Shown: piece by piece, positions 1-64,000 of the stretch | How the letters are laid out: each line of letters begins with the position of its first letter | Position numbering within the stretch: position 1 is the first letter of the stretch | DNA from: Fomitopsis serialis | Taxonomy: Eukaryota > Basidiomycota > Agaricomycetes > Polyporales > Fomitopsidaceae | Assembly (NCBI RefSeq): GCF_022376445.1 | Contig: NW_025954970.1 | Span: 372,001 to 436,000 of the forward strand | Length of the DNA stretch: 64,000 bases | Reading direction: 5' to 3' | Notes under the pieces: model-generated | The model's input: the letters and a program-made list of their open reading frames with translations, nothing else | The model's database searches: none | Told to the model about the DNA's origin: nothing | Translations under genes and position numbers: made by a program

Positions 1-2166
1 TCCGCGCTGCTCGCAATGTCCTTCCAGAATCGACTCAACATCGCAGAAGTCGGGCTGGTTGTAGAGGATGCGGCGCATACAGCAGTCGACGGCGGGGGGC
101 TTGCAGTGGAAGTTAGGGCATTGTGCACGTAAGCCTGTTGTTTGTATGCCACGCTCCTCGAGGATCCTCTCCATCCCCTTGAACACCCCTGGTCTCTCTG
201 CACCCTCCTCGAAGTAGAGTGACTGCGGCCGGCCATCTGGATACCTTCCATCCCCCATGCGCACACGCTGCTTCAGCTTTTTTCCATTCGTGCCATACAC
301 TAGCCGGCCATCATCTCCGCGGACATCGATGTCGACCCCAAACAGTGGCTTGCCCGGTGCAGTCGATTTCATCGACATACGGCGCGCTGACAACGAGTCA
401 TCTGGCCGCTTGAGGTGAGTCGGCGCATTATCGAAGATCAGAACATGCTGTTCGTCAGGGTGATGGCGCTCCAGGATGTCCATTGCGAGCGTTGCATGCT
501 CGAGGATCTCCTGGTTCGTGAAATACCCATCTCGGTCTTTACCAGCCTTGAACAGTTCGCGGGCTGATTCGGTCCCATCAGGGGATCGAAGCCAGCCATG
601 CTCAGCCGAGACGAAGTCGGCGACCATCAGGGAAGGACCCTCTCCCTTGGCACGAGGTACAGCCTTCTCCTTCTTCTTCACCCAGCGAATTTGACGGCGG
701 TCATTTGCATAGAAGGTCGACTCGTCGTGATACCAGAATATGACTCGTTTTGGGGGACTCGAGCCATCCGGAAGGGCTACGTTTACAACAACGCCCCGGA
801 TGGGACTATCATCCGACAGTGTGATTCGGACATCACCACTCGGACGGAATGATCCATCGGGTAAGAGGGGACCTTGAGCCTCGATGCCATTGATCCAGTC
901 TCGCGTGTACTGAAATGCTCCATCTGGCAGGACAGGGCCATGGACGAAGGAACCATTGATGATCGTTCGCACGTACGGATCCAAGGCAGCCAGCGCAGGG
1001 AGGAAGATCCCATCTCGATAGTCAACGACGTCTTCACGCTCGTGCCCATCCACATACTGTCCAGAAGGTGTTTTCGTCCATCGATAATCAAGCACATGCA
1101 TCCAGGTCTGTGCAGTCGACAACCCAATAGGCTTCTTCAGCCCGTACTTCAGGAGGACCTCCGGGTCGGACATGAACTCGACGATGTCCATAGCACGTAC
1201 GAATTTCCCCACAGCCTGTAGATGCTGACTGATTGCCTCTCGGAGGTCAGGCTTCTCCAACAGTGAAGTCGTCCACTCTCCCATGGGGCTAAAAGGAAGT
1301 GCATGCCGATCCCCTAGGAAGTTGCGCGTCCAACCGCGCAGTTTCATTGCCCGGTGAGGCCCGAACTCCCATGCCACAGCAGTACGGAGGGAGGCTGCGA
1401 TCCAACTGCCACGTACGTCTGAGTCTGATCGGGTATAGAACCCAAGCAGCATTTTCATCTGCTCTAGACGTGACTGCAGCTGATCGTCGCCCACGAACCG
1501 CAGGAACCCAATGCCACTCTTCCGTCGTGGCCGCAGGAGAGCGCGAAGGTCTTGCAGGGCTATTGATGCTTCTTCGATGGAAGGCGGTGGCTCAAATAAT
1601 GGCCGCTTTTGCGGACGTGCCGGTGCGTCATGGACGGTACTCGGAATCGGTGCGATCGGTACTGCCTCCGACTCGGAGTCGGGCGCGCCTTCGAGCTCGT
1701 CTGATACCGAAGCCGCAGGCGGCCGCGGTCTCGCATTCTGAGCCACGGCACCTGTGGTATACGACACTTGGCTAAGATGTATAGGTACTAGTTCCTGCAC
1801 ATGCTACTCACCTGCAGGGAGCTCATTTGCCTTCTGCGACTCCGAGTCAAGGCTCACCGACTTTGAGGCCTCCGACTCATTGGCTGTTGTACCCGGAACT
1901 TCCCAAGTAGGTTGTATTATCTCAGCAAAGGTATGTCTCATGTGCTCGTAGATTGCTGCTGTGTTTCTAGGAAGCTCGTCGGGAGCTGTCTCGGACTCCG
2001 GCTCCTGTACTGTTGGTTGCTGTGGTCGAGGTGAGCAGATTCTCGGAGCAATGTACCAAGGACATACATTTTCTTTGACTGCATCTGTAGAAAGCCGGGC
2101 TTTTTTCTCAGCTCGTTCTCCAAGGTTCTGTAGGGCAATGCGAGCTCGTTTACTGCGAGGCGACAT
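1..2166 (-). CDS. DDE-type transposase of a basidiomycete DNA transposon, 3' end beyond the window
   Basis: Seen: two exons, 1812-2166 and <1-1751. A 60-nt GTGAGT...CACAG intron (1752-1811) joins them in one frame, removing a TAG that otherwise follows exon 1. About 702 codons are visible and the frame is still open at the left edge. Exon 2 carries FWYHDESTFYAND, MVADFVSAE, KDRDGYFTNQEIL and VLIFDNAPTHLK, then a Cys-rich stretch (CPNFHCKPPAVDCC). Known: DE(S/T)xF followed by FDNAPTH is how the first two catalytic acidic residues look in IS630/Tc1-like DDE enzymes, and proteins of this pattern are repeated in agaricomycete genomes. The start at 2166 (MSPRSKR) is preferred because it opens a basic N-terminus; an in-frame ATG lies at 2217. 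The third acidic residue is not assigned. No disabling break was seen in the visible part, so the copy may be recent. Terminal repeats were not found inside the window. Confidence 0.7.
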
Positions 2167-2232
2167 GGTGTTGTCGCAGCAGCGCTTCTGGTACGACCTC
2201 ATAGCACTGTATGCCAATTACGGATTATTGTA

Positions 2233-3545
2233 ATATTGCAATTGTATAGTAAGCAGTTCACATGCAATTGTCGGAAGGAACAGATGACAACACTTCAACT
2301 ACGGATGCAGACGCGATAAACGAGCCATCAACCAATTCTAAGACTGATTTCTGGGTGCTTGACTGTGTCTGAATAGTTCGATCTTCGTTCTATATTTCTG
2401 TGACTTATTTTCTCGCTTCGCTCGCAGCGAAAGTAGTGTACAGGCGCCGAAAACGGTGCATGTGATGTAGTCGAAAATGCGTTGGGCCTATCTTAGACGT
2501 CAATGTGTGGTTATAGTCGGATGCTAGATCCGTAGGAACACTCACCAGAGGGATAAAACCACTGGAATGAATTTCTCCGCGAGGCCCAAGCTCTCCCATT
2601 GCATCGCACAGACCAGGGCGCAGGTGGAAAGCGATGCCAATTTCAGCAGGGCTGTTGTTACCGCTGGCATGGAAGCACCTGCAAGTTCCACGGAGATGTG
2701 ATATCGACGTCTGGTATTGAGTGGCTCGATACTGGCTGATAACGCAATGCATGGACCACTCAGCCCACTCAGCCATGGATCATATGCACTTAGCCAAGTC
2801 ACATCAGGCCTGCGGGTCGATGACAGGGATTCGGAAGGAAAGCGTGACTTTGCTGACTATGCTCGCTGGAACTCCACTTGATGAAACCAAGAATAATACT
2901 GTGGCGGAAGAGCAAGGTGAAGTTGGCTTCGGAGATGATTTACACCTTCATTGTACAGGAAGCACTCGGGGTAGAGCGGGGTTAGACGCTACTCGGGTTG
3001 GTAAACACCTAAAGCGTGTCGCGTCAATACTGCGCAAGCATGAGCCAATGACAAAGCGAACATATATGGCGACCCAAGTTCATGGAGATTGTTGAGGAAG
3101 CATAAGCCTTGTGAGTAGCTGCAAAGAGGCTTACTGTAAGCTTCGCGGAGTGAGCGGAACTTACTTACAAAATAGAGCATTTCACGGATCAGCCCTATTG
3201 CGATGTCATCCATTGACTGTTAGGCATGTCGAGAGGCTAGCACATGGGTTGTCAGAGATACAATGTCCGGATACAACTAACGATACAGCCTGTGGAGAAG
3301 CCACCGCGGGTATACAGAGCCGAGACCAATGTCGTGAACAAGCACGAGAGTGTCAATGATGGCACGCCTTCGACGAGGTTCTTACACGAACGTATATATG
3401 ACCTCAAGAAAGCTTATACGGCGTGTGATGAACGCGTTTCGATGACAATGAGCGAGCATAACGCACTCACCAGCACGCCTCCCCCGATCTCGCCGAATGG
3501 ACATGAGGGCAGGGAGATACTTCTGCGCTGCTGTCTCCTTCCGCT
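2233..3545. other. Gene-poor stretch between transposase and DAD4
   Basis: About 1.3 kb. Several open frames of 80-135 codons exist on both strands (for example 2721-3095 and 3244-3651, plus), but none shows a motif, a splice-joined extension or a composition I can defend. The last one overlaps DAD4 on the opposite strand. It may hold the transposon end and the DAD4 3' UTR. Confidence 0.4.
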
Positions 3546-3827
3546 TCATTCATCTTCAACCACTGCTCCCTCTGCTGCTCGCGTTGCCTCTAGGTTATAC
3601 TGCACGTTCTTCCTGTACTTGGTCACCAGATCAGCGGCTGTCTTCACGTGAGCATTGGCTCGTATGACTTCCTCTAGACAGTGGTTGAGTTCAACGACCA
3701 TCTCAGTGCACTTGTCCTAATGTTGCACATCAACGTAAGGACGCCACGGGGGGCATGCACTACGAACCGCATTCTTGATGATGCGTTGAAGGAGGACATT
3801 CTGGCGCTCCGCGTGGGGGTTCTCCAT
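3546..3827 (-). CDS. DAD4: DASH/Dam1 complex subunit Dad4
   Basis: Small kinetochore protein. In fungi the DASH/Dam1 complex couples kinetochores to spindle microtubules, and Dad4 is one of its roughly 70-residue coiled-coil subunits. Seen: exons 3768-3827 and 3716-3546 with a 51-nt intron (3717-3767, ending TTAG). The join gives an uninterrupted 76-residue protein. It begins MENPHAERQNVLLQRIIKN, matching the remembered Dad4 start (MENPHE...), then has VELNHCLEEVIRAN and YRKNVQYNLEAT, the family's conserved C-terminal block. Length agrees with the family. Both exons are too short to stand out as open frames, so the gene is easily missed. The next minus-strand coding fragments start about 570 bp upstream. 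Confidence 0.9.
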
Positions 3828-4392
3828 GCTCGATGACCAGGTGAAAGCGTTCCTTTACTATACAGTCCAGTCTAATTAGCATTCCGTCGCATCATGGTTT
3901 AGAACCTACCTTGAAGAAAATCGAACGTTGCACAAGTCGAACACAACTAGTGACACCGCACGCGGTCTGGACGGTTCACTGTAGCGTTGCTGTAGCGCGT
4001 CGTTGCAGTGGAACCCGGGCGGGCCGGGCCTGGTCGCGTCGGTGGCGCACCGGCAAGTGCCGGGTTCAAATAAACTGGCAAAGCCTGCGCTCACTTGAAC
4101 TCACCCACCGCAGCGTGTTCCCCTCTCCATGTATCGTTTAAATCGGCCAGTCTCGATATGAAACTTGCACTCTCTATCATCCACCTTGAAGGGTGCATGG
4201 TTCATCGCGTCACAGCTGTTCGTTGTGAAGGAATCGCGGCAATTTGCATGCTCGCTTTGGAAGGCGTGATGAGGGATTGCTGAGGTACTGACCTCGGCTA
4301 CCAAGGCGGTTTTGGTACGAGCTAACGACTCAGTACGTCCTTATGAGCCTCATGATTCAGGTATTCTCGCTGACATACGAATCACTTGGGTC

Positions 4393-5415
4393 TTAGGGCC
4401 GGCTATGCAGAATGCGAGTAAGGGTATCATCGATTGAACCGACCTTCGTGGTCCCCGATGAGCAGGTACGTCCGTCCACGGTTCCAATGCGCCAGGTATC
4501 TTGGACTGTCGGCGGGGAGGGGCATTTTGGGCAGTACTGCCCGTTGATTGCTGTCGGACACTTCAACATGATTTCACTCTCGCGCAGAGACCGATGACCG
4601 CGTAATGCGACACGTCGTGCAACCCCTCACCTGTATCACGGGCGTGCGGACGCGCCGACCATTTGCATCTTGCTCTTAGGACGGAATGATCACGCCAGCG
4701 TTGCATAGACTGGTGTCTTTGTCTGGTGCATCGTATGCTCGTGTTGCAGCCTTAGCTTCTTCATCAGCGTCCAAGTTCCACATTTTCTCTAGGCCGCTCG
4801 AAAGCTAGCGGCATCGGTGCTGTGTATGCGGGTGAGCTTGCCACTATACTGAAGCGCATCGGGGTCCACACATCTCAACGTCTTGTCAATCAGACCTTCA
4901 TCCGGTCATATTGCGTCTCGTTCGCAATGTCCGCGGCTATAGTCTCGATCAGCTCAGGATCACCAGCGCTCTCGTGCTTGCAAGTATCGTCGCCTTGTAT
5001 GATTTCCGCGTTGTTTCCGGCCCAGTCTCAACGCTGTCCTTACAGTGCAGTGAGTCCTTGAGATCTCGAAACCTTGGAAGTCCGAGGAACTCATTCATAC
5101 AGGTTGCTCCCATGCGCATGCGCACATATGCATACCTCATAGAACACAATCGCAGCTTGTATACTTATGCTACATTCACTCAGGTCATCCGCTCCTCCAG
5201 ACTTCCCTCGCGCGCGCCGGCGGGTCGGAAGGTTTGGGTCGGACGGCATCACGGCTACGGGAGAGAGATCACTCCGCGACTGCTGCACAGGATTGAAAAG
5301 GCCGTGCAACGCGACCGCGCTTGACACTCACACGGCCTTGCTCATGATCGATGGTGATACGAGCGCGGTCGGGTTCAGACAGGTGTGTCGTTCTGGGCGC
5401 CTGATGGGCCGTCAT
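4393..5415 (-). pseudogene. Unidentified fragmentary coding region, minus strand
   Basis: I do not recognise this gene. Reading from 5415 there is a plausible first exon (MTAHQAPRTTHLSEPDRAR) followed by a GTGAGT donor. Further segments follow in order: SRSDLSPVAVMPSDPNLPT; CKHESAGDPELIETIAADI with ANETQYDR; DEGLIDKTLRCVDPDALQY with SGKLT; EKMWNLDADEEAKAATRAY with DAPDKDTS; and near the end INGQYCPKCPSPPT with DTWRIGTVDG. The segments are colinear, on one strand, with protein-like composition and several plausible GT-AG junctions. Two joins, near 4925 and 4795, need one extra base to stay in frame. Either a real multi-exon gene with sequence errors or a decaying gene. The cysteines CPKC near the end might bind metal, but no family is assigned. 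Confidence 0.3.
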
Positions 5416-5804
5416 GTTCTGTCAGGCACATGCATCTGGTTACCCTGCGCGTTTCGAACATTGATATTCGGGACGAGACCTCTGCCTCGGAGCTGCATTC
5501 CAATTTGAGCAGTACCAAGCCTTTATACTGCTCAGTCTGTTTCTGGGAACAATGCGGACGACTAACGAATGTTAGAAGGACTCGGGGAGCCCATCCACAC
5601 GAGCGGCACACCGTCACCGGCGGCATGCTAGTACGCCCGATCTGTTAAGTAACGGACAAGTAACGGATCCGACTGATTCGAAACTCAGGGCGTGCCGTTT
5701 GCGCTGGCCCCGGCACAACGTTCAATAACACGTTTGATCGGTATCAACCCCGCCAACTCTGGCCAATCGCATTGCCGTACGCGCTTGGCGCTAGCGCACT
5801 CAAC

Positions 5805-5947
5805 GCGGGTTTAAATGAACGCTAGCGTCGTCCCTTCCCCCAGCTCCTCACCCCTTCACTTTCGAGCACAGAAGCCGGCACTGGTTGGTAAGTATTCCCG
5901 ACTTCGCGACATGAACGCCTGCTAATGATATCCCTACTGCCACATAG
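5805..5947 (+). promoter_or_regulatory. Promoter and spliced 5' leader of the module-repeat secreted protein gene
   Basis: A TTTAAATG element lies near 5810, then the leader motif GCCGGCACTGGTTG, and directly after it a GTAAGT donor at 5888. The leader intron 5888-5947 (60 nt) ends CACATAG. The same motif, donor position and acceptor-side pyrimidine-rich exon (CTTGCCTTCTTTTGTATC) recur before the genes at 15873 and 19769. The coding start is 6054. Confidence 0.55.
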
Positions 5948-6053
5948 CTTGCCTTCTTTTGTATCTAACGCATTTCTTGAATCTTGACGATCTCGACGCT
6001 CTAACGACACTACTTCCTCCCCCTTTTCCCATCACTTGCAATCTTAATTCACC

Positions 6054-7108
6054 ATGCGTGTCCCCGCTGCTGTTGTTATCGTCGCCTCGGCCGCTGTCCT
6101 CCCTGCTATGTCTATGCCGATGAGGTTAGTCCCGACTCTGTATCAACCTTAGAGTTGACCAGAGCTGATCTCTATGTTTGCATAGCAGCGAGACCTACGA
6201 TATGTACGCCCGTGAGGCCCCTGCACAGGGTAGCGGCGCTCTCGGTCTTGGCACGCTCTTCAAGATCGGCCGTCACCTCATCCCGTACGCACTTGTTTTC
6301 CACGACGTAGTATTGTCTCTCACACTGCAGTCTGCGCACACAGGCACAGTAGTGGCAACAGCAACAGCAATGGCAACAACGGTCAGAAACAGAAGCACCG
6401 TCGCGAGCTGGAAGAGCTCTTTTCTCGGTATGCTTCGTTGTTGGCTGTCATGTTCATATCCTGACGAGAAGTGGACAGTGAGGAATTCATCGAGCTCCTT
6501 GCCCGTGAGATGGAGGCAGACGAAATATACGCCCGCGAAGCCCCTGCACAGGGCAGCGGTGCTCTTGGTCTTGGCCTCCTTTTCAGAATCGGCCGTCATT
6601 TCATCCCGTACGCATTTGCTTTACACGACGTAGTATCGTCTCTCACACTGCAGCCTGCACACACAGGCACAGCAGTAACAACAACAAACACCGCCGTGAC
6701 CTTGAGGAGGTGGATCTGTGGGAGCGAGATGTGCCCGAGGAGAGTCTCTGGGAGCGTGAGCTTCCCGAAGAGGAGTTTTGGGCTCGGGATGTTCCTGAGC
6801 AGGAGTTCTGGGAGCGTGATGTGCCCGAGCAGGAACTTTGGGAACGCGAGGTTCCGGCTGCGGCGGAGGGCAGCGGTGCTCTTGGCTTTGGTCTTGTGAA
6901 GGATGTTCTCAAGGCTGGCTCCCACCTTTTTGGGTAAGCATCCAGTTCGCCCACCGTGCTGTGCCATCTCTAACGCCACGGTTATGAATATAGCCACAGT
7001 GGCGGCAGCAGCGGCAGTAACAACCAGAACAACCAGAAGCAACGTCGCTCTGACGAGTTCGACGACCTCTTTGCTCGGGACTACGAGTACACCTACGAGT
7101 GGGAGTAA
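6054..7108 (+). CDS. Secreted module-repeat protein with dibasic (Kex2-type) cleavage sites
   Basis: Six exons: 6054-6124, 6186-6284, 6344-6427, 6479-6607, 6667-6933, 6994-7108. Together they give an intact 254-residue protein. A signal peptide (MRVPAAVVIVASAAVLPAMS) is followed by three diverged copies of one module: GSGALGLGTLFKIGRHLIPH, GSGALGLGLLFRIGRHFIPH and GSGALGFGLVKDVLKAGSHL. Each is followed by a Ser/Asn/Gln-rich linker ending KHRR, KHRR or KQRR, then an acidic segment. The phase-2 intron sits at the same codon in all three modules, so exon and intron were duplicated together. Between modules 2 and 3 lie five WERDVPEE-like decamers. Known: repeat proteins with RR/KR sites after a signal peptide resemble fungal Kex2-processed precursors. 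Inference: cleavage could release short basic, helix-prone peptides and acidic partners. A structural wall or surface protein is the alternative. No database family is recognised. Confidence 0.75.
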
Positions 7109-7986
7109 GCGGTATCGCTGTGAAGGTTGAGATGTGGGCCAGGAAGTACTGCGCTAGATATCCTCGACGTTGTCATATTTCACCTTCGGAAATGCTATGA
7201 ACGGTGGGGAGTTCACTATAAACTCGACGATGCGAAGGGGTTATGGTGCAACTTCTCTGCTTCTAGCAATGCCAAGACTAGTATTCGGTCGCATCATAGT
7301 TGCTGTTGCTGGCATGTCAGTATAACTTATTGACACCCATCGAGATGAGTAACTGCATATGCTGTCGTGAGTCGACGGCCCATCACATTGTATTGTATGG
7401 CAGCAAGTATGCCAACCTGGTTAATTACGAATGGCCCAGTCTGAGCGTGCATGTTCTGATTGAGTAATGGCTGTGCAATTCCATCAACGTCCTGTTTTGC
7501 CTTCACCGATTACTGACGGATTACCAAGAGCGGCGGTCAGCGGGTTCGAGTCGCGGAGGCAAGTTGGTTCGTCCCCGTTGGTCAAGCTGAATGGCTTCGT
7601 CAGGCACCGAATATTAGCCTAGTGCCAAGTACCCCGTTCGTGGAGTAGTGCTAATCACTGTTCTCCTGTCCCAATCGGGCGAACAAACATCCTCGAGGAC
7701 GTGGATGCGTACCTAGCCTCGGCTATGTCCGTGCCACCTACACGCACCCACCAATGAGACGCCGTCCATGATCCGCACCTAGTATGCGATCTACGATCGG
7801 TGGCCATCGACGCTTTGACCTTTTCCCAAAATGACAGGTTGAGCGGTGGCCCCGAGGTATAAAGAGCCTGGCGAGCTTCCTGTCAAAGCACTGAACCCGC
7901 GCTCTTGCTTCATAATCACTTCCCGAGTCGATTGTCCGCTCATCCACCCATCATCCTCATCGTCGTCAATAAAGGCCCCCACCACC
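7109..7986. other. Intergenic region with TATA box of the HMG-box gene
   Basis: No gene seen in about 880 bp. A good TATA box (GGTATAAAGAG) at about 7857-7866 sits some 125 bp before the ATG at 7987. CT/CA-rich leader sequence (about 7935-7985) precedes the start. Confidence 0.5.
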
Positions 7987-9165
7987 ATGAATACAAACAG
8001 TAAGACAATTCCTCTTTGTTGTTCAGTGTCTCTTGTCTAACCGCCGTTCATTGTACAAGGCGCGGTACTCTCCTATCCGACTCCGGCAGTCTCACCGACT
8101 CCATCAGCGTACAGCTCTCAAGCTGCCCCCCGACCTCCTGTACCGACCCCACCCGCAACGGTCTATACCTTCACCATCGCGCCGTCCTCACCGCCCACCG
8201 ACGACCGACCTACAGAGCCCGTCGCATCGTCCAGCACTTCCGATGGTCTGCCGCCCGCCTGCTTACCACCGGACACCCTATCACTCCTAGAAGAAGCCGG
8301 CGTAAGCACAGTGCAGTGGGAGGCACTACTGAGGGAAGCCGAAGCACACGCCCAGAAATTCGTACGCGACACCACTACAGCCCTTCCAAGCCCGCCGTCC
8401 ACCCCCTCGCCGCCAGCAGAGGCCGATGGCCAGCAAGAACACGTCCCGCGGGCGAGAAACTGCTTTTTGATTTTTCGGCAATGCGTCAGCAAGGCTAAAC
8501 ACCTTCCTGACGGATTGCAGAAGCGCCAAAACCATCTCAGCAAGGTTGTGGGGTCCTGCTGGCGTGCGCTGCCTGTGGCGCGGAAGAAAATATTCAAAGA
8601 TGCTCAGGCGGTCGAGAAGGAGGCGCACCGAAGGAAGTATCCCGATTATATATACAAGCCAGCCCCCAAGGCAGCGAAGAAGCCCGTGCAAAAACGTTAC
8701 GCGCAGAGCGTCGCCGCCGCGGGTTCGTCATTCGCGTCAGAGAGGAAGGGCAAGGCGAAGGCCACCAGCGAACGTGGGGTTCGTGGGGTGGCTGCGGGCC
8801 ACATACAGCACTCTGAGGCGGAGTTGCTTCCTGTGCCACCGCCACAGGTACCCGTTCGCGAGGCCTCCGTCACGGTGGCGGTGCCTCCCAGCCTGCCTTC
8901 GATGAGGTGGCCGGCGGCGAGCTATGCCCTCCCTCCTGACGTCCCGGAAGACTGGTCGTACAGCCCTTCCACGTTTTTGCCGTGGCAATATACAGCCCCC
9001 AGTTCCGCGCCACCGATGGCGTACCAACCCTACTGGCAGTACGCGCCGATGCCCGTACCCGCGGCGCCCGTACCAGAACCAGCCCCATCATCGGAGCAGA
9101 TGTGGTGGGAGGACCCCTCCACATGGGCGAGGATGACCTGGAGCGACTGCACATCGTCATTGTGA
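7987..9165 (+). CDS. HMG-box transcription factor
   Basis: Two exons: 7987-7999 (only 13 coding nt, MNTN plus one base) and 8060-9165, with a 60-nt intron 8000-8059 (GTAAGA...TACAAG). Product is 372 residues. A Pro/Ser/Thr-rich N-terminus is followed by an HMG domain at about residues 135-205: RARNCFLIFRQ, then NHLSKVVGSCWRALP, KKIFKDAQAVEKEAH and HRRKYPDYIYKP. This matches the sequence-specific (MATA/SOX-like) HMG box of basidiomycete regulators, which usually reads RPxNAFILFR...YKYxP. The C-terminus is Pro/Ala/Tyr/Trp-rich and may be an activation region. Expected role: nuclear DNA-binding regulator, bending the minor groove at AT-rich sites. Target and pathway cannot be read from sequence. 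Splicing after a tiny first coding exon explains why the ATG is far from the main open frame. Confidence 0.8.
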
Positions 9166-10142
9166 AGTCGTACCTGTAGATACCCATAGATACCCACTGT
9201 GTCATCGCACACATTACTTATACCCATAACTTGAAGTGTTCGTACGTCTTCAAGTCAATTAGTCAGCAATAACGTCTTTACGTTTTCTCTAACGAACGTA
9301 CTTGAAGACTCGGAGACTCCGTATTGAGCACACCTCCTTCCTTGTGGCTTTGCGTCAGTAGGCCGAAAGGGCCACGACGCGGGATGTGGGATGAGACGGC
9401 CATCGATCGTCGTGGTAATGAACAAGGATGGGCGCTAGAACTGCACGTAAGTACTGATGTAACCAAAGTTATCGATCTAGCTCATTGTCAACAATATTAG
9501 TTTGACAACAGCGCGTTTCCCGCGTACGTACCACCGGCCGGTCAGTTACAGGCAATCGCACACTGCCAGTGCCACTGCCAGTGCGAGCAAGTGAGAGATC
9601 CAGTAGACACCGGGCGAGCGCCCACGCGCACGCGCCACACTCAAATTCGGCCGACGGAGGAGCCCTGAATTTGTCCACCCGCTGGCATCTTGCCGCCGGT
9701 CCCTGCCACCGTGTGCCACGTACCCCTCCTCACCGAATGTTCAACGAACGTGCCCACCAGGCTGGTACGGCACATACGTGACATCGTTCCAATACTTCAG
9801 CAACAGATAGAAATCCCATGGCATAACTGCGGAATCTCACATGCGCTTTTATGTCCGTGGCTCGTTCCACGGACCACTAATATCGTCAGAGTGTTCCCAG
9901 CGGGTGCTGATATCTCCTTGGAACGTCCTCGAAACGTCCTCGAATGGCGGAATACAAGTGAGCTACCCATTGTATGGAGTGTATTGCTTTGACTAAGAAT
10001 GATTCCGGCGTGACTCGCCTTCACCGCGACATGCTGGCACGGTCCACTGCTTACGAGTCATAACCTTCAATTGCATGCAATGTCTGTCAAAACCATCACA
10101 CCCTGTATTCATTCGACAATATGCACGCTAATTAAGCAACTA
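9166..10142. other. Intergenic region between HMG gene and cysteine-peptide gene A
   Basis: No coding region supported in about 980 bp. A short tandem motif (CTGCCAGTGC / CACTGCCAGTGC) occurs near 9560-9585. Otherwise it holds the two facing 3' ends. Confidence 0.4.
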
Positions 10143-10443
10143 TCACAGTGTCGCCGTCTGCGTAGACGTCGATGAGCACTCTTGACAGGGAATTGGGCAT
10201 TTGAAAGGAGGCTTGCACAGCGGTCTGTAGGCCTACGTCAGAAACCGGAAATTGACTGGTAGAAGGTGAGAACGTACTGAGCTGGGCAGCACGGCAGGTT
10301 CGAGTTCTGTGGCTGTGGGACGGCTGAGGCCGACATTGCCCTAGTACATAAGGCAAGTCAGCTCATATCTCCGAGAGACGAACGTTGTCAACATACAATG
10401 AAACAGCCGCGAGTGCGGCCACGAGGAGCTGCTTGGAGAACAT
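10143..10443 (-). CDS. Small secreted cysteine-rich peptide, copy A
   Basis: Three exons on the minus strand: 10443-10397, 10340-10278, 10224-10143, with introns of 56 and 53 nt. Intact 63-residue product. The signal peptide MFSKQLLVAALAAVSLAMSA ends near ASAVP. The mature part starts with a short Pro/Gln/Asn segment, then six cysteines spaced CC-x5-C-x5-C-x3-C-x2-C, including KCPIPCQEC, and ends in a Ser/Thr tail. Minus-strand TATAAAA lies at 10513-10519, about 70 bp before the ATG. Copies B and C have the same three-exon plan, the same intron phases (2 and 2) and near-identical first exons. The six-cysteine pattern with a single CC pair does not match hydrophobins (eight cysteines, two CC pairs). 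Role unknown; an extracellular effector-like, signalling or antimicrobial peptide is possible, and no family is recognised. Confidence 0.75.
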
Positions 10444-11764
10444 CTTAAACGATGAGGTGTAGCTTGAAGTGCGAAGGACAGGCTGCTGAACGAACAGCTG
10501 CTACGGTGAGCATTTTATACTGCGCCCCTCAGCTATTACGAGTAGCAAAGCAAATGATCATGAATGAATATGACAGGATGACATAGTGGTGACATTGGGC
10601 GAGCCCAGAGGGCGTTTGGTCAAAGTCGACGAGACGCGTTTCAGATATCAAACGGCCGAGTGTACTCGCCGCGTCTTTACTCGTTGCCCGATCACCAGCA
10701 TTAGAGCGCCAACGCCCTAGGCTGCAGGAACGTGCAAGGAACGTGCTTCACCGTCAAGGAGCATCCGAGGTGCGACTCCCAGACGCAAAAAGTCAACACT
10801 GTTAATACTTGTCCTATTACACCAGAGCATGCGTCGAAAGGCGATATTACCAGAATTTCGATTGGCGTAGCATAGTCAACATCCGGCCATACGATCCACA
10901 AGAAAGGAACCGGAGTCCGATGTGAATATATTTTGCACGTTATACGGGGTTTTCCCAAGTGAGTGTGCGCCCGGCGACACATAATGTGGCGTTAACCAGA
11001 GTCCGACGTCGCGGAATCAGGAACTGATGCTGCGCCGCCGTGGCGGGGCGCCCTGGAGAAATGGAGAGGTACGTGATAACAATGCATGCCTGTCGAAACT
11101 CATGTGCTCACGACGCTCCTATACACACATAGCAGCTAAGGCCGGACAGCCAGCGTCACCGCGTACTTGGTATTGGGAGTCACTTCTTCCTAAGGACAGA
11201 ACACAGGCTGACACGTAATGAGAGTAGTTCTAAGTGATCATGGTTACGTCGTGCATACTCTGTCTCACCAGTATAGCTCTCGTACTGACACGGCGTCATA
11301 GAACGAGCATTGCAAATGTGGCGGTTCGATTGGCGTAACAAAGCCTAGCGGATGCCTTCGTGCGTACTGTGCGACGTCAGGGTTCGTTGTGTCTACTCAT
11401 ATTGAGTGCCAGGGGAAGAAAAGACTGTTCATGGTTCCAAGCAGGAGTTATCGCTGATGACATCCAATCCTGCTCTCTCGGAGCTGGCCCCAATCTTCGT
11501 GAAGATCCTTCTCGGCACGCTGCTACTCGAACGTGGTCAGCGGTCCTTGCAATGCCACAGGCAGTTGTGCAGCAGAGATGCCGCCGACTTTATTGATGAC
11601 AGGTAAGCTGGTTATTGCATAGCTATCACTCCGTACTGACACGACTTTCGAAAATGTGCGTATGCCTCATATGAAATCACAGAGGACACAGTTCTGAGTT
11701 ATTGACTTTCTGTACAGACGTGGCCTCCAGAGTAATACTAACACAGCATCGCCGACGTTGTCGA

Positions 11765-12038
11765 TTAGCACTGTCGGCAAGGGATGGGGCATCTCACAGG
11801 CACAGGGCCAGTGCAGATCGGCCTGTAAATTGAGCTCAGTCCACACTTTCTCTCGTTGAAGGTGAGTACGCACGGGTCTGGGCAGCACGGAAGATTGGTG
11901 TTCTGCGGCTCTGGTACAGCCGAGGCTGACATGATTCTGTACCAAAACCAGTCAGGGCGCGGGTTCCTGCAAGAAACAAGCATCGACGTACAGCGAAGCG
12001 ACCGCCAATGCTGTCATGAGCAATTGCTTGGAGAACAT
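11765..12038 (-). CDS. Small secreted cysteine-rich peptide, copy B
   Basis: Exons 12038-11992, 11936-11874 and 11822-11765, with introns of 55 and 51 nt. Intact, 55 residues. Signal peptide MFSKQLLMTALAVASLIMSA, then VPEPQNTNLPCC and six cysteines spaced CC-x5-C-x7-C-x3-C-x2-C, ending RCPIPCRQC directly at the stop. It lacks the Ser/Thr tail of A and C, because its stop falls immediately after the last cysteine. The block CPIPC is shared with A. Flanking DNA is also homologous to that of A and C, so the locus arose by segmental tandem duplication. Codon changes concentrate in the mature region while the signal exon is conserved. Confidence 0.72.
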
Positions 12039-13306
12039 CTTCAACGCGAGATTGTGGATTTTTCTGAGCTGCGAAAGGTGTGTTACTGGATGAAAGGCGA
12101 GTACGGGGAAGACTTATGTAGTGCGCGCCGTCAACTACATAGACGGGTAGTTTGGCCCCTAATTGATCATTATGACAGTTGTCAGTTGGGACGTTGGGCG
12201 GACCCGGGGTCGATTGGACACAGTCAACAAGACCGTGACGTGTTTCAGGTACCAAGATGGCTCCGTGAAATCTACGTGTATTTTGTAGCTCGATCATCAG
12301 CCTAAAGCGTCAATACTTGCTTGAAATTACAGGGGCCATCGATTCCTACATCCATGAGGTACAGTCCTTTTCAGCATCCTTGCTCTCAGCTCGTACAGTT
12401 TGTCTAATTAGTAATGCTGCCAAGCTCATCAGATCTCAGAACGTCGGGCCGCTGCGCGGTATATACAAGTTGACCGGACTGCCTCGACAGAAACTGGCGC
12501 AGTGCTGCTGCGCTATGAAAAGGGGGATTGCTGTCCAACTCCATGTGCTCATGTCATTTGGCCATGTATCGCATACCCCTTGCGCACCTCTGTAAGTCAT
12601 ATTGCAGTCTAAAAGAGACGTTATGAATGTACGAGCTAACATCTGATGACAGCAGTTCGGCATGACTTAATGACTCGATGTTGCATCGTCCTTTCACTAC
12701 TGCATTCGTCTGCCACATTGTCATAGTGCAATGGTACCTCACTGTCCCGCCGGTCCTGACGAGCGTGGGGGACTGTTTGCGTTGAGTAAGCTCAAATATC
12801 GTATGTCATTGCTGACCTACCACTTCCGCAGGTTCCCAGGTGGATGAGGTAGTGGGCCATGGCTCTGTATGCATCTTCCCTTTTATGCTCGTGCACTCAT
12901 CGAACAAACCACATATCGCTTTGCATCGTAAATGGGAGGTGAGAGGCCAGTTTCGGCGTAAAGGTCATCCGAAAATCGTGACATTGCAACTGCTTCCAGC
13001 AAGCACGGTGAAACGATCAAAGGCCTTCCAACACATTGAGAGCCCTTGTGTCTCCTGTCGGACCGTACTCACAGAGCTACTGGATTCAGGTGAGTTGTCT
13101 ATCGCCGAAGATGCGTTACCTCGAATGTAAATGCCCTGAAGTATTATTGGCGTGTACATGTCTCGTGCGCTTTTGCGAGCGTGCATTGCGCCGCTCCCAG
13201 CGGTGTCTGCGACGCATGGTTCATACCCTTTTGAATTTGGTAGCTCATCATGTCTCGTGTATCGTCACTGCATATAGATTGTCTAGATCGAAGCACATCA
13301 GAACTG

Positions 13307-13625
13307 CTACACAGGTGTCGTCGTCGTAGTCGTAGTCGTGGACGTTGACGAGCATTGTTGACAGTCTGGGGAAATCTGGGGAATCGGGCATTTGCGGTGG
13401 AAGGGGCAAGGCAGTCTGTGAGCCTACGTCAGACTCCGGTGACTGCTTGATAGAATTTAACAGCGTACTGAGCTGGGCAGCACGGTAGGTTCGTGCTTTG
13501 GGGCTTCGGGGCGGCTAAAGCTGACATTACTCTGTACTAGCAAGTTAGGCTAGGTCTTCGATGGGTATGTCAACTTACAGTGAGCCGATCGCCAGTGCTG
13601 CCATGAGGAGTGGCTTAGAGAACAT
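13307..13625 (-). CDS. Small secreted cysteine-rich peptide, copy C
   Basis: Exons 13625-13579, 13531-13469 and 13415-13307, with introns of 47 and 53 nt. Intact, 72 residues. Signal peptide MFSKPLLMAALAIGSLVMSA, mature APKPQSTNLPCCPAQ, then cysteines CC-x5-C-x5-C-x8-C-x2-C. Relative to A, five residues (QISPD) are inserted inside the CPIP-C loop. The tail is a Ser/Thr run with seven consecutive Thr encoded by an ACG/ACT repeat, a likely O-glycosylated segment (inference). A CATAAAAAG box lies at about 13692-13700, and the sequence CTCACCGTAG is shared with the promoter of A. Same unknown family as A and B. Confidence 0.74.
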
Positions 13626-14230
13626 CCTGTGGAACGATGAGGAGCTTGCGGCGCGAAGGACGGGTTGCTGGACTAATGACGTCTACGGTGAGCTTTTTAT
13701 GCTATTCCCCTCAGCCCGCTGATTGACGAACGTGATAGAATGACGGTAGTGACATTCGGCGGGCTCTGGGGGAACAGTTGTCGCCGGTCAAGACCTGCGG
13801 ACGTGTTTCATGTCAGTGTCAAGAATCCGAGGTGAACCCGTTGGTTGCTGCTTAATCACCGGCCTGAGGAAATCAGCATCTCAGTTCGCAGGAGTGTATG
13901 TCGATTGAGGTGCATCCGATCTGCCTCTTTCAGACGCAATGAAATTTATCTCAACAGATGACGCTATTGAACACGGTCGAAATGCGGTCTTGTCAGAAAT
14001 CTGCTCGTGTAGCATAGTCGGGGTCCCGCCGCACAAGGTATTATACAAGCAACGACTCGGCGTCGCCGTTCCTGATATTGTTTACACGCTATTTTCAGGT
14101 TAGTCGTACACTGGCCGGTCAACAATGTGGCGCGATACTAAATGGTGTCAGACGTCGTGGGATCGGGAGCTAATGCTTAGTACGAAGGAGCGCTCGAGGA
14201 AAATGGAGAGTATGTGACAGAACGCAGGGC

Positions 14231-15600
14231 GGTCGGACCTCATGACTCCGTCCGTACGCCACCGTATCTAAGTACAAGCCGAGGTTGGACAGTCTGAATA
14301 CTGCAAGTCATATGTCACGGCCCCTCAAAGAGTAGATGCGATGATAGCAGGAATCAGCAGGCAAGTGAGGTTATCTGTTAATACGCGTGAGTAAGTCATC
14401 ACAAAGCGACGAGACCTCCCCGAGGCTGTAATGATGATCTGACGACTACATTCTTACCTTTGGCCTTTGTGCACACCGTAAGGCTGCACCATGAGAGGAC
14501 CGTTCGCGGCGTCGACGACGATGATAGAAGGTGTTATCAATCGTCTGACAGTCACACCAGCCTGAGCTTCTCTGTGGTACGCAGCTGATGCGTTGCTATC
14601 GTGTAGCTTGCGTAATTCGGTGTTTCTGAGTTTTCGTGCGTCCTCTTCCGAGTCCCATCGCTCAATTGATACTCAAGTGATCTTGAGTTGGCAGATTGCG
14701 TCGTGTCGGCTGTTCCGCGTTCAAGCAAACTGCGGACTACACAGTGAGCGCAGACCAATGCCTATATCTCCACTGAGCTGCCCACTTATATGCTACCTAA
14801 CACGTAGGACACATTGAACATGATACGGCGTGCCGCTGAAGCTTCGAAGACTCACCGTCTACGGCATACTTCCAGTCAGCTCTGTTTACGGTGAAGGTAA
14901 CCTGTGCTACTTCGTTATTCGGATAGAAATCCAACACATCTCAGACATTGATGGCGGTGAGTTTCTACTGTGGAGCAAGCAACTCTGGGGATTCCGTGGT
15001 CTCATGCTCAAATTAGTACTCCTTTCACTCAAGGTGCGTGTTATGTCTGCAGTTCTGGGCTTCCCGGCGAGCCTCGTTTGCAGTCTCAGGTGTGTTGTCG
15101 TGAGAAATCTCAAAATGCTGCCAGTGCATGCTGCGTTGCCTATGACATCGCTCAGGTCGGACAGAACTTGAGCATCGCCTTGCGTGCTCTGCATACGTAG
15201 CCACAGCCTTGCGCACTCAGACGATACACCGCATTGGCACGTCTTTCCCATTATGCCCTCGGCGTCAGCGCCAGATCATGATGTACTGGTGGTCACTAAC
15301 AGTGCCACCTGTGACTTTGGCTGTCGAGACACCACCGCGTCGCTCTGTACAGATCGTGACGCATATGATGTCAGTTTATCTAGGGTCTGAAGATGCGAAC
15401 AGACGTGTTCGGCCTTCAGAAACCCCAAACTCTTTCGTAAGTGGACTTCCGTGGATGTTTGTTGGTGACTTCTGGTCAGATAATCACCTTGCAGCGTGTG
15501 CAGTGCATCAGGCGTTGTGCGCCCAGTTGCGAACAAACTGCAACCAAACAAGCCGCCGTAGATGCGACTCACCGAGCACACCGAGGGGCGCAATGGTACG
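14231..15600. other. Region without recognisable gene
   Basis: About 1.4 kb. Open frames up to 114 codons on both strands (for example 14830-15171 plus, 14907-15251 minus, 15276-15593 minus) overlap each other and show no motif. The far right end is the promoter of the next secreted-protein gene. Confidence 0.35.
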
Positions 15601-15604
15601 ACGA

Positions 15605-15751
15605 CAAGCGTATAAGAGAGCGCATGCCGTATCTATCAACCTCAGCTCCTCCTCACTCAAGCACAAGAGCCCGGAAGTTGGTACTGGCTGGTGCGCACGA
15701 ATCCTCGACTGAATGTCGACAATTCAGATTGACGAGTTCCACTTTTTCTAG
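15605..15751 (+). promoter_or_regulatory. Promoter and spliced 5' leader, second copy of the shared cassette
   Basis: A TATA-like GCGTATAAGAGAG lies at about 15608-15620, then the leader motif GTTGGTACTGGCTG with a GTGCGC donor at 15691. A 61-nt leader intron ends TTTCTAG at 15751, and the next exon starts CCTTCTTCTGTTTACGATCC. Motif, spacing and intron length match the cassettes at 5871 and 19573. Confidence 0.55.
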
Positions 15752-15872
15752 CCTTCTTCTGTTTACGATCCTTACGCAGTGGTTCTCGTTGACGATTCCT
15801 GTTGCACGTCTGTTCTTCAAGTCCAATCTCACACTTCCCTGGCAACGGCTCTTACCTACGACCTTTGATACG

Positions 15873-16550
15873 ATGCGCACCTCTACTCTGCTCGCGTTCG
15901 TCCTCTCTGCGGTGGCCCTTCCGGCGTTCGCGTCGCCCATCCTGATTCCACGGAAGTTCTCAGAGGAGACATACCTCAAGTACCTGCGCGAGTACGTTCA
16001 CCCACTCCTGCGCTTCCATCGGAACCATCTGACAGGCCACACTAGACATGGCGGCACTCCTCCACTCGCGTCGAACTTCATTCGCCACGGCCCGGTTACC
16101 CATCCTCACGAGGTGGTCCACCATGCCAGAGTTGTCCCCGGAGGCTCACAACCTCCTTCGAAGTCGGACCGAAATGTGGCCTGGGCGTTCTATCGCCAGT
16201 CCTTGTACCACGACGGAGGCGATAACTACGGCAGACCTACTGGTCAAGGAGGCGCACATCCTGCTGAAGGCTCGCACCCTCAGTCGAGCGGCCAGCACCC
16301 TCAGTCAAGCGGCCAGCATCCTCAGGCGAGTGGCCAGCATCCTCAGTCGAGCAGTGGCCAGCAGCACCAGTCGAGCGGCCAGCAGCCCCACAGCGGTCAG
16401 TCCTCGGGCCAGAACCAGCACAGCGGCAACTCGTACGTAGATGCGTTCGACCGATTGATAAAATTGTTGGCTGATTACATCACGCTCACTACCCGGGCGA
16501 ACAAGGCTTCGGTGGTACCCAGCAGGGGTAAAGTTGACCCAATTATATGA
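15873..16550 (+). CDS. Secreted Gln/Ser/His-rich repeat protein
   Basis: Read as one exon of 225 residues from 15873. Signal peptide MRTSTLLAFVLSAVALPAFA is followed by a helix-like segment FSEETYLKYLREYVHPLL and a His-rich middle. Then come tandem hexamers of the form SSGQHP(Q) and SSGQQHQ at about residues 133-185, ending in a Ser/Gln/Asn tract. The first mature segment (EETYLKYLRE) resembles ETYDMYARE of the module-repeat protein at 6054. Together with the shared leader cassette this suggests a common origin. Unlike its relatives it has no intron after the signal peptide. A possible GTACGT donor at about 16434 would replace the last 40 or so residues; I prefer the uninterrupted frame. Likely extracellular or wall-associated; function unknown. 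Confidence 0.6.
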   Translation: MRTSTLLAFVLSAVALPAFASPILIPRKFSEETYLKYLREYVHPLLRFHRNHLTGHTRHGGTPPLASNFIRHGPVTHPHEVVHHARVVPGGSQPPSKSDRNVAWAFYRQSLYHDGGDNYGRPTGQGGAHPAEGSHPQSSGQHPQSSGQHPQASGQHPQSSSGQQHQSSGQQPHSGQSSGQNQHSGNSYVDAFDRLIKLLADYITLTTRANKASVVPSRGKVDPII

Positions 16551-17717
16551 TGCGTGCCTCCTGACAAACGATCTTGTCTCTACTCGTAGCCGGCACGGTG
16601 CTCACCAGCCCGCTGGGGAAAGTTTCATCCCTGCTACAAAGATCCCAATTAGCAACAGGGTACCGGCACAGGTAGAGCACTTTGGGTGAGCATCTCATTG
16701 GTCGGAGACCTGACTCTGCTGCTGATCACTGTGGTGGTCGTCTTTCCCTTGGACGTTCTCAGACACTGAGTGATTGTGGACCCAAAGAGGCCATGGACTT
16801 GACGTTCTCAACGGGCTCTGTATCTTCATGGTACTATGATATGATACAATGCAATAGGCCGCCTTGAGGAGCTCATAGTTCGTGCTAACTTACGATGTGG
16901 AACAAACCCCAAGATGTCTTTGACTATTCAAGCGTCCACCCTCGTCGGATCGTCCTCGCAGATCTCAAAATTAGCCCCATCTCTACTTACTCGGAATGTT
17001 TTGCTGATTGTGACAAGAACTCAATGGGCGAGCGGAGAGGAGCGGAGACTGTGATCACAGAACCTTCCATATACGGCAAGTCACCTTCCTGATCCGTCAG
17101 ACTTTACTGTGCCTCGTCTCGACATCGCACCCGGAGCCATTCGTCAAAGCTCAGAATACATCAGTGCGCGTGCGCATATATATTGGAGAAGCAGTCCCCG
17201 CGTTGCAGAGCGCATACGCCTGTATAAGTAGTAGTCAGACGTCTACAGTCCATTAAGGGACTCGCCTAACCTACTCATAGTTGTGCGAAACCTCTTTCCA
17301 AAAAACAATGATAATATCGCTTGCCGGGTCGTCCGCCAGCAAGGCTGAGCAAGCCCGAGCGTTGGAAAGAGTGATCAGAGTGTACAAGACCGTGACGGAT
17401 AGGCGCCCTGCCGCAGGTTGCACCGTGACTGACCACGCCCGGGCGCTTCCGAAAGTCTGTCCCTGCCGTCATGGACTTGGACTGGGAGGTCCTCCTGCTC
17501 GCGCTCAATGTTACTCCTGCTTTACTCGCCACGTCCTAGTCCGATTTGTGCTGCTGGAAGAATCCATGCAAGCGACTGGCCTCTAGGCGGAGCGCGAAGC
17601 TGGCTACCGTAAACAGCGACGTCATCTGCCTATACGCTCCTCCCATAGTTCTTCTAGTGAGCCAGTCGCGGCATGTGTTCATTCTTTTCTTTCTTTGACC
17701 GCTGATAATGGCGAAGT
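16551..17717. other. Gene-poor region upstream of the PIP-kinase-like gene
   Basis: About 1.2 kb with no supported gene. It may include the 3' UTR of the secreted protein and, near 17640-17717, the promoter/leader of the next gene (pyrimidine-rich TTCTTTTCTTTCTTTGACC). Confidence 0.35.
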
Positions 17718-18885
17718 ATGCACCCTTACGTCGACTTCGCGCTACTCGCTCTCGTTCTCGTGCTTATCGCGTTCCACCGTGTGTCCATCGGACTGTTGAT
17801 GCCGCCTGTCAAACACAAGGAGAAGACAACACTCGTCGCCGCACACAACGCGTTCAAGGAGGACGAAAGCAAGCTCCCAAAGGCTCTCGTTCCGTATAGA
17901 CACAAGCTAGAGCTGCGGAGGTTGTTGAGCTTGTAGGAGCTCGAGCTGCACCGTGATGCCCCACTGAAGTTCAAAGAAGTGCGGAGGATCTGGGGTGTAG
18001 ACGAGGAGGGCTACTTGAAAGAGGTGCGCCGTACAGTCTACTATAACCCCAGTTGATGTTGACGCGCTTCCCTCAGTGCCTAGGCAGATGGGAATCCTAT
18101 AGTTCCGCAGGTCTCTCCGGCTCGATGTTCTTCCGCTCCTCAAGCAAACGATACCTGCTGAAGTCTCTTGGACGAGCCTTCGAGAACCGCTTCCTGCACG
18201 AACACTTCCTTCCACGATACTTCGAGTTTGCAAAGGCACATCCAGACTCGCTAATACACAAGATCTACGACGTGCTCTATTCCATGGAACGCCGCTTCGG
18301 GGAATACTTACGTCTCAGCCCAAATCACTATATCGTCATCGAGAACATCGCGTACGGCAAACGAGACGATTGGGAGATCTTCGATCTGAAGCCAACGAAC
18401 TATCATACCTCGAGGTGAGCGCGCCCTCTCTCGTTACCATTGTTCGCTGCTGACGTGTTCCTCCAGCCATTTCGCGACCTCCTTCCCGATGGCATCCACA
18501 TATCCGGCGCAACAGACGTCCTCCCCCAGACAAGGTGATCTTCACATCCGCCTCCGAGCGAGCCTCCCTCCTCGCTCGCGCGCGTGCCGACGTCGCGTTC
18601 CTCGCGTCCATCAAAGCGATCGACTACTCCGTGCTGCTCGTGCGCGCGCCGGACGGCACGGCGCGCTGGGGGATCATCGACACGTTCTGGAGCCTGAAGG
18701 AGCCGCGCGCGAGGGTGACGAAGAAGGCGAGCGACGCGGCGGGCCTGCCGCAGCAGACGGTCACGGCGGATGCGGAGGGGTACGCGAGGGAGGTGGTGGG
18801 GATGCTGGAGAAGTGTGTGAGGGTGAGGGAGGGGGGTGAGGAGCAGACGAGGATGAGGGAGGATGCGGTTGTGGTGGATCTGTGA
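17718..18885 (+). pseudogene. PIP-kinase-domain protein with N-terminal membrane anchor, broken
   Basis: Domain: phosphatidylinositol-phosphate kinase (PIPK) core. Exon 1 from 17718 encodes a membrane anchor (VDFALLALVLVLIAFHRVS) and YRHKLELRRLLSL, then a TAG at 17934, then ELELHRDAPLKFKEVRRIWG in the same frame. Intron 18024-18076. Exon 2 (18077-18414) has GLSGSMFFRSSSKRYLLKSL (the PIPK glycine loop and lysine), YIVIENIAYG and FDLKPTNYH. After the next intron come FRDLLPDGIHISG and FLASIKAIDYSVLLV, then GIIDTFWSLKE, matching the PIPK (I/L)MDYSLL and GIID motifs. Those last blocks lie in frames offset from exon 2, with a one-base break near 18527. A nonsense codon and frame breaks make it a probable pseudogene or badly sequenced gene. 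Family members phosphorylate phosphoinositides; a membrane-anchored, single-domain PIPK is unusual. Confidence 0.6.
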
Positions 18886-19499
18886 TAGGTGTTCGTTGTG
18901 TTGGTGGAAGGTGAGGTCATCTTCCTTACATTACCCAGTTTCGGCTTGCAAGATGTGTGCGTTCGTGACGCTGCGATGGAACACATTCGCTGCTCCGGTA
19001 ACGAAGTGGATGACCGAGAATCCATCTTGTATGTCCTCAGAGCATAGACACGGCTTGTATAACATGGGGGAGTATGGGGTGCGCATTTGGGTGCATCTTT
19101 GTCACATCGGATGGTCGGACTGTAGTTAGTAACTTTAAGGATCGCGCGGCCGTTCCCTGCGAGTGGATGCTGTGGGCTCTGCAATTGCATGCCGCGGCAT
19201 AGTAGGCGCCCCGATCACATTTGGATCGTATACTGGGCGCTTGTGGGCCCGACTCGGCGGTTGCTATAATTCACCGAATAGGCAACTGTGGTATTGAGTG
19301 GCTATAATAATACACACTCCTAAGCTTCGTAACATTATTGATTAACTCTTCATGTGTCGCTGGAGTTGTCTGCACTTTGGGCGGACTCATACGTATTGCA
19401 TGTCCCGGACCGTCACGCTGAGCGGGGTTGATGGCTGCGCTCGTAACCCATCACCCGTTTCAGCGATCAAGCAGTGCAGCTCGGCACACGCGCGGCAAC
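18886..19499. other. Intergenic region
   Basis: About 600 bp without a supported gene, between the PIPK-like gene and the third leader cassette. Confidence 0.4.
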
Positions 19500-19648
19500 G
19501 TGGGCACTATAAGCCAGTGTCCCGCCCGTCGGCGTCCGTGGCCTCTCCTTCATCTTCGCTTGAGCCCCAATAGTCGGCACTGGCTGGTACGTCCGCGTGC
19601 AGAGTTGTTTGTAGGTGGAATGCGGGGAGCTGATGTGTTCGTTTGCAG
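19500..19648 (+). promoter_or_regulatory. Promoter and spliced 5' leader, third copy of the shared cassette
   Basis: CACTATAAGCCAG near 19506 (TATA-like), leader motif AGTCGGCACTGGCTG, GTACGT donor at 19587, and a 62-nt intron ending TTTGCAG at 19648. The next exon begins TCTGACTCTTTGTAACGACC. The 14-nt core CGGCACTGG(C/T)TGGTA is shared with 5874-5889. Confidence 0.55.
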
Positions 19649-19768
19649 TCTGACTCTTTGTAACGACCTCTGAACGCGTTTCGTCGCGGGCGATTTTCTA
19701 CAATCCTCGCTTTCTACCGCCCTTTACGACCCCTTGCTCCTATCAGGCTTCTCTGATTCTTGATTTGG

Positions 19769-20440
19769 ATGCGCATTACGACTTTCATCGCTCTTGCTTT
19801 CGCAGCAGCGCTGCCGGCGATGGCCTACAGGTGAGCATAGGACACTCGAAGATCGCTCCCGAGCTTGCTGATGATGTACCCGTGCAGGTATGATCATGAT
19901 GGTGGATCCTCCCATGAGCTTGGTGACTACCACGGACATCACCACGAGGCCATACATCAATTCCACGGTGAAGACGAGGGACACGTTCACCACCTCGGTC
20001 ACCACCATCACGGCCACCCCCACCATGGCCACCACGGCCACCTTTATGGCCATCACTACCATGGTCATCACGGCCACCTGTATGGCCACCACCGCGGTCA
20101 CCGCCATGGACACCATCGCCACCACCTCCATCATTCTTACCATGGGCACCACCCCCACCACCATCACCACCACCACCGTCCCCCGGCGCACCTCGAGCAC
20201 GAGGGCGTCCAGCACCAACAAGACGGGGAAACCTTCGAGCACTTCCGGTGAGTCCCAGCGCTGCGCGGGCGCATCGCGCGCGGCATGGCTCTACTGACGA
20301 CGAGGGACCGGAACAGCCCCCACTACTTTCGTCGTGCGGGCGCGCGCAACAGGGGCCCGTGCAGCGACAAGCTCGCACTCGCCAAGCTCTCGGCGGAGAA
20401 CGGGCTTGACCCGAACACCCGGATCATTTGTACGAACTGA
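19769..20440 (+). CDS. Histidine-rich secreted protein
   Basis: Three exons: 19769-19830, 19888-20247, 20317-20440. Intact product of 181 residues. Signal peptide MRITTFIALAFAAALPAMAY, then an exon of about 120 residues with roughly 50 His arranged in GHHGHLYGHH-type repeats and a run of seven His. The C-terminal exon is basic with one Cys pair (GPCSDKLALAKLSAENGLDP, ending IICTN). The first intron (phase 2) follows the signal peptide exactly as in the gene at 6054. Inference: extracellular metal (Zn, Cu, Ni) binding or pH-dependent assembly; His-rich secreted proteins have been linked to metal scavenging in fungi. Long open frames on the opposite strand (19724-20242) are shadows of the CAC/CAT repeats. 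Confidence 0.72.
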
Positions 20441-21917
20441 GCGCGTCGGTGCTGGTGTGTGGTTGGGATGGGATCGGCTGCGGAGAGAGCGGAGGCGGGC
20501 GAGAGTGAGCGCGTTTGGAGTTGGAGGAGCTTCGCGGATGGGCCTGAGCTATGATTGTACGGCGCCGTTCGTTTGCACGCGAAATGCTAATGGGTCCTTG
20601 GAGAAGCTCGCGAGTTGTCAGCAATTGCGAGACGTCAGCGTCGTGACGAGGCGGAGTGCGCGTGTCGACGTTCCATTGTCACCCCGGAAACCGGGAGAGA
20701 GGGAGATCCAGAGTGACTTCGAGCGGCGCATGCGCGAAATGTGCTGCGGTCGGTGAACAGGCCTGCGAACCCGTACCCAGGTCAGGTACGCCTCGTAGCC
20801 ATTCATGGGTCTTAGGGAGCTATACGTAGATAAGAGGACACATACTACTAACCTAAGATAGTGGCGCAAAGATCTAGGCACGGTTCACTGAATGCACTAC
20901 TGCCAAGGTACAGCCACATAATCAGGCGCGTACGGACGTCGATGTCTTCGAACTTGAAATCGGCATACACGCGCTATGGAGAGGAGCTAGCTGCTCCGGA
21001 GGAAACCTTTTGTGATGCTAGCATAGCTGATAAGTTCTTCGGCTCGTATCCATCTAGACCACTGGTTAATCCGAACACACAGGCTGATCTGAAGTTCTCA
21101 GATAACCTGCAGAGCGAGGCCTGCATGGTGAGCACGTACTTATCTGGCCGTGAACGACTGCGGTCGTTACAGCCGATTCTAGTCATCCACTTATATCGCC
21201 AGACCCGACCGCAAAAGTGCCAATGTGCACAGGCGGGAGCCGAGTCGGCGTTGCTGTCTCTGGGGCGTTCCCATCAGGATTTTATCATATCCAGGCATGT
21301 TGAGGGCGAGCTAGACCGACTCGGGGGTTTGTGGGTCAGGCTCAGCCGGCAGAGGGCGCGGATCGCTCGACGAGAAGGGCAGACAAGGACCTGACTTGAC
21401 TTCCGCCTGGGCACGATTCTTCGGGAAGGCATCAGCCAGCGCGGGAGCAATCTTCGAGTGTCCTGTGCTCACCTGTAGGCCATCGCCGGCAGCGCAGCTG
21501 CGAGAGCTTGGCGAGAGCGAGAGCGATGGGGGTCTAGCAATATGGAATTGACTGGACAGATCGTTCAAAAAGGGCCCAAAACGCAGACCGCTGCCAACTT
21601 CCTTCGTCCGCTGTCAACGGATCTATCTGCCAGTGCTAGAACTTGAACTGTGTGGCCTGCGCATGCCACCTACATGTACTACATACGTAAGTAGATGTGC
21701 GTGGTCCCTAGCCAGTAGGCGCCTCCGTAATATGGGGAGCTGGTCATGCGAGATTGTAAGCCCGATTTATATGCAGAGACGCTCGGACATGCCAGAGCGT
21801 CAGGCTCCCAAAAGCCTTATCGTCCGCTTCCGTGAGTACAATCCATATGTAAGAGTGGTCGAGCGGCAGTTCGTGTGAGTCCCGCTTCTGCCCCCCTTCG
21901 CTCACGACCACTTCGCC
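20441..21917. other. Region with one unassigned open frame
   Basis: A plus-strand frame of 177 codons (20861-21394) contains NLKSAYTRYGEELAAPEETF, which reads like protein, but its C-terminal half is basic and motif-free and no splice partner was found. I do not call it a gene. The right end is the permease promoter. Confidence 0.3.
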
Positions 21918-24319
21918 ATGGCTGAAGACAAGGAACAGTATGCAGTGTCTGACGGCGTGAAGGCCGTCGACTCCGACTCGGAGGCCAATGTTTCCGAGGT
22001 GAAGGTTGGGCCCGGCCTGCAGCGGCGGATGAAGAACAGGCATATTGCAATGATCAGGTGCGCGTCGGGCAGTTCTTCGAAGACCGTCTCGAGGACTCAT
22101 GAATACGTGTTGCTTCTCTGCGTAGTATCGGAGGTATGTTCACGTAATATTCTGTGACAAATGTGGACCTTCATATGCGGCTCGTCTGAAGGCGTGATTG
22201 GTACGGGCTTATTCTTGGGTACGGCGACGAGTCTATCCGAGGGTGGGCCCGTCGGTCTCCTGCTCGGGTACATGACTATTGGCTCGCTATGCTACTGTAC
22301 CATGGTGAGCTCGCATTTGACAAGTCGGCGTCTGCTCATGCACCTGGCGCGTACACCAGATTTCACTCGGTGAAATGGCGGCCTTCCTGCCCGTCCCCGG
22401 AGGCCATATCACATACGCCGAGCGGTTCGTGGACCCGGCGTGGTCTTTCGCTCTGGGATGGCTATACTGTATGTCTCGACGGTTTCATAGGGTATCTCAG
22501 TCCGACGCTCAATGTATCACTTCAGGGTACAACTGGACCATCGTGCTTCCTGCGGAGCTTAGCGCGGCAGCCGTGCTCATTGGTTACTGGTAGGTTTGTT
22601 GAGACCTATCAGATGTGTTCCGTGTACTCACTCAGTCTCTCAGGGACCGAACAGTGAGTCCTGCAGCATGGATCACAATGTGTCTCGTCGTAGTTATCTT
22701 CCTGAACATGTTTGGAGCCGGTACGTCCTCCGCTTGGCACTTCGTTTCATAGTCCCCTTCGTCGCGCGTCAGCATTCCCACCGTATCACTTATCGCTTCG
22801 TTTGTGACATGTACTCCTGAGCTAACCTATCTTTCCTCCACTTGTGGACCCGCACTTTTTGCAGGCTTCTATGGCGAAGCCGAGTTCATTTTCGCGTCCA
22901 TCAAGGTTATCACCATCACAGGGCTCATTATTCTGGGAATTGTCCTGGACCTCGGTGGCGGCCCAAACCATGACCGTATTGGATTCAGGTATTGGAAGCA
23001 CCCGGGGCCGTTCAACCAGCTCTACGGCATCCAGGGTTCCAAGGGACGCTTCCTGGCCTGGTGGGCGGTGATGACCCAGGCTGCCTTCAGTTTCATTGGA
23101 ACCGAAATCGTCGCGATTGCGGGCGCGGAGGCGAAGAATCCTCGGAGAAACATTCCCAGGGCGATCAGGAACGTCTACATCCGGATTCTGCTCTTCTATA
23201 TCGGTGGTGTCACCGTCATTGGGTTGCTGGTACCGTACACGGACAGTCGCCTGAACTTGACGGGTGGAAGTGGGACGGCTGCAGCGTCTCCGTTTGTCCT
23301 CGCTATTCAGACTGCCGGGATCAAAGGGTTGCCTTCGGTACGCAGTCTCGTCTCACACTCGTGGTCGAAAGAACGACTGCTGACGCGCTCTGAGTGTTTT
23401 AGCTCATCAATGCATGTCTGTTGACGTCCGCGTGGTCTGCTGGCAACAGTGACCTATACTGCAGCTCACGTGCAATGTGTAAGGAGCGTTTCGAGCATTC
23501 GTCCCGATTCAGAATCTCATAGCATGCTCGGCCATGCAGATAGCATGGCGATCAATGGCAACGCTCCGCATATCTTCAAGAAGACTGACAAGCGTGGCCT
23601 CCCTTGGGTTGCGCTCACATTCAACGCGGTCCTTGGCTGCCTAGCATACATGGATGTCCGTAGCGGCAGCGGCAAGGTCTTTGGATGGTACGCATGTCTT
23701 CTCTCAGTTGTAGATCCCGCGCTGATGTCGTTATAAGGCTGTCCAACATGTACGCAGGCGTCTGCGGCTGAGATGTTCGCGGGCTAATCACACTTTCAGG
23801 ACTGCCATTGCTGGTTTGTCGAGTTGGTTCGCCATCGCCGTAACCTACCTCCGCTTCCGCAAGGGCCTCAAAGCGCAAGGGATTGATAGGAACACTCTGC
23901 CTTATCACAGCCGGCTCCAGCCGTTCGCAGCATGGTATGCAGCTATCCTGTGCTTCGTCGTCTGCTTCGTACGTAGTTCTTCGCTGCCGACATGCAACGT
24001 CTAATTATTCTCTGGTGTGCAGTTCAGCGGCTGGTCGGTGTTCTTGAAAGACCATTGGAACACCGCGACGTTCGTCACGAACTACCTGCCCATGATGATC
24101 TTCCCCGTTCTCTACATCCTCAGGCGCTTCTGGTCGAGAGTTGCCTTTGTCCGGCCAGAGGATATGGACTTCAAGACTGGAATGGATGAGGTGCTCGCGT
24201 CGTCATACGACGAGCCTCCACCCCGTAATTGGGTCGAGCGGATCTGGAACGTACTAGTGAGTTCACCCCTCTCAGATGTTCCCTCGGGAAAGTATTGATG
24301 TTGTCGTACACAGATGTAA
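21918..24319 (+). CDS. Amino-acid permease (YAT/APC family)
   Basis: Plasma-membrane amino-acid/proton symporter family. Thirteen exons give an intact 540-residue protein: 21918-22057, 22126-22133, 22192-22304, 22360-22468, 22526-22589, 22644-22720, 22865-23337, 23403-23476, 23544-23687, 23738-23749, 23800-23968, 24023-24256, 24314-24319. Motifs in order: MKNRHIAMISIGGVIGTGLF (the APC signature at the first helix), SLGEMAAFLPVPGG, YAERFVDPAWSFALGW, GFYGEAEF, QAAFSFIGTEIVAIAGAEAK, SAGNSDLYCSSRA, NMTAIAGL, FSGWSVFLK and FVTNYLPMMIFPVLY. Length and about 12 hydrophobic segments fit the family. Two internal micro-exons (8 and 12 nt) are needed to restore SIGGVIGTG and WLSNMTAIAG, and the last coding exon is only ATG TAA. 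After SSRA the usual YG residues are absent (RAIMAINGNAP), so that splice site is the least certain. Substrate range cannot be predicted. Confidence 0.9.
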
Positions 24320-24507
24320 TTCGGATGGTTGTATTCAACTGCTGTCCACCGGACGGTGGTGTGATAATAGACTGGATATGTTTAACGAAGGGAGACAGCT
24401 ATGCCCCATCTCTGAAGGTCTAATTCTTTGTCTGAGGAAAGCGCCAGGACCTGCCCGAACAAGGGGATAGTCTCATCATACGAGAGTTGTTCCACCTAGG
24501 TACCATA

Positions 24508-24753
24508 TCAGACTGGTATTTCCTGTGTCCACTCATATCTGCGTTGCAAATCAGGGATGCCGAATGCGGCTCTGGCCATGAGGAGGGTCCTGACGAATCG
24601 CGGATGAATTTCGCTGTTAATCACAATGAATGACGGTGTACCCAGGGTGTACCCACAGATATAGGACGTATCAAGGACGTAGGCAGCGACTCTGGAGTCA
24701 ACGAATCTTTGTCTACAGGGAAACGGAGAGATGGCCGCAGGGTGTATTGTCAA
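24508..24753 (-). pseudogene. Relic of an F-box family gene
   Basis: A minus-strand frame ends HPRFVRTLLMARAAFGIPDL, clearly related to RCVRTLLVARTAFNIF and YFVRTLKVSKVAFGIW of the F-box genes at 24797-26807 and 30373-32380. No F-box or acidic tail accompanies it. It is a truncated fourth copy at the end of the cluster. Confidence 0.6.
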
Positions 24754-24796
24754 TCTAGCCTCGGATGAAGACTTTCACAGAATTGTACTTGCCTGC

Positions 24797-26807
24797 TCAC
24801 ACCGTCCGAAGCCATGTCTGGCCTAGAGAAATATTGTCAATCATCACCGCAGAAGCGATGTTAAAATACACGGACTCGGGTTCTCGTGGCAGCGTTTGCG
24901 CCAGCGTTCTCAACAGACCGTCTGTCAAGTTGTGCATCTAATCAGCTTCGTCAGGGCATAGCATTGGAATCTACCTACCGTCAAATGGCGACGTTTCCGT
25001 GAACTCGCCCGATTCGAGATATCCACGTATGTGCTCGCCAAATTGCCTCGAAATTGGTGTCATTCGTCGGGAGAGGTTCGGCTCGAGTAAGGCGTCCAGA
25101 TGAATCGCCTCATCGGAGTCATCGTCCCTTGCTTCGTCCATAGCTTCATCCCTATAGCCCTCGCCAGACTGGCTGCCGTTGATATCTTCCATATTCTCGA
25201 TGAACAGATCATCTTGAAGCGCTTCGGCGCCATCAGCCTCTTCTTCACTGTTCAGCCCTTCTTCATCGACATCCTCGCCTTCTGAGTTGCCACTGTCTTC
25301 GCTCGTCTCGCAATCATGTCCATCGGCAGTCGTGATCGTCCACCATTGTGCTCTACCAATGAAACAAAAACGCTGCGGGCCGCTATCAAACAGCATTCTA
25401 CCTTCGCCGATGGAGATGATCCGGAGGGAGGGGATTTTGTCGGCGAGTTTAGCGGCCAAGTCCCTCGCGCGAACATTCCAGTTCAAGCAGATCATAAAGC
25501 GAGGAGATTTCTCGTCAACCGTATATTCGTACATGTCATAATCGACCATGCTTAAGCGCAGCGCGACCAAAGGCAGCCGCGAAAACGTCTTTGACGCGTA
25601 GTACTGCGGGGAAATTTCAGTCGGTTCCAAGAATGGTTCGGTGGCCGATGCGACATACCTCCCAGAACGATTCCCGCTCCATTATCCCGTATGACAGTCG
25701 GATGTCGAGATAGCGCAGATGAGGGGCAGTGCAGGTGAGGTTATACCAGAAAACGAATCCCAACGTCGCTGAGACCTCCAGAGACAGCACGACCGGTGAC
25801 GTACGGCGGGTGACGGACAGCATTTCCCAAGCCCTAATGTCAGGTTCGGGGACGAGCTCGAGCCAGCGGACCTTGCAGTCGATCTTCCAGCGCATGAAGT
25901 CCCTCGAGTCGCCATATGCGTAATCGAGGGATGACCAACATGCCTTTTCGGCAGACGCGAGCCAAGGTTCGTCCGTTATGGTAAGCCATGGCAAAGCGAG
26001 CCTCCGTCGGCCAATGTTAGAATCGATAGCGTTCACGTTGAATACAACGGGCCATTCGTCCATGATCGCCGTCGGGTCCGACCTATCAGTGATGAAGACG
26101 TTGTGAATGTTGGGGAATATACGGACAAGCGTAGCCATAGAGATTTGGCACTCCTGAACCCTTAGGTCCCTCACCGTAGGCCAAAGAACTGTGTCATGAT
26201 GAGGATCTCTGGTCATACGCATCGTGACCAACATGAGGGACCGGACGTGTTGGAGCATTGGGGATGAGAGCAGCGTGGTAGCGTCGCAGAGGTCATCCTC
26301 TTTGTTGAGACCGGATATGCATAGGTGGTGTGGCCTGAAAGATGCTTGCTGTATAGCTTGTAACGTCTTCGCGTGCGCAAGCCTCAACGTGAGGTTGGAC
26401 AAGCGCTCGAGAGCGCATAACGCAGTGGCCACTCGCGGATCTGCTGCTGCAAGCTGTTCAATAGGCTCCAAATCAAGGTGTCGCATGTTCATAGCCTTTT
26501 GAAGCACATCTGCCAAGAGTGCAGCGCAGCAGAAATCGCCCGCGTCGTCCTCCGCAAAGATGTTGAACGCGGTTCTGGCCACAAGAAGAGTCCGCACGCA
26601 GCGCGCCCGATGCCCCTCGCCAGCCAGGATATACAGGAACGTCGCCGTCATTTGTTGGGCAGTAAATATCACCAGCGTTGATACTGCTCGACGCACTGCG
26701 AAGGGATGGACTCGGCGCGATGTCATTGAAAGCCGTATAGCGTCGCCTTGGGACAGATAGGATATAACCATCGATAATGTATCATCATCAAGGTCAGATA
26801 AAGTCAT
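24797..26807 (-). CDS. F-box protein with acidic C-terminal region, copy 1
   Basis: Exons 26807-25659, 25603-24979 and 24921-24797, introns 55 and 57 nt. Intact, 632 residues. N-terminal F-box: MTLSDLDDDTLSMVISYLSQ then DAIRLSMTSRRVHPFA. A long region of degenerate Leu-rich segments follows (for example ATLVRIFPNIHNVF, RYLDIRLSYG). Exon 2 has LRIISIGEGRMLF and an acidic stretch (EDVDEEGLNSEEEADGAE), then the conserved block SRRMTPISRQFGEHIRGYLE. Known: F-box proteins are substrate adaptors of SCF ubiquitin ligases; Agaricomycetes carry large expanded sets. ATG at 26807 is chosen because copies 2 and 3 start at the equivalent residue. The third exon diverges after TLPREPES and is longer than in copies 2 and 3. 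Confidence 0.75.
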
Positions 26808-27215
26808 GATCAAATAGCTGAGGGATATTGGCGGAATCAAGCAGCAGTAGGTCGGTCGGCTGGAGGAGCTAAGATATTATAAGTATGTGGACGAAACAAA
26901 GTGAGGAGGCAAGGAGGAAAGGATCAATTGATCGTCGGAGGACTCATTGTATGTCTTATCACATGATACTACGGCGATGTTGGGCGTCCAATCAGTCTCC
27001 ACTGCGTAGTACGTACGGTGACTCTTACTTATGTCCCGCTCACTCTTTCTCGCAAACACTTGAGCTGTTCTGAGATGGACATCTGAACTTCCTGCATACC
27101 TCAAACTCGCTCAACATATAGGCTGTCGATCGACTTCGGTGCTGTGTTCTGGGCCACGGTCTCTAGACACAAGGCTCAAGTTTCTGGCTCTCGGGCGACT
27201 CGTTCAAGTTTCGCA

Positions 27216-30092
27216 ATGGGCTTCATGATGTCTTGCTGTCGTCGGCGACGTTCGCATCAGGGCGACTCGGAACCGCTTCTCCCAAAATATACTGGCCAGC
27301 CACGCGACGCGCCCGGGCCCGCAACCCATGTCGAGCGACTCGCAGACGTACTTGCCGCTTTCAAGGCCGGAAAGCTCCCTTCTCAAGACCAGGTTACTCA
27401 TGCTCTACAACGTATTCTAAAATCTCCTTTACTGGATGCAGATGCTAGGGTCGCCGATTACGGGTCGCTGAGCAACACCGGCCGGGAAGTTATCACGGAC
27501 ATGAGAGACATCGCTGAAGCGATAGTACAATTTGGCCTGGAGAAGAACGGTGCGCATAAATGCTGTTGATACATGTCATTGTCATGTACCTATTCCCTCT
27601 GTAGTCGACGACAAACTGCAGGACTTTTTCTATCAATGTCGTGTCATGGACTCGGTCCCCGTTCATGCAGACATCGCCGTCGACGTGAACCAGATTGCAG
27701 GAGGAGTGGCGCAAGTAGGTACTCGTTCATTTCTGACCTTTGCGAGGCTTGTCATAGACAATCCTTACAGCACAAGAAGTACCATCTGCAGACGAAGCTG
27801 GACGCGATATGGAAGAAATACTTGCTTCCCTTCCACATCTCTTTCGCGCTGTTGCATCCTCTGCAGCATTTCGCGCCGTGCTCTCGGATGTCTGGCTTAC
27901 CGCGAGAGAGATGCTTGCGGACGCAGCGTCTGACGTCAGCCAGGTCGCCTCCCAGGTCCAGACTACAGCCAACGACGTAGAACGCTCTGTGCGACCGGCC
28001 GGCTCGCTTAATGATGCGAAGGGGAAGGCACGAGACGTTGGCCAGGATACTCAGGAAGAACATCGAGATGTACACGCAGAAGATCTCGATCGCTCGCAGG
28101 AATCCCTTGTCGCTCGCATGCAGGAGGTCGTCAATTCCCTATCGTTTTTGCTACTTCCAACTCACTTGTATCACAGATCATGGGTCGTGCTCATCGGGAT
28201 CCGGCCCTTCATCGCGCACTACGAACGATCCTTTTCCTACTCCGCAAGTATACTGCGAAGGCTCGTAAGCTGTCCGACGCCTTGTCCGACGCTGACGCGC
28301 CAAAGATAACTCCGGTCATTTGGGCTGATCCTCCGCTCGCTAGTGCTTTCGATGATCTCAAAATCGTACTGGAACGTATAGCATCTGGACATTCGCTAGA
28401 CTCTGCTCTACACAACCTCGCCCTTGTTTCGACTGACATCGCGAATCTCCCTGCCGAGGCCACGCATGACAGCGAAGGCCGACACGAGCTTGGCCTGTAC
28501 TTCGGGCGTCTCTCAGCGTGGTTCGATCACGCCCTTGAGGATACTCAATACGTCTATTCTGCGGAAGGCCAGCAGGAAGCTAGTGAGCTCTACGCATCGG
28601 GAAGGCTGCTCGTTCAACAGGCCTCGGAGAGTCGCGCGGAATGGCTGGATCATATCCGAGGTCTTGCAAGTGAACTTGGCGCTTTCATATCCGCCATATA
28701 CTCGGATCGTACGACCCAACGTCTCATACGTGCGCTGGACACACTTTCTACTGATCTCGCCATGTTCGTCTCCGATGCCGCGGTGACGGGGCCTGCTCAA
28801 GTTCGGGAAACAGAGCGGACATGGCGCAAGCAGCTTCAACGTGACATCTTGGTCTGGCTGGTCCCTCGCGTCCTACGTGTCGTCAAGGCCATTCCTATGC
28901 CCAGAGTAGAGTACACCAGTCGGTCGCTGGACGCTGCGATTGATGCTCTGCTCGTTAGCGCATCTGGAGCAAACACTTCCGCAGCTGCATCTCTTGTCCC
29001 GGACCGCATCCGTATCGCGAACTACAGCGAGATCCAGGTTCAGATGCACGCGGAAGACCAGCGGAGCACCTGGCTACTAGGCCATGCTAGCGAACGAACA
29101 TCAGCGTACACACGTACAAGGGTCATGTTGACGGCATGCGCATCGCAGCGCGGGACATCGCCTACTACGTCCGCTACAAGGGCTATCTCATCGGGTATGA
29201 AGACCAGGGACTACTCAGCATCGAGGTCGGCGAGAGGCAGGCGCGAGGGCGAGGTCTCAGCGTCGACGTAGAACTCGAGTTCGAGGGCGAGCAAGACGGC
29301 GAACGTGCGGATTCTCACACTGCGCTGCTAGACTCGGTAGGCGATGCTACGGTGGAGGAGAGCTTGTTCCGAGTCACGGACGTGAAAGTGGACGTCCCGG
29401 GGCTCCAGTTATCGATCGACAGGAGCAAGCACTGGATCCTCAACAAGACGTTGCTACAACCTCTCGCTGGCCCGGTCGCACGCACAGCGGCGAGCTACGT
29501 GCTTGCTCAGCAGATCAGGACGGTGCTCGAGTCGTGCGGGCGACTCGGCGCGCTCGTCAAGCGCAGGGCGAAGGAACTCCATGACCAGCAGAGGTCAAGC
29601 GTCCAGGATACGTCGAGTCCTTCCTTCGAGGACTACTGGCAGGCGATACTTCAGGAAGTCAGCGAACCTGCATCGAAGGATGACGAATCAAATGACGAAG
29701 AAGAGAACAACGAGCACGTCGAGACGCACACAACGGCGACACTGAAGGGAGTGGTTCGCACCACAGTCACTCAGCACTCGCCTGAAGTGTCACGTCCACC
29801 GACGCCTGACGAGACCGTCCTTGCTGTGGGTGTGGTCCCGCAGATCTTACCAGGGAAAGGTGGACCGGCCGATGAGCTGGACGAAAACCATGAGTACGGG
29901 ACGAGGGACGTCGCGAGGGAGGCACTCGGCGAGGTGCAGGAACGCGTCGACGATGCGGAAGAGAGCCTACAACAAGCAGCTGAGCGGATGGTCGAAGTCA
30001 GGGAGTCCATCGACGAAGCTGCGCTCAGGGAGCAAGTGATAGAGAGGCTGGAGAGGAAGAAGAGCGGGTGGAGGAGCCGGGTTTTCGATTGA
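27216..30092 (+). CDS. HAM1-like conserved fungal protein, one frame break
   Basis: Exons 27216-27549, 27605-27718, 27771-28126, 28177-30092. A one-base break after 29123 separates TRTRV from HVDGMRIAARDIAYYVRYKG; restoring a base gives about 906 residues. The N-terminus MGFMMSCCRRRRSH combines a MGxxxS myristoylation-like start with a Cys pair, suggesting membrane attachment. Motifs: VERLADVLAAFKAGKLPSQD, WLVPRVLRVVKAIPMPRVEY, SLVPDRIRIANYSEIQV and KHWILNKTLLQPLAGP. From memory these belong to the HAM1-like family (HAM1-like N-terminal domain plus DUF4449-type C-terminal domain), named for hyphal anastomosis proteins. The C-terminal 150 residues are acidic and coiled-coil-like. Alternative donors exist at the end of exon 3 (28126 or 28129). 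The gene splits the F-box cluster and is on the opposite strand. Confidence 0.75.
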
Positions 30093-30372
30093 GCCTTTCC
30101 GGTATTCACTAAAGTCTTTGGGTTATACATCTTCTGACAGTTGTCGAGACGCTCTGGAAACAGATGGGAATGCAATTTATATGCACACGCAACACGTCAT
30201 GATTCAAGTACTCTATACCCTTCTCGTTCGCCGGGGCGACCGGCGACCCTCGGCGACGACACCCCGGCGACAATCCTTCATCAACGGATCAATGCTCTCT
30301 TTTATCAATGTCTCCCAGAGAGCTTGGACTCACCCATGAATTCATATCTCGTGCAGCCCCATTGCATTCTTG

Positions 30373-32380
30373 TTACGGCTCGGACACGACCTCCCTTGGA
30401 ACCACGGTTCGCGCTAGTCGTTCAAGTAGCTCATCTGCGATCATCCATGGGTTTCGCACCTTGCAGACGGATTCAGAGTGCCACTTACTGTCGAAAGCCG
30501 ACGTCTGCGTGAACTCCGTCGACTCCATGTATGCACGGATATGCTCGCCCAGGTGTCGCGAGATAGGGACCATTCTTCGAGAGGCGTTTGGGCCGAGCGT
30601 CATCGCCAACTTGGGGTTGGGCTTGTCCTCAACGTTAACCTGCGTCGAGCTGGTCTCGCTACCCTCTTCCGAGGATAGATCCTCGTAGTCATCAGAGCCT
30701 CCATCGCCAGATTCATCGGCTACCTCGTCAGAGTCGTCTTCCTCGTCGGAGTCGTCTTCCTCGTCGGAGTCGTCTTCCTCGTCGGAGGCTGCCTCTTCCT
30801 CGTCAGAGCCCGAGCTCCCAGAGCTCTCGTTTTCCCCTGGGGTTTCTACGCGTCCACCCTCCATTCGTGTTGAGGGCGGATCCCCGGTTGGAATAATCCG
30901 CCACCATAGTGCAGGTCCGCAAAAACGAGAATGGGACAATTCATCGTTGATAACTAGAACACCAGTTCCAACAGAGATGATGTTCAAAGATGTGATGTTG
31001 TCGGCGATACGTGCTGCTAGCGCATACGTCTCATACTGCCAACTTGGGAAGACAGTGACGCGTGATTCGTCCATGTCGTGTACAAAAAAGCCACCAACAC
31101 GAACACTGCAAATTCGCAGAGCAACCAAGCGCAGTTCGGATAAAGCAGAAAGTGCGTTGAACTGAAAGCTCATATTAGCTCTGCAACAATCTAGAGGATG
31201 CTACGCAACACACTGTCCACTGATACGCCATCTCTAGCCTGGTACCCGACGACACAAGATCCAGATAGCGGATTTGGGGAGCAATATGCACAACGTGCTG
31301 CCAGAATTCCGGGGGTGATTGCGGAGAAATCTGCATAGAAAGGACGACTGGCGATGTGCGGCGTACGATTGACAGAGCCTTCCAGGCGTGCTCGAAACGA
31401 TCCCCGTCGAGCAAAAGCCATCGTACTTTGCATGCTACTCGCCATCGCATGAAGTCCACGTATGATCCCGTGTAAGCACGGTCCAGTTGCTTCCAACATG
31501 CGGTTTCGGACGTCTCGAGGCCATGCTCGTACGTCTCTTGACTCCACGCAGTGGGAGGAAGTTCGTTTGCCGGCGGTCCGAAGGGGTCAAAATCATCAAG
31601 AGCTTCCCCTAGGTCATCTGCATGACGTCTTTGACACAGGAAAAACTTCTTGGTGTTAGGGAAGGCCCTTACAAGCGTAGCCATAGAGACGTAGCTGTAT
31701 TGAACCCTTAACTCCCTGGTGTCCCGCCATTGCATCGCATCGTCGCCAAGATGATCCTCCAGACTGTGTTCCTGTTGTGTACGTTCCGCGATATGAACAC
31801 CATATAGGTGGAGGAATCGAACCCGTCGCAAAGCGGGGGCGCGAAGAATTGAAGTTGCGTCGCAGGGCTGGCGGTCATCGCCAAAATGAAATAGGGCGAG
31901 TCGACGAGGTGTGCAAGCAAGTCGTCCCAAAACCTTGCACGTATCGGTAGATATGTGTTCCAGCTGCAGATCCGACAGCTGATCGAGGCCACATAACGCG
32001 GATGCTACTCGTGGTTCTGCCGCGAACAGAGCTCCAACTGCATCGAGCCACAGTGTCTGGAGGTGAGATGTCTGTTCAAGCACATCCGCGAGGAGATGGG
32101 CCGCGGAAAAATCCCCAGCCTCACCACTCCATATGCCGAAGGCAACCTTGGACACTTTGAGAGTGCGCACGAAGTACAGGCGGCTTGTCACATCGGCCAG
32201 CAGGTAGTTGCAGATCCTCTCCAGTTGTGCAATCGTCTTGATGTCAATCGCTGATAGCGCCTGGCGTTTGGCGAGGGGATGAATTCTGCGGGATGTCAGA
32301 GAGAGACGCAACGCGTCACACTGAGACAGAAACGATACGACAAGCGACAGTGAGTCGTCGTTCAAGTTGACAAAACTCAT
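30373..32380 (-). CDS. F-box protein with acidic C-terminal region, copy 2
   Basis: Exons 32380-31214, 31161-30489 and 30434-30373, introns 52 and 54 nt. Intact, 633 residues. F-box: MSFVNLNDDSLSLVVSFLSQ then CDALRLSLTSRRIHPLAKRQ. The middle is Leu-rich. Exon 2 contains the acidic repeat DSDEEDDSDEEDDSDEE, then NASRRMVPISRHLGEHIRAY. Exon 3 ends DELLERLARTVVPREVVSEP-like at the stop. The acidic repeat is a DNA-level tandem of 21 nt (30728-30780), probably unstable in length. Likely SCF adaptor; substrate unknown. Closest neighbour in sequence is copy 3. Confidence 0.75.
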
Positions 32381-33082
32381 GTCCAGTGCGATCCTGAGGC
32401 ACACGGTACGTGCTGACTGAGGCAAGAAGAGGATATACGGTGGCAGTCAAAGGGCAGAGACGATGGAGGGATAGCAAGTGGGAGACTTAAGGGGCTAGAG
32501 TGCAGCATCCTCGTGGTACTACGCACGAGGCGTGCCACATCACGTACGTAAGACAGAATTGCAGGTCTTGCGCCGCAAGGCCTAGCCGTAGCCCCAAGTT
32601 CTTACGGTAGCACTTGAGTTTGAAGCTTGACAAACTGAGGATTTGAAGCCTGCTCCGAGTCGAAGCGCAAGCGCACCTTCTTATACAATGACACAATTTT
32701 ATGATTCTTGCATACTGCGCCGCCTATCATTCACCGACGGAGTCAAGCGCAACCTTCGGTAGATATTCTCGCATCCAAACCCTGCTCGAGTGACTCGGAG
32801 AGGGCCCAAGGACCCATAATTCAGATCTCAACTTTCAAGGCTTACGTAGCATTAGTCGTTCTCCTCATATGTCCACGCTGCGCCGAGTACCACCATGAAA
32901 ACGAATTCTACACATGCATGATGGCCAATGACCGACACCTCGCAATCGTACACTGGCACTTGCTATATCACAAAGGCGGATCAGCCCTCCATACTATTGA
33001 TATCTTACATGGTGCATGCACTCACCCATAAATAGGTATCTTGAGTCGCAGTCTCACTCACCATTTACAGTTGGACCACTCA
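32381..33082. other. Intergenic region in the F-box cluster
   Basis: About 700 bp. A 107-codon plus-strand frame (32708-33031) has no motif. No gene is called; this is the promoter of copy 2 and the 3' flank of copy 3. Confidence 0.4.
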
Positions 33083-34968
33083 TTACGGCTCAGACCTGAC
33101 CCCCCTCGGAACAACAGTCCGTGAAAGTCGCTCGAACAGCTCATCTGTGATCCATCGTAAGTTTCACACTTCATAGCACGCGAGGTACTACTGCTCACCG
33201 TCGAACGCCGATGTCTCTGTGAACTCGCTCGACACCAGATATGCATGGATGTGCTCGCCTAGGTCTCGCGAGATGGGCACCAGTCTTCGAGAGGCGTTCG
33301 TCCCGAGCATCTCCGCCGACGTCAGATTATACTCGGATTCGTCTTCATCCTGCGTTGAGCTGCTCTCGCTACCCAGCTCTGGGATTTGGTCCTTTCCATC
33401 GGATTCTTCATCCTCAGGGCCATCGATTTCCTCATTGGATGCTGAGTCTTCTTCATCGCAGCTCCTAGAGTCCTCGTTCTGTCGCATGTGTTCCTCGCGT
33501 TCGCCTTTCAAGGTAATTGAGGACAGTTCGTCACTCGCAACGACTCGCCACCACAGTGCAGGCCCACATAAACGGGTGCCCGGTATTCCTTCATCAGTGA
33601 CTTGCACACCCTCTCCGACGGAGATGACGCTCAGAGACGTAATCTTGTCCGCGATATCCACTGCTAGGTTGTACGCCGCAGACCGCCAACGGAAGAATTG
33701 AAGGCCACTGCCGATGACCTGGTCTTCGCCAATGCCCTGCGCGATCACATTGTCCCATCGGCGGCGGCACAGGTGCAGGGCAACCAAGGGCAATCGGGAT
33801 AACGCTGAGAGTGTCTCTCCCTACATCATAGCACGCCTCAGCTTCGAGTTAAATGGAAGCAATGCCGGCTGACACACCGTCCAGTTTCTTCTGACTTCGG
33901 CCATGCTCTCTGATGATGACAGTGTAAGGTCGAGATAGCGAACGTTTGGTGCGGATCGGATGAACTCCGGCCAGAAATCGGTGTCCAGCACCACGGGGAG
34001 GCGTCGTAGGGAAAGAATGACGGGCGACGTACGCTGTATGGTTGGCAACGTTCGCCGCGCGTTTGTACTGTTGCACACCCAATCCACCATGAGCCATCGT
34101 ACTTTGCCTGCCATCTCCCACTGCGAGAAATCCAAACTGGTTCCGTAAGCATGGTCAAGCGACACCCAACTCGCGCTCCCGGGGGTGTTTCTTTGAACCC
34201 AGTCCTCGATGTCTTGAAATTGGATTGTCTTGACAGCGGGGAATGCGCGGATCAGTGTGGCCACAGAGACATTACTACGCTCAACCTTTAGCTCCGTGAC
34301 CTCTGGCCACTGCTTTGTGGGAAGGCTAGAGTTACTGCTATCAGCAGAGTGGACCAGTTGGTTCGCGATACGGAGCTTGACGAGTTGGAGCGAGCGGACG
34401 CTTCGCAGAACAGGTGCGGAAAGTAACGGGGTTCCATCGTGACAAGCTAGCTCTGAACCGGTGTCGAATCCATGTAGGCTGAGCCGGCGAGGCATGCAGG
34501 ACAGACGCCCCACGACCTCGAATGAGGCGGAGGTCAGATCTCGTAATTCGACATCCAACAGCCAGCTCATGCGGCATATCGCAGCCGCTACGCGCGGCTG
34601 AGCCTCGAACAGACGACCCGCTGCTTCGAGCCGCAGTGACTTGAGGTTAGGGGCGCGTTCGAGCACATCCGCGAGGAAATGAACGGTGGAGAAGTTTCCC
34701 GCCTCGATATCACCGAATCGAGCGTTGAAGGCATGCCGAGACACTGTGAGAGCGCGTACGAAGTGCAGACGGTTGGGTACGTCAGCTAGCAGGTACCTGC
34801 AGATCCTCTTCACCTGCTCGGCCCACTTGATGTCGATCGTCGACAGCGCCTGACGTTTGGCGAGGGGGTGAATCCTACGGGACGCCAGAGAGAGTTCAGA
34901 CTTTCGCGTCGTTCGAGATATGAAATGACTGCGGAGAGAGAATAATCGTCGAGGTCGGAAAAACGCAT
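33083..34968 (-). pseudogene. F-box protein with acidic C-terminal region, copy 3, frameshifted in the F-box
   Basis: Exons 34968-33878, 33820-33199 and 33144-33083, introns 57 and 54 nt, equivalent to those of copies 1 and 2. The start MRFSDLDDYSLSAVISYL is in one frame and SELSLASRRIHPLAKRQALS in the next. One base is missing between 34897 and 34898 in the middle of the F-box, compared with copies 1 and 2. The rest is open for more than 560 codons: LVALHLCRRR, ITSLSVISVGEGVQV, acidic SCDEEDSASNEEIDGPEDEE, TNASRRLVPISRDLGEHIHA, ending RTVVPRGVRSEP. With the base restored the product would be about 591 residues. The long intact remainder means the lesion is either very recent or a sequence error. 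Confidence 0.7.
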
Positions 34969-35770
34969 GGGGGGCGCCGCGAGCGATGCCCGATGATCGA
35001 TGAGGAGAGAAGCTCGGGGGAGGAGGAGGGTAGGTATTCCATTGGTCACGACATCTAGACGCCTCGGCGCTTTCAGCACTCACTACTAGGTACTAGGAGT
35101 CCTACTATCATAGTTCGGAAACACTCCGGTTTTGTGCACTACAGGATCCATGGCTAAAACCTGGGAGGAATCCTTCGAAAACCCGGTTGCCTGAGGCCAG
35201 CGCAACGATGCCAGTACTTGCGACGGACTCCGCAGATACCAGGTTGCAACCTTGCAAGGACATCTGACTCTTGAGTCGGGACGACGCGTCAACACCTGAT
35301 GTGTCGTTCAATGTTCATCCTGTCATCCTAACGCTAAGTAATCAAGTAATCCGATCCGAGTCTGATGTTACATATGGCATACTGTTATTCTGAATGTTCA
35401 CGAGTGATAATGTGGAATACAGCGTGCCTCACACCATCACTGTTGAGCGTGCAGAATCTTCAAATGAGTCTCACTGTTGATCCTAAAGTTGACAAGAATG
35501 GCGGCGATGCTGCCTAATCAGTCCGGCAGCGAGCAAAGCACCAAACGGTCATACAGCAGACGAGATTGGGACACTAGTAAGCACGCACCTATGAAGTTCG
35601 CCGCTAGCTTATAATTCCCTATAATGCTCCAGACAGTTTGCTGGCTCACATTGCACGTTGTCATCTCCTTCGCTTGCCTGCTATGGCCCAGGATGAAACA
35701 CTGCAACCTACAACTTGAACATACACTGCATATACACGTCCTGTACTCTCGATTTCTCCACGGGGCTCCT
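34969..35770. other. Intergenic region
   Basis: About 800 bp between the F-box cluster and glyoxalase gene A. Nothing supported on either strand. Confidence 0.4.
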
Positions 35771-36582
35771 TCACTCATCCCCAGGTCCGAGCACGACCCT
35801 CGGCGGGATGACCTCAATCCAATACCTACCCAAATGCCAGATCAGCCGCCACCGTCCACTCGACCGAAAGGACTCACCCATCAGGATCCAAGATGAACGC
35901 GATTTCCTTCATCCGGCCGTCCGTCAGCTTCTTCTTGAACGTGACGCCCAGCTTCTCGAAGCGCTCGCACGCGGCGGCGACGTCGGGGACGGTGATCGCG
36001 ATGTGGCCGAAGCCCTTGCCCGGGTCGCTGTTTCCTGAGGCGTAACCGGAGAAGGAGGAGTCCGACTCGGTGCCGTGGTTGTGCGTCAGCTCGAGCACGC
36101 CTGAGGTTCGGTGTGTGAGCGGATTCGCGGGCGCGAGGCGCGGGAGACGGAGGATAGGGAAAGTCGCAGGGCTGAGATATTATAGCGCACCTTCACGGTT
36201 GAAACGTGAGTCTTTGAGCCCCTTGGCGGGGTGGGTGCCCCCGGAGTGGTCGTATGCGAGGAAGTAGAGTGTGAAGGATTCGAACTTGTAGTCTAGGGTC
36301 CGGAGTCTCCGTGAGCGCCAACAAGCGATCTCTGGCGGAAGAGCGTACGGGAGAGAAGCGTCATGCCCAACACCTAGGTCACGCTGAAAGGTCAGCATCC
36401 GCATATAGCCACGTCCATGCTCTGACTCTGACAACGCACCTCGGTGTAGAACTTTATCGACACCTCCGGGTCCTTCACCCGGACCATGGTGTGGTTAAAC
36501 TGCGGCGACGGCCTTCAGCCAACTCTCCCCCGACATCGCCAAATTCCCGCACCTGGTATCCTGCGGTCTCTGCACTGGGCAT
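35771..36582 (-). CDS. GLO1: Glyoxalase I (lactoylglutathione lyase), copy A
   Basis: Converts the hemithioacetal of methylglyoxal and glutathione to S-lactoylglutathione; cytosolic metalloenzyme. Six exons: 36582-36553, 36499-36440, 36373-36349, 36292-36191, 36100-35878, 35825-35771. Intact, 164 residues. All four metal ligands expected for the family are present: His in [10 protein letters not shown], Glu in [14 protein letters not shown], His in [11 protein letters not shown] and Glu in [18 protein letters not shown] and [13 protein letters not shown] are textbook GLO1. It differs from copy B by [12 protein letters not shown] after exon 2 (B has [10 protein letters not shown]), by one extra intron (36101-36190) and by a different C-terminus ([12 protein letters not shown]). 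Head-to-tail with copy B, about 570 bp apart. Confidence 0.88.
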
Positions 36583-37152
36583 GGTGGCTGGGCGATCAAC
36601 GAGGAGGAAGGGTGAGTGCGAGAATGCTTCGCGAGGCCCATGGGTGGCTTATATTGGAGCGGCGGAGAGCGACGGCGGGACAGTATAACCACGATGATGC
36701 AATCCTTCCTGGATCGATTGGTGTTACCCGATCTGGCAGTACTATCGCTTGCACCGGAAGCCTGAGGTCGCCGCGCCGGAGCGCGTTGTTCCAACGTTGT
36801 GGGTTGAGCTCGTCCACGTCTGTTCCGAGATGAACGATATGTAGCTCGAGGTGCGTATACCGACGACGTAACGGTTATTATACGGCTGCTTGGGAATGGA
36901 GCCAGTGCGCGGAACCGGCGCATGCTGCGCCTAGTAGGTTGTCTATTCTCGCCCACAGCGACTTCTCAAAACCTGCGGATCGGGAATAGTGCAATGTGTT
37001 ATCTTTGCTGTGACCCAGTTCGCCTTGTCTTGCTCTCATTGCATGTGGAACTAACCATACACACTCTGTTCTTCGATATCTTCGTGACCGCAAGTGTTCC
37101 CCTCAAAGCCTCCCTATCGTACAAGCCGTACCCGTGTCGACGTCGTTTATGT
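36583..37152. other. Spacer between the two glyoxalase genes
   Basis: 570 bp holding the promoter of copy A and the 3' flank of copy B. No gene seen; short frames on both strands have no motif. Confidence 0.4.
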
Positions 37153-37865
37153 TCAGAAGCCGTTGGGATAGTAGCCATTGACGACCTCGATCCAGTAACT
37201 GCCATGCACCAAGGTAAGAAACTCTGACATCGAAAGCGTTCGCCGCACACGTACCCGTCTGGGTCCAGAATAAAGGCAATGTCCTTCATCTTCCCGTCGG
37301 AGGGGCGCTTCTGAAACTTGACGCCCAGTTTCTCGAACCGCTCGCAAGCTTTCTCGACATCCTCAACGACAATGGCGATGTGCCCAAAACCGCGGCCGGG
37401 ATCGGAGTTGCCGTTGGCGTAGCCAGCAAAGTTGGAGTCGCTCTCGGTGCCGTGGTTGTGCGTCAGCTCGAGGACTCCCTCGCGCCCCTTGCGGGTGACG
37501 CTGTCGGTGATCTCGTTGCCGTAATTATAAACGAGGAAGTAGAGCGTGAAGGTCTCGTGGACTTTCCCTACGAACGCAAAGGCATTCAGTGTGGTGCAAT
37601 ACAAAGCTTATTACGAGCCGACGTACTCTCCGCCAAGTCCATGCCGAGGACCTAGATCGACGGTGATCGACATACATCGGGGACACTAGACTGCCTCAGG
37701 ATGCGGCGTACCTCGGTATAGAACTTCAGAGACGCCTCCGGATCTCGCACACGCAGCATCGTGTGGTTAAACTGCGGCGCGAGGCATCAGAAGAACCGTC
37801 GAGGAGCGTCCGACGCCTGATCGAACGCCTACCTTGAAGCTGGCTGTCTCAGCAGTGCGCGGCAT
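37153..37865 (-). CDS. GLO1: Glyoxalase I (lactoylglutathione lyase), copy B
   Basis: Five exons: 37865-37833, 37771-37712, 37651-37627, 37567-37255, 37198-37153. Intact, 158 residues. Starts [20 protein letters not shown]; contains [52 protein letters not shown] and [20 protein letters not shown]. Metal-binding His, Glu, His, Glu are all present. It lacks the intron after RKGREG that copy A has. Its VLGMDL matches the family consensus better than copy A, so B is probably the ancestral form. Both copies detoxify methylglyoxal in principle; the divergence between them may mean different expression or substrate. Confidence 0.9.
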
Positions 37866-38205
37866 TTTGGCGGTCGCTGAGTGCGCAAAGTATCTCCACT
37901 GGTGCGCGAGAAGGGGCGAGGAGGTACGAGGCCGGTTGAGGGTCAGTCTGGCAGCCCTTATTGGGGTGAGGAAGGGCGCTCGGGGTGCGAGCATGGGGTC
38001 CGGAGACACAGGGAGCTCCGTCGCGGGATGCAAGACATGACGCGACGCGACGCGCGTGACGGGCCAAACACGCACACACACGACGCGCCTCCAGCGTGTT
38101 GAAGTGGACACGTGAGCAGCCTTATCAGTTTCCTCTTCCACCATCTTCATCTCTTCCCTCTTCACCCGTCTCCTCACACGAACCACTCGCGTCCGCCCGC
38201 CGTCC

Positions 38206-41200
38206 ATGCCCCCGACCTCGCCGCCGCTCTCCGCGGCGAGCCCGTCTCCCCCGCGCCCGCGAGTCATCCCATCAAGTTCCGCCGCAAGAGCCTCAACGCG
38301 TCGGACGTGACCCGGACGAGGCGCGCCTCTCCGTCTACCCGGCGCACTCCCCGCCGAGCGCGTATCCGTCCTCGCCACCTCTCAGCGTCTACACACCCTA
38401 CGCATACCACTCGTCCAACGACTACTCCTCCGCATCGTCGTCTCCCATCGCCTCGTCCCTCGCACTTGGCAGCATGCCCAGCTCCCCCGTAGAGCGCCCG
38501 CATATACGGTACGAGTCGAGCCCCATACGCGAGCCGAGCCACTATGCCATCAGACATCCCCTCCCTGGGGAAGAGCCACGACGGTACGGTTCCTCTCATG
38601 AAAACTTCCTCGGACTGGACAACTTCCAGTTTGGATCGGCAGTCGGGAAGGCGAAGTACCCTGGGCCACTTACGACGACCGACTATCGCTCGCGTGCATA
38701 TTCATATGCCTATTCTTCGCCCAGCGAGATCTCGGAGGACCCACCAGTTGTGTCCGATTTCGAGATGGGAGCGTCAGTAGATGGTGAGTTTTCGTGACTT
38801 TTTTTTGCTATTTTCTATGGTGGACAGGATGGGCGGGTGCCACTGGTCGGCTGTGAATTGAACATCGAGAAGGGGCCGAAGATACCTTGTGGCAGGACTG
38901 GCGTTTGCCCTGGCGTCTGTCGACCAAGACCCGTCTTTCTCACGTTGACGGGAATTGGTCGACCGAACGTAGCTCTCGGGGTGGTCTGTTGGGATTTGCC
39001 ATCGCTTTCGCGTCTCGCTGCAGGAGAGTACGGGCGGATGTTTTGAGGTGGATGAGTCGTGTTGCAGGAGAACATGCGTCCGTCGCGGCGTCTGCTCTTC
39101 TGCGCCTCGCCCCTTCCATTTCCTCACATGGCCGTGCTCAGTTCTCAAAGTGTCGCCTGATTGGCTTCGTTGCGCGGGTTCTTCCTGCTATCGAGCCGGT
39201 TATCGCGCATCTGAGCATCGTGCAGTCCTTGGTTCGCGCGTGGCTCACAGCTCATGTGGGTCGTGCAGTGAGGTGGGCATGGTGGGTACTATCTTTACTG
39301 TGCGTATCGGACCACACAGCAGGGAAGTGGCCACTTGATGGGCGGTCCGGTCCTTCGGTGTATGATTGGGTTCCGCATTGCCCCGACGCCTGCAGTGCAG
39401 GACACATCTCCCACCCAGTCAGACGATGAAATGGAGGCGGTCTGCTGTGTATATGCGCCTCTTTGCAAGCAAGAAGGCTACGGCGTGACCCTAAGCCCCA
39501 GTCTTCAGGACGTGGTCATCTCGACATCTCGACACTTTCTCTGCTCCCCATATCTCGCTGTGGCATCGTTGACTGCGGTGTCTGCACATCGCATCTGTCT
39601 CAGCTCCATGCATGATGAGCTCAACAGCTGACTGAACTCCGCCCCCCTAGCAGATCCCATCGACGATTCCGAAGAAGACGCGGACATGGACATGGACTGC
39701 ATGTCCCTTCCACGGCGCATCTCATTCTCCACCTCTTGCGAGCGAGATAAGCCGTTCATCGCCCCGCGCCCCATGCTCGCGACGCGGACGGCGAGGAGCT
39801 GCCCGCCGATCAACGACCTATTGACACCGGCGACCTTACCCGTATCTCGCCCGTTCACGGCAGAGGCGGAGACGACGTCGTGTTTGTCGATCGCGTCGTT
39901 ATTATCGTCGCCGTCCTGCGACTTACCTGAGTCGTCTCCTACGCCCTCTTCGTATGTTCATGCGGTGTCTGCTTCGCCGCCGTCGAATACGGCAGTGTCG
40001 TGTTATTCGCCTGAACCAGCGCCGCCGACGAGAGTCAAACCTACCTCATCGTTGTATGCGTTGCTAAACCCTGTGGATGAGCCCTATGTCTCTCCTCAAC
40101 CTCCTGCCAACGTCACACATGCCGCACCAGCCGGAGATAGCGCAGATGGTCTGTTGTGCCTGTGGTGTCACTCGTGGAGGAAACCAAGCGCGAAGCTCTT
40201 GACGAAGTCATTCTCGACGCCGAAGCGCTCAGTGTGGAGCCCACCGAGGATGAGGTGTGCCTAATACATTGTCTCGTTGAGGACTTGGCTGATTGATATT
40301 TACCTGTCGTACCAGGTCCTTTCACGTTCTCCGAGACCTTCCTCACCTCTCGTACCCTTGACGCCAAGTCGACCCTCGACACCAGTTAGGCGCCCTACGT
40401 CTCCTCTGGAGCGTGCATCCTCTCCTCTCAGCCAGCTGTCCTCCCCACGATGTTCTCCGTCTGTCCTTCGTCGTCCGTCTTCGCCGCTCAGCCGTCCTTT
40501 GTCTCCACTCGATGACCTCCCGCCGTCATCTCCCATTTCCTCGCCTATCACGGTGCGCGCACGATCGGTACGCTCGCGTTCGCTGAAGGCCATGACGGCA
40601 TCGATACCCTCCCGGCTCTCCTCGCCTATGTCGTCCCCGCGTCTCGCGTCGCCTCTGTCGAGTCTTCCTTCGTCACCTGTTCTGCAAGGCTTGGACGCTA
40701 GTGATCCGATACCCGTCGACGACCCTGAGGTTGATGATGTCTTACGATTGGATGAAAGCGATGCCATGAGCGTGTCCGACTTCGAGCTGTCAGTCGAACC
40801 TGCACCGTCACGTTCGCGTTCTGTGAGCGTACGTTCAAAGGTCCGGAGAATACTGTCAAAGTCAGGTCGCGGTCCCGGCTGCGGCAGCAACGGTCGACGC
40901 GGAAACGGAGCCGGAAGCTACGGAAGTGACGCCCCCATCCGAACCAGTTGCGACGACCTCGACACTCCGTCGGTCGAAGGCACAGGCCAAGTCGAGTCAG
41001 GCTCGGTACAGGAAGCGGACGACAAGCCGGCCAGAGCCAAATCCGCGAAGCCTGCGCCGACTCACAAACGACGCAAGGAGGCGACGGGTGGGCCTATCAA
41101 GAAACGCCCCAGGGTGATTCTCTCGGATGACGAGTCCGACGAGGAGGAGCCGCAACCGCAGCCGCCCGCGCGGAATAGCGCGAAGTCGCAAGCGCAAGCG

Positions 41201-41965
41201 CCGGTGGTGACGCACACGAAAGCGGAGAGCAGCGAGAAGGAGAACGAGCGACGGTCGTCGGTTGGTGCGGAGAAGCAGCGCACTAACAAGGCGGAGGGCA
41301 ATAAACCAGCTCCTGTCAGGAAGAAGCGGAGACCAGACGAGGAGGACGAGGAGGGCAGTGCGCCGGTCGAAGCCAAGAAAGCTCCGCACACGTCAAGGGC
41401 TCGTAAAGCTGCGGCGTCGGAGTCAAAACCTTCCGCGCCAGTCCGGGAGGTCGACCTGTCGTCGCTTCCCCTACCCTCGCGGAGATGCAGGGTATGCTCA
41501 TCGAGAGCCTCGCTACCTCTCGCGCCTCTTCGCTCCCAGCGTCCTCTCTGTACACCGCGATGATGTCCAGTCGGCCCGCGCTGAAGGAGTACCAGAGCTC
41601 ACGGCACGAGGGCCTGATGGACAAGAAAGAGTGGGTAGGCGCCATCGAGGACGTGCTCGAGGCTGGGTGCTCGTCTAGTGGTGTCTTCGGGAAGGTGGAA
41701 AGTAGTCTCAAGGTATGTCTGCTGCGCTGTGACGTGCCGGGAGCAATGTCTAATCAGTTTGATTTCTGCACGACAGGACACCGACCATCAGCTGGAAGCT
41801 CAGTGGTTCTACGTGCCTGAGAAGGACGAGGACCAAGAGCGTGCGATGCTCATCCGGAGCATGATGCCCCGTCCGGGGAAGAGAAATGAGACGAAGAAAT
41901 CCAAGCAGTATTACTGGCGCCCGCTCGGCAAGATCTCCAGGTGGGATCCCGAGGACGATTTGTAG
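38206..41965 (+). CDS. Long Ser/Pro-rich, probably nuclear protein of unknown function, several frame breaks
   Basis: Coding blocks run in order on the plus strand. HPIKFRRKSLNASDV leads to DEARLSVYPAHSPPS, then SYAYSSPSEISEDPPVVSD up to a GTGAGT donor near 38783. After an unusually long intron (to about 39652) comes DDSEEDADMDMDC with Ser/Pro-rich sequence; then EETKREALDEVILDAEALS, an exon of SP/RP repeats (40314 on), a basic KRRKEATGGPIKKRPR with DDESDEEE, and a conserved-looking C-terminus. That C-terminus reads AEMQGMLIESLATSRASSL, WVGAIEDVLEAGCSSSGVFG, then (after the intron at about 41713-41777) QWFYVPEKDEDQERAMLIRS and KQYYWRPLGKISRWDPEDDL. Single-base breaks occur near 38309, 40149 and 41466. 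The charged Ser-rich body and NLS-like KKRPR suggest a nuclear protein. I recall the C-terminal block from uncharacterised agaricomycete proteins but know no function. Confidence 0.55.
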
Positions 41966-43043
41966 GCCCCCGCATACCATTCCTTAATCGAGTCTCGTCG
42001 GACTATTCACGTCGTATGGTACACGCGTAAGTTATGGTTTCGTATTCGTGCTAATCGTACTGTAGCCTTGCGCTTTGTCTGTGTTTTGTCGATGGTAGCA
42101 ATCTCGTTATGTACTTGCCTGTAGGGCCGAGCAAGCATGCAAGCTAGTGTATGCCATACGCCGTGTTGTCAAGCTTGTCATCGCCAGTCCTATATAGGAA
42201 TCGAAGCACAATGTGCGCAATTGAGTGAGCATTGGGACTTTATCTAGAACGCTCTCGTCCGCTGACTCTCCAGTTCTATTAGCTCTCACCTGCTCCAGGC
42301 CTCTGTTCGTGGCAGGTACCGTACCTATTGGCTAAGCAAGCACGGTACTTCGGAGGCTTCTAATACTCCCTCATCTCGTAAAGCGTCCCCTTGAATCAGT
42401 GCTGTACATGCATCGCAGGCCGTCGTCTTTTAGTCGTCTTCGACATTCTAAGATCCTCAGGCTTTCTGGCAGAACTTTTTCTAAGTCGACAGTTCATCGA
42501 CATCGATGGGCCCATTGACATTACGCTGATAGTTAGTGCATACGTGTCAGCCGCGGTGATAAAAACGGGTCATTAAGACGGCACGCTGTTCACAGAAGGT
42601 GTCCTCGGGAGCAAGGTACGGTGCTAAACTTGTATTTCCTATGGATGTCGGTGGACTGATCGAGCACTATCTTAGCAAGGAGACCATTCATTCACCTCTA
42701 AGTTCCATGTCATGTCGGCAGTGTGGCTTATCTTCGAAGGGAGCCTGCTAACATCAGTATGGCATCCGCAGCATCCTCGGTGCCGTTCTGTCATGTCCGT
42801 TGCTGGTAATAGTTCTCATTCATTCGGAACCCGCGGTGTAGTCAAATTCACTGGATGCCACGAAGCTCCCAGGTGGTACGTAACTACCGCTGTCCTCAAT
42901 CAGGGTGCCAGAGGTGGCATTGGGCCCTCCTGGACTGCGGGGTGTCGTTCATGGGCCATCACATCACCGTCTGTGTTGTGCATATAAACTGCAGCCTCCT
43001 GGTGGAAGACAAACAGCCTACCGACCTACTGCAAAGTCGTGCA
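41966..43043. other. Intergenic region
   Basis: About 1.08 kb without a supported gene; short frames only. It contains the promoter of the DUF6533 gene at its right end. Confidence 0.4.
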
Positions 43044-44774
43044 ATGTCTAGCGAAAGCCAAGAGATTACGGGCGTTCTGAACTCAACGTGAGTGTACACT
43101 GGCTACTGCTACGTCTTGCTGCTGTTGAGATGATCAGCATGTGCTGACTCACTGGACTCAGTTTCGTCACCAACTGTTGCTATATCTCCTCCTTAGGTGC
43201 CGAGTCCGCGTCACAACAGAAATTATGCTCGAAGCTGACTGCAACGTCGACATTGTCGTACCAGCTCTTTATGTCTTCGACCAGTGCCTCAATTCCGGAC
43301 GAATCATCGAATATTTGTGGCAAAGGAAGATGACGGCCTCAACGGCGCTTTTCGTGCTATTGCATATATCTGCATTGCTCACATTGCTGTTCGATGTCGC
43401 TGTATTGACAATAACGGATTGTAAAGTATGTCTGCTTCCTTCATGATCAAGATGCACGTCTGGTCACTGACAGCGTCGATTCCTGTCTAGACGTGCGCTG
43501 TGTCATGTCCTTGACTTCCTGACTTGAAAGACGACCCTCTGTCGCGCAGTGGCTACGCTTTGACAATCATGTTCGAGACCTGGGAGGCAGTGCAGGGTAT
43601 CGTCATTGCAGGTACCGTCTTAGCAGCCATCCACATGCGCAGCACTGATGTTTGTTCCTCAGCAATCACTGCTCTACGTGTTTATGCTATCGGTGGCCGC
43701 GACTGGAAGGTAACTGCTGTAGTCTTTATACTGCAACTGCCATTTGTGGCGGAGGTTCTCGTAAGTGAATCGTGTGATCATATCCATGTCTGCTGAAAAA
43801 AGACGTAGTATGACTGCTCCTTGCTTGTGACTTACGTCGTCGCTCCGCCTGTCGGCTGCGTCTTTCTTGTCTCCAACGCACGTCTCTATAATAAGTGAGT
43901 CCATCCCATGCATTAAGGTACTGATTCTGATTGCCCGTCCGAGTTCTAGACGTACGTATAAAGGCCGTCTATACGTGACTGAATGATTCAAAGGGATAAT
44001 CTAGTCAACCTCTTGGGCGTAGTCACAGTCCTAGTGGCCGATGCAATCGTGCTGGTGGTCACTTGGAGACACACCTATGGCATGAAGAAAATGGCCGCTG
44101 CTGCTCATCTGGATGTATCACTGACGAGTCTGCTCCTCCGAGACGGTGAGTGATATCGATTGAAATCGCATCCGCGTCTTTTCTGATGTGGGTTTGGAAG
44201 GCACGGTATACTTCAGGTGAGATATGTACAGGGCTACGCACAAGGGATTGTCCTGACAATTCTTACAGCATACGTTTGATTCTCGATCTACTTTCACTTC
44301 TGATGCAATACACAAACGTATGCTGCGTCCTTGTCTGGCTTCTGCTTGACTGACTTCAGTTTTACAGGAAACCGCGGGCATCGATAACTTCATCACGCCG
44401 TAAGTTTCCGCTTACTCCTTGCTCGAGGTGTGCACCTCACACGATCATTCCCGTCTAGTTTCCTCGCCATGCTCCTATCGCGCTTCTTTCTGAACCTTCG
44501 TGACGTCGCGCTCGTTCCAAACGCCAGTGGGCAGACTAAATCTTCGCAAATGTCCGACATAGGCTTCGCACACAGCCACCATCAACTAGGAGGCTCCCTC
44601 ACCCATGGTCTACGCGATGTCCGCGAAACAAGTGATGAAAGCGATAGCAACGCGCATCTCGGCGCTGACGTCTCAGAAGAAAGCGGTGAGCTCGAAGGTC
44701 ATGAGCACAACGGGGAACAAGATGGTATCATCGAATTGGTTAGGAGATCTTCGACACAAAATCCAGTTGCGTAA
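43044..44774 (+). CDS. DUF6533-family multi-pass membrane protein
   Basis: Twelve exons give an intact 353-residue protein: 43044-43087, 43162-43196, 43265-43425, 43491-43501, 43550-43611, 43663-43760, 43809-43894, 43994-44145, 44201-44216, 44269-44317, 44368-44399, 44459-44774. Family-type sequence in order: GRIIEYLWQRKMTASTALFV, HISALLTLLFDVAVLTITDC, AITALRVYAIGGRDWKV, LLVTYVVAPPVGCVFLVS, VVTVLVADAIVLVVTWRHTY, then TPFLAMLLSRFFLNLRDVAL. This is the arrangement of the large agaricomycete DUF6533 family: about seven helices, an ALRVYA motif, and a hydrophilic tail. The tail here is Ser/Glu/His-rich. Two micro-exons (11 and 16 nt) are required. The join at 43894/43994 uses a weak CAAAG acceptor and is the least certain. 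Cellular role unknown; receptor-like topology has been proposed for the family. Confidence 0.8.
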
Positions 44775-45430
44775 TCTAGCGTGACTATCCGTCCAGGTTC
44801 GAAGCTGTTGCATAACTCTGTCGCAGGCTCGTGGGCTGTAGCCTTGCACCTAATGTAAGGATCTAAACCCATACTACGTACGATTTATTGACCATCTCAA
44901 AAGTCGGCTCGACCATGTCGCCGACATCGCCGACAAATACCATACTTATCAGAAGTCACATACAGGGAATCTGAAGGATGTCATGATGCTATACACCGCG
45001 GCACCAGCGCTCAATGACACGAGTTCGAAATTCCCACTGAGCCTCAGTGTTGTAGCCGCGGGGGGACATGTTGTGTACTTATCTCTCAGCTGCAGGGTAT
45101 CCGTCTCACACACCCGCGGCCGCATACTATACACGTCCCAGGTATGTCAACGCAGAGCTCGCGACTCGTAATCTCCTATCCACTCATCATAATCTCCTAT
45201 TCACTCATCATCAATGCTCCAGACTACGTGCTATGATGAATCAGCCTTGAGTCGAAGCGATGGAACTAGGAATCTACGGTCGGCGCGATGCGCCATTGGC
45301 GCTAGGGGGGCTGAGCAGGCGGCCTCACAATTGCCCACTTTACGGTTGCCATCATCTTGTCAATATAAAGGTATGTGACTACTAGCCATCTTTGTCCAAA
45401 GACACATCTGAGCTTCTGAAGTCCCACATC
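44775..45430. other. Intergenic region with a short direct repeat
   Basis: About 650 bp. A near-perfect 19-nt direct repeat (AATCTCCTATCCACTCATC / AATCTCCTATTCACTCATC) occurs at about 45170-45210. No gene seen. Confidence 0.4.
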
Positions 45431-45437
45431 TATCGTC

Positions 45438-47051
45438 TTGCCCCAGGAGCTAATTGATCACATTTTCGAGTCGTTGGGTGCGGACCTACAGGCACTGGCC
45501 CGTTGTGCCCTCGTATGCTGGGCATTCCACACGTTATCCGCCACTATCTGCCGAATTACGAAACAATACCTTCGGATTTTTGCGACTCTGGAACTTTACA
45601 TAGAGTATCCGCTGAACTGTCCTCCAAGATAGGACGGAAGTACCACAAGTGTCAACCACCTCATTGAATGCTGTGCACATCTACGAAAATCGGGCGAAGC
45701 CATTTGCACACACATTCCCTATGCATCTCCCTGGTGACCGCCTGCCGAAAGTTGCGACTCTCGCTTATCATGGGGTCAACTGGGAAGCTCGCCGACTTCA
45801 CCCTTATTCTTCTTTTATTCGAAGCGCTACGACGCGTTAACAAAGCTGATTCTTGACCAAATTCGCTTTCACAACGCAGACGAGCTCCGCCGGCTCATAC
45901 ATTCCCTACCCAACCTCGAATCGCTGGTTATGGAAGCAGCGGAGTTCGCCCATGCGCATTTGCAGCATGTATCGGCGGCGCCATCGCCGCTGAAAGCCAT
46001 CGAACTACCGGACGCTCCCACTTCGCAGATGTCGCGCCAGTTGGTGCTCGAGGTCATCTCAATGCATCAATCGGTCGGCCGGCTATGTATCAATATGGCA
46101 CATTTCAAGGCACTACACCAGTTCCAGCAGTTCTTGCTGAAGTTTCCGGCCCTTGACACGTTGTCGTTATATGGCAATTCGACATGGGACGCCGAGTGCT
46201 GCAGGATTCAAGGCAGAGACTGTCTCCCGCCTTGATTCCTTGCCTTGCTGAACTTGAGGTGACTGCCGAAGGACGTTTGCTCGACTGTTCCCAGGAGGCG
46301 ATCTCATGGGTTCTCAACAGCTCATCAGAGCGCATACGAGCCTTACGTGTCAAAGTTGACGACCCTCTGCCCCTCGAGACACGGCTCGCGATCACTAGAC
46401 TACTTGCTCGCAGCGGAAACACACTGGTACTACTAGTTCTATCTCTGGTATCGGGGCCGCTAACCAATCGCGGTTTCCGGACTACTAGTCTGCAAGGTCA
46501 GTGACTGGTTATCAGTTTCTGGCTGGTACTACGTGCTGGCTAAGAACATCTTAATCCTACCAGACTACCTACCTCCGTTGTCTTCGAACATGCAGTTGCA
46601 AAAGCTGCACCTGACAAAGATCATTTGTGGTGACACAAGGGCCCTCCTCAAGACGTACGAAAGGGTCTTGGACGTTCTCTCTCAAATCGGCAGTTCGTCT
46701 TTGACGTCCGTCAACCTCACCTTCCTCGCGCACTTAGGCCCCGAAGATAACTCTCCTCGTGGAGCCGACCTCGTATGTGCATACGAAGGCCTGCGTGAAT
46801 GCTTGACATGCATCCTTTCCCGCGACGTTTTCAAGAGGATTCCTGTCAATACTATCGAGATCAGGGTCAGGGCTTATGGAACCAGTCAAGCCGACAGAGC
46901 CGTGGACAATGTCATCGAGGAAGTGATGGCACCACCCTTCAAACCATGGGCTGCATGCGGTGTAATCAGACTCGTAGTCCCCAAACGTATCATACTGGCG
47001 AAGCCCAAAAGCGTTCGGCGGGTGTCCCCTATCGAGGCGCGTGCTATCTGA
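45438..47051 (+). pseudogene. F-box/LRR-type gene, interrupted
   Basis: The F-box is clear: LPQELIDHIFESLGADLQAL then ARCALVCWAFHTLSATI. Downstream blocks are those of fungal F-box proteins with Leu-rich repeats but lie in different frames: LPKVATLAYHGVNWEARRL (45750), LTKLILDQIRFHNADELRRL (45838) with IHSLPNLESLVME, CLAELEVTAEGRLLDCSQEA (46245), and MQLQKLHLTKIICGDTRALL (46590) to the stop at 47051. No ATG precedes LPQELIDH in frame; an upstream exon or TTG-adjacent splice (TCTATCGTCTTG) would be needed. Several breaks (near 45625, 45830 and 46200) cannot all be explained by introns of normal size, so this is probably a decaying copy. It is unrelated in detail to the acidic F-box cluster. 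Confidence 0.5.
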
Positions 47052-47155
47052 ATCCCTCTTGACGCCTCTGGTCGGAATCCAAGCCTACACAATCTTGTCG
47101 TCCGTCGATGTGCGGCGGCATAGGCCAGCTACAGGCAGGCAATGCATGGTGTGTG

Positions 47156-49181
47156 CTAGTAGGCAAGGAAATGGATACAAACCTTATACGATCCAACCCA
47201 GGATGAGTCGGTTGCTCGCCATAGTAATTCTAGCGAATGCTTGACTAAAATGGGTTTCAATGACACGAGGTCACACAGCAAGTGCTCTTCAGGAATCGGT
47301 ACAAATCTATCAATCGTCACTGCACAATTATAGTATGTACTTCGTCGTTTGGGTACATCAAACTCAAACACGAAGTCCTCATCACTCGCCAGCGGATCGT
47401 CGAACTGGAGCAAGTCACCTGCGTCCGGGACAGATGCCTTGGGCTTCGTACCCGTAGACATGGCCACTGGTCGCTTTCCCGGTGCCGACTCGGCACGCCC
47501 TGTGTCTGCTTAACACCCGCTCTGACCATCGTCGGTGCGACTGTCACTTGCGTCGTACTTGCAGTTGTACGAGCAGAGCTTGGGACGGGCCGTGTTATAG
47601 GCCGCGATGCCGCTGCGATCGTCTTCGCCGACGTAGCCGCAAGCCCAAGCCTCGCAGACGTCTGTTTGGACGCAGCTGTAGCAGAGCTTGCAGTTCTCGA
47701 CAACCCAGCTGTGGTCGCGTACACCGAGTTCGTCGCCTTTGGCCGCGCAGCAATCGAAGTGGCTTCCTTCGAGGCAACAGAGCGCATGTGTGCATTCGGA
47801 TCGTGCCTGGTAGCAGTCGCGCTCACCGGACGAGCGATCTGCGACGTGGTTTGGCTCCGAGGACGAACGGGGGGTGCTCGCGCGTTCGCGGAGGGCTTAT
47901 TGGATGAGGCACCAGTGCTAGGTCCAGCCGCAGATCGAGATGAAGTGGATGCAGTAGTTGTCGTCGCAGACGTAGGCCTCGAAGGCGCTCGACTTGCAGA
48001 CTGACCAGGGCGGGTAGGTGGTTTGGTATTGATAGAAGGGGTAGAACGCATGGTAGATGTAGATCGAATGGTCGGGAGGCTAGAAGTGTGCTTGTGCTGA
48101 ATGGTAGTCGGATCCCGACCCTGTGGTCGACTTGGTTTTGGCTCTATCCTCCGTTCAACAAATAGCTCGTTTTCTATACAATGACTTGGGTGAGCAAAGA
48201 CGGGAACCCAGCAATGGACTGACTGACCTAGCGTTGGAAGCTCTGGAGTCTCCCAATGCGACGGGCTCTCCACAGATGCGAAACCACTCCCTCGCCATAG
48301 TTCTTGGGAGCCAATGTCGACGTTATCATTAAGGGCGTGGTAGAGATCATCCGTGTCGTCAAACTTGTACGAGTGAGCGAGCCCGCGCATCGTCGCGCCG
48401 AGTTGCTTGTAATCGGGCATCTCGAAGGGGGGTTCGTACGCAGGGACTACGTCGGTCGTTATTCACTGTCGGATACGCACCAGCAGAGACTGCACGCACC
48501 AATTGCCGTAGGAGGCATGTACTCAATCTCTTCGTCATCCTCCCCTCTTACATCCGCAACCTCCAGGACGTCTTCATCCGCCTCCACTTCGATCTCTCCA
48601 TCGCTAACGTCCCAGTGGTTTCCTAGCGTCACAGGCGTCTTGAAGTCAAGATGTTGCGCGCCGACGCTGGCCCTCGGCGCTCTTAGGCTCTTCCTAGCAG
48701 ATGAGGGTCGAAGGAAAGACTCTGGTAGTGTTTGCTGTGGAGCCTCAAGCAGCGCGAGCTTCGCTAGCTTTGCTGTCTGCGGGGCGGGAGTGTCGAAGGG
48801 TACCGCATTGGCTACGCGGTTCGGGAACGGTGTCTTGTCGCCGAGCGGTTTCTGTACGCGAATGCTTGGCTTAGCACTGCGACTCAGAATCTTGTGCGAC
48901 TCTGTCGACGACGTCTGCGCATTAGTCGTTGGCAGGGAATTGGCGCGAGAGCACGTACGGATGGTGAGCGGGCGTCGGGGCGTCTGAACGGTCTTTGCCT
49001 TGGCATTGACTGTGAGAGGGACGCGGTGGAGGTTCTCTTGAAGGAGTGTCCTGTCGCGAACTGCTCGCGCAGGTGTCTTCGCATGGTACGGCTCGCGTTC
49101 AGAGCTAGCGGACGGGCACTCAACATGTTTGAACTTCGGGTGTTGATTCAAGCTCGATTTCATGTCAGTACGACGGGGCAT
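47156..49181 (-). CDS. Securin-like protein (anaphase inhibitor), tentative
   Basis: Exon 1 (49181 or 49163 to about 48510) starts MPRRTDMKSSLNQHPKFKHV. It has D-box-like sequences close together (RTLLQEN, RVPLTVN, RRPLTIRT) in a basic Ser/Thr/Pro-rich N-terminus. A central acidic segment follows (SDGEIEVEADEDVLEVADV) with DDEEIEYMPP. After a 50-60 nt intron comes YEPPFEMPDYKQLGATMRGL, then a long Ser/Thr/Ala-rich stretch and an acidic end (DDPLASDEDFVFEFDV). Known: securins (Pds1/Cut2/PTTG) are poorly conserved, carry N-terminal destruction boxes and an acidic separase-binding C-terminal part. The pattern fits but is not proof. One base seems missing near 47460 between the Ser/Thr-rich exon and the acidic end. 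A 54-nt in-frame intron after ELPTL is also possible. Confidence 0.45.
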
Positions 49182-49457
49182 ACAAAGAGAAAAAATAGCC
49201 TACGTTGAGTTGGGGATATCGCTGTAGTCGTTCGAGGTAACGCGTAGTATGAGACTGAACGTAGGATGTAGAGATGCACTCCGAGTCTAGCGGAGCCATT
49301 CGAACCAATAACACGGTCACGTGAGAAGAGTTCATTCCCCCGACGCGTTCGCGCCACAGTGAAGAAAACATGGCCAAGCGCTGGCAATCTTACATCGTTT
49401 GCAACGTATTTTGCAGCTACGAGCTACTTCCTGTCCAAACAACAAGGTAGCTTGTAT

Positions 49458-50942
49458 TTACTCAAGCGTCTGCGTCGCGAATAATATGAACGATTTCTCT
49501 GCCCTAACCTTATCGTCACGCATCCACTGCAGCGCACTCTCCACACCTTCAAGGCCTTTCTTACCTCCAGGGCCTTCCCAGATCTTGACGCGGTTCGGTT
49601 TGATGCTACCCGCAGAGACGAGACCCGGGACCTTGCGTAGGAAGGCGGCCATGTGGGCGCAATCAGACGGGGGAGCCGCGAGGGCGGCGGGGCCGCCGAG
49701 AGCGGTGTATATCAAGGTGACTGCGAGCGTGACGACAAGTCCGATCGAGTGTCACCTATGTGAGAACGCATAGTGGAAGTGGAAGGACGGTACTCACACT
49801 TTACTTCTACACCCTGCCTCATGGCTTCCTTGAGCTTTGCGGGGTCCTGGCCAACCAAGCTTATAACCCGCCCGCCCGCCATTCCCATGGCGCCAACTGT
49901 AAATTGCAGTGAGGCGCTGTCTGCGCCGCGCTGGCTGACGCAATCAAGTCCATAGCGTATCTGCGTCCTGGCGCGTGAGATGCCGACGTGGAAGTGGCCA
50001 TCAGGGACTTTACCTTCTCACCCGTTGCATCACGGATCTGTTGAAGTGCATCAGGGGCGTGACGGTCGACCACAACATCTGCTCCAAATGATTTGACCAA
50101 ATCGAAGTGGCCTGACGAGCAGACCGTCGCAGACTTGTAGCCCGACAGACGGAGCAGTTGGATAGCATATTGCCCGACGGACGCTAAAGACCATCCGCAG
50201 TCACTGGTGAGCGATCAAATATTCGTGGAAGGAATCGATACTGACTGCTCCCGCCGTACACGAACACCCATTCCTCCGATCCTTGCTGGAGCTTTGAGGG
50301 AAGCTCAGCGAGGGCAAGACGTGTCGGATGGTAGAGCGCCTGGACGGCCAGTATAAGCACAACTTCGTAGGGATGAAGCGCGCAGAGTGCACCACTATAG
50401 TGGCGTTCCTAAGAGGCTGATACTCACGCACAGCCCAAAGTAGCAGCTTCAGCGAATCCCAGGGTTCCTTCCGGCACTGGCCAGACAAGCTCTCCGGGTG
50501 TCTTCACATACTCAGCGTACGCGCCGCTATCAGGCAGAGCTCCGCCTTTGACGAAGCCAGCAACGTGGGTGCCCAGCTTCAGGTGGGTAACGTTGCTGCC
50601 GGCCGCAACGACGGTGCCGGAGAAATCCACACCGAGGACGGTACCCGCTTTCTGCACGAAGTCTACGACTGTAGCAAGCGGCCAGCGATGAACGGATGGG
50701 GACGCAAGAGCAGGGGGACAAACGCACATTTCCAGTCTGTGGGATTCTGTGCTGTTGCGACCACTTTGACCAGCACATCGTCAGGGCCGGGCTCAGGCAC
50801 GGGATAGTCCATGACCGCGACCTTCTTCTCCTGATAGTGTGTCAAGCATGAGCATAAAACGATGCAGGCGCGATGAGTGTCCGTGTCGCACCGGCTGGAC
50901 GAGAACTGCTTTCATCGTCTTGGGGATAATTTCGTCGACCAT
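49458..50942 (-). CDS. Medium-chain dehydrogenase/reductase (zinc-binding-dehydrogenase-like)
   Basis: NAD(P)-dependent oxidoreductase of the MDR superfamily, quinone oxidoreductase/enoyl reductase branch. Exons include 50942-50892 (MVDEIIPKTMKAVLVQ), 50830-50728 (KKVAVMDYPVPEPGPDDVLV, NPTDW) and 50668-50428 (TVLGVDFSGTVVAAGSNVTH, GLG-type catalytic domain end FAEAATLGCA). The next has ALYHPTRLALAELP with the Rossmann motif VYGGSTSVGQYAIQLLRLSG, followed by KSFGADVVVDRHAPDALQQI, YGLDCVSQRG, an exon ending RQGVEVK, and the last exon with FLRKVPGLVSAGSIKPNRVK to the stop at 49458. No structural-zinc cysteine cluster is seen, as expected for this branch. The start of the fourth exon is uncertain: no normal-sized intron joins GCA to QALYHP in frame (50340-50427). 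Substrate unknown. Confidence 0.75.
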
Positions 50943-52018
50943 GATACACTATGTTGGAAAGTGGGCAGTGAGGTTCAGCATCCCCGGAGAACGTTGTAAA
51001 CTAGTATCGCGAGTAGTGTCCCAATGGGGAATTCGAACGGGGAGGACGCCTATTCGTGCCTACATGATGATGATCTGTCAGAGGACGTGTACGTTGTTGA
51101 TTGCGCGGTCACCTCAATCCAAGGCTAGTTAAGTAGTATCCTCGGGGTTCACCTGAATGTGCACTATACATTGGCACACAAGTATCAGTACCGCTGCGTC
51201 TTGGGTCCCATGGGCCTGAATAACGACTTACGAGACGAGCTGCACTGTCATGCGTATTGCAAGTCCCGCCCGATGCAAAGCTGAACCAGGGCACCGTCAC
51301 GCGAAGCATACTGTAGATAGAGGCGTACATTGTTGCCTTCACCCGTCCTGTGCAAGCACGACCAATGACGCGGCGATTTACAGACAAAGTATGTTGTCCA
51401 ATCAAGACGATTTCGAATTCGGACAGATGCCAGGAATGCGTGGAAGAGAAGTATGTTTCCAGTGGTGGATGCTGTGGTGTTGCTGTCCAGACAGCGCCTT
51501 GAGATACACACATACAAATTCGAAGCACGCTATAGTGATTCTTTCTTCTACGGCGTGAGGAGGGCAGTGTGGTGGCGGTGAAGGTCGCGGAGGAGAAGGA
51601 GGAGGGCCCATTTCTGGATGTTCTCACCTCCCCGTGACCGAGGCGAGGAACGCGTTGAGCGCCCAATGAACCTTTGGACGCGTTCCTTTGCCTCCGAAAG
51701 CTGTGGCGACTTGGTGGCGACCTTCCACTGCTGCCCCCTCCGCCTCCATACTCTGTTCCTGCATCCGCTTTGACGAGCTCTACATATCTGAACGGGAATC
51801 ACGTAAGTCTCCCCATTATGTCAAAGCACGAGAGCGCACTTTGACTTTGATGCCGATCGCTTCTGCCTCATTGTCCCTGTAGACCTTCGCTTGGACAAAG
51901 TGTGACACGAATCTCCGATTATACTTTTGACATAAAAGGCGCACCGCGTCTCTTGCTGACGACACGCCGACGCCAAATCCCCTAACGAATCCGACCGCCC
52001 CTGTACACCGCCAGCAAG
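50943..52018. other. Divergent intergenic region, possible unrecognised exons
   Basis: Lies between the oxidoreductase (minus) and kinase (plus) starts. On the minus strand, FVQAKVYRDNEAEAIGIKVK (51900-51840) and, after a possible intron, a frame ending KVHWALNAFLASVTGR (to about 51616) look protein-like and are followed by a GTGAGAAC donor. I cannot assign a family, so this is left as a candidate region. Confidence 0.25.
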
Positions 52019-54520
52019 ATGCCGCAAGACCACCAGGAAGACCCGATGCAGACCGACGGGGTGGAGGAGACTCAGTCCACCCAGCAAGCTACGCAGGAGA
52101 CGCAGCTCATGTCGCAGCTCGACCCAACCGTGGACGAGCACCTCTGGGGCATGCTCATCCCCTGCAACCCTACCCTCCACCGTGTCGACTTCCAGAAGGT
52201 CAAGCGGATCTATGCCTTCGGGCGCAATAATGACATCCAAGTGGGCGGGAACGACATCGTATTTCCTGGAAGGAAGATCAGTGAGTGCTCATATGTTCTT
52301 GGACGCAATTCGCCGCGTTTTCTGACGGATACGCGCCTGTGGCGTAGGCAACTACCACTGCAGGATCGAGTGGGACGGCCAGCACGGGTAATGGATCGCG
52401 GTCATGGTGACGGACCTGTCGAGCAATGGCACCTTCGTGAGCTCTATCATCGTTATGCACTATGCTCCGTGGGATTGACTTTGCCGCCCGGAGGTCAACC
52501 AACAGCGGATCGGAAAGAATAAAACCAGATCGTTTACGACGGGAACGAAATTCGTTCGGCACCTGGCAGCCACTCATTGGCGAAGCTGCTGCGGAGGATA
52601 TCGTATGTTCACAATCTCAGTCGTCCATGCTGACCAAGCTAATACTTTGTAGGGTTCGTCTTCCGGCACTTGGCGGCTACTTCGAGCCTCCGGGGCATCT
52701 TCAAGTTCTATCAAATGCACAACGCACTAGGTAGAGGCTCTTTCGCTACTGTCAGCAAGGCCATGCATCGCGAGACTGGTATATGGTATGCGGTGAAGAC
52801 CATGGAGCGCAAGCGCCTGCGGTCGGCGAACGACGCTCAGGCGAACAACGACGCAACGTTCTCCCGGGAGATCAAGATTCTCGAAGACCTGCAACATCCG
52901 CGCATTTGCCAGCTTAAGGAGGTCTTCTACGAGGACACACTATTAGTGAGTGGCTTGTCTACTGGGTGAGATGACGCAGGAGTTGATTCTAAAATGTAGA
53001 TCTCGTCCTGGAGTTGGTCTCAGGAGGTGACCTTCTTGATTATATACTTGCTCAACCTAATCAACGACTGGGTGCGTTATTACTCGTCAACGAAAACAGA
53101 CAAGAAATGCTGATAATCATTACGGAGCAGAGGAGGATCTGTCTCAACAATTCACCTACCAGATCTGTGATGCCCTTCAGGTATGTACCGTTGATCATCA
53201 GACGTGCAAATGATGCTCATCTATGACTATACAGTACATTCATAGCAAGGGAATCGCTCACCGAGATCTGAAGCCTGAAAATGTCCTGTTGACCACAGAC
53301 GACCCGCCCATGGTGAAAGTGGCCGACTTTGGTCTCGCCAAGGCCGTGGACAGCATGACCATGCTGAGAGTAAGCAGAGACTGTCTTTCTGTTGCGATAG
53401 GTCCCTGATTGTTGGCCACCCTGTAGACGATGTGTGGAACTCCCTCCTACCTGGCCCCGGAGGTCGTCCTGCAGCAAAATTGCATGGGTTATGACCACCT
53501 GGTCGACAGTTGGAGTGTCGGCGTCATCGTCTACTGCATGTACGTCCTCATTGTTCGTTTGCGTCCGATCAGCGCTGAACGCAGTCTCTAGGCTGACGGG
53601 AAGCAATCCATTCCCTGATGATACCGACGAGCCACTCAAGGAGAAGGTGCAAAACCGCCTCGTAGACTGGGATTGTCTCAACTTTTACTGCCCAAGCCGT
53701 ACGTTCTCTACCTGTCTCCCTCCTGTGCGTCATGATCCTGATATCCTTCCCGCCAGCCGCTGCCCGTGATTTCATCGACCGCCTCTTGGAGTTTTCACCT
53801 ACCATGCGTATGCCCCCCTCCTCTTCCCTCGCTCATCCCTGGCTCGCCCCTTACCAGTACCTCGCGACGAATGTTCCCCTCGGGAACGAGATCCCCCAAG
53901 CCGACTCCCAGTACTCCCAGTCTCAGCTGCAGAACGCCCACTTTGACGATGCCGGCGCCGGCGTCGACGCTGATGCTGATGCTGATGCCGATGCCGATGC
54001 GTCGATGGACTCGGGCCACGCAGAGGCGAACAGCGCGGATGCGCACATGAACGAGGAGCCGCCGGCAGGCTCGCAGCTGCCTGGCCTCCCCGGCGCATAC
54101 CCGAACAGTCAGCAAATCCAGCGGCGCTCGGACGTCCTCATCGCGCAGTCGCAGCGGGAGCGCGGAGAAGAGGAGGGAGAAGAAATCGTCTCAGAGGACG
54201 AGGGCGTGGGCCCGGACGAGCCGGCGGAGCTGAACGGGAACGCGCGCGGGACGAAACGCAAGGCGCTGGTCTTCGAGGGCTCGTTGACGCCGATGGAGGA
54301 GGAGGAATCGGAGGAGGATCCGAACGCGATGCCGATCTCGCCCAAGACGGTGCGCACTGCGAGGAGGGGCCGTGGTGCGACTGCTGGGCCGTCTTCCCGC
54401 CCTCCGCGCGCTGCCACTGCGCGGGGCGGGAAGAGGACCGCGGCGGGCACTACGCCGAATGGGACGAGGCGGTCTGAGAGGCTCGTGAACACGGCTCCCG
54501 TGAGGCAGCGGAGGGGGTAG
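52019..54520 (+). CDS. RAD53: FHA-domain checkpoint kinase (RAD53/Cds1/Chk2 type), with breaks
   Basis: DNA-damage and replication checkpoint Ser/Thr kinase; nuclear. The N-terminus is an SQ/TQ cluster ([16 protein letters not shown]), the target of ATM/ATR-type kinases. FHA domain: [50 protein letters not shown]. Kinase: [18 protein letters not shown] (P-loop), [12 protein letters not shown] (VAIK Lys), [59 protein letters not shown] and [15 protein letters not shown]. The C-terminus is acidic, then basic ([18 protein letters not shown]), NLS-like. At least nine exons, first 52019-52280. Problems: an in-frame TAA at 52389-52391 inside the FHA domain, a missing base in an A run near 52522, and frame offsets at two exon joins (52602/52653 and 52945). 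Since a checkpoint kinase is expected to be functional, sequence error is likely. Confidence 0.85.
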
Positions 54521-55028
54521 GTGTTGTTGCGCGGAGTGCTCGATGCTTAGGATCTATAGAATTGCGCATCTTTTCTCTTTGGCATTGATTTGCTGTCGTC
54601 ACCACACGCGTTCCTTGCTATGCTCTGTACTAATAATATCGCTGCTGTGTACATATATACCTCGCATCATCTGCCACCTGGTTTGCCACTCATGTATCGT
54701 TGAACTATGTCATTTATCCGCTGCATAACGTGCAAGTTGATTTCAGAATAAGTCGTCACTGATGCTCGGTGCTAAGTACTAAGTGTCGCACGTGCAGTCT
54801 CTGTACTACCCACTGCTTACCTAGTTACTATCATCATCGACTGTCGCGCAACTGTGCCCCTTTGCCCTTCACATTCCATCGAAAGCCAGCTGTGCACCCT
54901 TTCGTCACAGTCCAAACAACCGTAAGACTCAAATCACTTGTGGGACGAGGACGATCTAACGGGTTCGGTTTGAGACAGGATTAGATAATAGCGACACCCG
55001 AACCTGTCGTGCTCTCGTAGCGCCACCA
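54521..55028. other. Intergenic region
   Basis: About 500 bp between the kinase stop and the next F-box gene. Nothing supported. Confidence 0.4.
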
Positions 55029-56705
55029 ATGCAGACAGTCCTGGAGGAGGACGCCGCTGTACATGCCCTCCCACCGCTAAGCGGGGAAGATAGACAACGC
55101 GTCCAGGGCTCGTCGCTATCAGAGGTCCGCGAGTGGGCTCTCTCTAAGGCGGCTTTGTCCCCTTCCGACCTGTACGCATATCGCCTTCGCACACTCTACA
55201 ACTCGACCCTGCCTGTGAGCAGGCTACCGCCCGAGACACTGTTCAGAATCTTTGACTTCTTTCGTCAAGATTGTGTCAGCTCAATGTGGGTGACCAAACT
55301 CACGGGCATATGCCGATATTGGCGAGACATCCTGGTCTCCTCTCCGTTGGCATGGTCCTCCATCGACCTCGAGCATTCTGTCCCATTCATCGAGCTGTGT
55401 CTGTCGCGCTCGGCAGATGCAGACCTTGATGTTGTCCTCAATGAGACAAATACGGACCCTTTCGCCAGTAATGCGCCTTCAGTCAAGAACGAGCTTGCCC
55501 CACATTTCCACCGTATCGCTCGACTCGAGTTATGGTCGTACTCTTTGGAACGGCTGCAGGAGGCACAACTGTTGTCGATGCTGGAGGGTCCGATGCCTCG
55601 GCTGACAGAGCTGAGCATATGGTGTATGGTCCCCACCAGTCTGCAAATTCGTCTCAACGATGCTCATTTCCCTCGGCTCCAGAAACTGTCCCTCGACCAC
55701 CCGTCTGTGCATCTGTACGGGTTGATGCTGCCTAGTTTGACGATGCTTTCTCTATCCGACGTAGCGAGGGATGGACAGCCGAATTTGAACACCATCATTC
55801 ACCTCCTCAAGGCAGCACCTGCCATGCGAGTATTGATTCTTCGTAATTCCGGTCCCATACTACCCCTCTCTGCTCCATCCCCGCCGAAACGCCCTGTGGT
55901 ATTGAACTCCATGCGGGTTCTCACTTTCCATGGGCGATCAACCCAATGTCGTGCTCTGCTTTCACGCCTCTCGCTGCCGCGCGGCGTCCACATATGGCTT
56001 TCAGTGATTGCCCAACCTGTGACACCCTCTATACCGACTGACTCTGAGGAGTACAAAAGCATCCTGGATGACATCAAGCTTGTCGGCTCTCTTTCCGACA
56101 TGCGCTTCGCTTCGCTTCAAGTGAAGCAGCGATACTTTGCCCTCCGTGCAGACCCAAATCGCCTCGGCCACAGAAGCAAAGACCCCTTGCTGCGCATCGA
56201 GTTCAGAAACACCTACTTCATCACGAACGTCCAATCCGACAACTTCTTCCAGACTCTCCTCTCTGAACTGCCTCTCTTGTTCCCACAATCTTTGACGTCG
56301 CTCAGTCTAGACGGCGATAGCATGTCTGTCGTTGACGTTAAACGTTGGGGCCAGACATTGTATCCTTCCCATATCTGCTCAAACTGCACCTCGTTACCGG
56401 TAGCGTGCTCTGCACCCTCAGGAACCTGGTTGAACTCTGCGACCGGCGGATGGTCTCATTCATGTCAGAGCTACGATGCCTCATCGTAGACTCCGCGCGA
56501 CTAGCGAAGGTAGATGAAGAGGTTGATCAGTTGTTGGATCTTCTGGCTAGTTGTCTTGAGCATCGCTCGCAAGCGGGCGCGCGACTCAAGGAACTGCAGT
56601 TGTGCTTCAGGCGTGGATGAGTCGGCGTCGACTCAGGCTGAAGATTACGCTCGGCGCTTTCAAGGAATGGTCGACGTATTCAAGTGCGATGACACAGCTT
56701 CGTAG
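55029..56705 (+). CDS. F-box protein (large LRR-like family), left arm of an inverted pair, two frame breaks
   Basis: Single-exon gene. Starts MQTVLEEDAAVHALPPLSGE; the conserved leader GSSLSEVREWALSKAALSPS is followed by the F-box LPPETLFRIFDFFRQD...GICRYWRDILVSSPLAWSSI. Then come Leu-rich segments (LTELSIWCMVP, LQKLSLDHPSV, LTMLSLSDV), QSLTSLSLDGDSMSVVDVKR, and after a one-base break near 56358 SFPYLLKLHLVTG and ELRCLIVDSARLAKVDEEVD. A second break near 56614 leads to ESASTQAEDYARRFQGMVDV and the stop at 56705. The minus-strand gene at 61405-63200 is a full-length paralogue. Predicted SCF adaptor; substrate unknown. Confidence 0.7.
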
Positions 56706-57492
56706 CGCGGCGATCGATATGTACGACATCGTAGGTCTGTGGACTATTGACCTGCTTCGTTACATGTACAGCACGGTTCGGACGATTAGGCAAGGCCCTC
56801 ATGATGTCTGATTCCGGAAATCAGTACATGCATTACATATTAGCTTTCTAATGAATCCTGTGTCTGTGATGATGCCGCCCTCGTCTGCGGGCAGCTGTCT
56901 GTCGGAGCTGAGCTTGGCGTGCTTGCTACAAGAGGACTTGAACTGATCATGTTCAGAGAACATAGAACATATTATTTCTTGTGGTTAACCGAGGACACAT
57001 AACGGACTGCAGATAGCTTGCTCGCCGACTCGGAAGTGCCCTCAGGCTCTAGCTTGCGTGGTTTCGGGCGTTAGTTCAGCGACAGATGCCAACAAACCGC
57101 ACTCACATCTTTAAAGGTCCTGCTGTTCTGAAGATGATGATGAATTCAGCATTTATTAACCGCAACAAGCAAACAACGTGCTCTGCTGTTCTGAAGAGTC
57201 CAGCAGTTGCAGACTTTCGGCGATGACATCACTATGCCACAGTAGCTCGCCCTGGTCACTGTCTGGTAAGACATGCCGACGCTACATACTCGTTACCGAA
57301 TCATGAAAGGTTGCCTGTGCGTCTGACTGACAGATGGACGCTCACCATCTCTCAGTGATGTTGATGATGAAGTCTCTGTTGAAAAATATCAAGCTGTCGT
57401 AAACCAATCGCAATCATACTCCCTCCTATATAATGTCATGGCATACGTGGTCGTGACGCTACGCAGCATCCATCCTCCGAAGGTCGACAACG
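56706..57492. other. Intergenic region
   Basis: About 790 bp, no gene supported. The 12-mer TGCTGTTCTGAAG occurs twice (about 57120 and 57184). Confidence 0.4.
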
Positions 57493-58674
57493 ATGCACAC
57501 GTACAGTCGTCTTGCTTGCGGTTTCCTCGCTACCGTCGGCTGCGCGATATTATTTCTATACGCAGGATCGCACTCCCGTACAGAAGAGCAGAAAGAAGTC
57601 CGCAAGAGGAGTATCCTGACGATCATATCACTTACCAACTCGAACTGCACGAGCAAAAATACTCCAAAGCAATACAAGACCGGGGTAGACTCATTGAGGA
57701 GCTCGAACTGACGAACCAGTACGCGCCCGCCGTCTTCGTTCTACACACGCCATTGCTCATCTGCTCTTGGTCCAGTCCCCCATCGTGGAATAGCACATCC
57801 ACACTGCGTGCGTGTAGCAAGCCTGTAGAATCCGTCCCAGGCAGCTAAACGTGCAGAACCTGGATACAGTCAAAGTATTCCCTCCTGCCTTCCAGTGTCT
57901 GCACGAGGTGTCGCAAGTGGGCCCCCACCAGATATGCGGACTCGGCTTGATAGCGAAGCAACCGTCCTGTATCGTCTATTCGCTCGCATCTGCGCGCGAT
58001 CTACGCGAACTGCAGGATGGTCTGTCGCAGACGCTTGAACACTGCGAGGTTTTTGCATACGACTTGTCACGAAACGGCTTCTCCCACATCGCCCTGCCGG
58101 GTAAACATCAGTCGGGCACTGACGAACGGATGCTGGTCGTCTCCGACGTAGACTATGAGAGGGATACCGAGGAGGCGTACGTTTCGCCGTGGCATCGTCT
58201 TCTGCGTGGAGAACACAAGTTCATCGACATCCTCAGAGTGAGTGTAATCGGTACCTTGACCTTAGCTCTTCCCCTGATTCAACGTGCTTCATATGTGACA
58301 CCAGATAAACCATCCTGCCAGAGCCACTCTGTTCCAGTTCGCTAATATAGTACCTGCCAGGACAGGGCCGCTTGGCGAGCTCCCCGTCAATCCTGCGCCG
58401 CGCCGCGTCGGACAGCTCATCTGGAAGCTGCGCCTGGACGCGATGCGGAGTGATGGGACGCCTATGCTCGGCTTCTCGGAGCTTAGGTATTGGTGGGAGA
58501 TCCTGGAGTATGCCGGACTCAGGCCATTTGCGGCTGAAGTGGGCGATGATGGGTACCTCGAGGTATGTAGGCGCTGGGCTGAACGTATCAACTCGTTGAT
58601 CTTCTTGTCTACAGTATTCGTGGATCAACATTCGCGGCCCTCGTAGTCTCATGAGATCACTCACGGAGTTGTGA
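57493..58674 (+). CDS. Divergent METTL24-like methyltransferase paralogue, probably non-catalytic
   Basis: Begins with a membrane anchor (MHTYSRLACGFLATVGCAIL), then a coiled-coil-like segment (HITYQLELHEQKYSKAIQDR) after a one-base break near 57600. Then VFPPAFQCLHEVSQVGPHQI, CIVYSLASARDLRELQDGLS, EVFAYDLSRNGF and HKFIDILR. After the intron at about 58231-58302 come INHPARATLFQFANIV, QLIWKLRLDAMR, RYWWEILEYAGLRPFAAEVG, and the final exon YSWINIRGPRSLMRSLTEL (stop 58672-58674). The plan matches the gene at 59817, but the glycine-rich SAM loop (GDGGKWVCG there) reads SQVGPHQICG here, and VDIEGAEFD is replaced. It has probably lost methyl transfer, or is a decaying duplicate. Confidence 0.55.
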
Positions 58675-59816
58675 CCACTTTTGGCATACGAAAGCCTACA
58701 TTATTTACTCCTAACATCGGTGGCCTGTCTTTGCTCTTGAGATTATGACGGCAAGTTTGTGTTGCCTTCTGCCAGTACCCCTTCCGTCCAGCGGCCCGCA
58801 TTCGTGGCCAAAGTGCCAACCTTGACCGAGCCGACTGAGGCTGGGCTCAATTTGAGCTCAACATCGGTATTGGGCAAGGACGTAGCCCTTATAGCATCAG
58901 TTGAGTGCCCTGGCAAGCCTTGATGTTGTGGTAAGCAATTGCACTGGCACAGCACGCGTTGAGTGATCGAACGTTTCCGCCGAATAGACGAACGACGAGC
59001 AGCATTCGCATGTGCGTCTTCGGCTTGCGCTGACAATTGTCATGCAATCGAATGCAATCGAAGGATGGTATCGCACACGCGCCAGCAATAAAGAGCACGC
59101 ACCGCCCTGTGCATGACTTGGTTACTCGGAGTATTCATGAATGTGGTTATGAGCTCACAGCCATACGTCAGTCCAACAGAAGACACTGGATTACACCGAC
59201 AGGATCACGGAGATGGATGGGAAGCCGTATAGAGTAGTCCTTCCGAATTGAGGAGTGTATACAGCTTCTTTCCTCCGGCGCAGCAAGTGTCGTGTTGTGC
59301 TTCGTGATGAGTTGTCCTAGGCGCCGGGAATGCGCGCGTGCAACTGCACCAGTCATGCAGAGACAGAGGGAGCATGGCGACGGATTGAAGGGTACCCTGG
59401 ACCACTTACGTTCCCAAGGGTCAAGGCTATCTTTCGAGAGAAAGCAAGTAGCAATCAAGAGACTGAGTACTGGTCGAAATCTAAGCCGATACTTACCTGA
59501 CGCTTGTCCTCAAGAAGCTCCGTCGATCCGACTGAGTGCTAGCTGCCCTTCCGTCATTGAGTAGTAAGTAGGCGGGAGTAAGCACAATGACCCCTGTTTT
59601 GAGAAAGGGGACACGAGGGTCCGTTGCGATGAGGGTGCGATTCGAGGGTTGTGGAGCAACATTTGCCGAGATGATCTGGGAGCGGACCGCCAGGCTGCGG
59701 CCAGCACAACACATCCGAGTCCGAAACATCCCTCACTCGCCTTGTCCTTCCCCAGTCCGCCTTCAACAGGCCTTTACACTCCTTTGAACGGGCCACCATC
59801 GCAGACTTTATCTCTC
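58675..59816. other. Intergenic region
   Basis: About 1.14 kb, no gene supported. The last 100 bp are CT-rich leader sequence of the next gene. Confidence 0.4.
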
Positions 59817-61101
59817 ATGGCACACGCAGCTTCCGCCAAACACTTCGTCGCGCGCCACCCGCGCTACTTAGCCATCCTCGGCTTCATCCTCCTTGGTCTC
59901 GTCTTCATCTACGCCCAGGGCCCACCAGACGAGCACTACCTCAAGCGCAATCCGCTCAAGACATGGATACTCGAGGAGGATAGGCGGTACCAGCAGACGT
60001 TGCGAGAGAGAGACGGGATGGTGCGGAAGTGGGGACCGACGCCGGAGCGCGTTCAGGCGTGCGTACCATCCGCTTTCGGCGTGTTGGCGCCTCGACATCT
60101 CCATTCTGACACTCATCTTCCTTTTAGATTCCCACCACAAGATGATTTCTATACTCTGTGTAAGTGCATGAAACATGCAGCGCCGCAGGAGAACTCAAAA
60201 TCCATCGGTTTCGTCTGTAGGGGACTTCTACATTCCGTCATTCCGCTGCCCGCACCGCGTCGAGCGCGTCGGTGCCCTCGGAGACGGCGGCAAGTGGGTC
60301 TGTGGGCTCGAGCGCATCGCTCAGCAAGACTCCTGCGTGATCTACTCCTTCGGGATCAACAACGAGTCGTCCTTCGAGGCCGCCCTCATGCGTGCCGCCC
60401 CGCGCTGCCAGGTCTGGGGCTACGACTTCAGCGTGCCCAATTTCGGGCCTGAGATCACGGAGGACTCGAACCTGCGTTCCCGGTCGCACTTCCGGTCGTG
60501 GGGGCTCGGCTCTACGGACAACTATGGCCCGGACGCGAACCCGCCGTTCTACACGCTGCAGACGCTCATGGCGATGAACGGCCACTCCTTCATCGACATC
60601 CTGAAGGTGAGCCCTGCGCGCTGCGTCCCAAGAACTCACGCTGAAACATCAGTTCGCACAGGTTGACATCGAGGGCGCCGAGTTTGATGCGCTCGCGTCC
60701 TTCCTCGCATACCACATCGCCCAGGCGGCCAACAGGCCGCCCCCACCGCCGCCGCCGTCCAACCCGCACGGCCCGCCGCCGCCGCCGCCGTCGATGCTCC
60801 CTACGCTCCCGATCGGCCAGCTGCAGATCGAGCTGCACGCGCGCTCCGGCTCGGGGCACGACACGTTCGCCGCTTTCAACAGCTGGTGGGAGTCCCTCGA
60901 GGCCGTCGGCCTGCGCCCGTTCTTCGCGGAGCCGAACCTGGTGTACGTGAACCTGGTCCGCGGGGTGCGGCCGGACCTTGTCGAGGTGAGCGGCGCGTCT
61001 GCGTTCATGGAGGACAGGGGCTGACGCCGGATGCCCAGTACTCTTTGCTCAACATCCGCGGAGACCATACGTTGGTCTCGGACCGTTACATCGCTTACTA
61101 G
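59817..61101 (+). CDS. Membrane-anchored METTL24-like methyltransferase
   Basis: Five exons: 59817-60058, 60128-60159, 60221-60606, 60662-60985, 61039-61101. Intact, 348 residues. Type II topology: helix YLAILGFILLGLVFIYA at residues 17-33, then a basic/charged stem. Methyltransferase domain (METTL24-like, Pfam Methyltransf_22 type): FYIPSFRCPHRVERVGALGD, GDGGKWVCGLERIAQQDSCV (SAM loop), YSFGINNESSFEAALMRAAP, VWGYDFSVPNFGPE, MNGHSFIDILKVDIEGAEFD, LQIELHARSG, FNSWWESLEAVGLRPFFAEP and ending YSLLNIRGDHTLVSDRY. A Pro-rich insertion of about 20 residues (two runs of six or seven Pro) interrupts the domain after YHIAQAAN at about residues 245-264. Substrate unknown; lumenal glycan or protein methylation is plausible. 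Confidence 0.8.
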
Positions 61102-61404
61102 TTGCAGATGCCGCCTCCCAGCGAGGACTCTCGTCACATCCTAACTAATCTGCACAGCTTTGCCGTGCCAGGGGCAGCGGACTCTTTCCTTCCGAGTACC
61201 AATGTATTTTATAATCGTCGTTCAATGCTCTCTACATGCTCGCAGACATTGATTGTGATAGAACCGCATCTGATGATGGGGGTCTTCAATCGGCGACTGG
61301 GGACGAAGGCGTTACTCAACACGTTCATCACTGAAAGCACGGTTGTCATGTATGGACAGACAGGCTGAACAGGGGATACAGAGGATATTTCCGAGACGGA
61401 ATGG
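61102..61404. other. Convergent 3' spacer
   Basis: About 300 bp between the stops of the methyltransferase (plus) and the F-box gene (minus). Nothing else seen. Confidence 0.4.
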
Positions 61405-63200
61405 TCATCTAGTTGTACCGCTTTCGACGTCCCTGAGCACATCCACCAACGCCCGGAAGCGTCGAGTGTAACCTTCCCTCGTCGCAGCGGACTCGGACTG
61501 CGTCGCACGCGGGAAGCGCAACTGCAGTTCCTGGAGCCGCCGTGCGCCCGCGCGCGAGCGCGCCTTGAGACACTTGTACAGAGCTCCCAACAATTGGTCA
61601 AGCTCGTCGTCTACTTCCGAGAGTCGCGCAGAGCCTACGATGAAACATTGGAGCTTCGGGCACGGAAGGAGGCCGTCCGTCGGTCGAAGGGCTTGAAACA
61701 GGGGTCCAAGGATGGATGGTGTAGAGATAACACATAGTACTCGCAGACGCGGGAAGGATACGAGTACTTGCTTCCAATGCTCTGAATCAACCTCGACGAC
61801 AGACGTACTATCATCATCTAGGCTAAGCGATGTCAAGGAGCGTGGTAACATGCCAGGCATTCTGAGAGAAATATCTGAAAAAGGCCGTTGGATCGGGTCC
61901 CAGTAGCGCAACAGAGTTTCTTGAATTCGACGTGGAGCAAGGGGTACTCCTTGCTGAATCCGACGCGACTTGGGTCTGCGCCGAGGGAAAAGTATCGCTG
62001 CCTCATTTGGATCGAGACCGTGCGCATAGCCGGTAGAGAGCCGACGAGCTCGGTGATATCCTTTATATCTTTGAACGTCTCCTTGGGGTCAACAGGTACG
62101 GAAGGAACGCTGCTGGTCATGGGTGAGGCATCGATCGCAAGCCAGATGCGAGTGGCACCTGGAAACGAAAGTCGCGAAAGCAGAGCGCGGCATTGTGAGG
62201 TCTCCCCACGGAAGATGAGGGTCCGTACCGAGCTCAAGATACTGGGCGGCTCGGAGGGGAGGAACAGATTGCGTAAGCATAGGACCGGACTTGCGGAGAG
62301 TCAACTCCCGCAACGAAGGTGCTGCCTCGAGGAATTGGATCAGTGTGTCCAGCGTGGGCTGTTTGCCCCTTGATAACCTAGTGAGAGTAAGGGTCGTCAA
62401 CTGAGGGAGCACCAATGGATCCCATGCCATGGACAGACGATGAAGAGACAGCCTTTGAAGCCGAGGGAAATGGGTGCTATTGAGACGGAGTGGTATGCCG
62501 TCGTTGGCCTCACACCGTATACTTAACTCCGTCAGCCGTGGCATCGGACTGTCCAGCATCGATAGGAGGGAGTTCTGTTTAGCCCGAGGAGGCTATCCGA
62601 CGACAATTCGAGTCGGGAAATGCGATGAAGGTGCTGAGCAAACTCGTTCGGAATCGAAGGCGCATCAATGGCGAACAGGCACGACTCGGACACTGGATGA
62701 TAGAATGCCACATGAAGATCTACGTCCTCAGAGCGTGATAGACAGAGCTGTATGAAATGGATGGTGTCTCTGAGATCAATGATGGACCATGCCAGGGGGG
62801 AAGAGACAAGGATTTCTCGCCAATACCGGCATACGCCCATGACCTTGGCGACCCACCTCGAGCCCGAACAAAGCGAGTCCTGACGAAAGAATTCGAAGAT
62901 TTTGAAGAGAATTTCGGGTGGCAGCCTGTTCACGGGCAAGGTCGAGTTGGAGAGCGCACGAAGGCGGTAGGCGTATAAACCGAAAGGGAACAAGGATGCT
63001 TCAGAGAGGGCCCATTCGCGGATCTCCGATGGCGATGAGCCCTGGACTCGTAGTCGGTCTTCCTCGCTCAGCGAAGGGAGTGTTTGTATTGGGGCGTCGT
63101 CTTCCTCACTGTTTGGATCCGGAGAGACTCGCAGTGTTTGCAACGAGTCTGCCAGGGAAGAATCGGAAGATTGTGGCGTCACTGCATAATCGCGGTACAT
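61405..63200 (-). pseudogene. F-box protein (large LRR-like family), right arm of the inverted pair, three frame breaks
   Basis: Starts MYRDYAVTPQSSDSSLADSL; conserved leader GSSPSEIREWALSEASLFPF and F-box LPPEILFKIFEFFRQD...GVCRYWREILVSSPLAWSII. Leu-rich blocks follow: LTELSIRCEANDG, LQRLSLHRLSMAWD, LTTLTLTRLSRGKQPTLDTL, then VRTLIFRGETSQCRALLSRL, LTSLSLDDDSTSVVEVDSEH and LQELQLRFPRATQSE, ending TREGYTRRFRALVDVLRD. The frame changes near 62560, 62235 and 61905. It aligns along its whole length with the plus-strand gene at 55029. The two genes point toward each other and enclose two methyltransferase genes. Broken gene or sequence with missing bases. Confidence 0.65.
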
Positions 63201-63366
63201 GATTCAAGTTGTCACGGTAAGTATCGCTATTCTGAAAATACTGATGTCACTCGACATTTGAGTCAATATCAGGTAGACTAGGATCTCACCGTTCGGGCGA
63301 TACAACGCTGTCTCGACGTCAACCACGGTCAGGAACAAGCCAGTTGCCAAGCAGTGCAATGTGGGC
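63201..63366. other. Upstream flank of the F-box gene
   Basis: Short promoter-like stretch between the F-box start and the MITE-like element; no distinct feature. Confidence 0.3.
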
Positions 63367-63757
63367 TACTGACGCTGAACCGGTAATGCAAACGGTACAG
63401 TAATGCAAACTGGCGGGTTTCTTCCTCCGTGTGCGCACGGAAAATGTGCATCATGTCGCCACATGCTGTCTTACTATTCTCTCGTACGCATTAAGAGCTA
63501 CCTGCTCTGTGCACCTCAGGAAAATCGAAAGGTGCGATTTCAGCGCCTATTCTGCAGCGCCAGTTTTGGCGGCGAACACAGTCGCTCATTTGCAGACGTG
63601 CAGACGACATGTTCCCGCCCTCCTTCTGGCCTTGAAATATTTAAGGGTGTGCTCAAGATGTATGAACTAAGTCTAGCAGGTTAAAATGGGAAACCTTTGT
63701 GTTGCGGGTGCAGGACAGTAATGCAAACGTGATTGCATTACCGGTTCAGCGTCAGTA
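63367..63757. mobile_element. MITE-like element with 25-bp terminal inverted repeats and TA ends
   Basis: TACTGACGCTGAACCGGTAA(TGCAA) at 63367-63391 is repeated as its exact reverse complement at 63733-63757. The element is 391 bp counting the TA at each end. Just inside, ACAGTAATGCAAAC occurs in direct orientation near both ends (about 63398 and 63716). No transposase is encoded. Known: TA target-site duplication with short TIRs is the signature of Tc1/mariner-type elements and their non-autonomous derivatives. Confidence 0.75.
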
Positions 63758-64000
63758 AAACGACATTAGACAAAGTCATAGAGATATCCGCTTCAAATTG
63801 ACACGCTTTCAGTTGGTACTGATCTCGACCAAAGATACATGATTCACCATTGACAATTGACGTTAAAACAGGCTTCTGAGTTCTTGTCACACACACAAAA
63901 CTTCTCGCCAATGTATGGGGCCCCGGAGCCCGGGCTACTCAGTACTGCCATTGCAAAGCAGCTCACCTTCAACTGGCGGAGCTCTCAGTACGTTGTCCAA
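63758..64000. other. Right edge of window
   Basis: No feature supported in the last 240 bp. Confidence 0.3.

Follow-up and report, generated by a model that had tools for sequence, protein, structure and literature searches.

One question raised by this locus of Fomitopsis serialis is whether three sets of tiny exons, lying one after another on the same strand, are genes at all; a second is what the short, cysteine-rich peptides that they encode could do for a fungus whose genus is described as brown-rot (PMC9019680). The first question can be answered with some firmness: the three units, here called copies A, B and C, are almost certainly real genes for secreted six-cysteine proteins. The locus also has a methodological side, since it indicates that genes of fewer than 75 codons, with exons of 47-109 nt, can be checked by comparing haplotypes within a single assembly.

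Three small genes in a head-to-tail array

The array occupies positions 10143-13625 of the window (the whole stretch of 64,000 nucleotides that was analysed), from the end of the stop codon of copy A to the ATG of copy C, all on the minus strand. Three three-exon genes follow each other head to tail, with exon 1-to-exon 1 distances of 1595 and 1587 nt, and their spliced translation gives precursors of 63 (copy A), 55 (copy B) and 72 (copy C) residues. All six introns are of the GT-AG type, lie in phase 2 and measure 47-56 nt. Each of them also carries a branch-point-like pentamer, CT[AG]A[CTG], at 17-21 nt from its end, a loose motif scored without a control. The features of the array are the following, the TATA-like elements being consensus matches only:

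10143..10224, minus strand: copy A exon 3, 82 nt; encodes cysteines 3-6 and the Ser/Thr tail up to the TGA stop
10225..10277, minus strand: copy A intron 2, phase 2, 53 nt long here and 52 nt on the second haplotype
10278..10340, minus strand: copy A exon 2, 63 nt
10341..10396, minus strand: copy A intron 1, 56 nt, phase 2
10397..10443, minus strand: copy A exon 1, signal-like, 47 nt
10513..10519, minus strand: TATA-like TATAAAA, 76 nt 5' of the copy A ATG
11765..11822, minus strand: copy B exon 3, 58 nt; ends in CRQC, without a tail
11823..11873, minus strand: copy B intron 2, phase 2, 51 nt without an in-frame stop
11874..11936, minus strand: copy B exon 2, 63 nt
11937..11991, minus strand: copy B intron 1, 55 nt, phase 2
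11992..12038, minus strand: copy B exon 1, 47 nt
12112..12118, minus strand: weak TATA-like CATAAGT, 80 nt 5' of the copy B ATG
13307..13415, minus strand: copy C exon 3, 109 nt; encodes the poly-Thr tail
13416..13468, minus strand: copy C intron 2, 53 nt, phase 2
13469..13531, minus strand: copy C exon 2, 63 nt
13532..13578, minus strand: copy C intron 1, 47 nt, phase 2
13579..13625, minus strand: copy C exon 1, 47 nt
13695..13701, minus strand: TATA-like CATAAAA, 76 nt 5' of the copy C ATG

Upstream of the ATG, about 90 nt can be aligned between copies A and C. The spacers outside the genes are alignable in patches only, and the tandem duplications therefore look old. Comparison of the flanks 8500-10140 and 14900-16500 gave no fourth unit, apart from the overlaps of the compared slices.

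Copy A is adjoined by a 374-aa open reading frame that encodes an HMG box (8041-9165, plus strand; PF00505, E 4.5e-7), which is open in both haplotypes. The Pfam scan of the neighbours covered 20 of the 68 window ORFs of at least 150 aa, and six of these 20 were matched. F-box or F-box-like ORFs occur at 25617-26876 and 31175-32446 on the minus strand and at 54960-56489 on the plus strand, one of them above the Pfam cut-off and two just below it. HAM1-like N- and C-terminal domains (PF19343, PF14613) are found in two overlapping ORFs at 28015-30092 (plus strand), presumably one gene with an intron. Scanning the window for tRNAs and Rfam families returned nothing.

Two haplotypes and the spliced frames

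The genome examined (66.2 Mb, 806 contigs) contains a contig, C360, that is collinear with window positions 2494-16384 at 96.4% identity, the alignment continuing to 25083. Copies A, B and C are all present on it, and we take C360 as the second haplotype of the array region. Over 9000-15500, 6424 bases are aligned, of which 261 are mismatched, and the 137 gap columns of this stretch all fall outside the nine exons; the six introns retain GT-AG on C360, and their allelic divergence is 6.1% (19/314). The 18 allelic differences found in exons consist of 12 synonymous, 5 non-synonymous and one stop change, which by Nei-Gojobori counting over the whole coding sequence correspond to a dS of 0.088, a dN of 0.012 and a dN/dS of 0.134. 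This synonymous excess belongs to the spliced frames (Fisher p 9e-5), as frames shifted by 1 and 2, taken as a control, gave 2 synonymous to 13 non-synonymous and 3 to 14 changes, respectively. The stop change affects copy A, whose TGA reads CGA on C360, where the next stop comes one residue later. In the poly-Thr tract of copy C, the three allelic differences are all synonymous, and the Thr tail is present in both alleles. Selection maintains copies A-C in exactly these spliced frames, and it is purifying. A previous sequence-only reading of this DNA had described a three-gene tandem family with a common three-exon plan and common intron phases, a description that holds, with exact coordinates, and that the alleles now back in the spliced frames.

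Divergence between the haplotypes is very uneven along the region, from 0-0.4% per 500 nt at 4.5-8 kb to 9.6% at 9.5-10 kb, with 7.2-8.4% at 11.5-12.5 kb. Opposite window position 18534, about 900 bases of C360 (20381-21281) are missing from the window haplotype, and identity in the adjoining alignments on the two sides is as low as 91.6% and 90.6%.

Of the three copies, one is public in the form given above, one under a doubtful gene model, and for one no named record was found. The expectation that automatic annotation would miss all three fails for copy C and in part for copy A. The spliced product of copy C is identical, residue for residue, to B0H18DRAFT_29998 (P0003) of Fomitopsis serialis. 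Copy A is represented by B0H18DRAFT_986233 (P0001), which matches residues 1-36 and then continues through a 22-nt second intron into another frame. As the deposited annotation, this model, with its cysteine-poor mature part, has to be considered, but an intron of 22 nt would be unusually short, and the frame loses the cysteines that are common to copies B and C. The alleles also contradict it: in the compared stretch of the P0001 frame, the 11 changed codons comprise 8 non-synonymous, 2 synonymous and one stop change, the opposite of exon 3 under the 53-nt-intron model, with 4 synonymous changes and one stop change. For this last reason we think that the P0001 model of copy A is wrong, and its being correct is highly improbable.

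For copy B, the 5.8 billion protein sequences searched gave no named record. There is an unspliced database ORF over it, listed with neither a source nor a name (P0002), which reads through intron 2. These 51 nt are open in frame in both haplotypes, and their retention would add two cysteines. They hold six allelic differences, and three of the five changed codons, counted by eye, would be non-synonymous, so the segment 11823-11873 looks like an intron in its behaviour, while a retained-intron isoform of copy B may exist. Two long unspliced ORFs over copy B (158 aa on the plus strand and 157 aa on the minus strand) were discarded, as on C360 they are interrupted by 4 and 6 stops and differ in length by 2 nt.

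Conserved cysteines and the search for relatives

The three precursors all start with MFSK; their residues 6-17 are hydrophobic (mean hydropathy 2.5-2.65), and A-x-A follows at residues 20-22. Cleavage after this motif, which we infer from the sequence, would yield mature peptides of 41 (A), 33 (B) and 50 (C) residues with six cysteines each and a predicted mass of 3.5-5.3 kDa; the 55-72 residues previously given for the secreted peptides thus hold for the precursors and not for the mature forms. The three copies have in common the plan CC-x5-C-x(5,7)-C-x(3,8)-C-x2-C, with spacings of 0,5,5,3,2 in A, 0,5,7,3,2 in B and 0,5,5,8,2 in C, and a CPIP motif, which is part of CPIPC in copies A and B, whereas in copy C an eight-residue gap takes the place of CPIPC. 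The pattern, the motif and the copy-specific spacing had all been read correctly, and so had the range of tails: ten Ser/Thr-rich residues past the last cysteine in A, none in B and fourteen with poly-Thr in C. The cysteine core is proline-rich and spans 21-26 residues, and proline and cysteine together make up 32-48% of the putative mature parts, whose net charge lies between 0 and +2 (pI 6.0-8.4). These parts contain no Kex2-type KR or RR, and by inspection the C-termini (TATL in A, CRQC in B, TTPV in C) show no GPI-type hydrophobic end. The unspliced cysteine pattern has 0 occurrences in the six frames of the window, as expected, because an intron splits it.

Comparison of the paralogues gives, for all codons, a pS of 0.52-0.71 and a pN of 0.18-0.19 per pair. 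In spite of this divergence the six cysteine columns are invariant, compared with 4 of the 15 other columns of the core (Fisher p 0.004); invariant columns amount to 15 of 22 in the signal (residues 1-22) and to 6 of 10 in the stretch between signal and core. The pN is lower in the signal (0.14-0.16) than in the core (0.21-0.26, some 1.5-1.6 times higher), where pS ranges from 0.42 to 0.82. Signal and mature part are both constrained, and the mature part differs mainly in the length of its loops and tail. Neither the alleles nor the paralogue core give any sign of a dN/dS above 1, the few codons affording low power for single sites. A conserved signal with a diverging mature region had been put forward as the pattern of effectors, signalling or antimicrobial peptides, with a comparison of dN/dS between copies by exon as its check: the faster core stands, while diversifying selection was not found and the alleles, with a dN/dS of 0.13, point to purifying selection, which weakens a reading of these peptides as arms-race effectors.

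The earlier suspicion that no known family has this cysteine pattern was borne out in the searches, with no Pfam or NCBIfam match above the cut-off and no convincing PDB match. Copy A had one weak Pfam match (DUF7327, residues 7-31, E 0.34; 11.4 bits, where the cut-off lies at 27), copies B and C had none, and NCBIfam matched no copy. Among PDB sequences, no E value was better than 0.49: copy A retrieved a single kinase, represented by two entries near 0.5, and the alignment of the copies nothing. The search of protein sequences, which requires shared 5-residue words and misses unannotated genes, returned this locus only, with 1, 1 and 24 candidates depending on the query, and no relatives in other species. 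Searches of the open-licence PMC literature gave no paper on these peptides. As a family, copies A-C appear to be undescribed.

In the genome itself, the precursors of A, B and C, the core of A and the DNA of copy C, used as queries, found no copies beyond the three loci on contig C2 and their C360 counterparts. The two matches to the core of A were copy A itself and its counterpart, B and C going undetected, and the four matches to the DNA of copy C covered C and A but not B; a diverged copy elsewhere could thus escape as well. Two weak matches, on C796 and C805 (E 0.27), were dropped, as they seem to fall in a zinc-knuckle-like stretch of an apparent retroelement. The degenerate motif TGYTGYCC-N12-TGY occurs 429 times in the genome versus 367 for its reversed control, which makes the count uninformative.

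Possible roles and known counterparts

In the explanation that we propose, the three paralogous genes would have arisen by old tandem duplication, some 1.6 kb apart. The first 22 residues would be cleaved after A-x-A in the secretory pathway, and three disulphides between the six cysteines would hold the 21-26 residues of the proline-rich core. In copies A and C the Thr/Ser tails would be O-mannosylated, and the peptides of 33-50 residues would work outside the hypha. As for what they would do there, we favour antagonism or defence against competing microbes or grazers, in wood or in the fruiting body, as the most likely role, a preference that we hold tentatively. The statement as a whole, from old tandem paralogues to extracellular disulphide peptides with this role included, could well be right, although we would put it somewhat below an even chance.

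Antagonism was ranked above a structural or enzyme-assisting role at wall or substrate, and above self-signalling, because the antifungal activity of cylindracin depends on disulphides (PMC11532979) and because genes for small secreted proteins (SSPs) are described as responding to bacteria in other fungi (PMC7105643). Against it stand a charge of 0 to +2, unlike that of the strongly cationic antimicrobial peptides, and the finding of no positive selection in alleles or paralogues; the protein search by shared 5-residue words, which brought no relative from another species, likewise counts against the explanation. Near-neutral charge and purifying selection place wall or substrate roles close behind: the core would bind a polymer of wall or wood, or an enzyme, with an O-glycosylated Thr/Ser tail as a stalk and no antagonism involved. 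The proline-rich core and the Thr tail of copy C, kept in both alleles, agree with such a role, as does the link drawn for saprotroph SSPs with enzyme recruitment to the substrate and with wall-related functions (PMC7105643). However, copy B has no tail, no domain passes the cut-off and the C-termini lack a GPI-type end. We consider this possibility rather unlikely. Lower still we place peptides that signal between hyphae of the same fungus in development, mating or the regulation of decay enzymes. Three short, secreted-looking paralogues with differing loops would suit this role, and Ssp1 of Pleurotus ostreatus has been discussed as a regulator of ligninolysis and fruiting (PMC7105643), but the copies have no Kex2 sites. 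A CaaX end is likewise absent from A and C, and the middle of the CRQC of B is not aliphatic. Even less probable are extracellular metal-binding or redox peptides, in which reduced thiols of CC and CxxC would bind Cu, Zn or Fe. All three copies do have CC and CxxC within 21-26 residues, with CPIPC in A and B, but a signal peptide would send them through the oxidising ER, whereas metallothioneins are cytosolic and rich in CxC, and CPIPC gives way to the gap in copy C.

Within our preferred reading of extracellular disulphide peptides, a more specific and rather doubtful possibility is that they are lineage-restricted microproteins on a fixed, undescribed CC...C...CPIP...CxxC scaffold, whose length-variable loops and tails would form a toolkit with separate targets; annotation would then catch the family only partly because its exons are tiny. 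If the scaffold is new, a wood-decay fungus would have supplied a disulphide frame that is compact and tolerates changes in its loops.

Several known systems resemble these peptides in part. The CC-C-C-C-C order is also used by some conotoxins, where it is known as framework IV; only this order was compared, and we take the likeness as coincidence and not as a family link. The precursors of basidiomycete mating pheromones end in CaaX and have no signal peptide, whereas copies A-C end in TATL, CRQC and TTPV after a signal-like N-terminus. The cysteine-stabilised alpha-beta defensin plan combines CxxxC with CxC, but it is incomplete here, with no CxC in any copy and CxxxC, by spacing only, in A and B. 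In hydrophobins the cysteines number eight and include two CC pairs, whereas copies A-C have six, a single CC and no Pfam match above the cut-off. The likeness to the hydrophobins described from wood-degrading basidiomycetes (PMC3879219) lies in being small, putatively secreted, cysteine-rich and multigenic. Copsin and plectasin, of the defensin type, are disulphide peptides of fungi (PMC11532979), as copies A-C would be if the inferred disulphides form.

Cylindracin/PRI3 of Cyclocybe is, like copies A-C, a basidiomycete protein of secreted type, rich in cysteine and of fewer than 100 residues. It comes from the mushroom fruiting body and is described as losing its antifungal activity on heating with a reducing agent (PMC11532979). 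Compared by description, it has 95 residues, eight cysteines and a Gly-rich, basic mature part, whereas our copies have six cysteines and are Pro-rich and near-neutral. Small secreted proteins are defined as shorter than 300 residues (PMC7105643), and at 55, 63 and 72 residues the three precursors lie well within this limit; their want of a known domain above the Pfam or NCBIfam cut-off is typical of the class, though not required. The SSPs of Pleurotus ostreatus are of about 18 kDa, and the main text of the paper describing them never mentions cysteine (PMC5674062), a difference, again by description, from the 3.5-5.3 kDa and six cysteines predicted for A-C. With ssp1-6 of that fungus they have in common shortness, a signal peptide (putative in A-C), a multigene organization and the lack of a known domain (PMC5674062; PMC7105643), and in these respects copies A-C look like orphan small secreted proteins of the common fungal kind.
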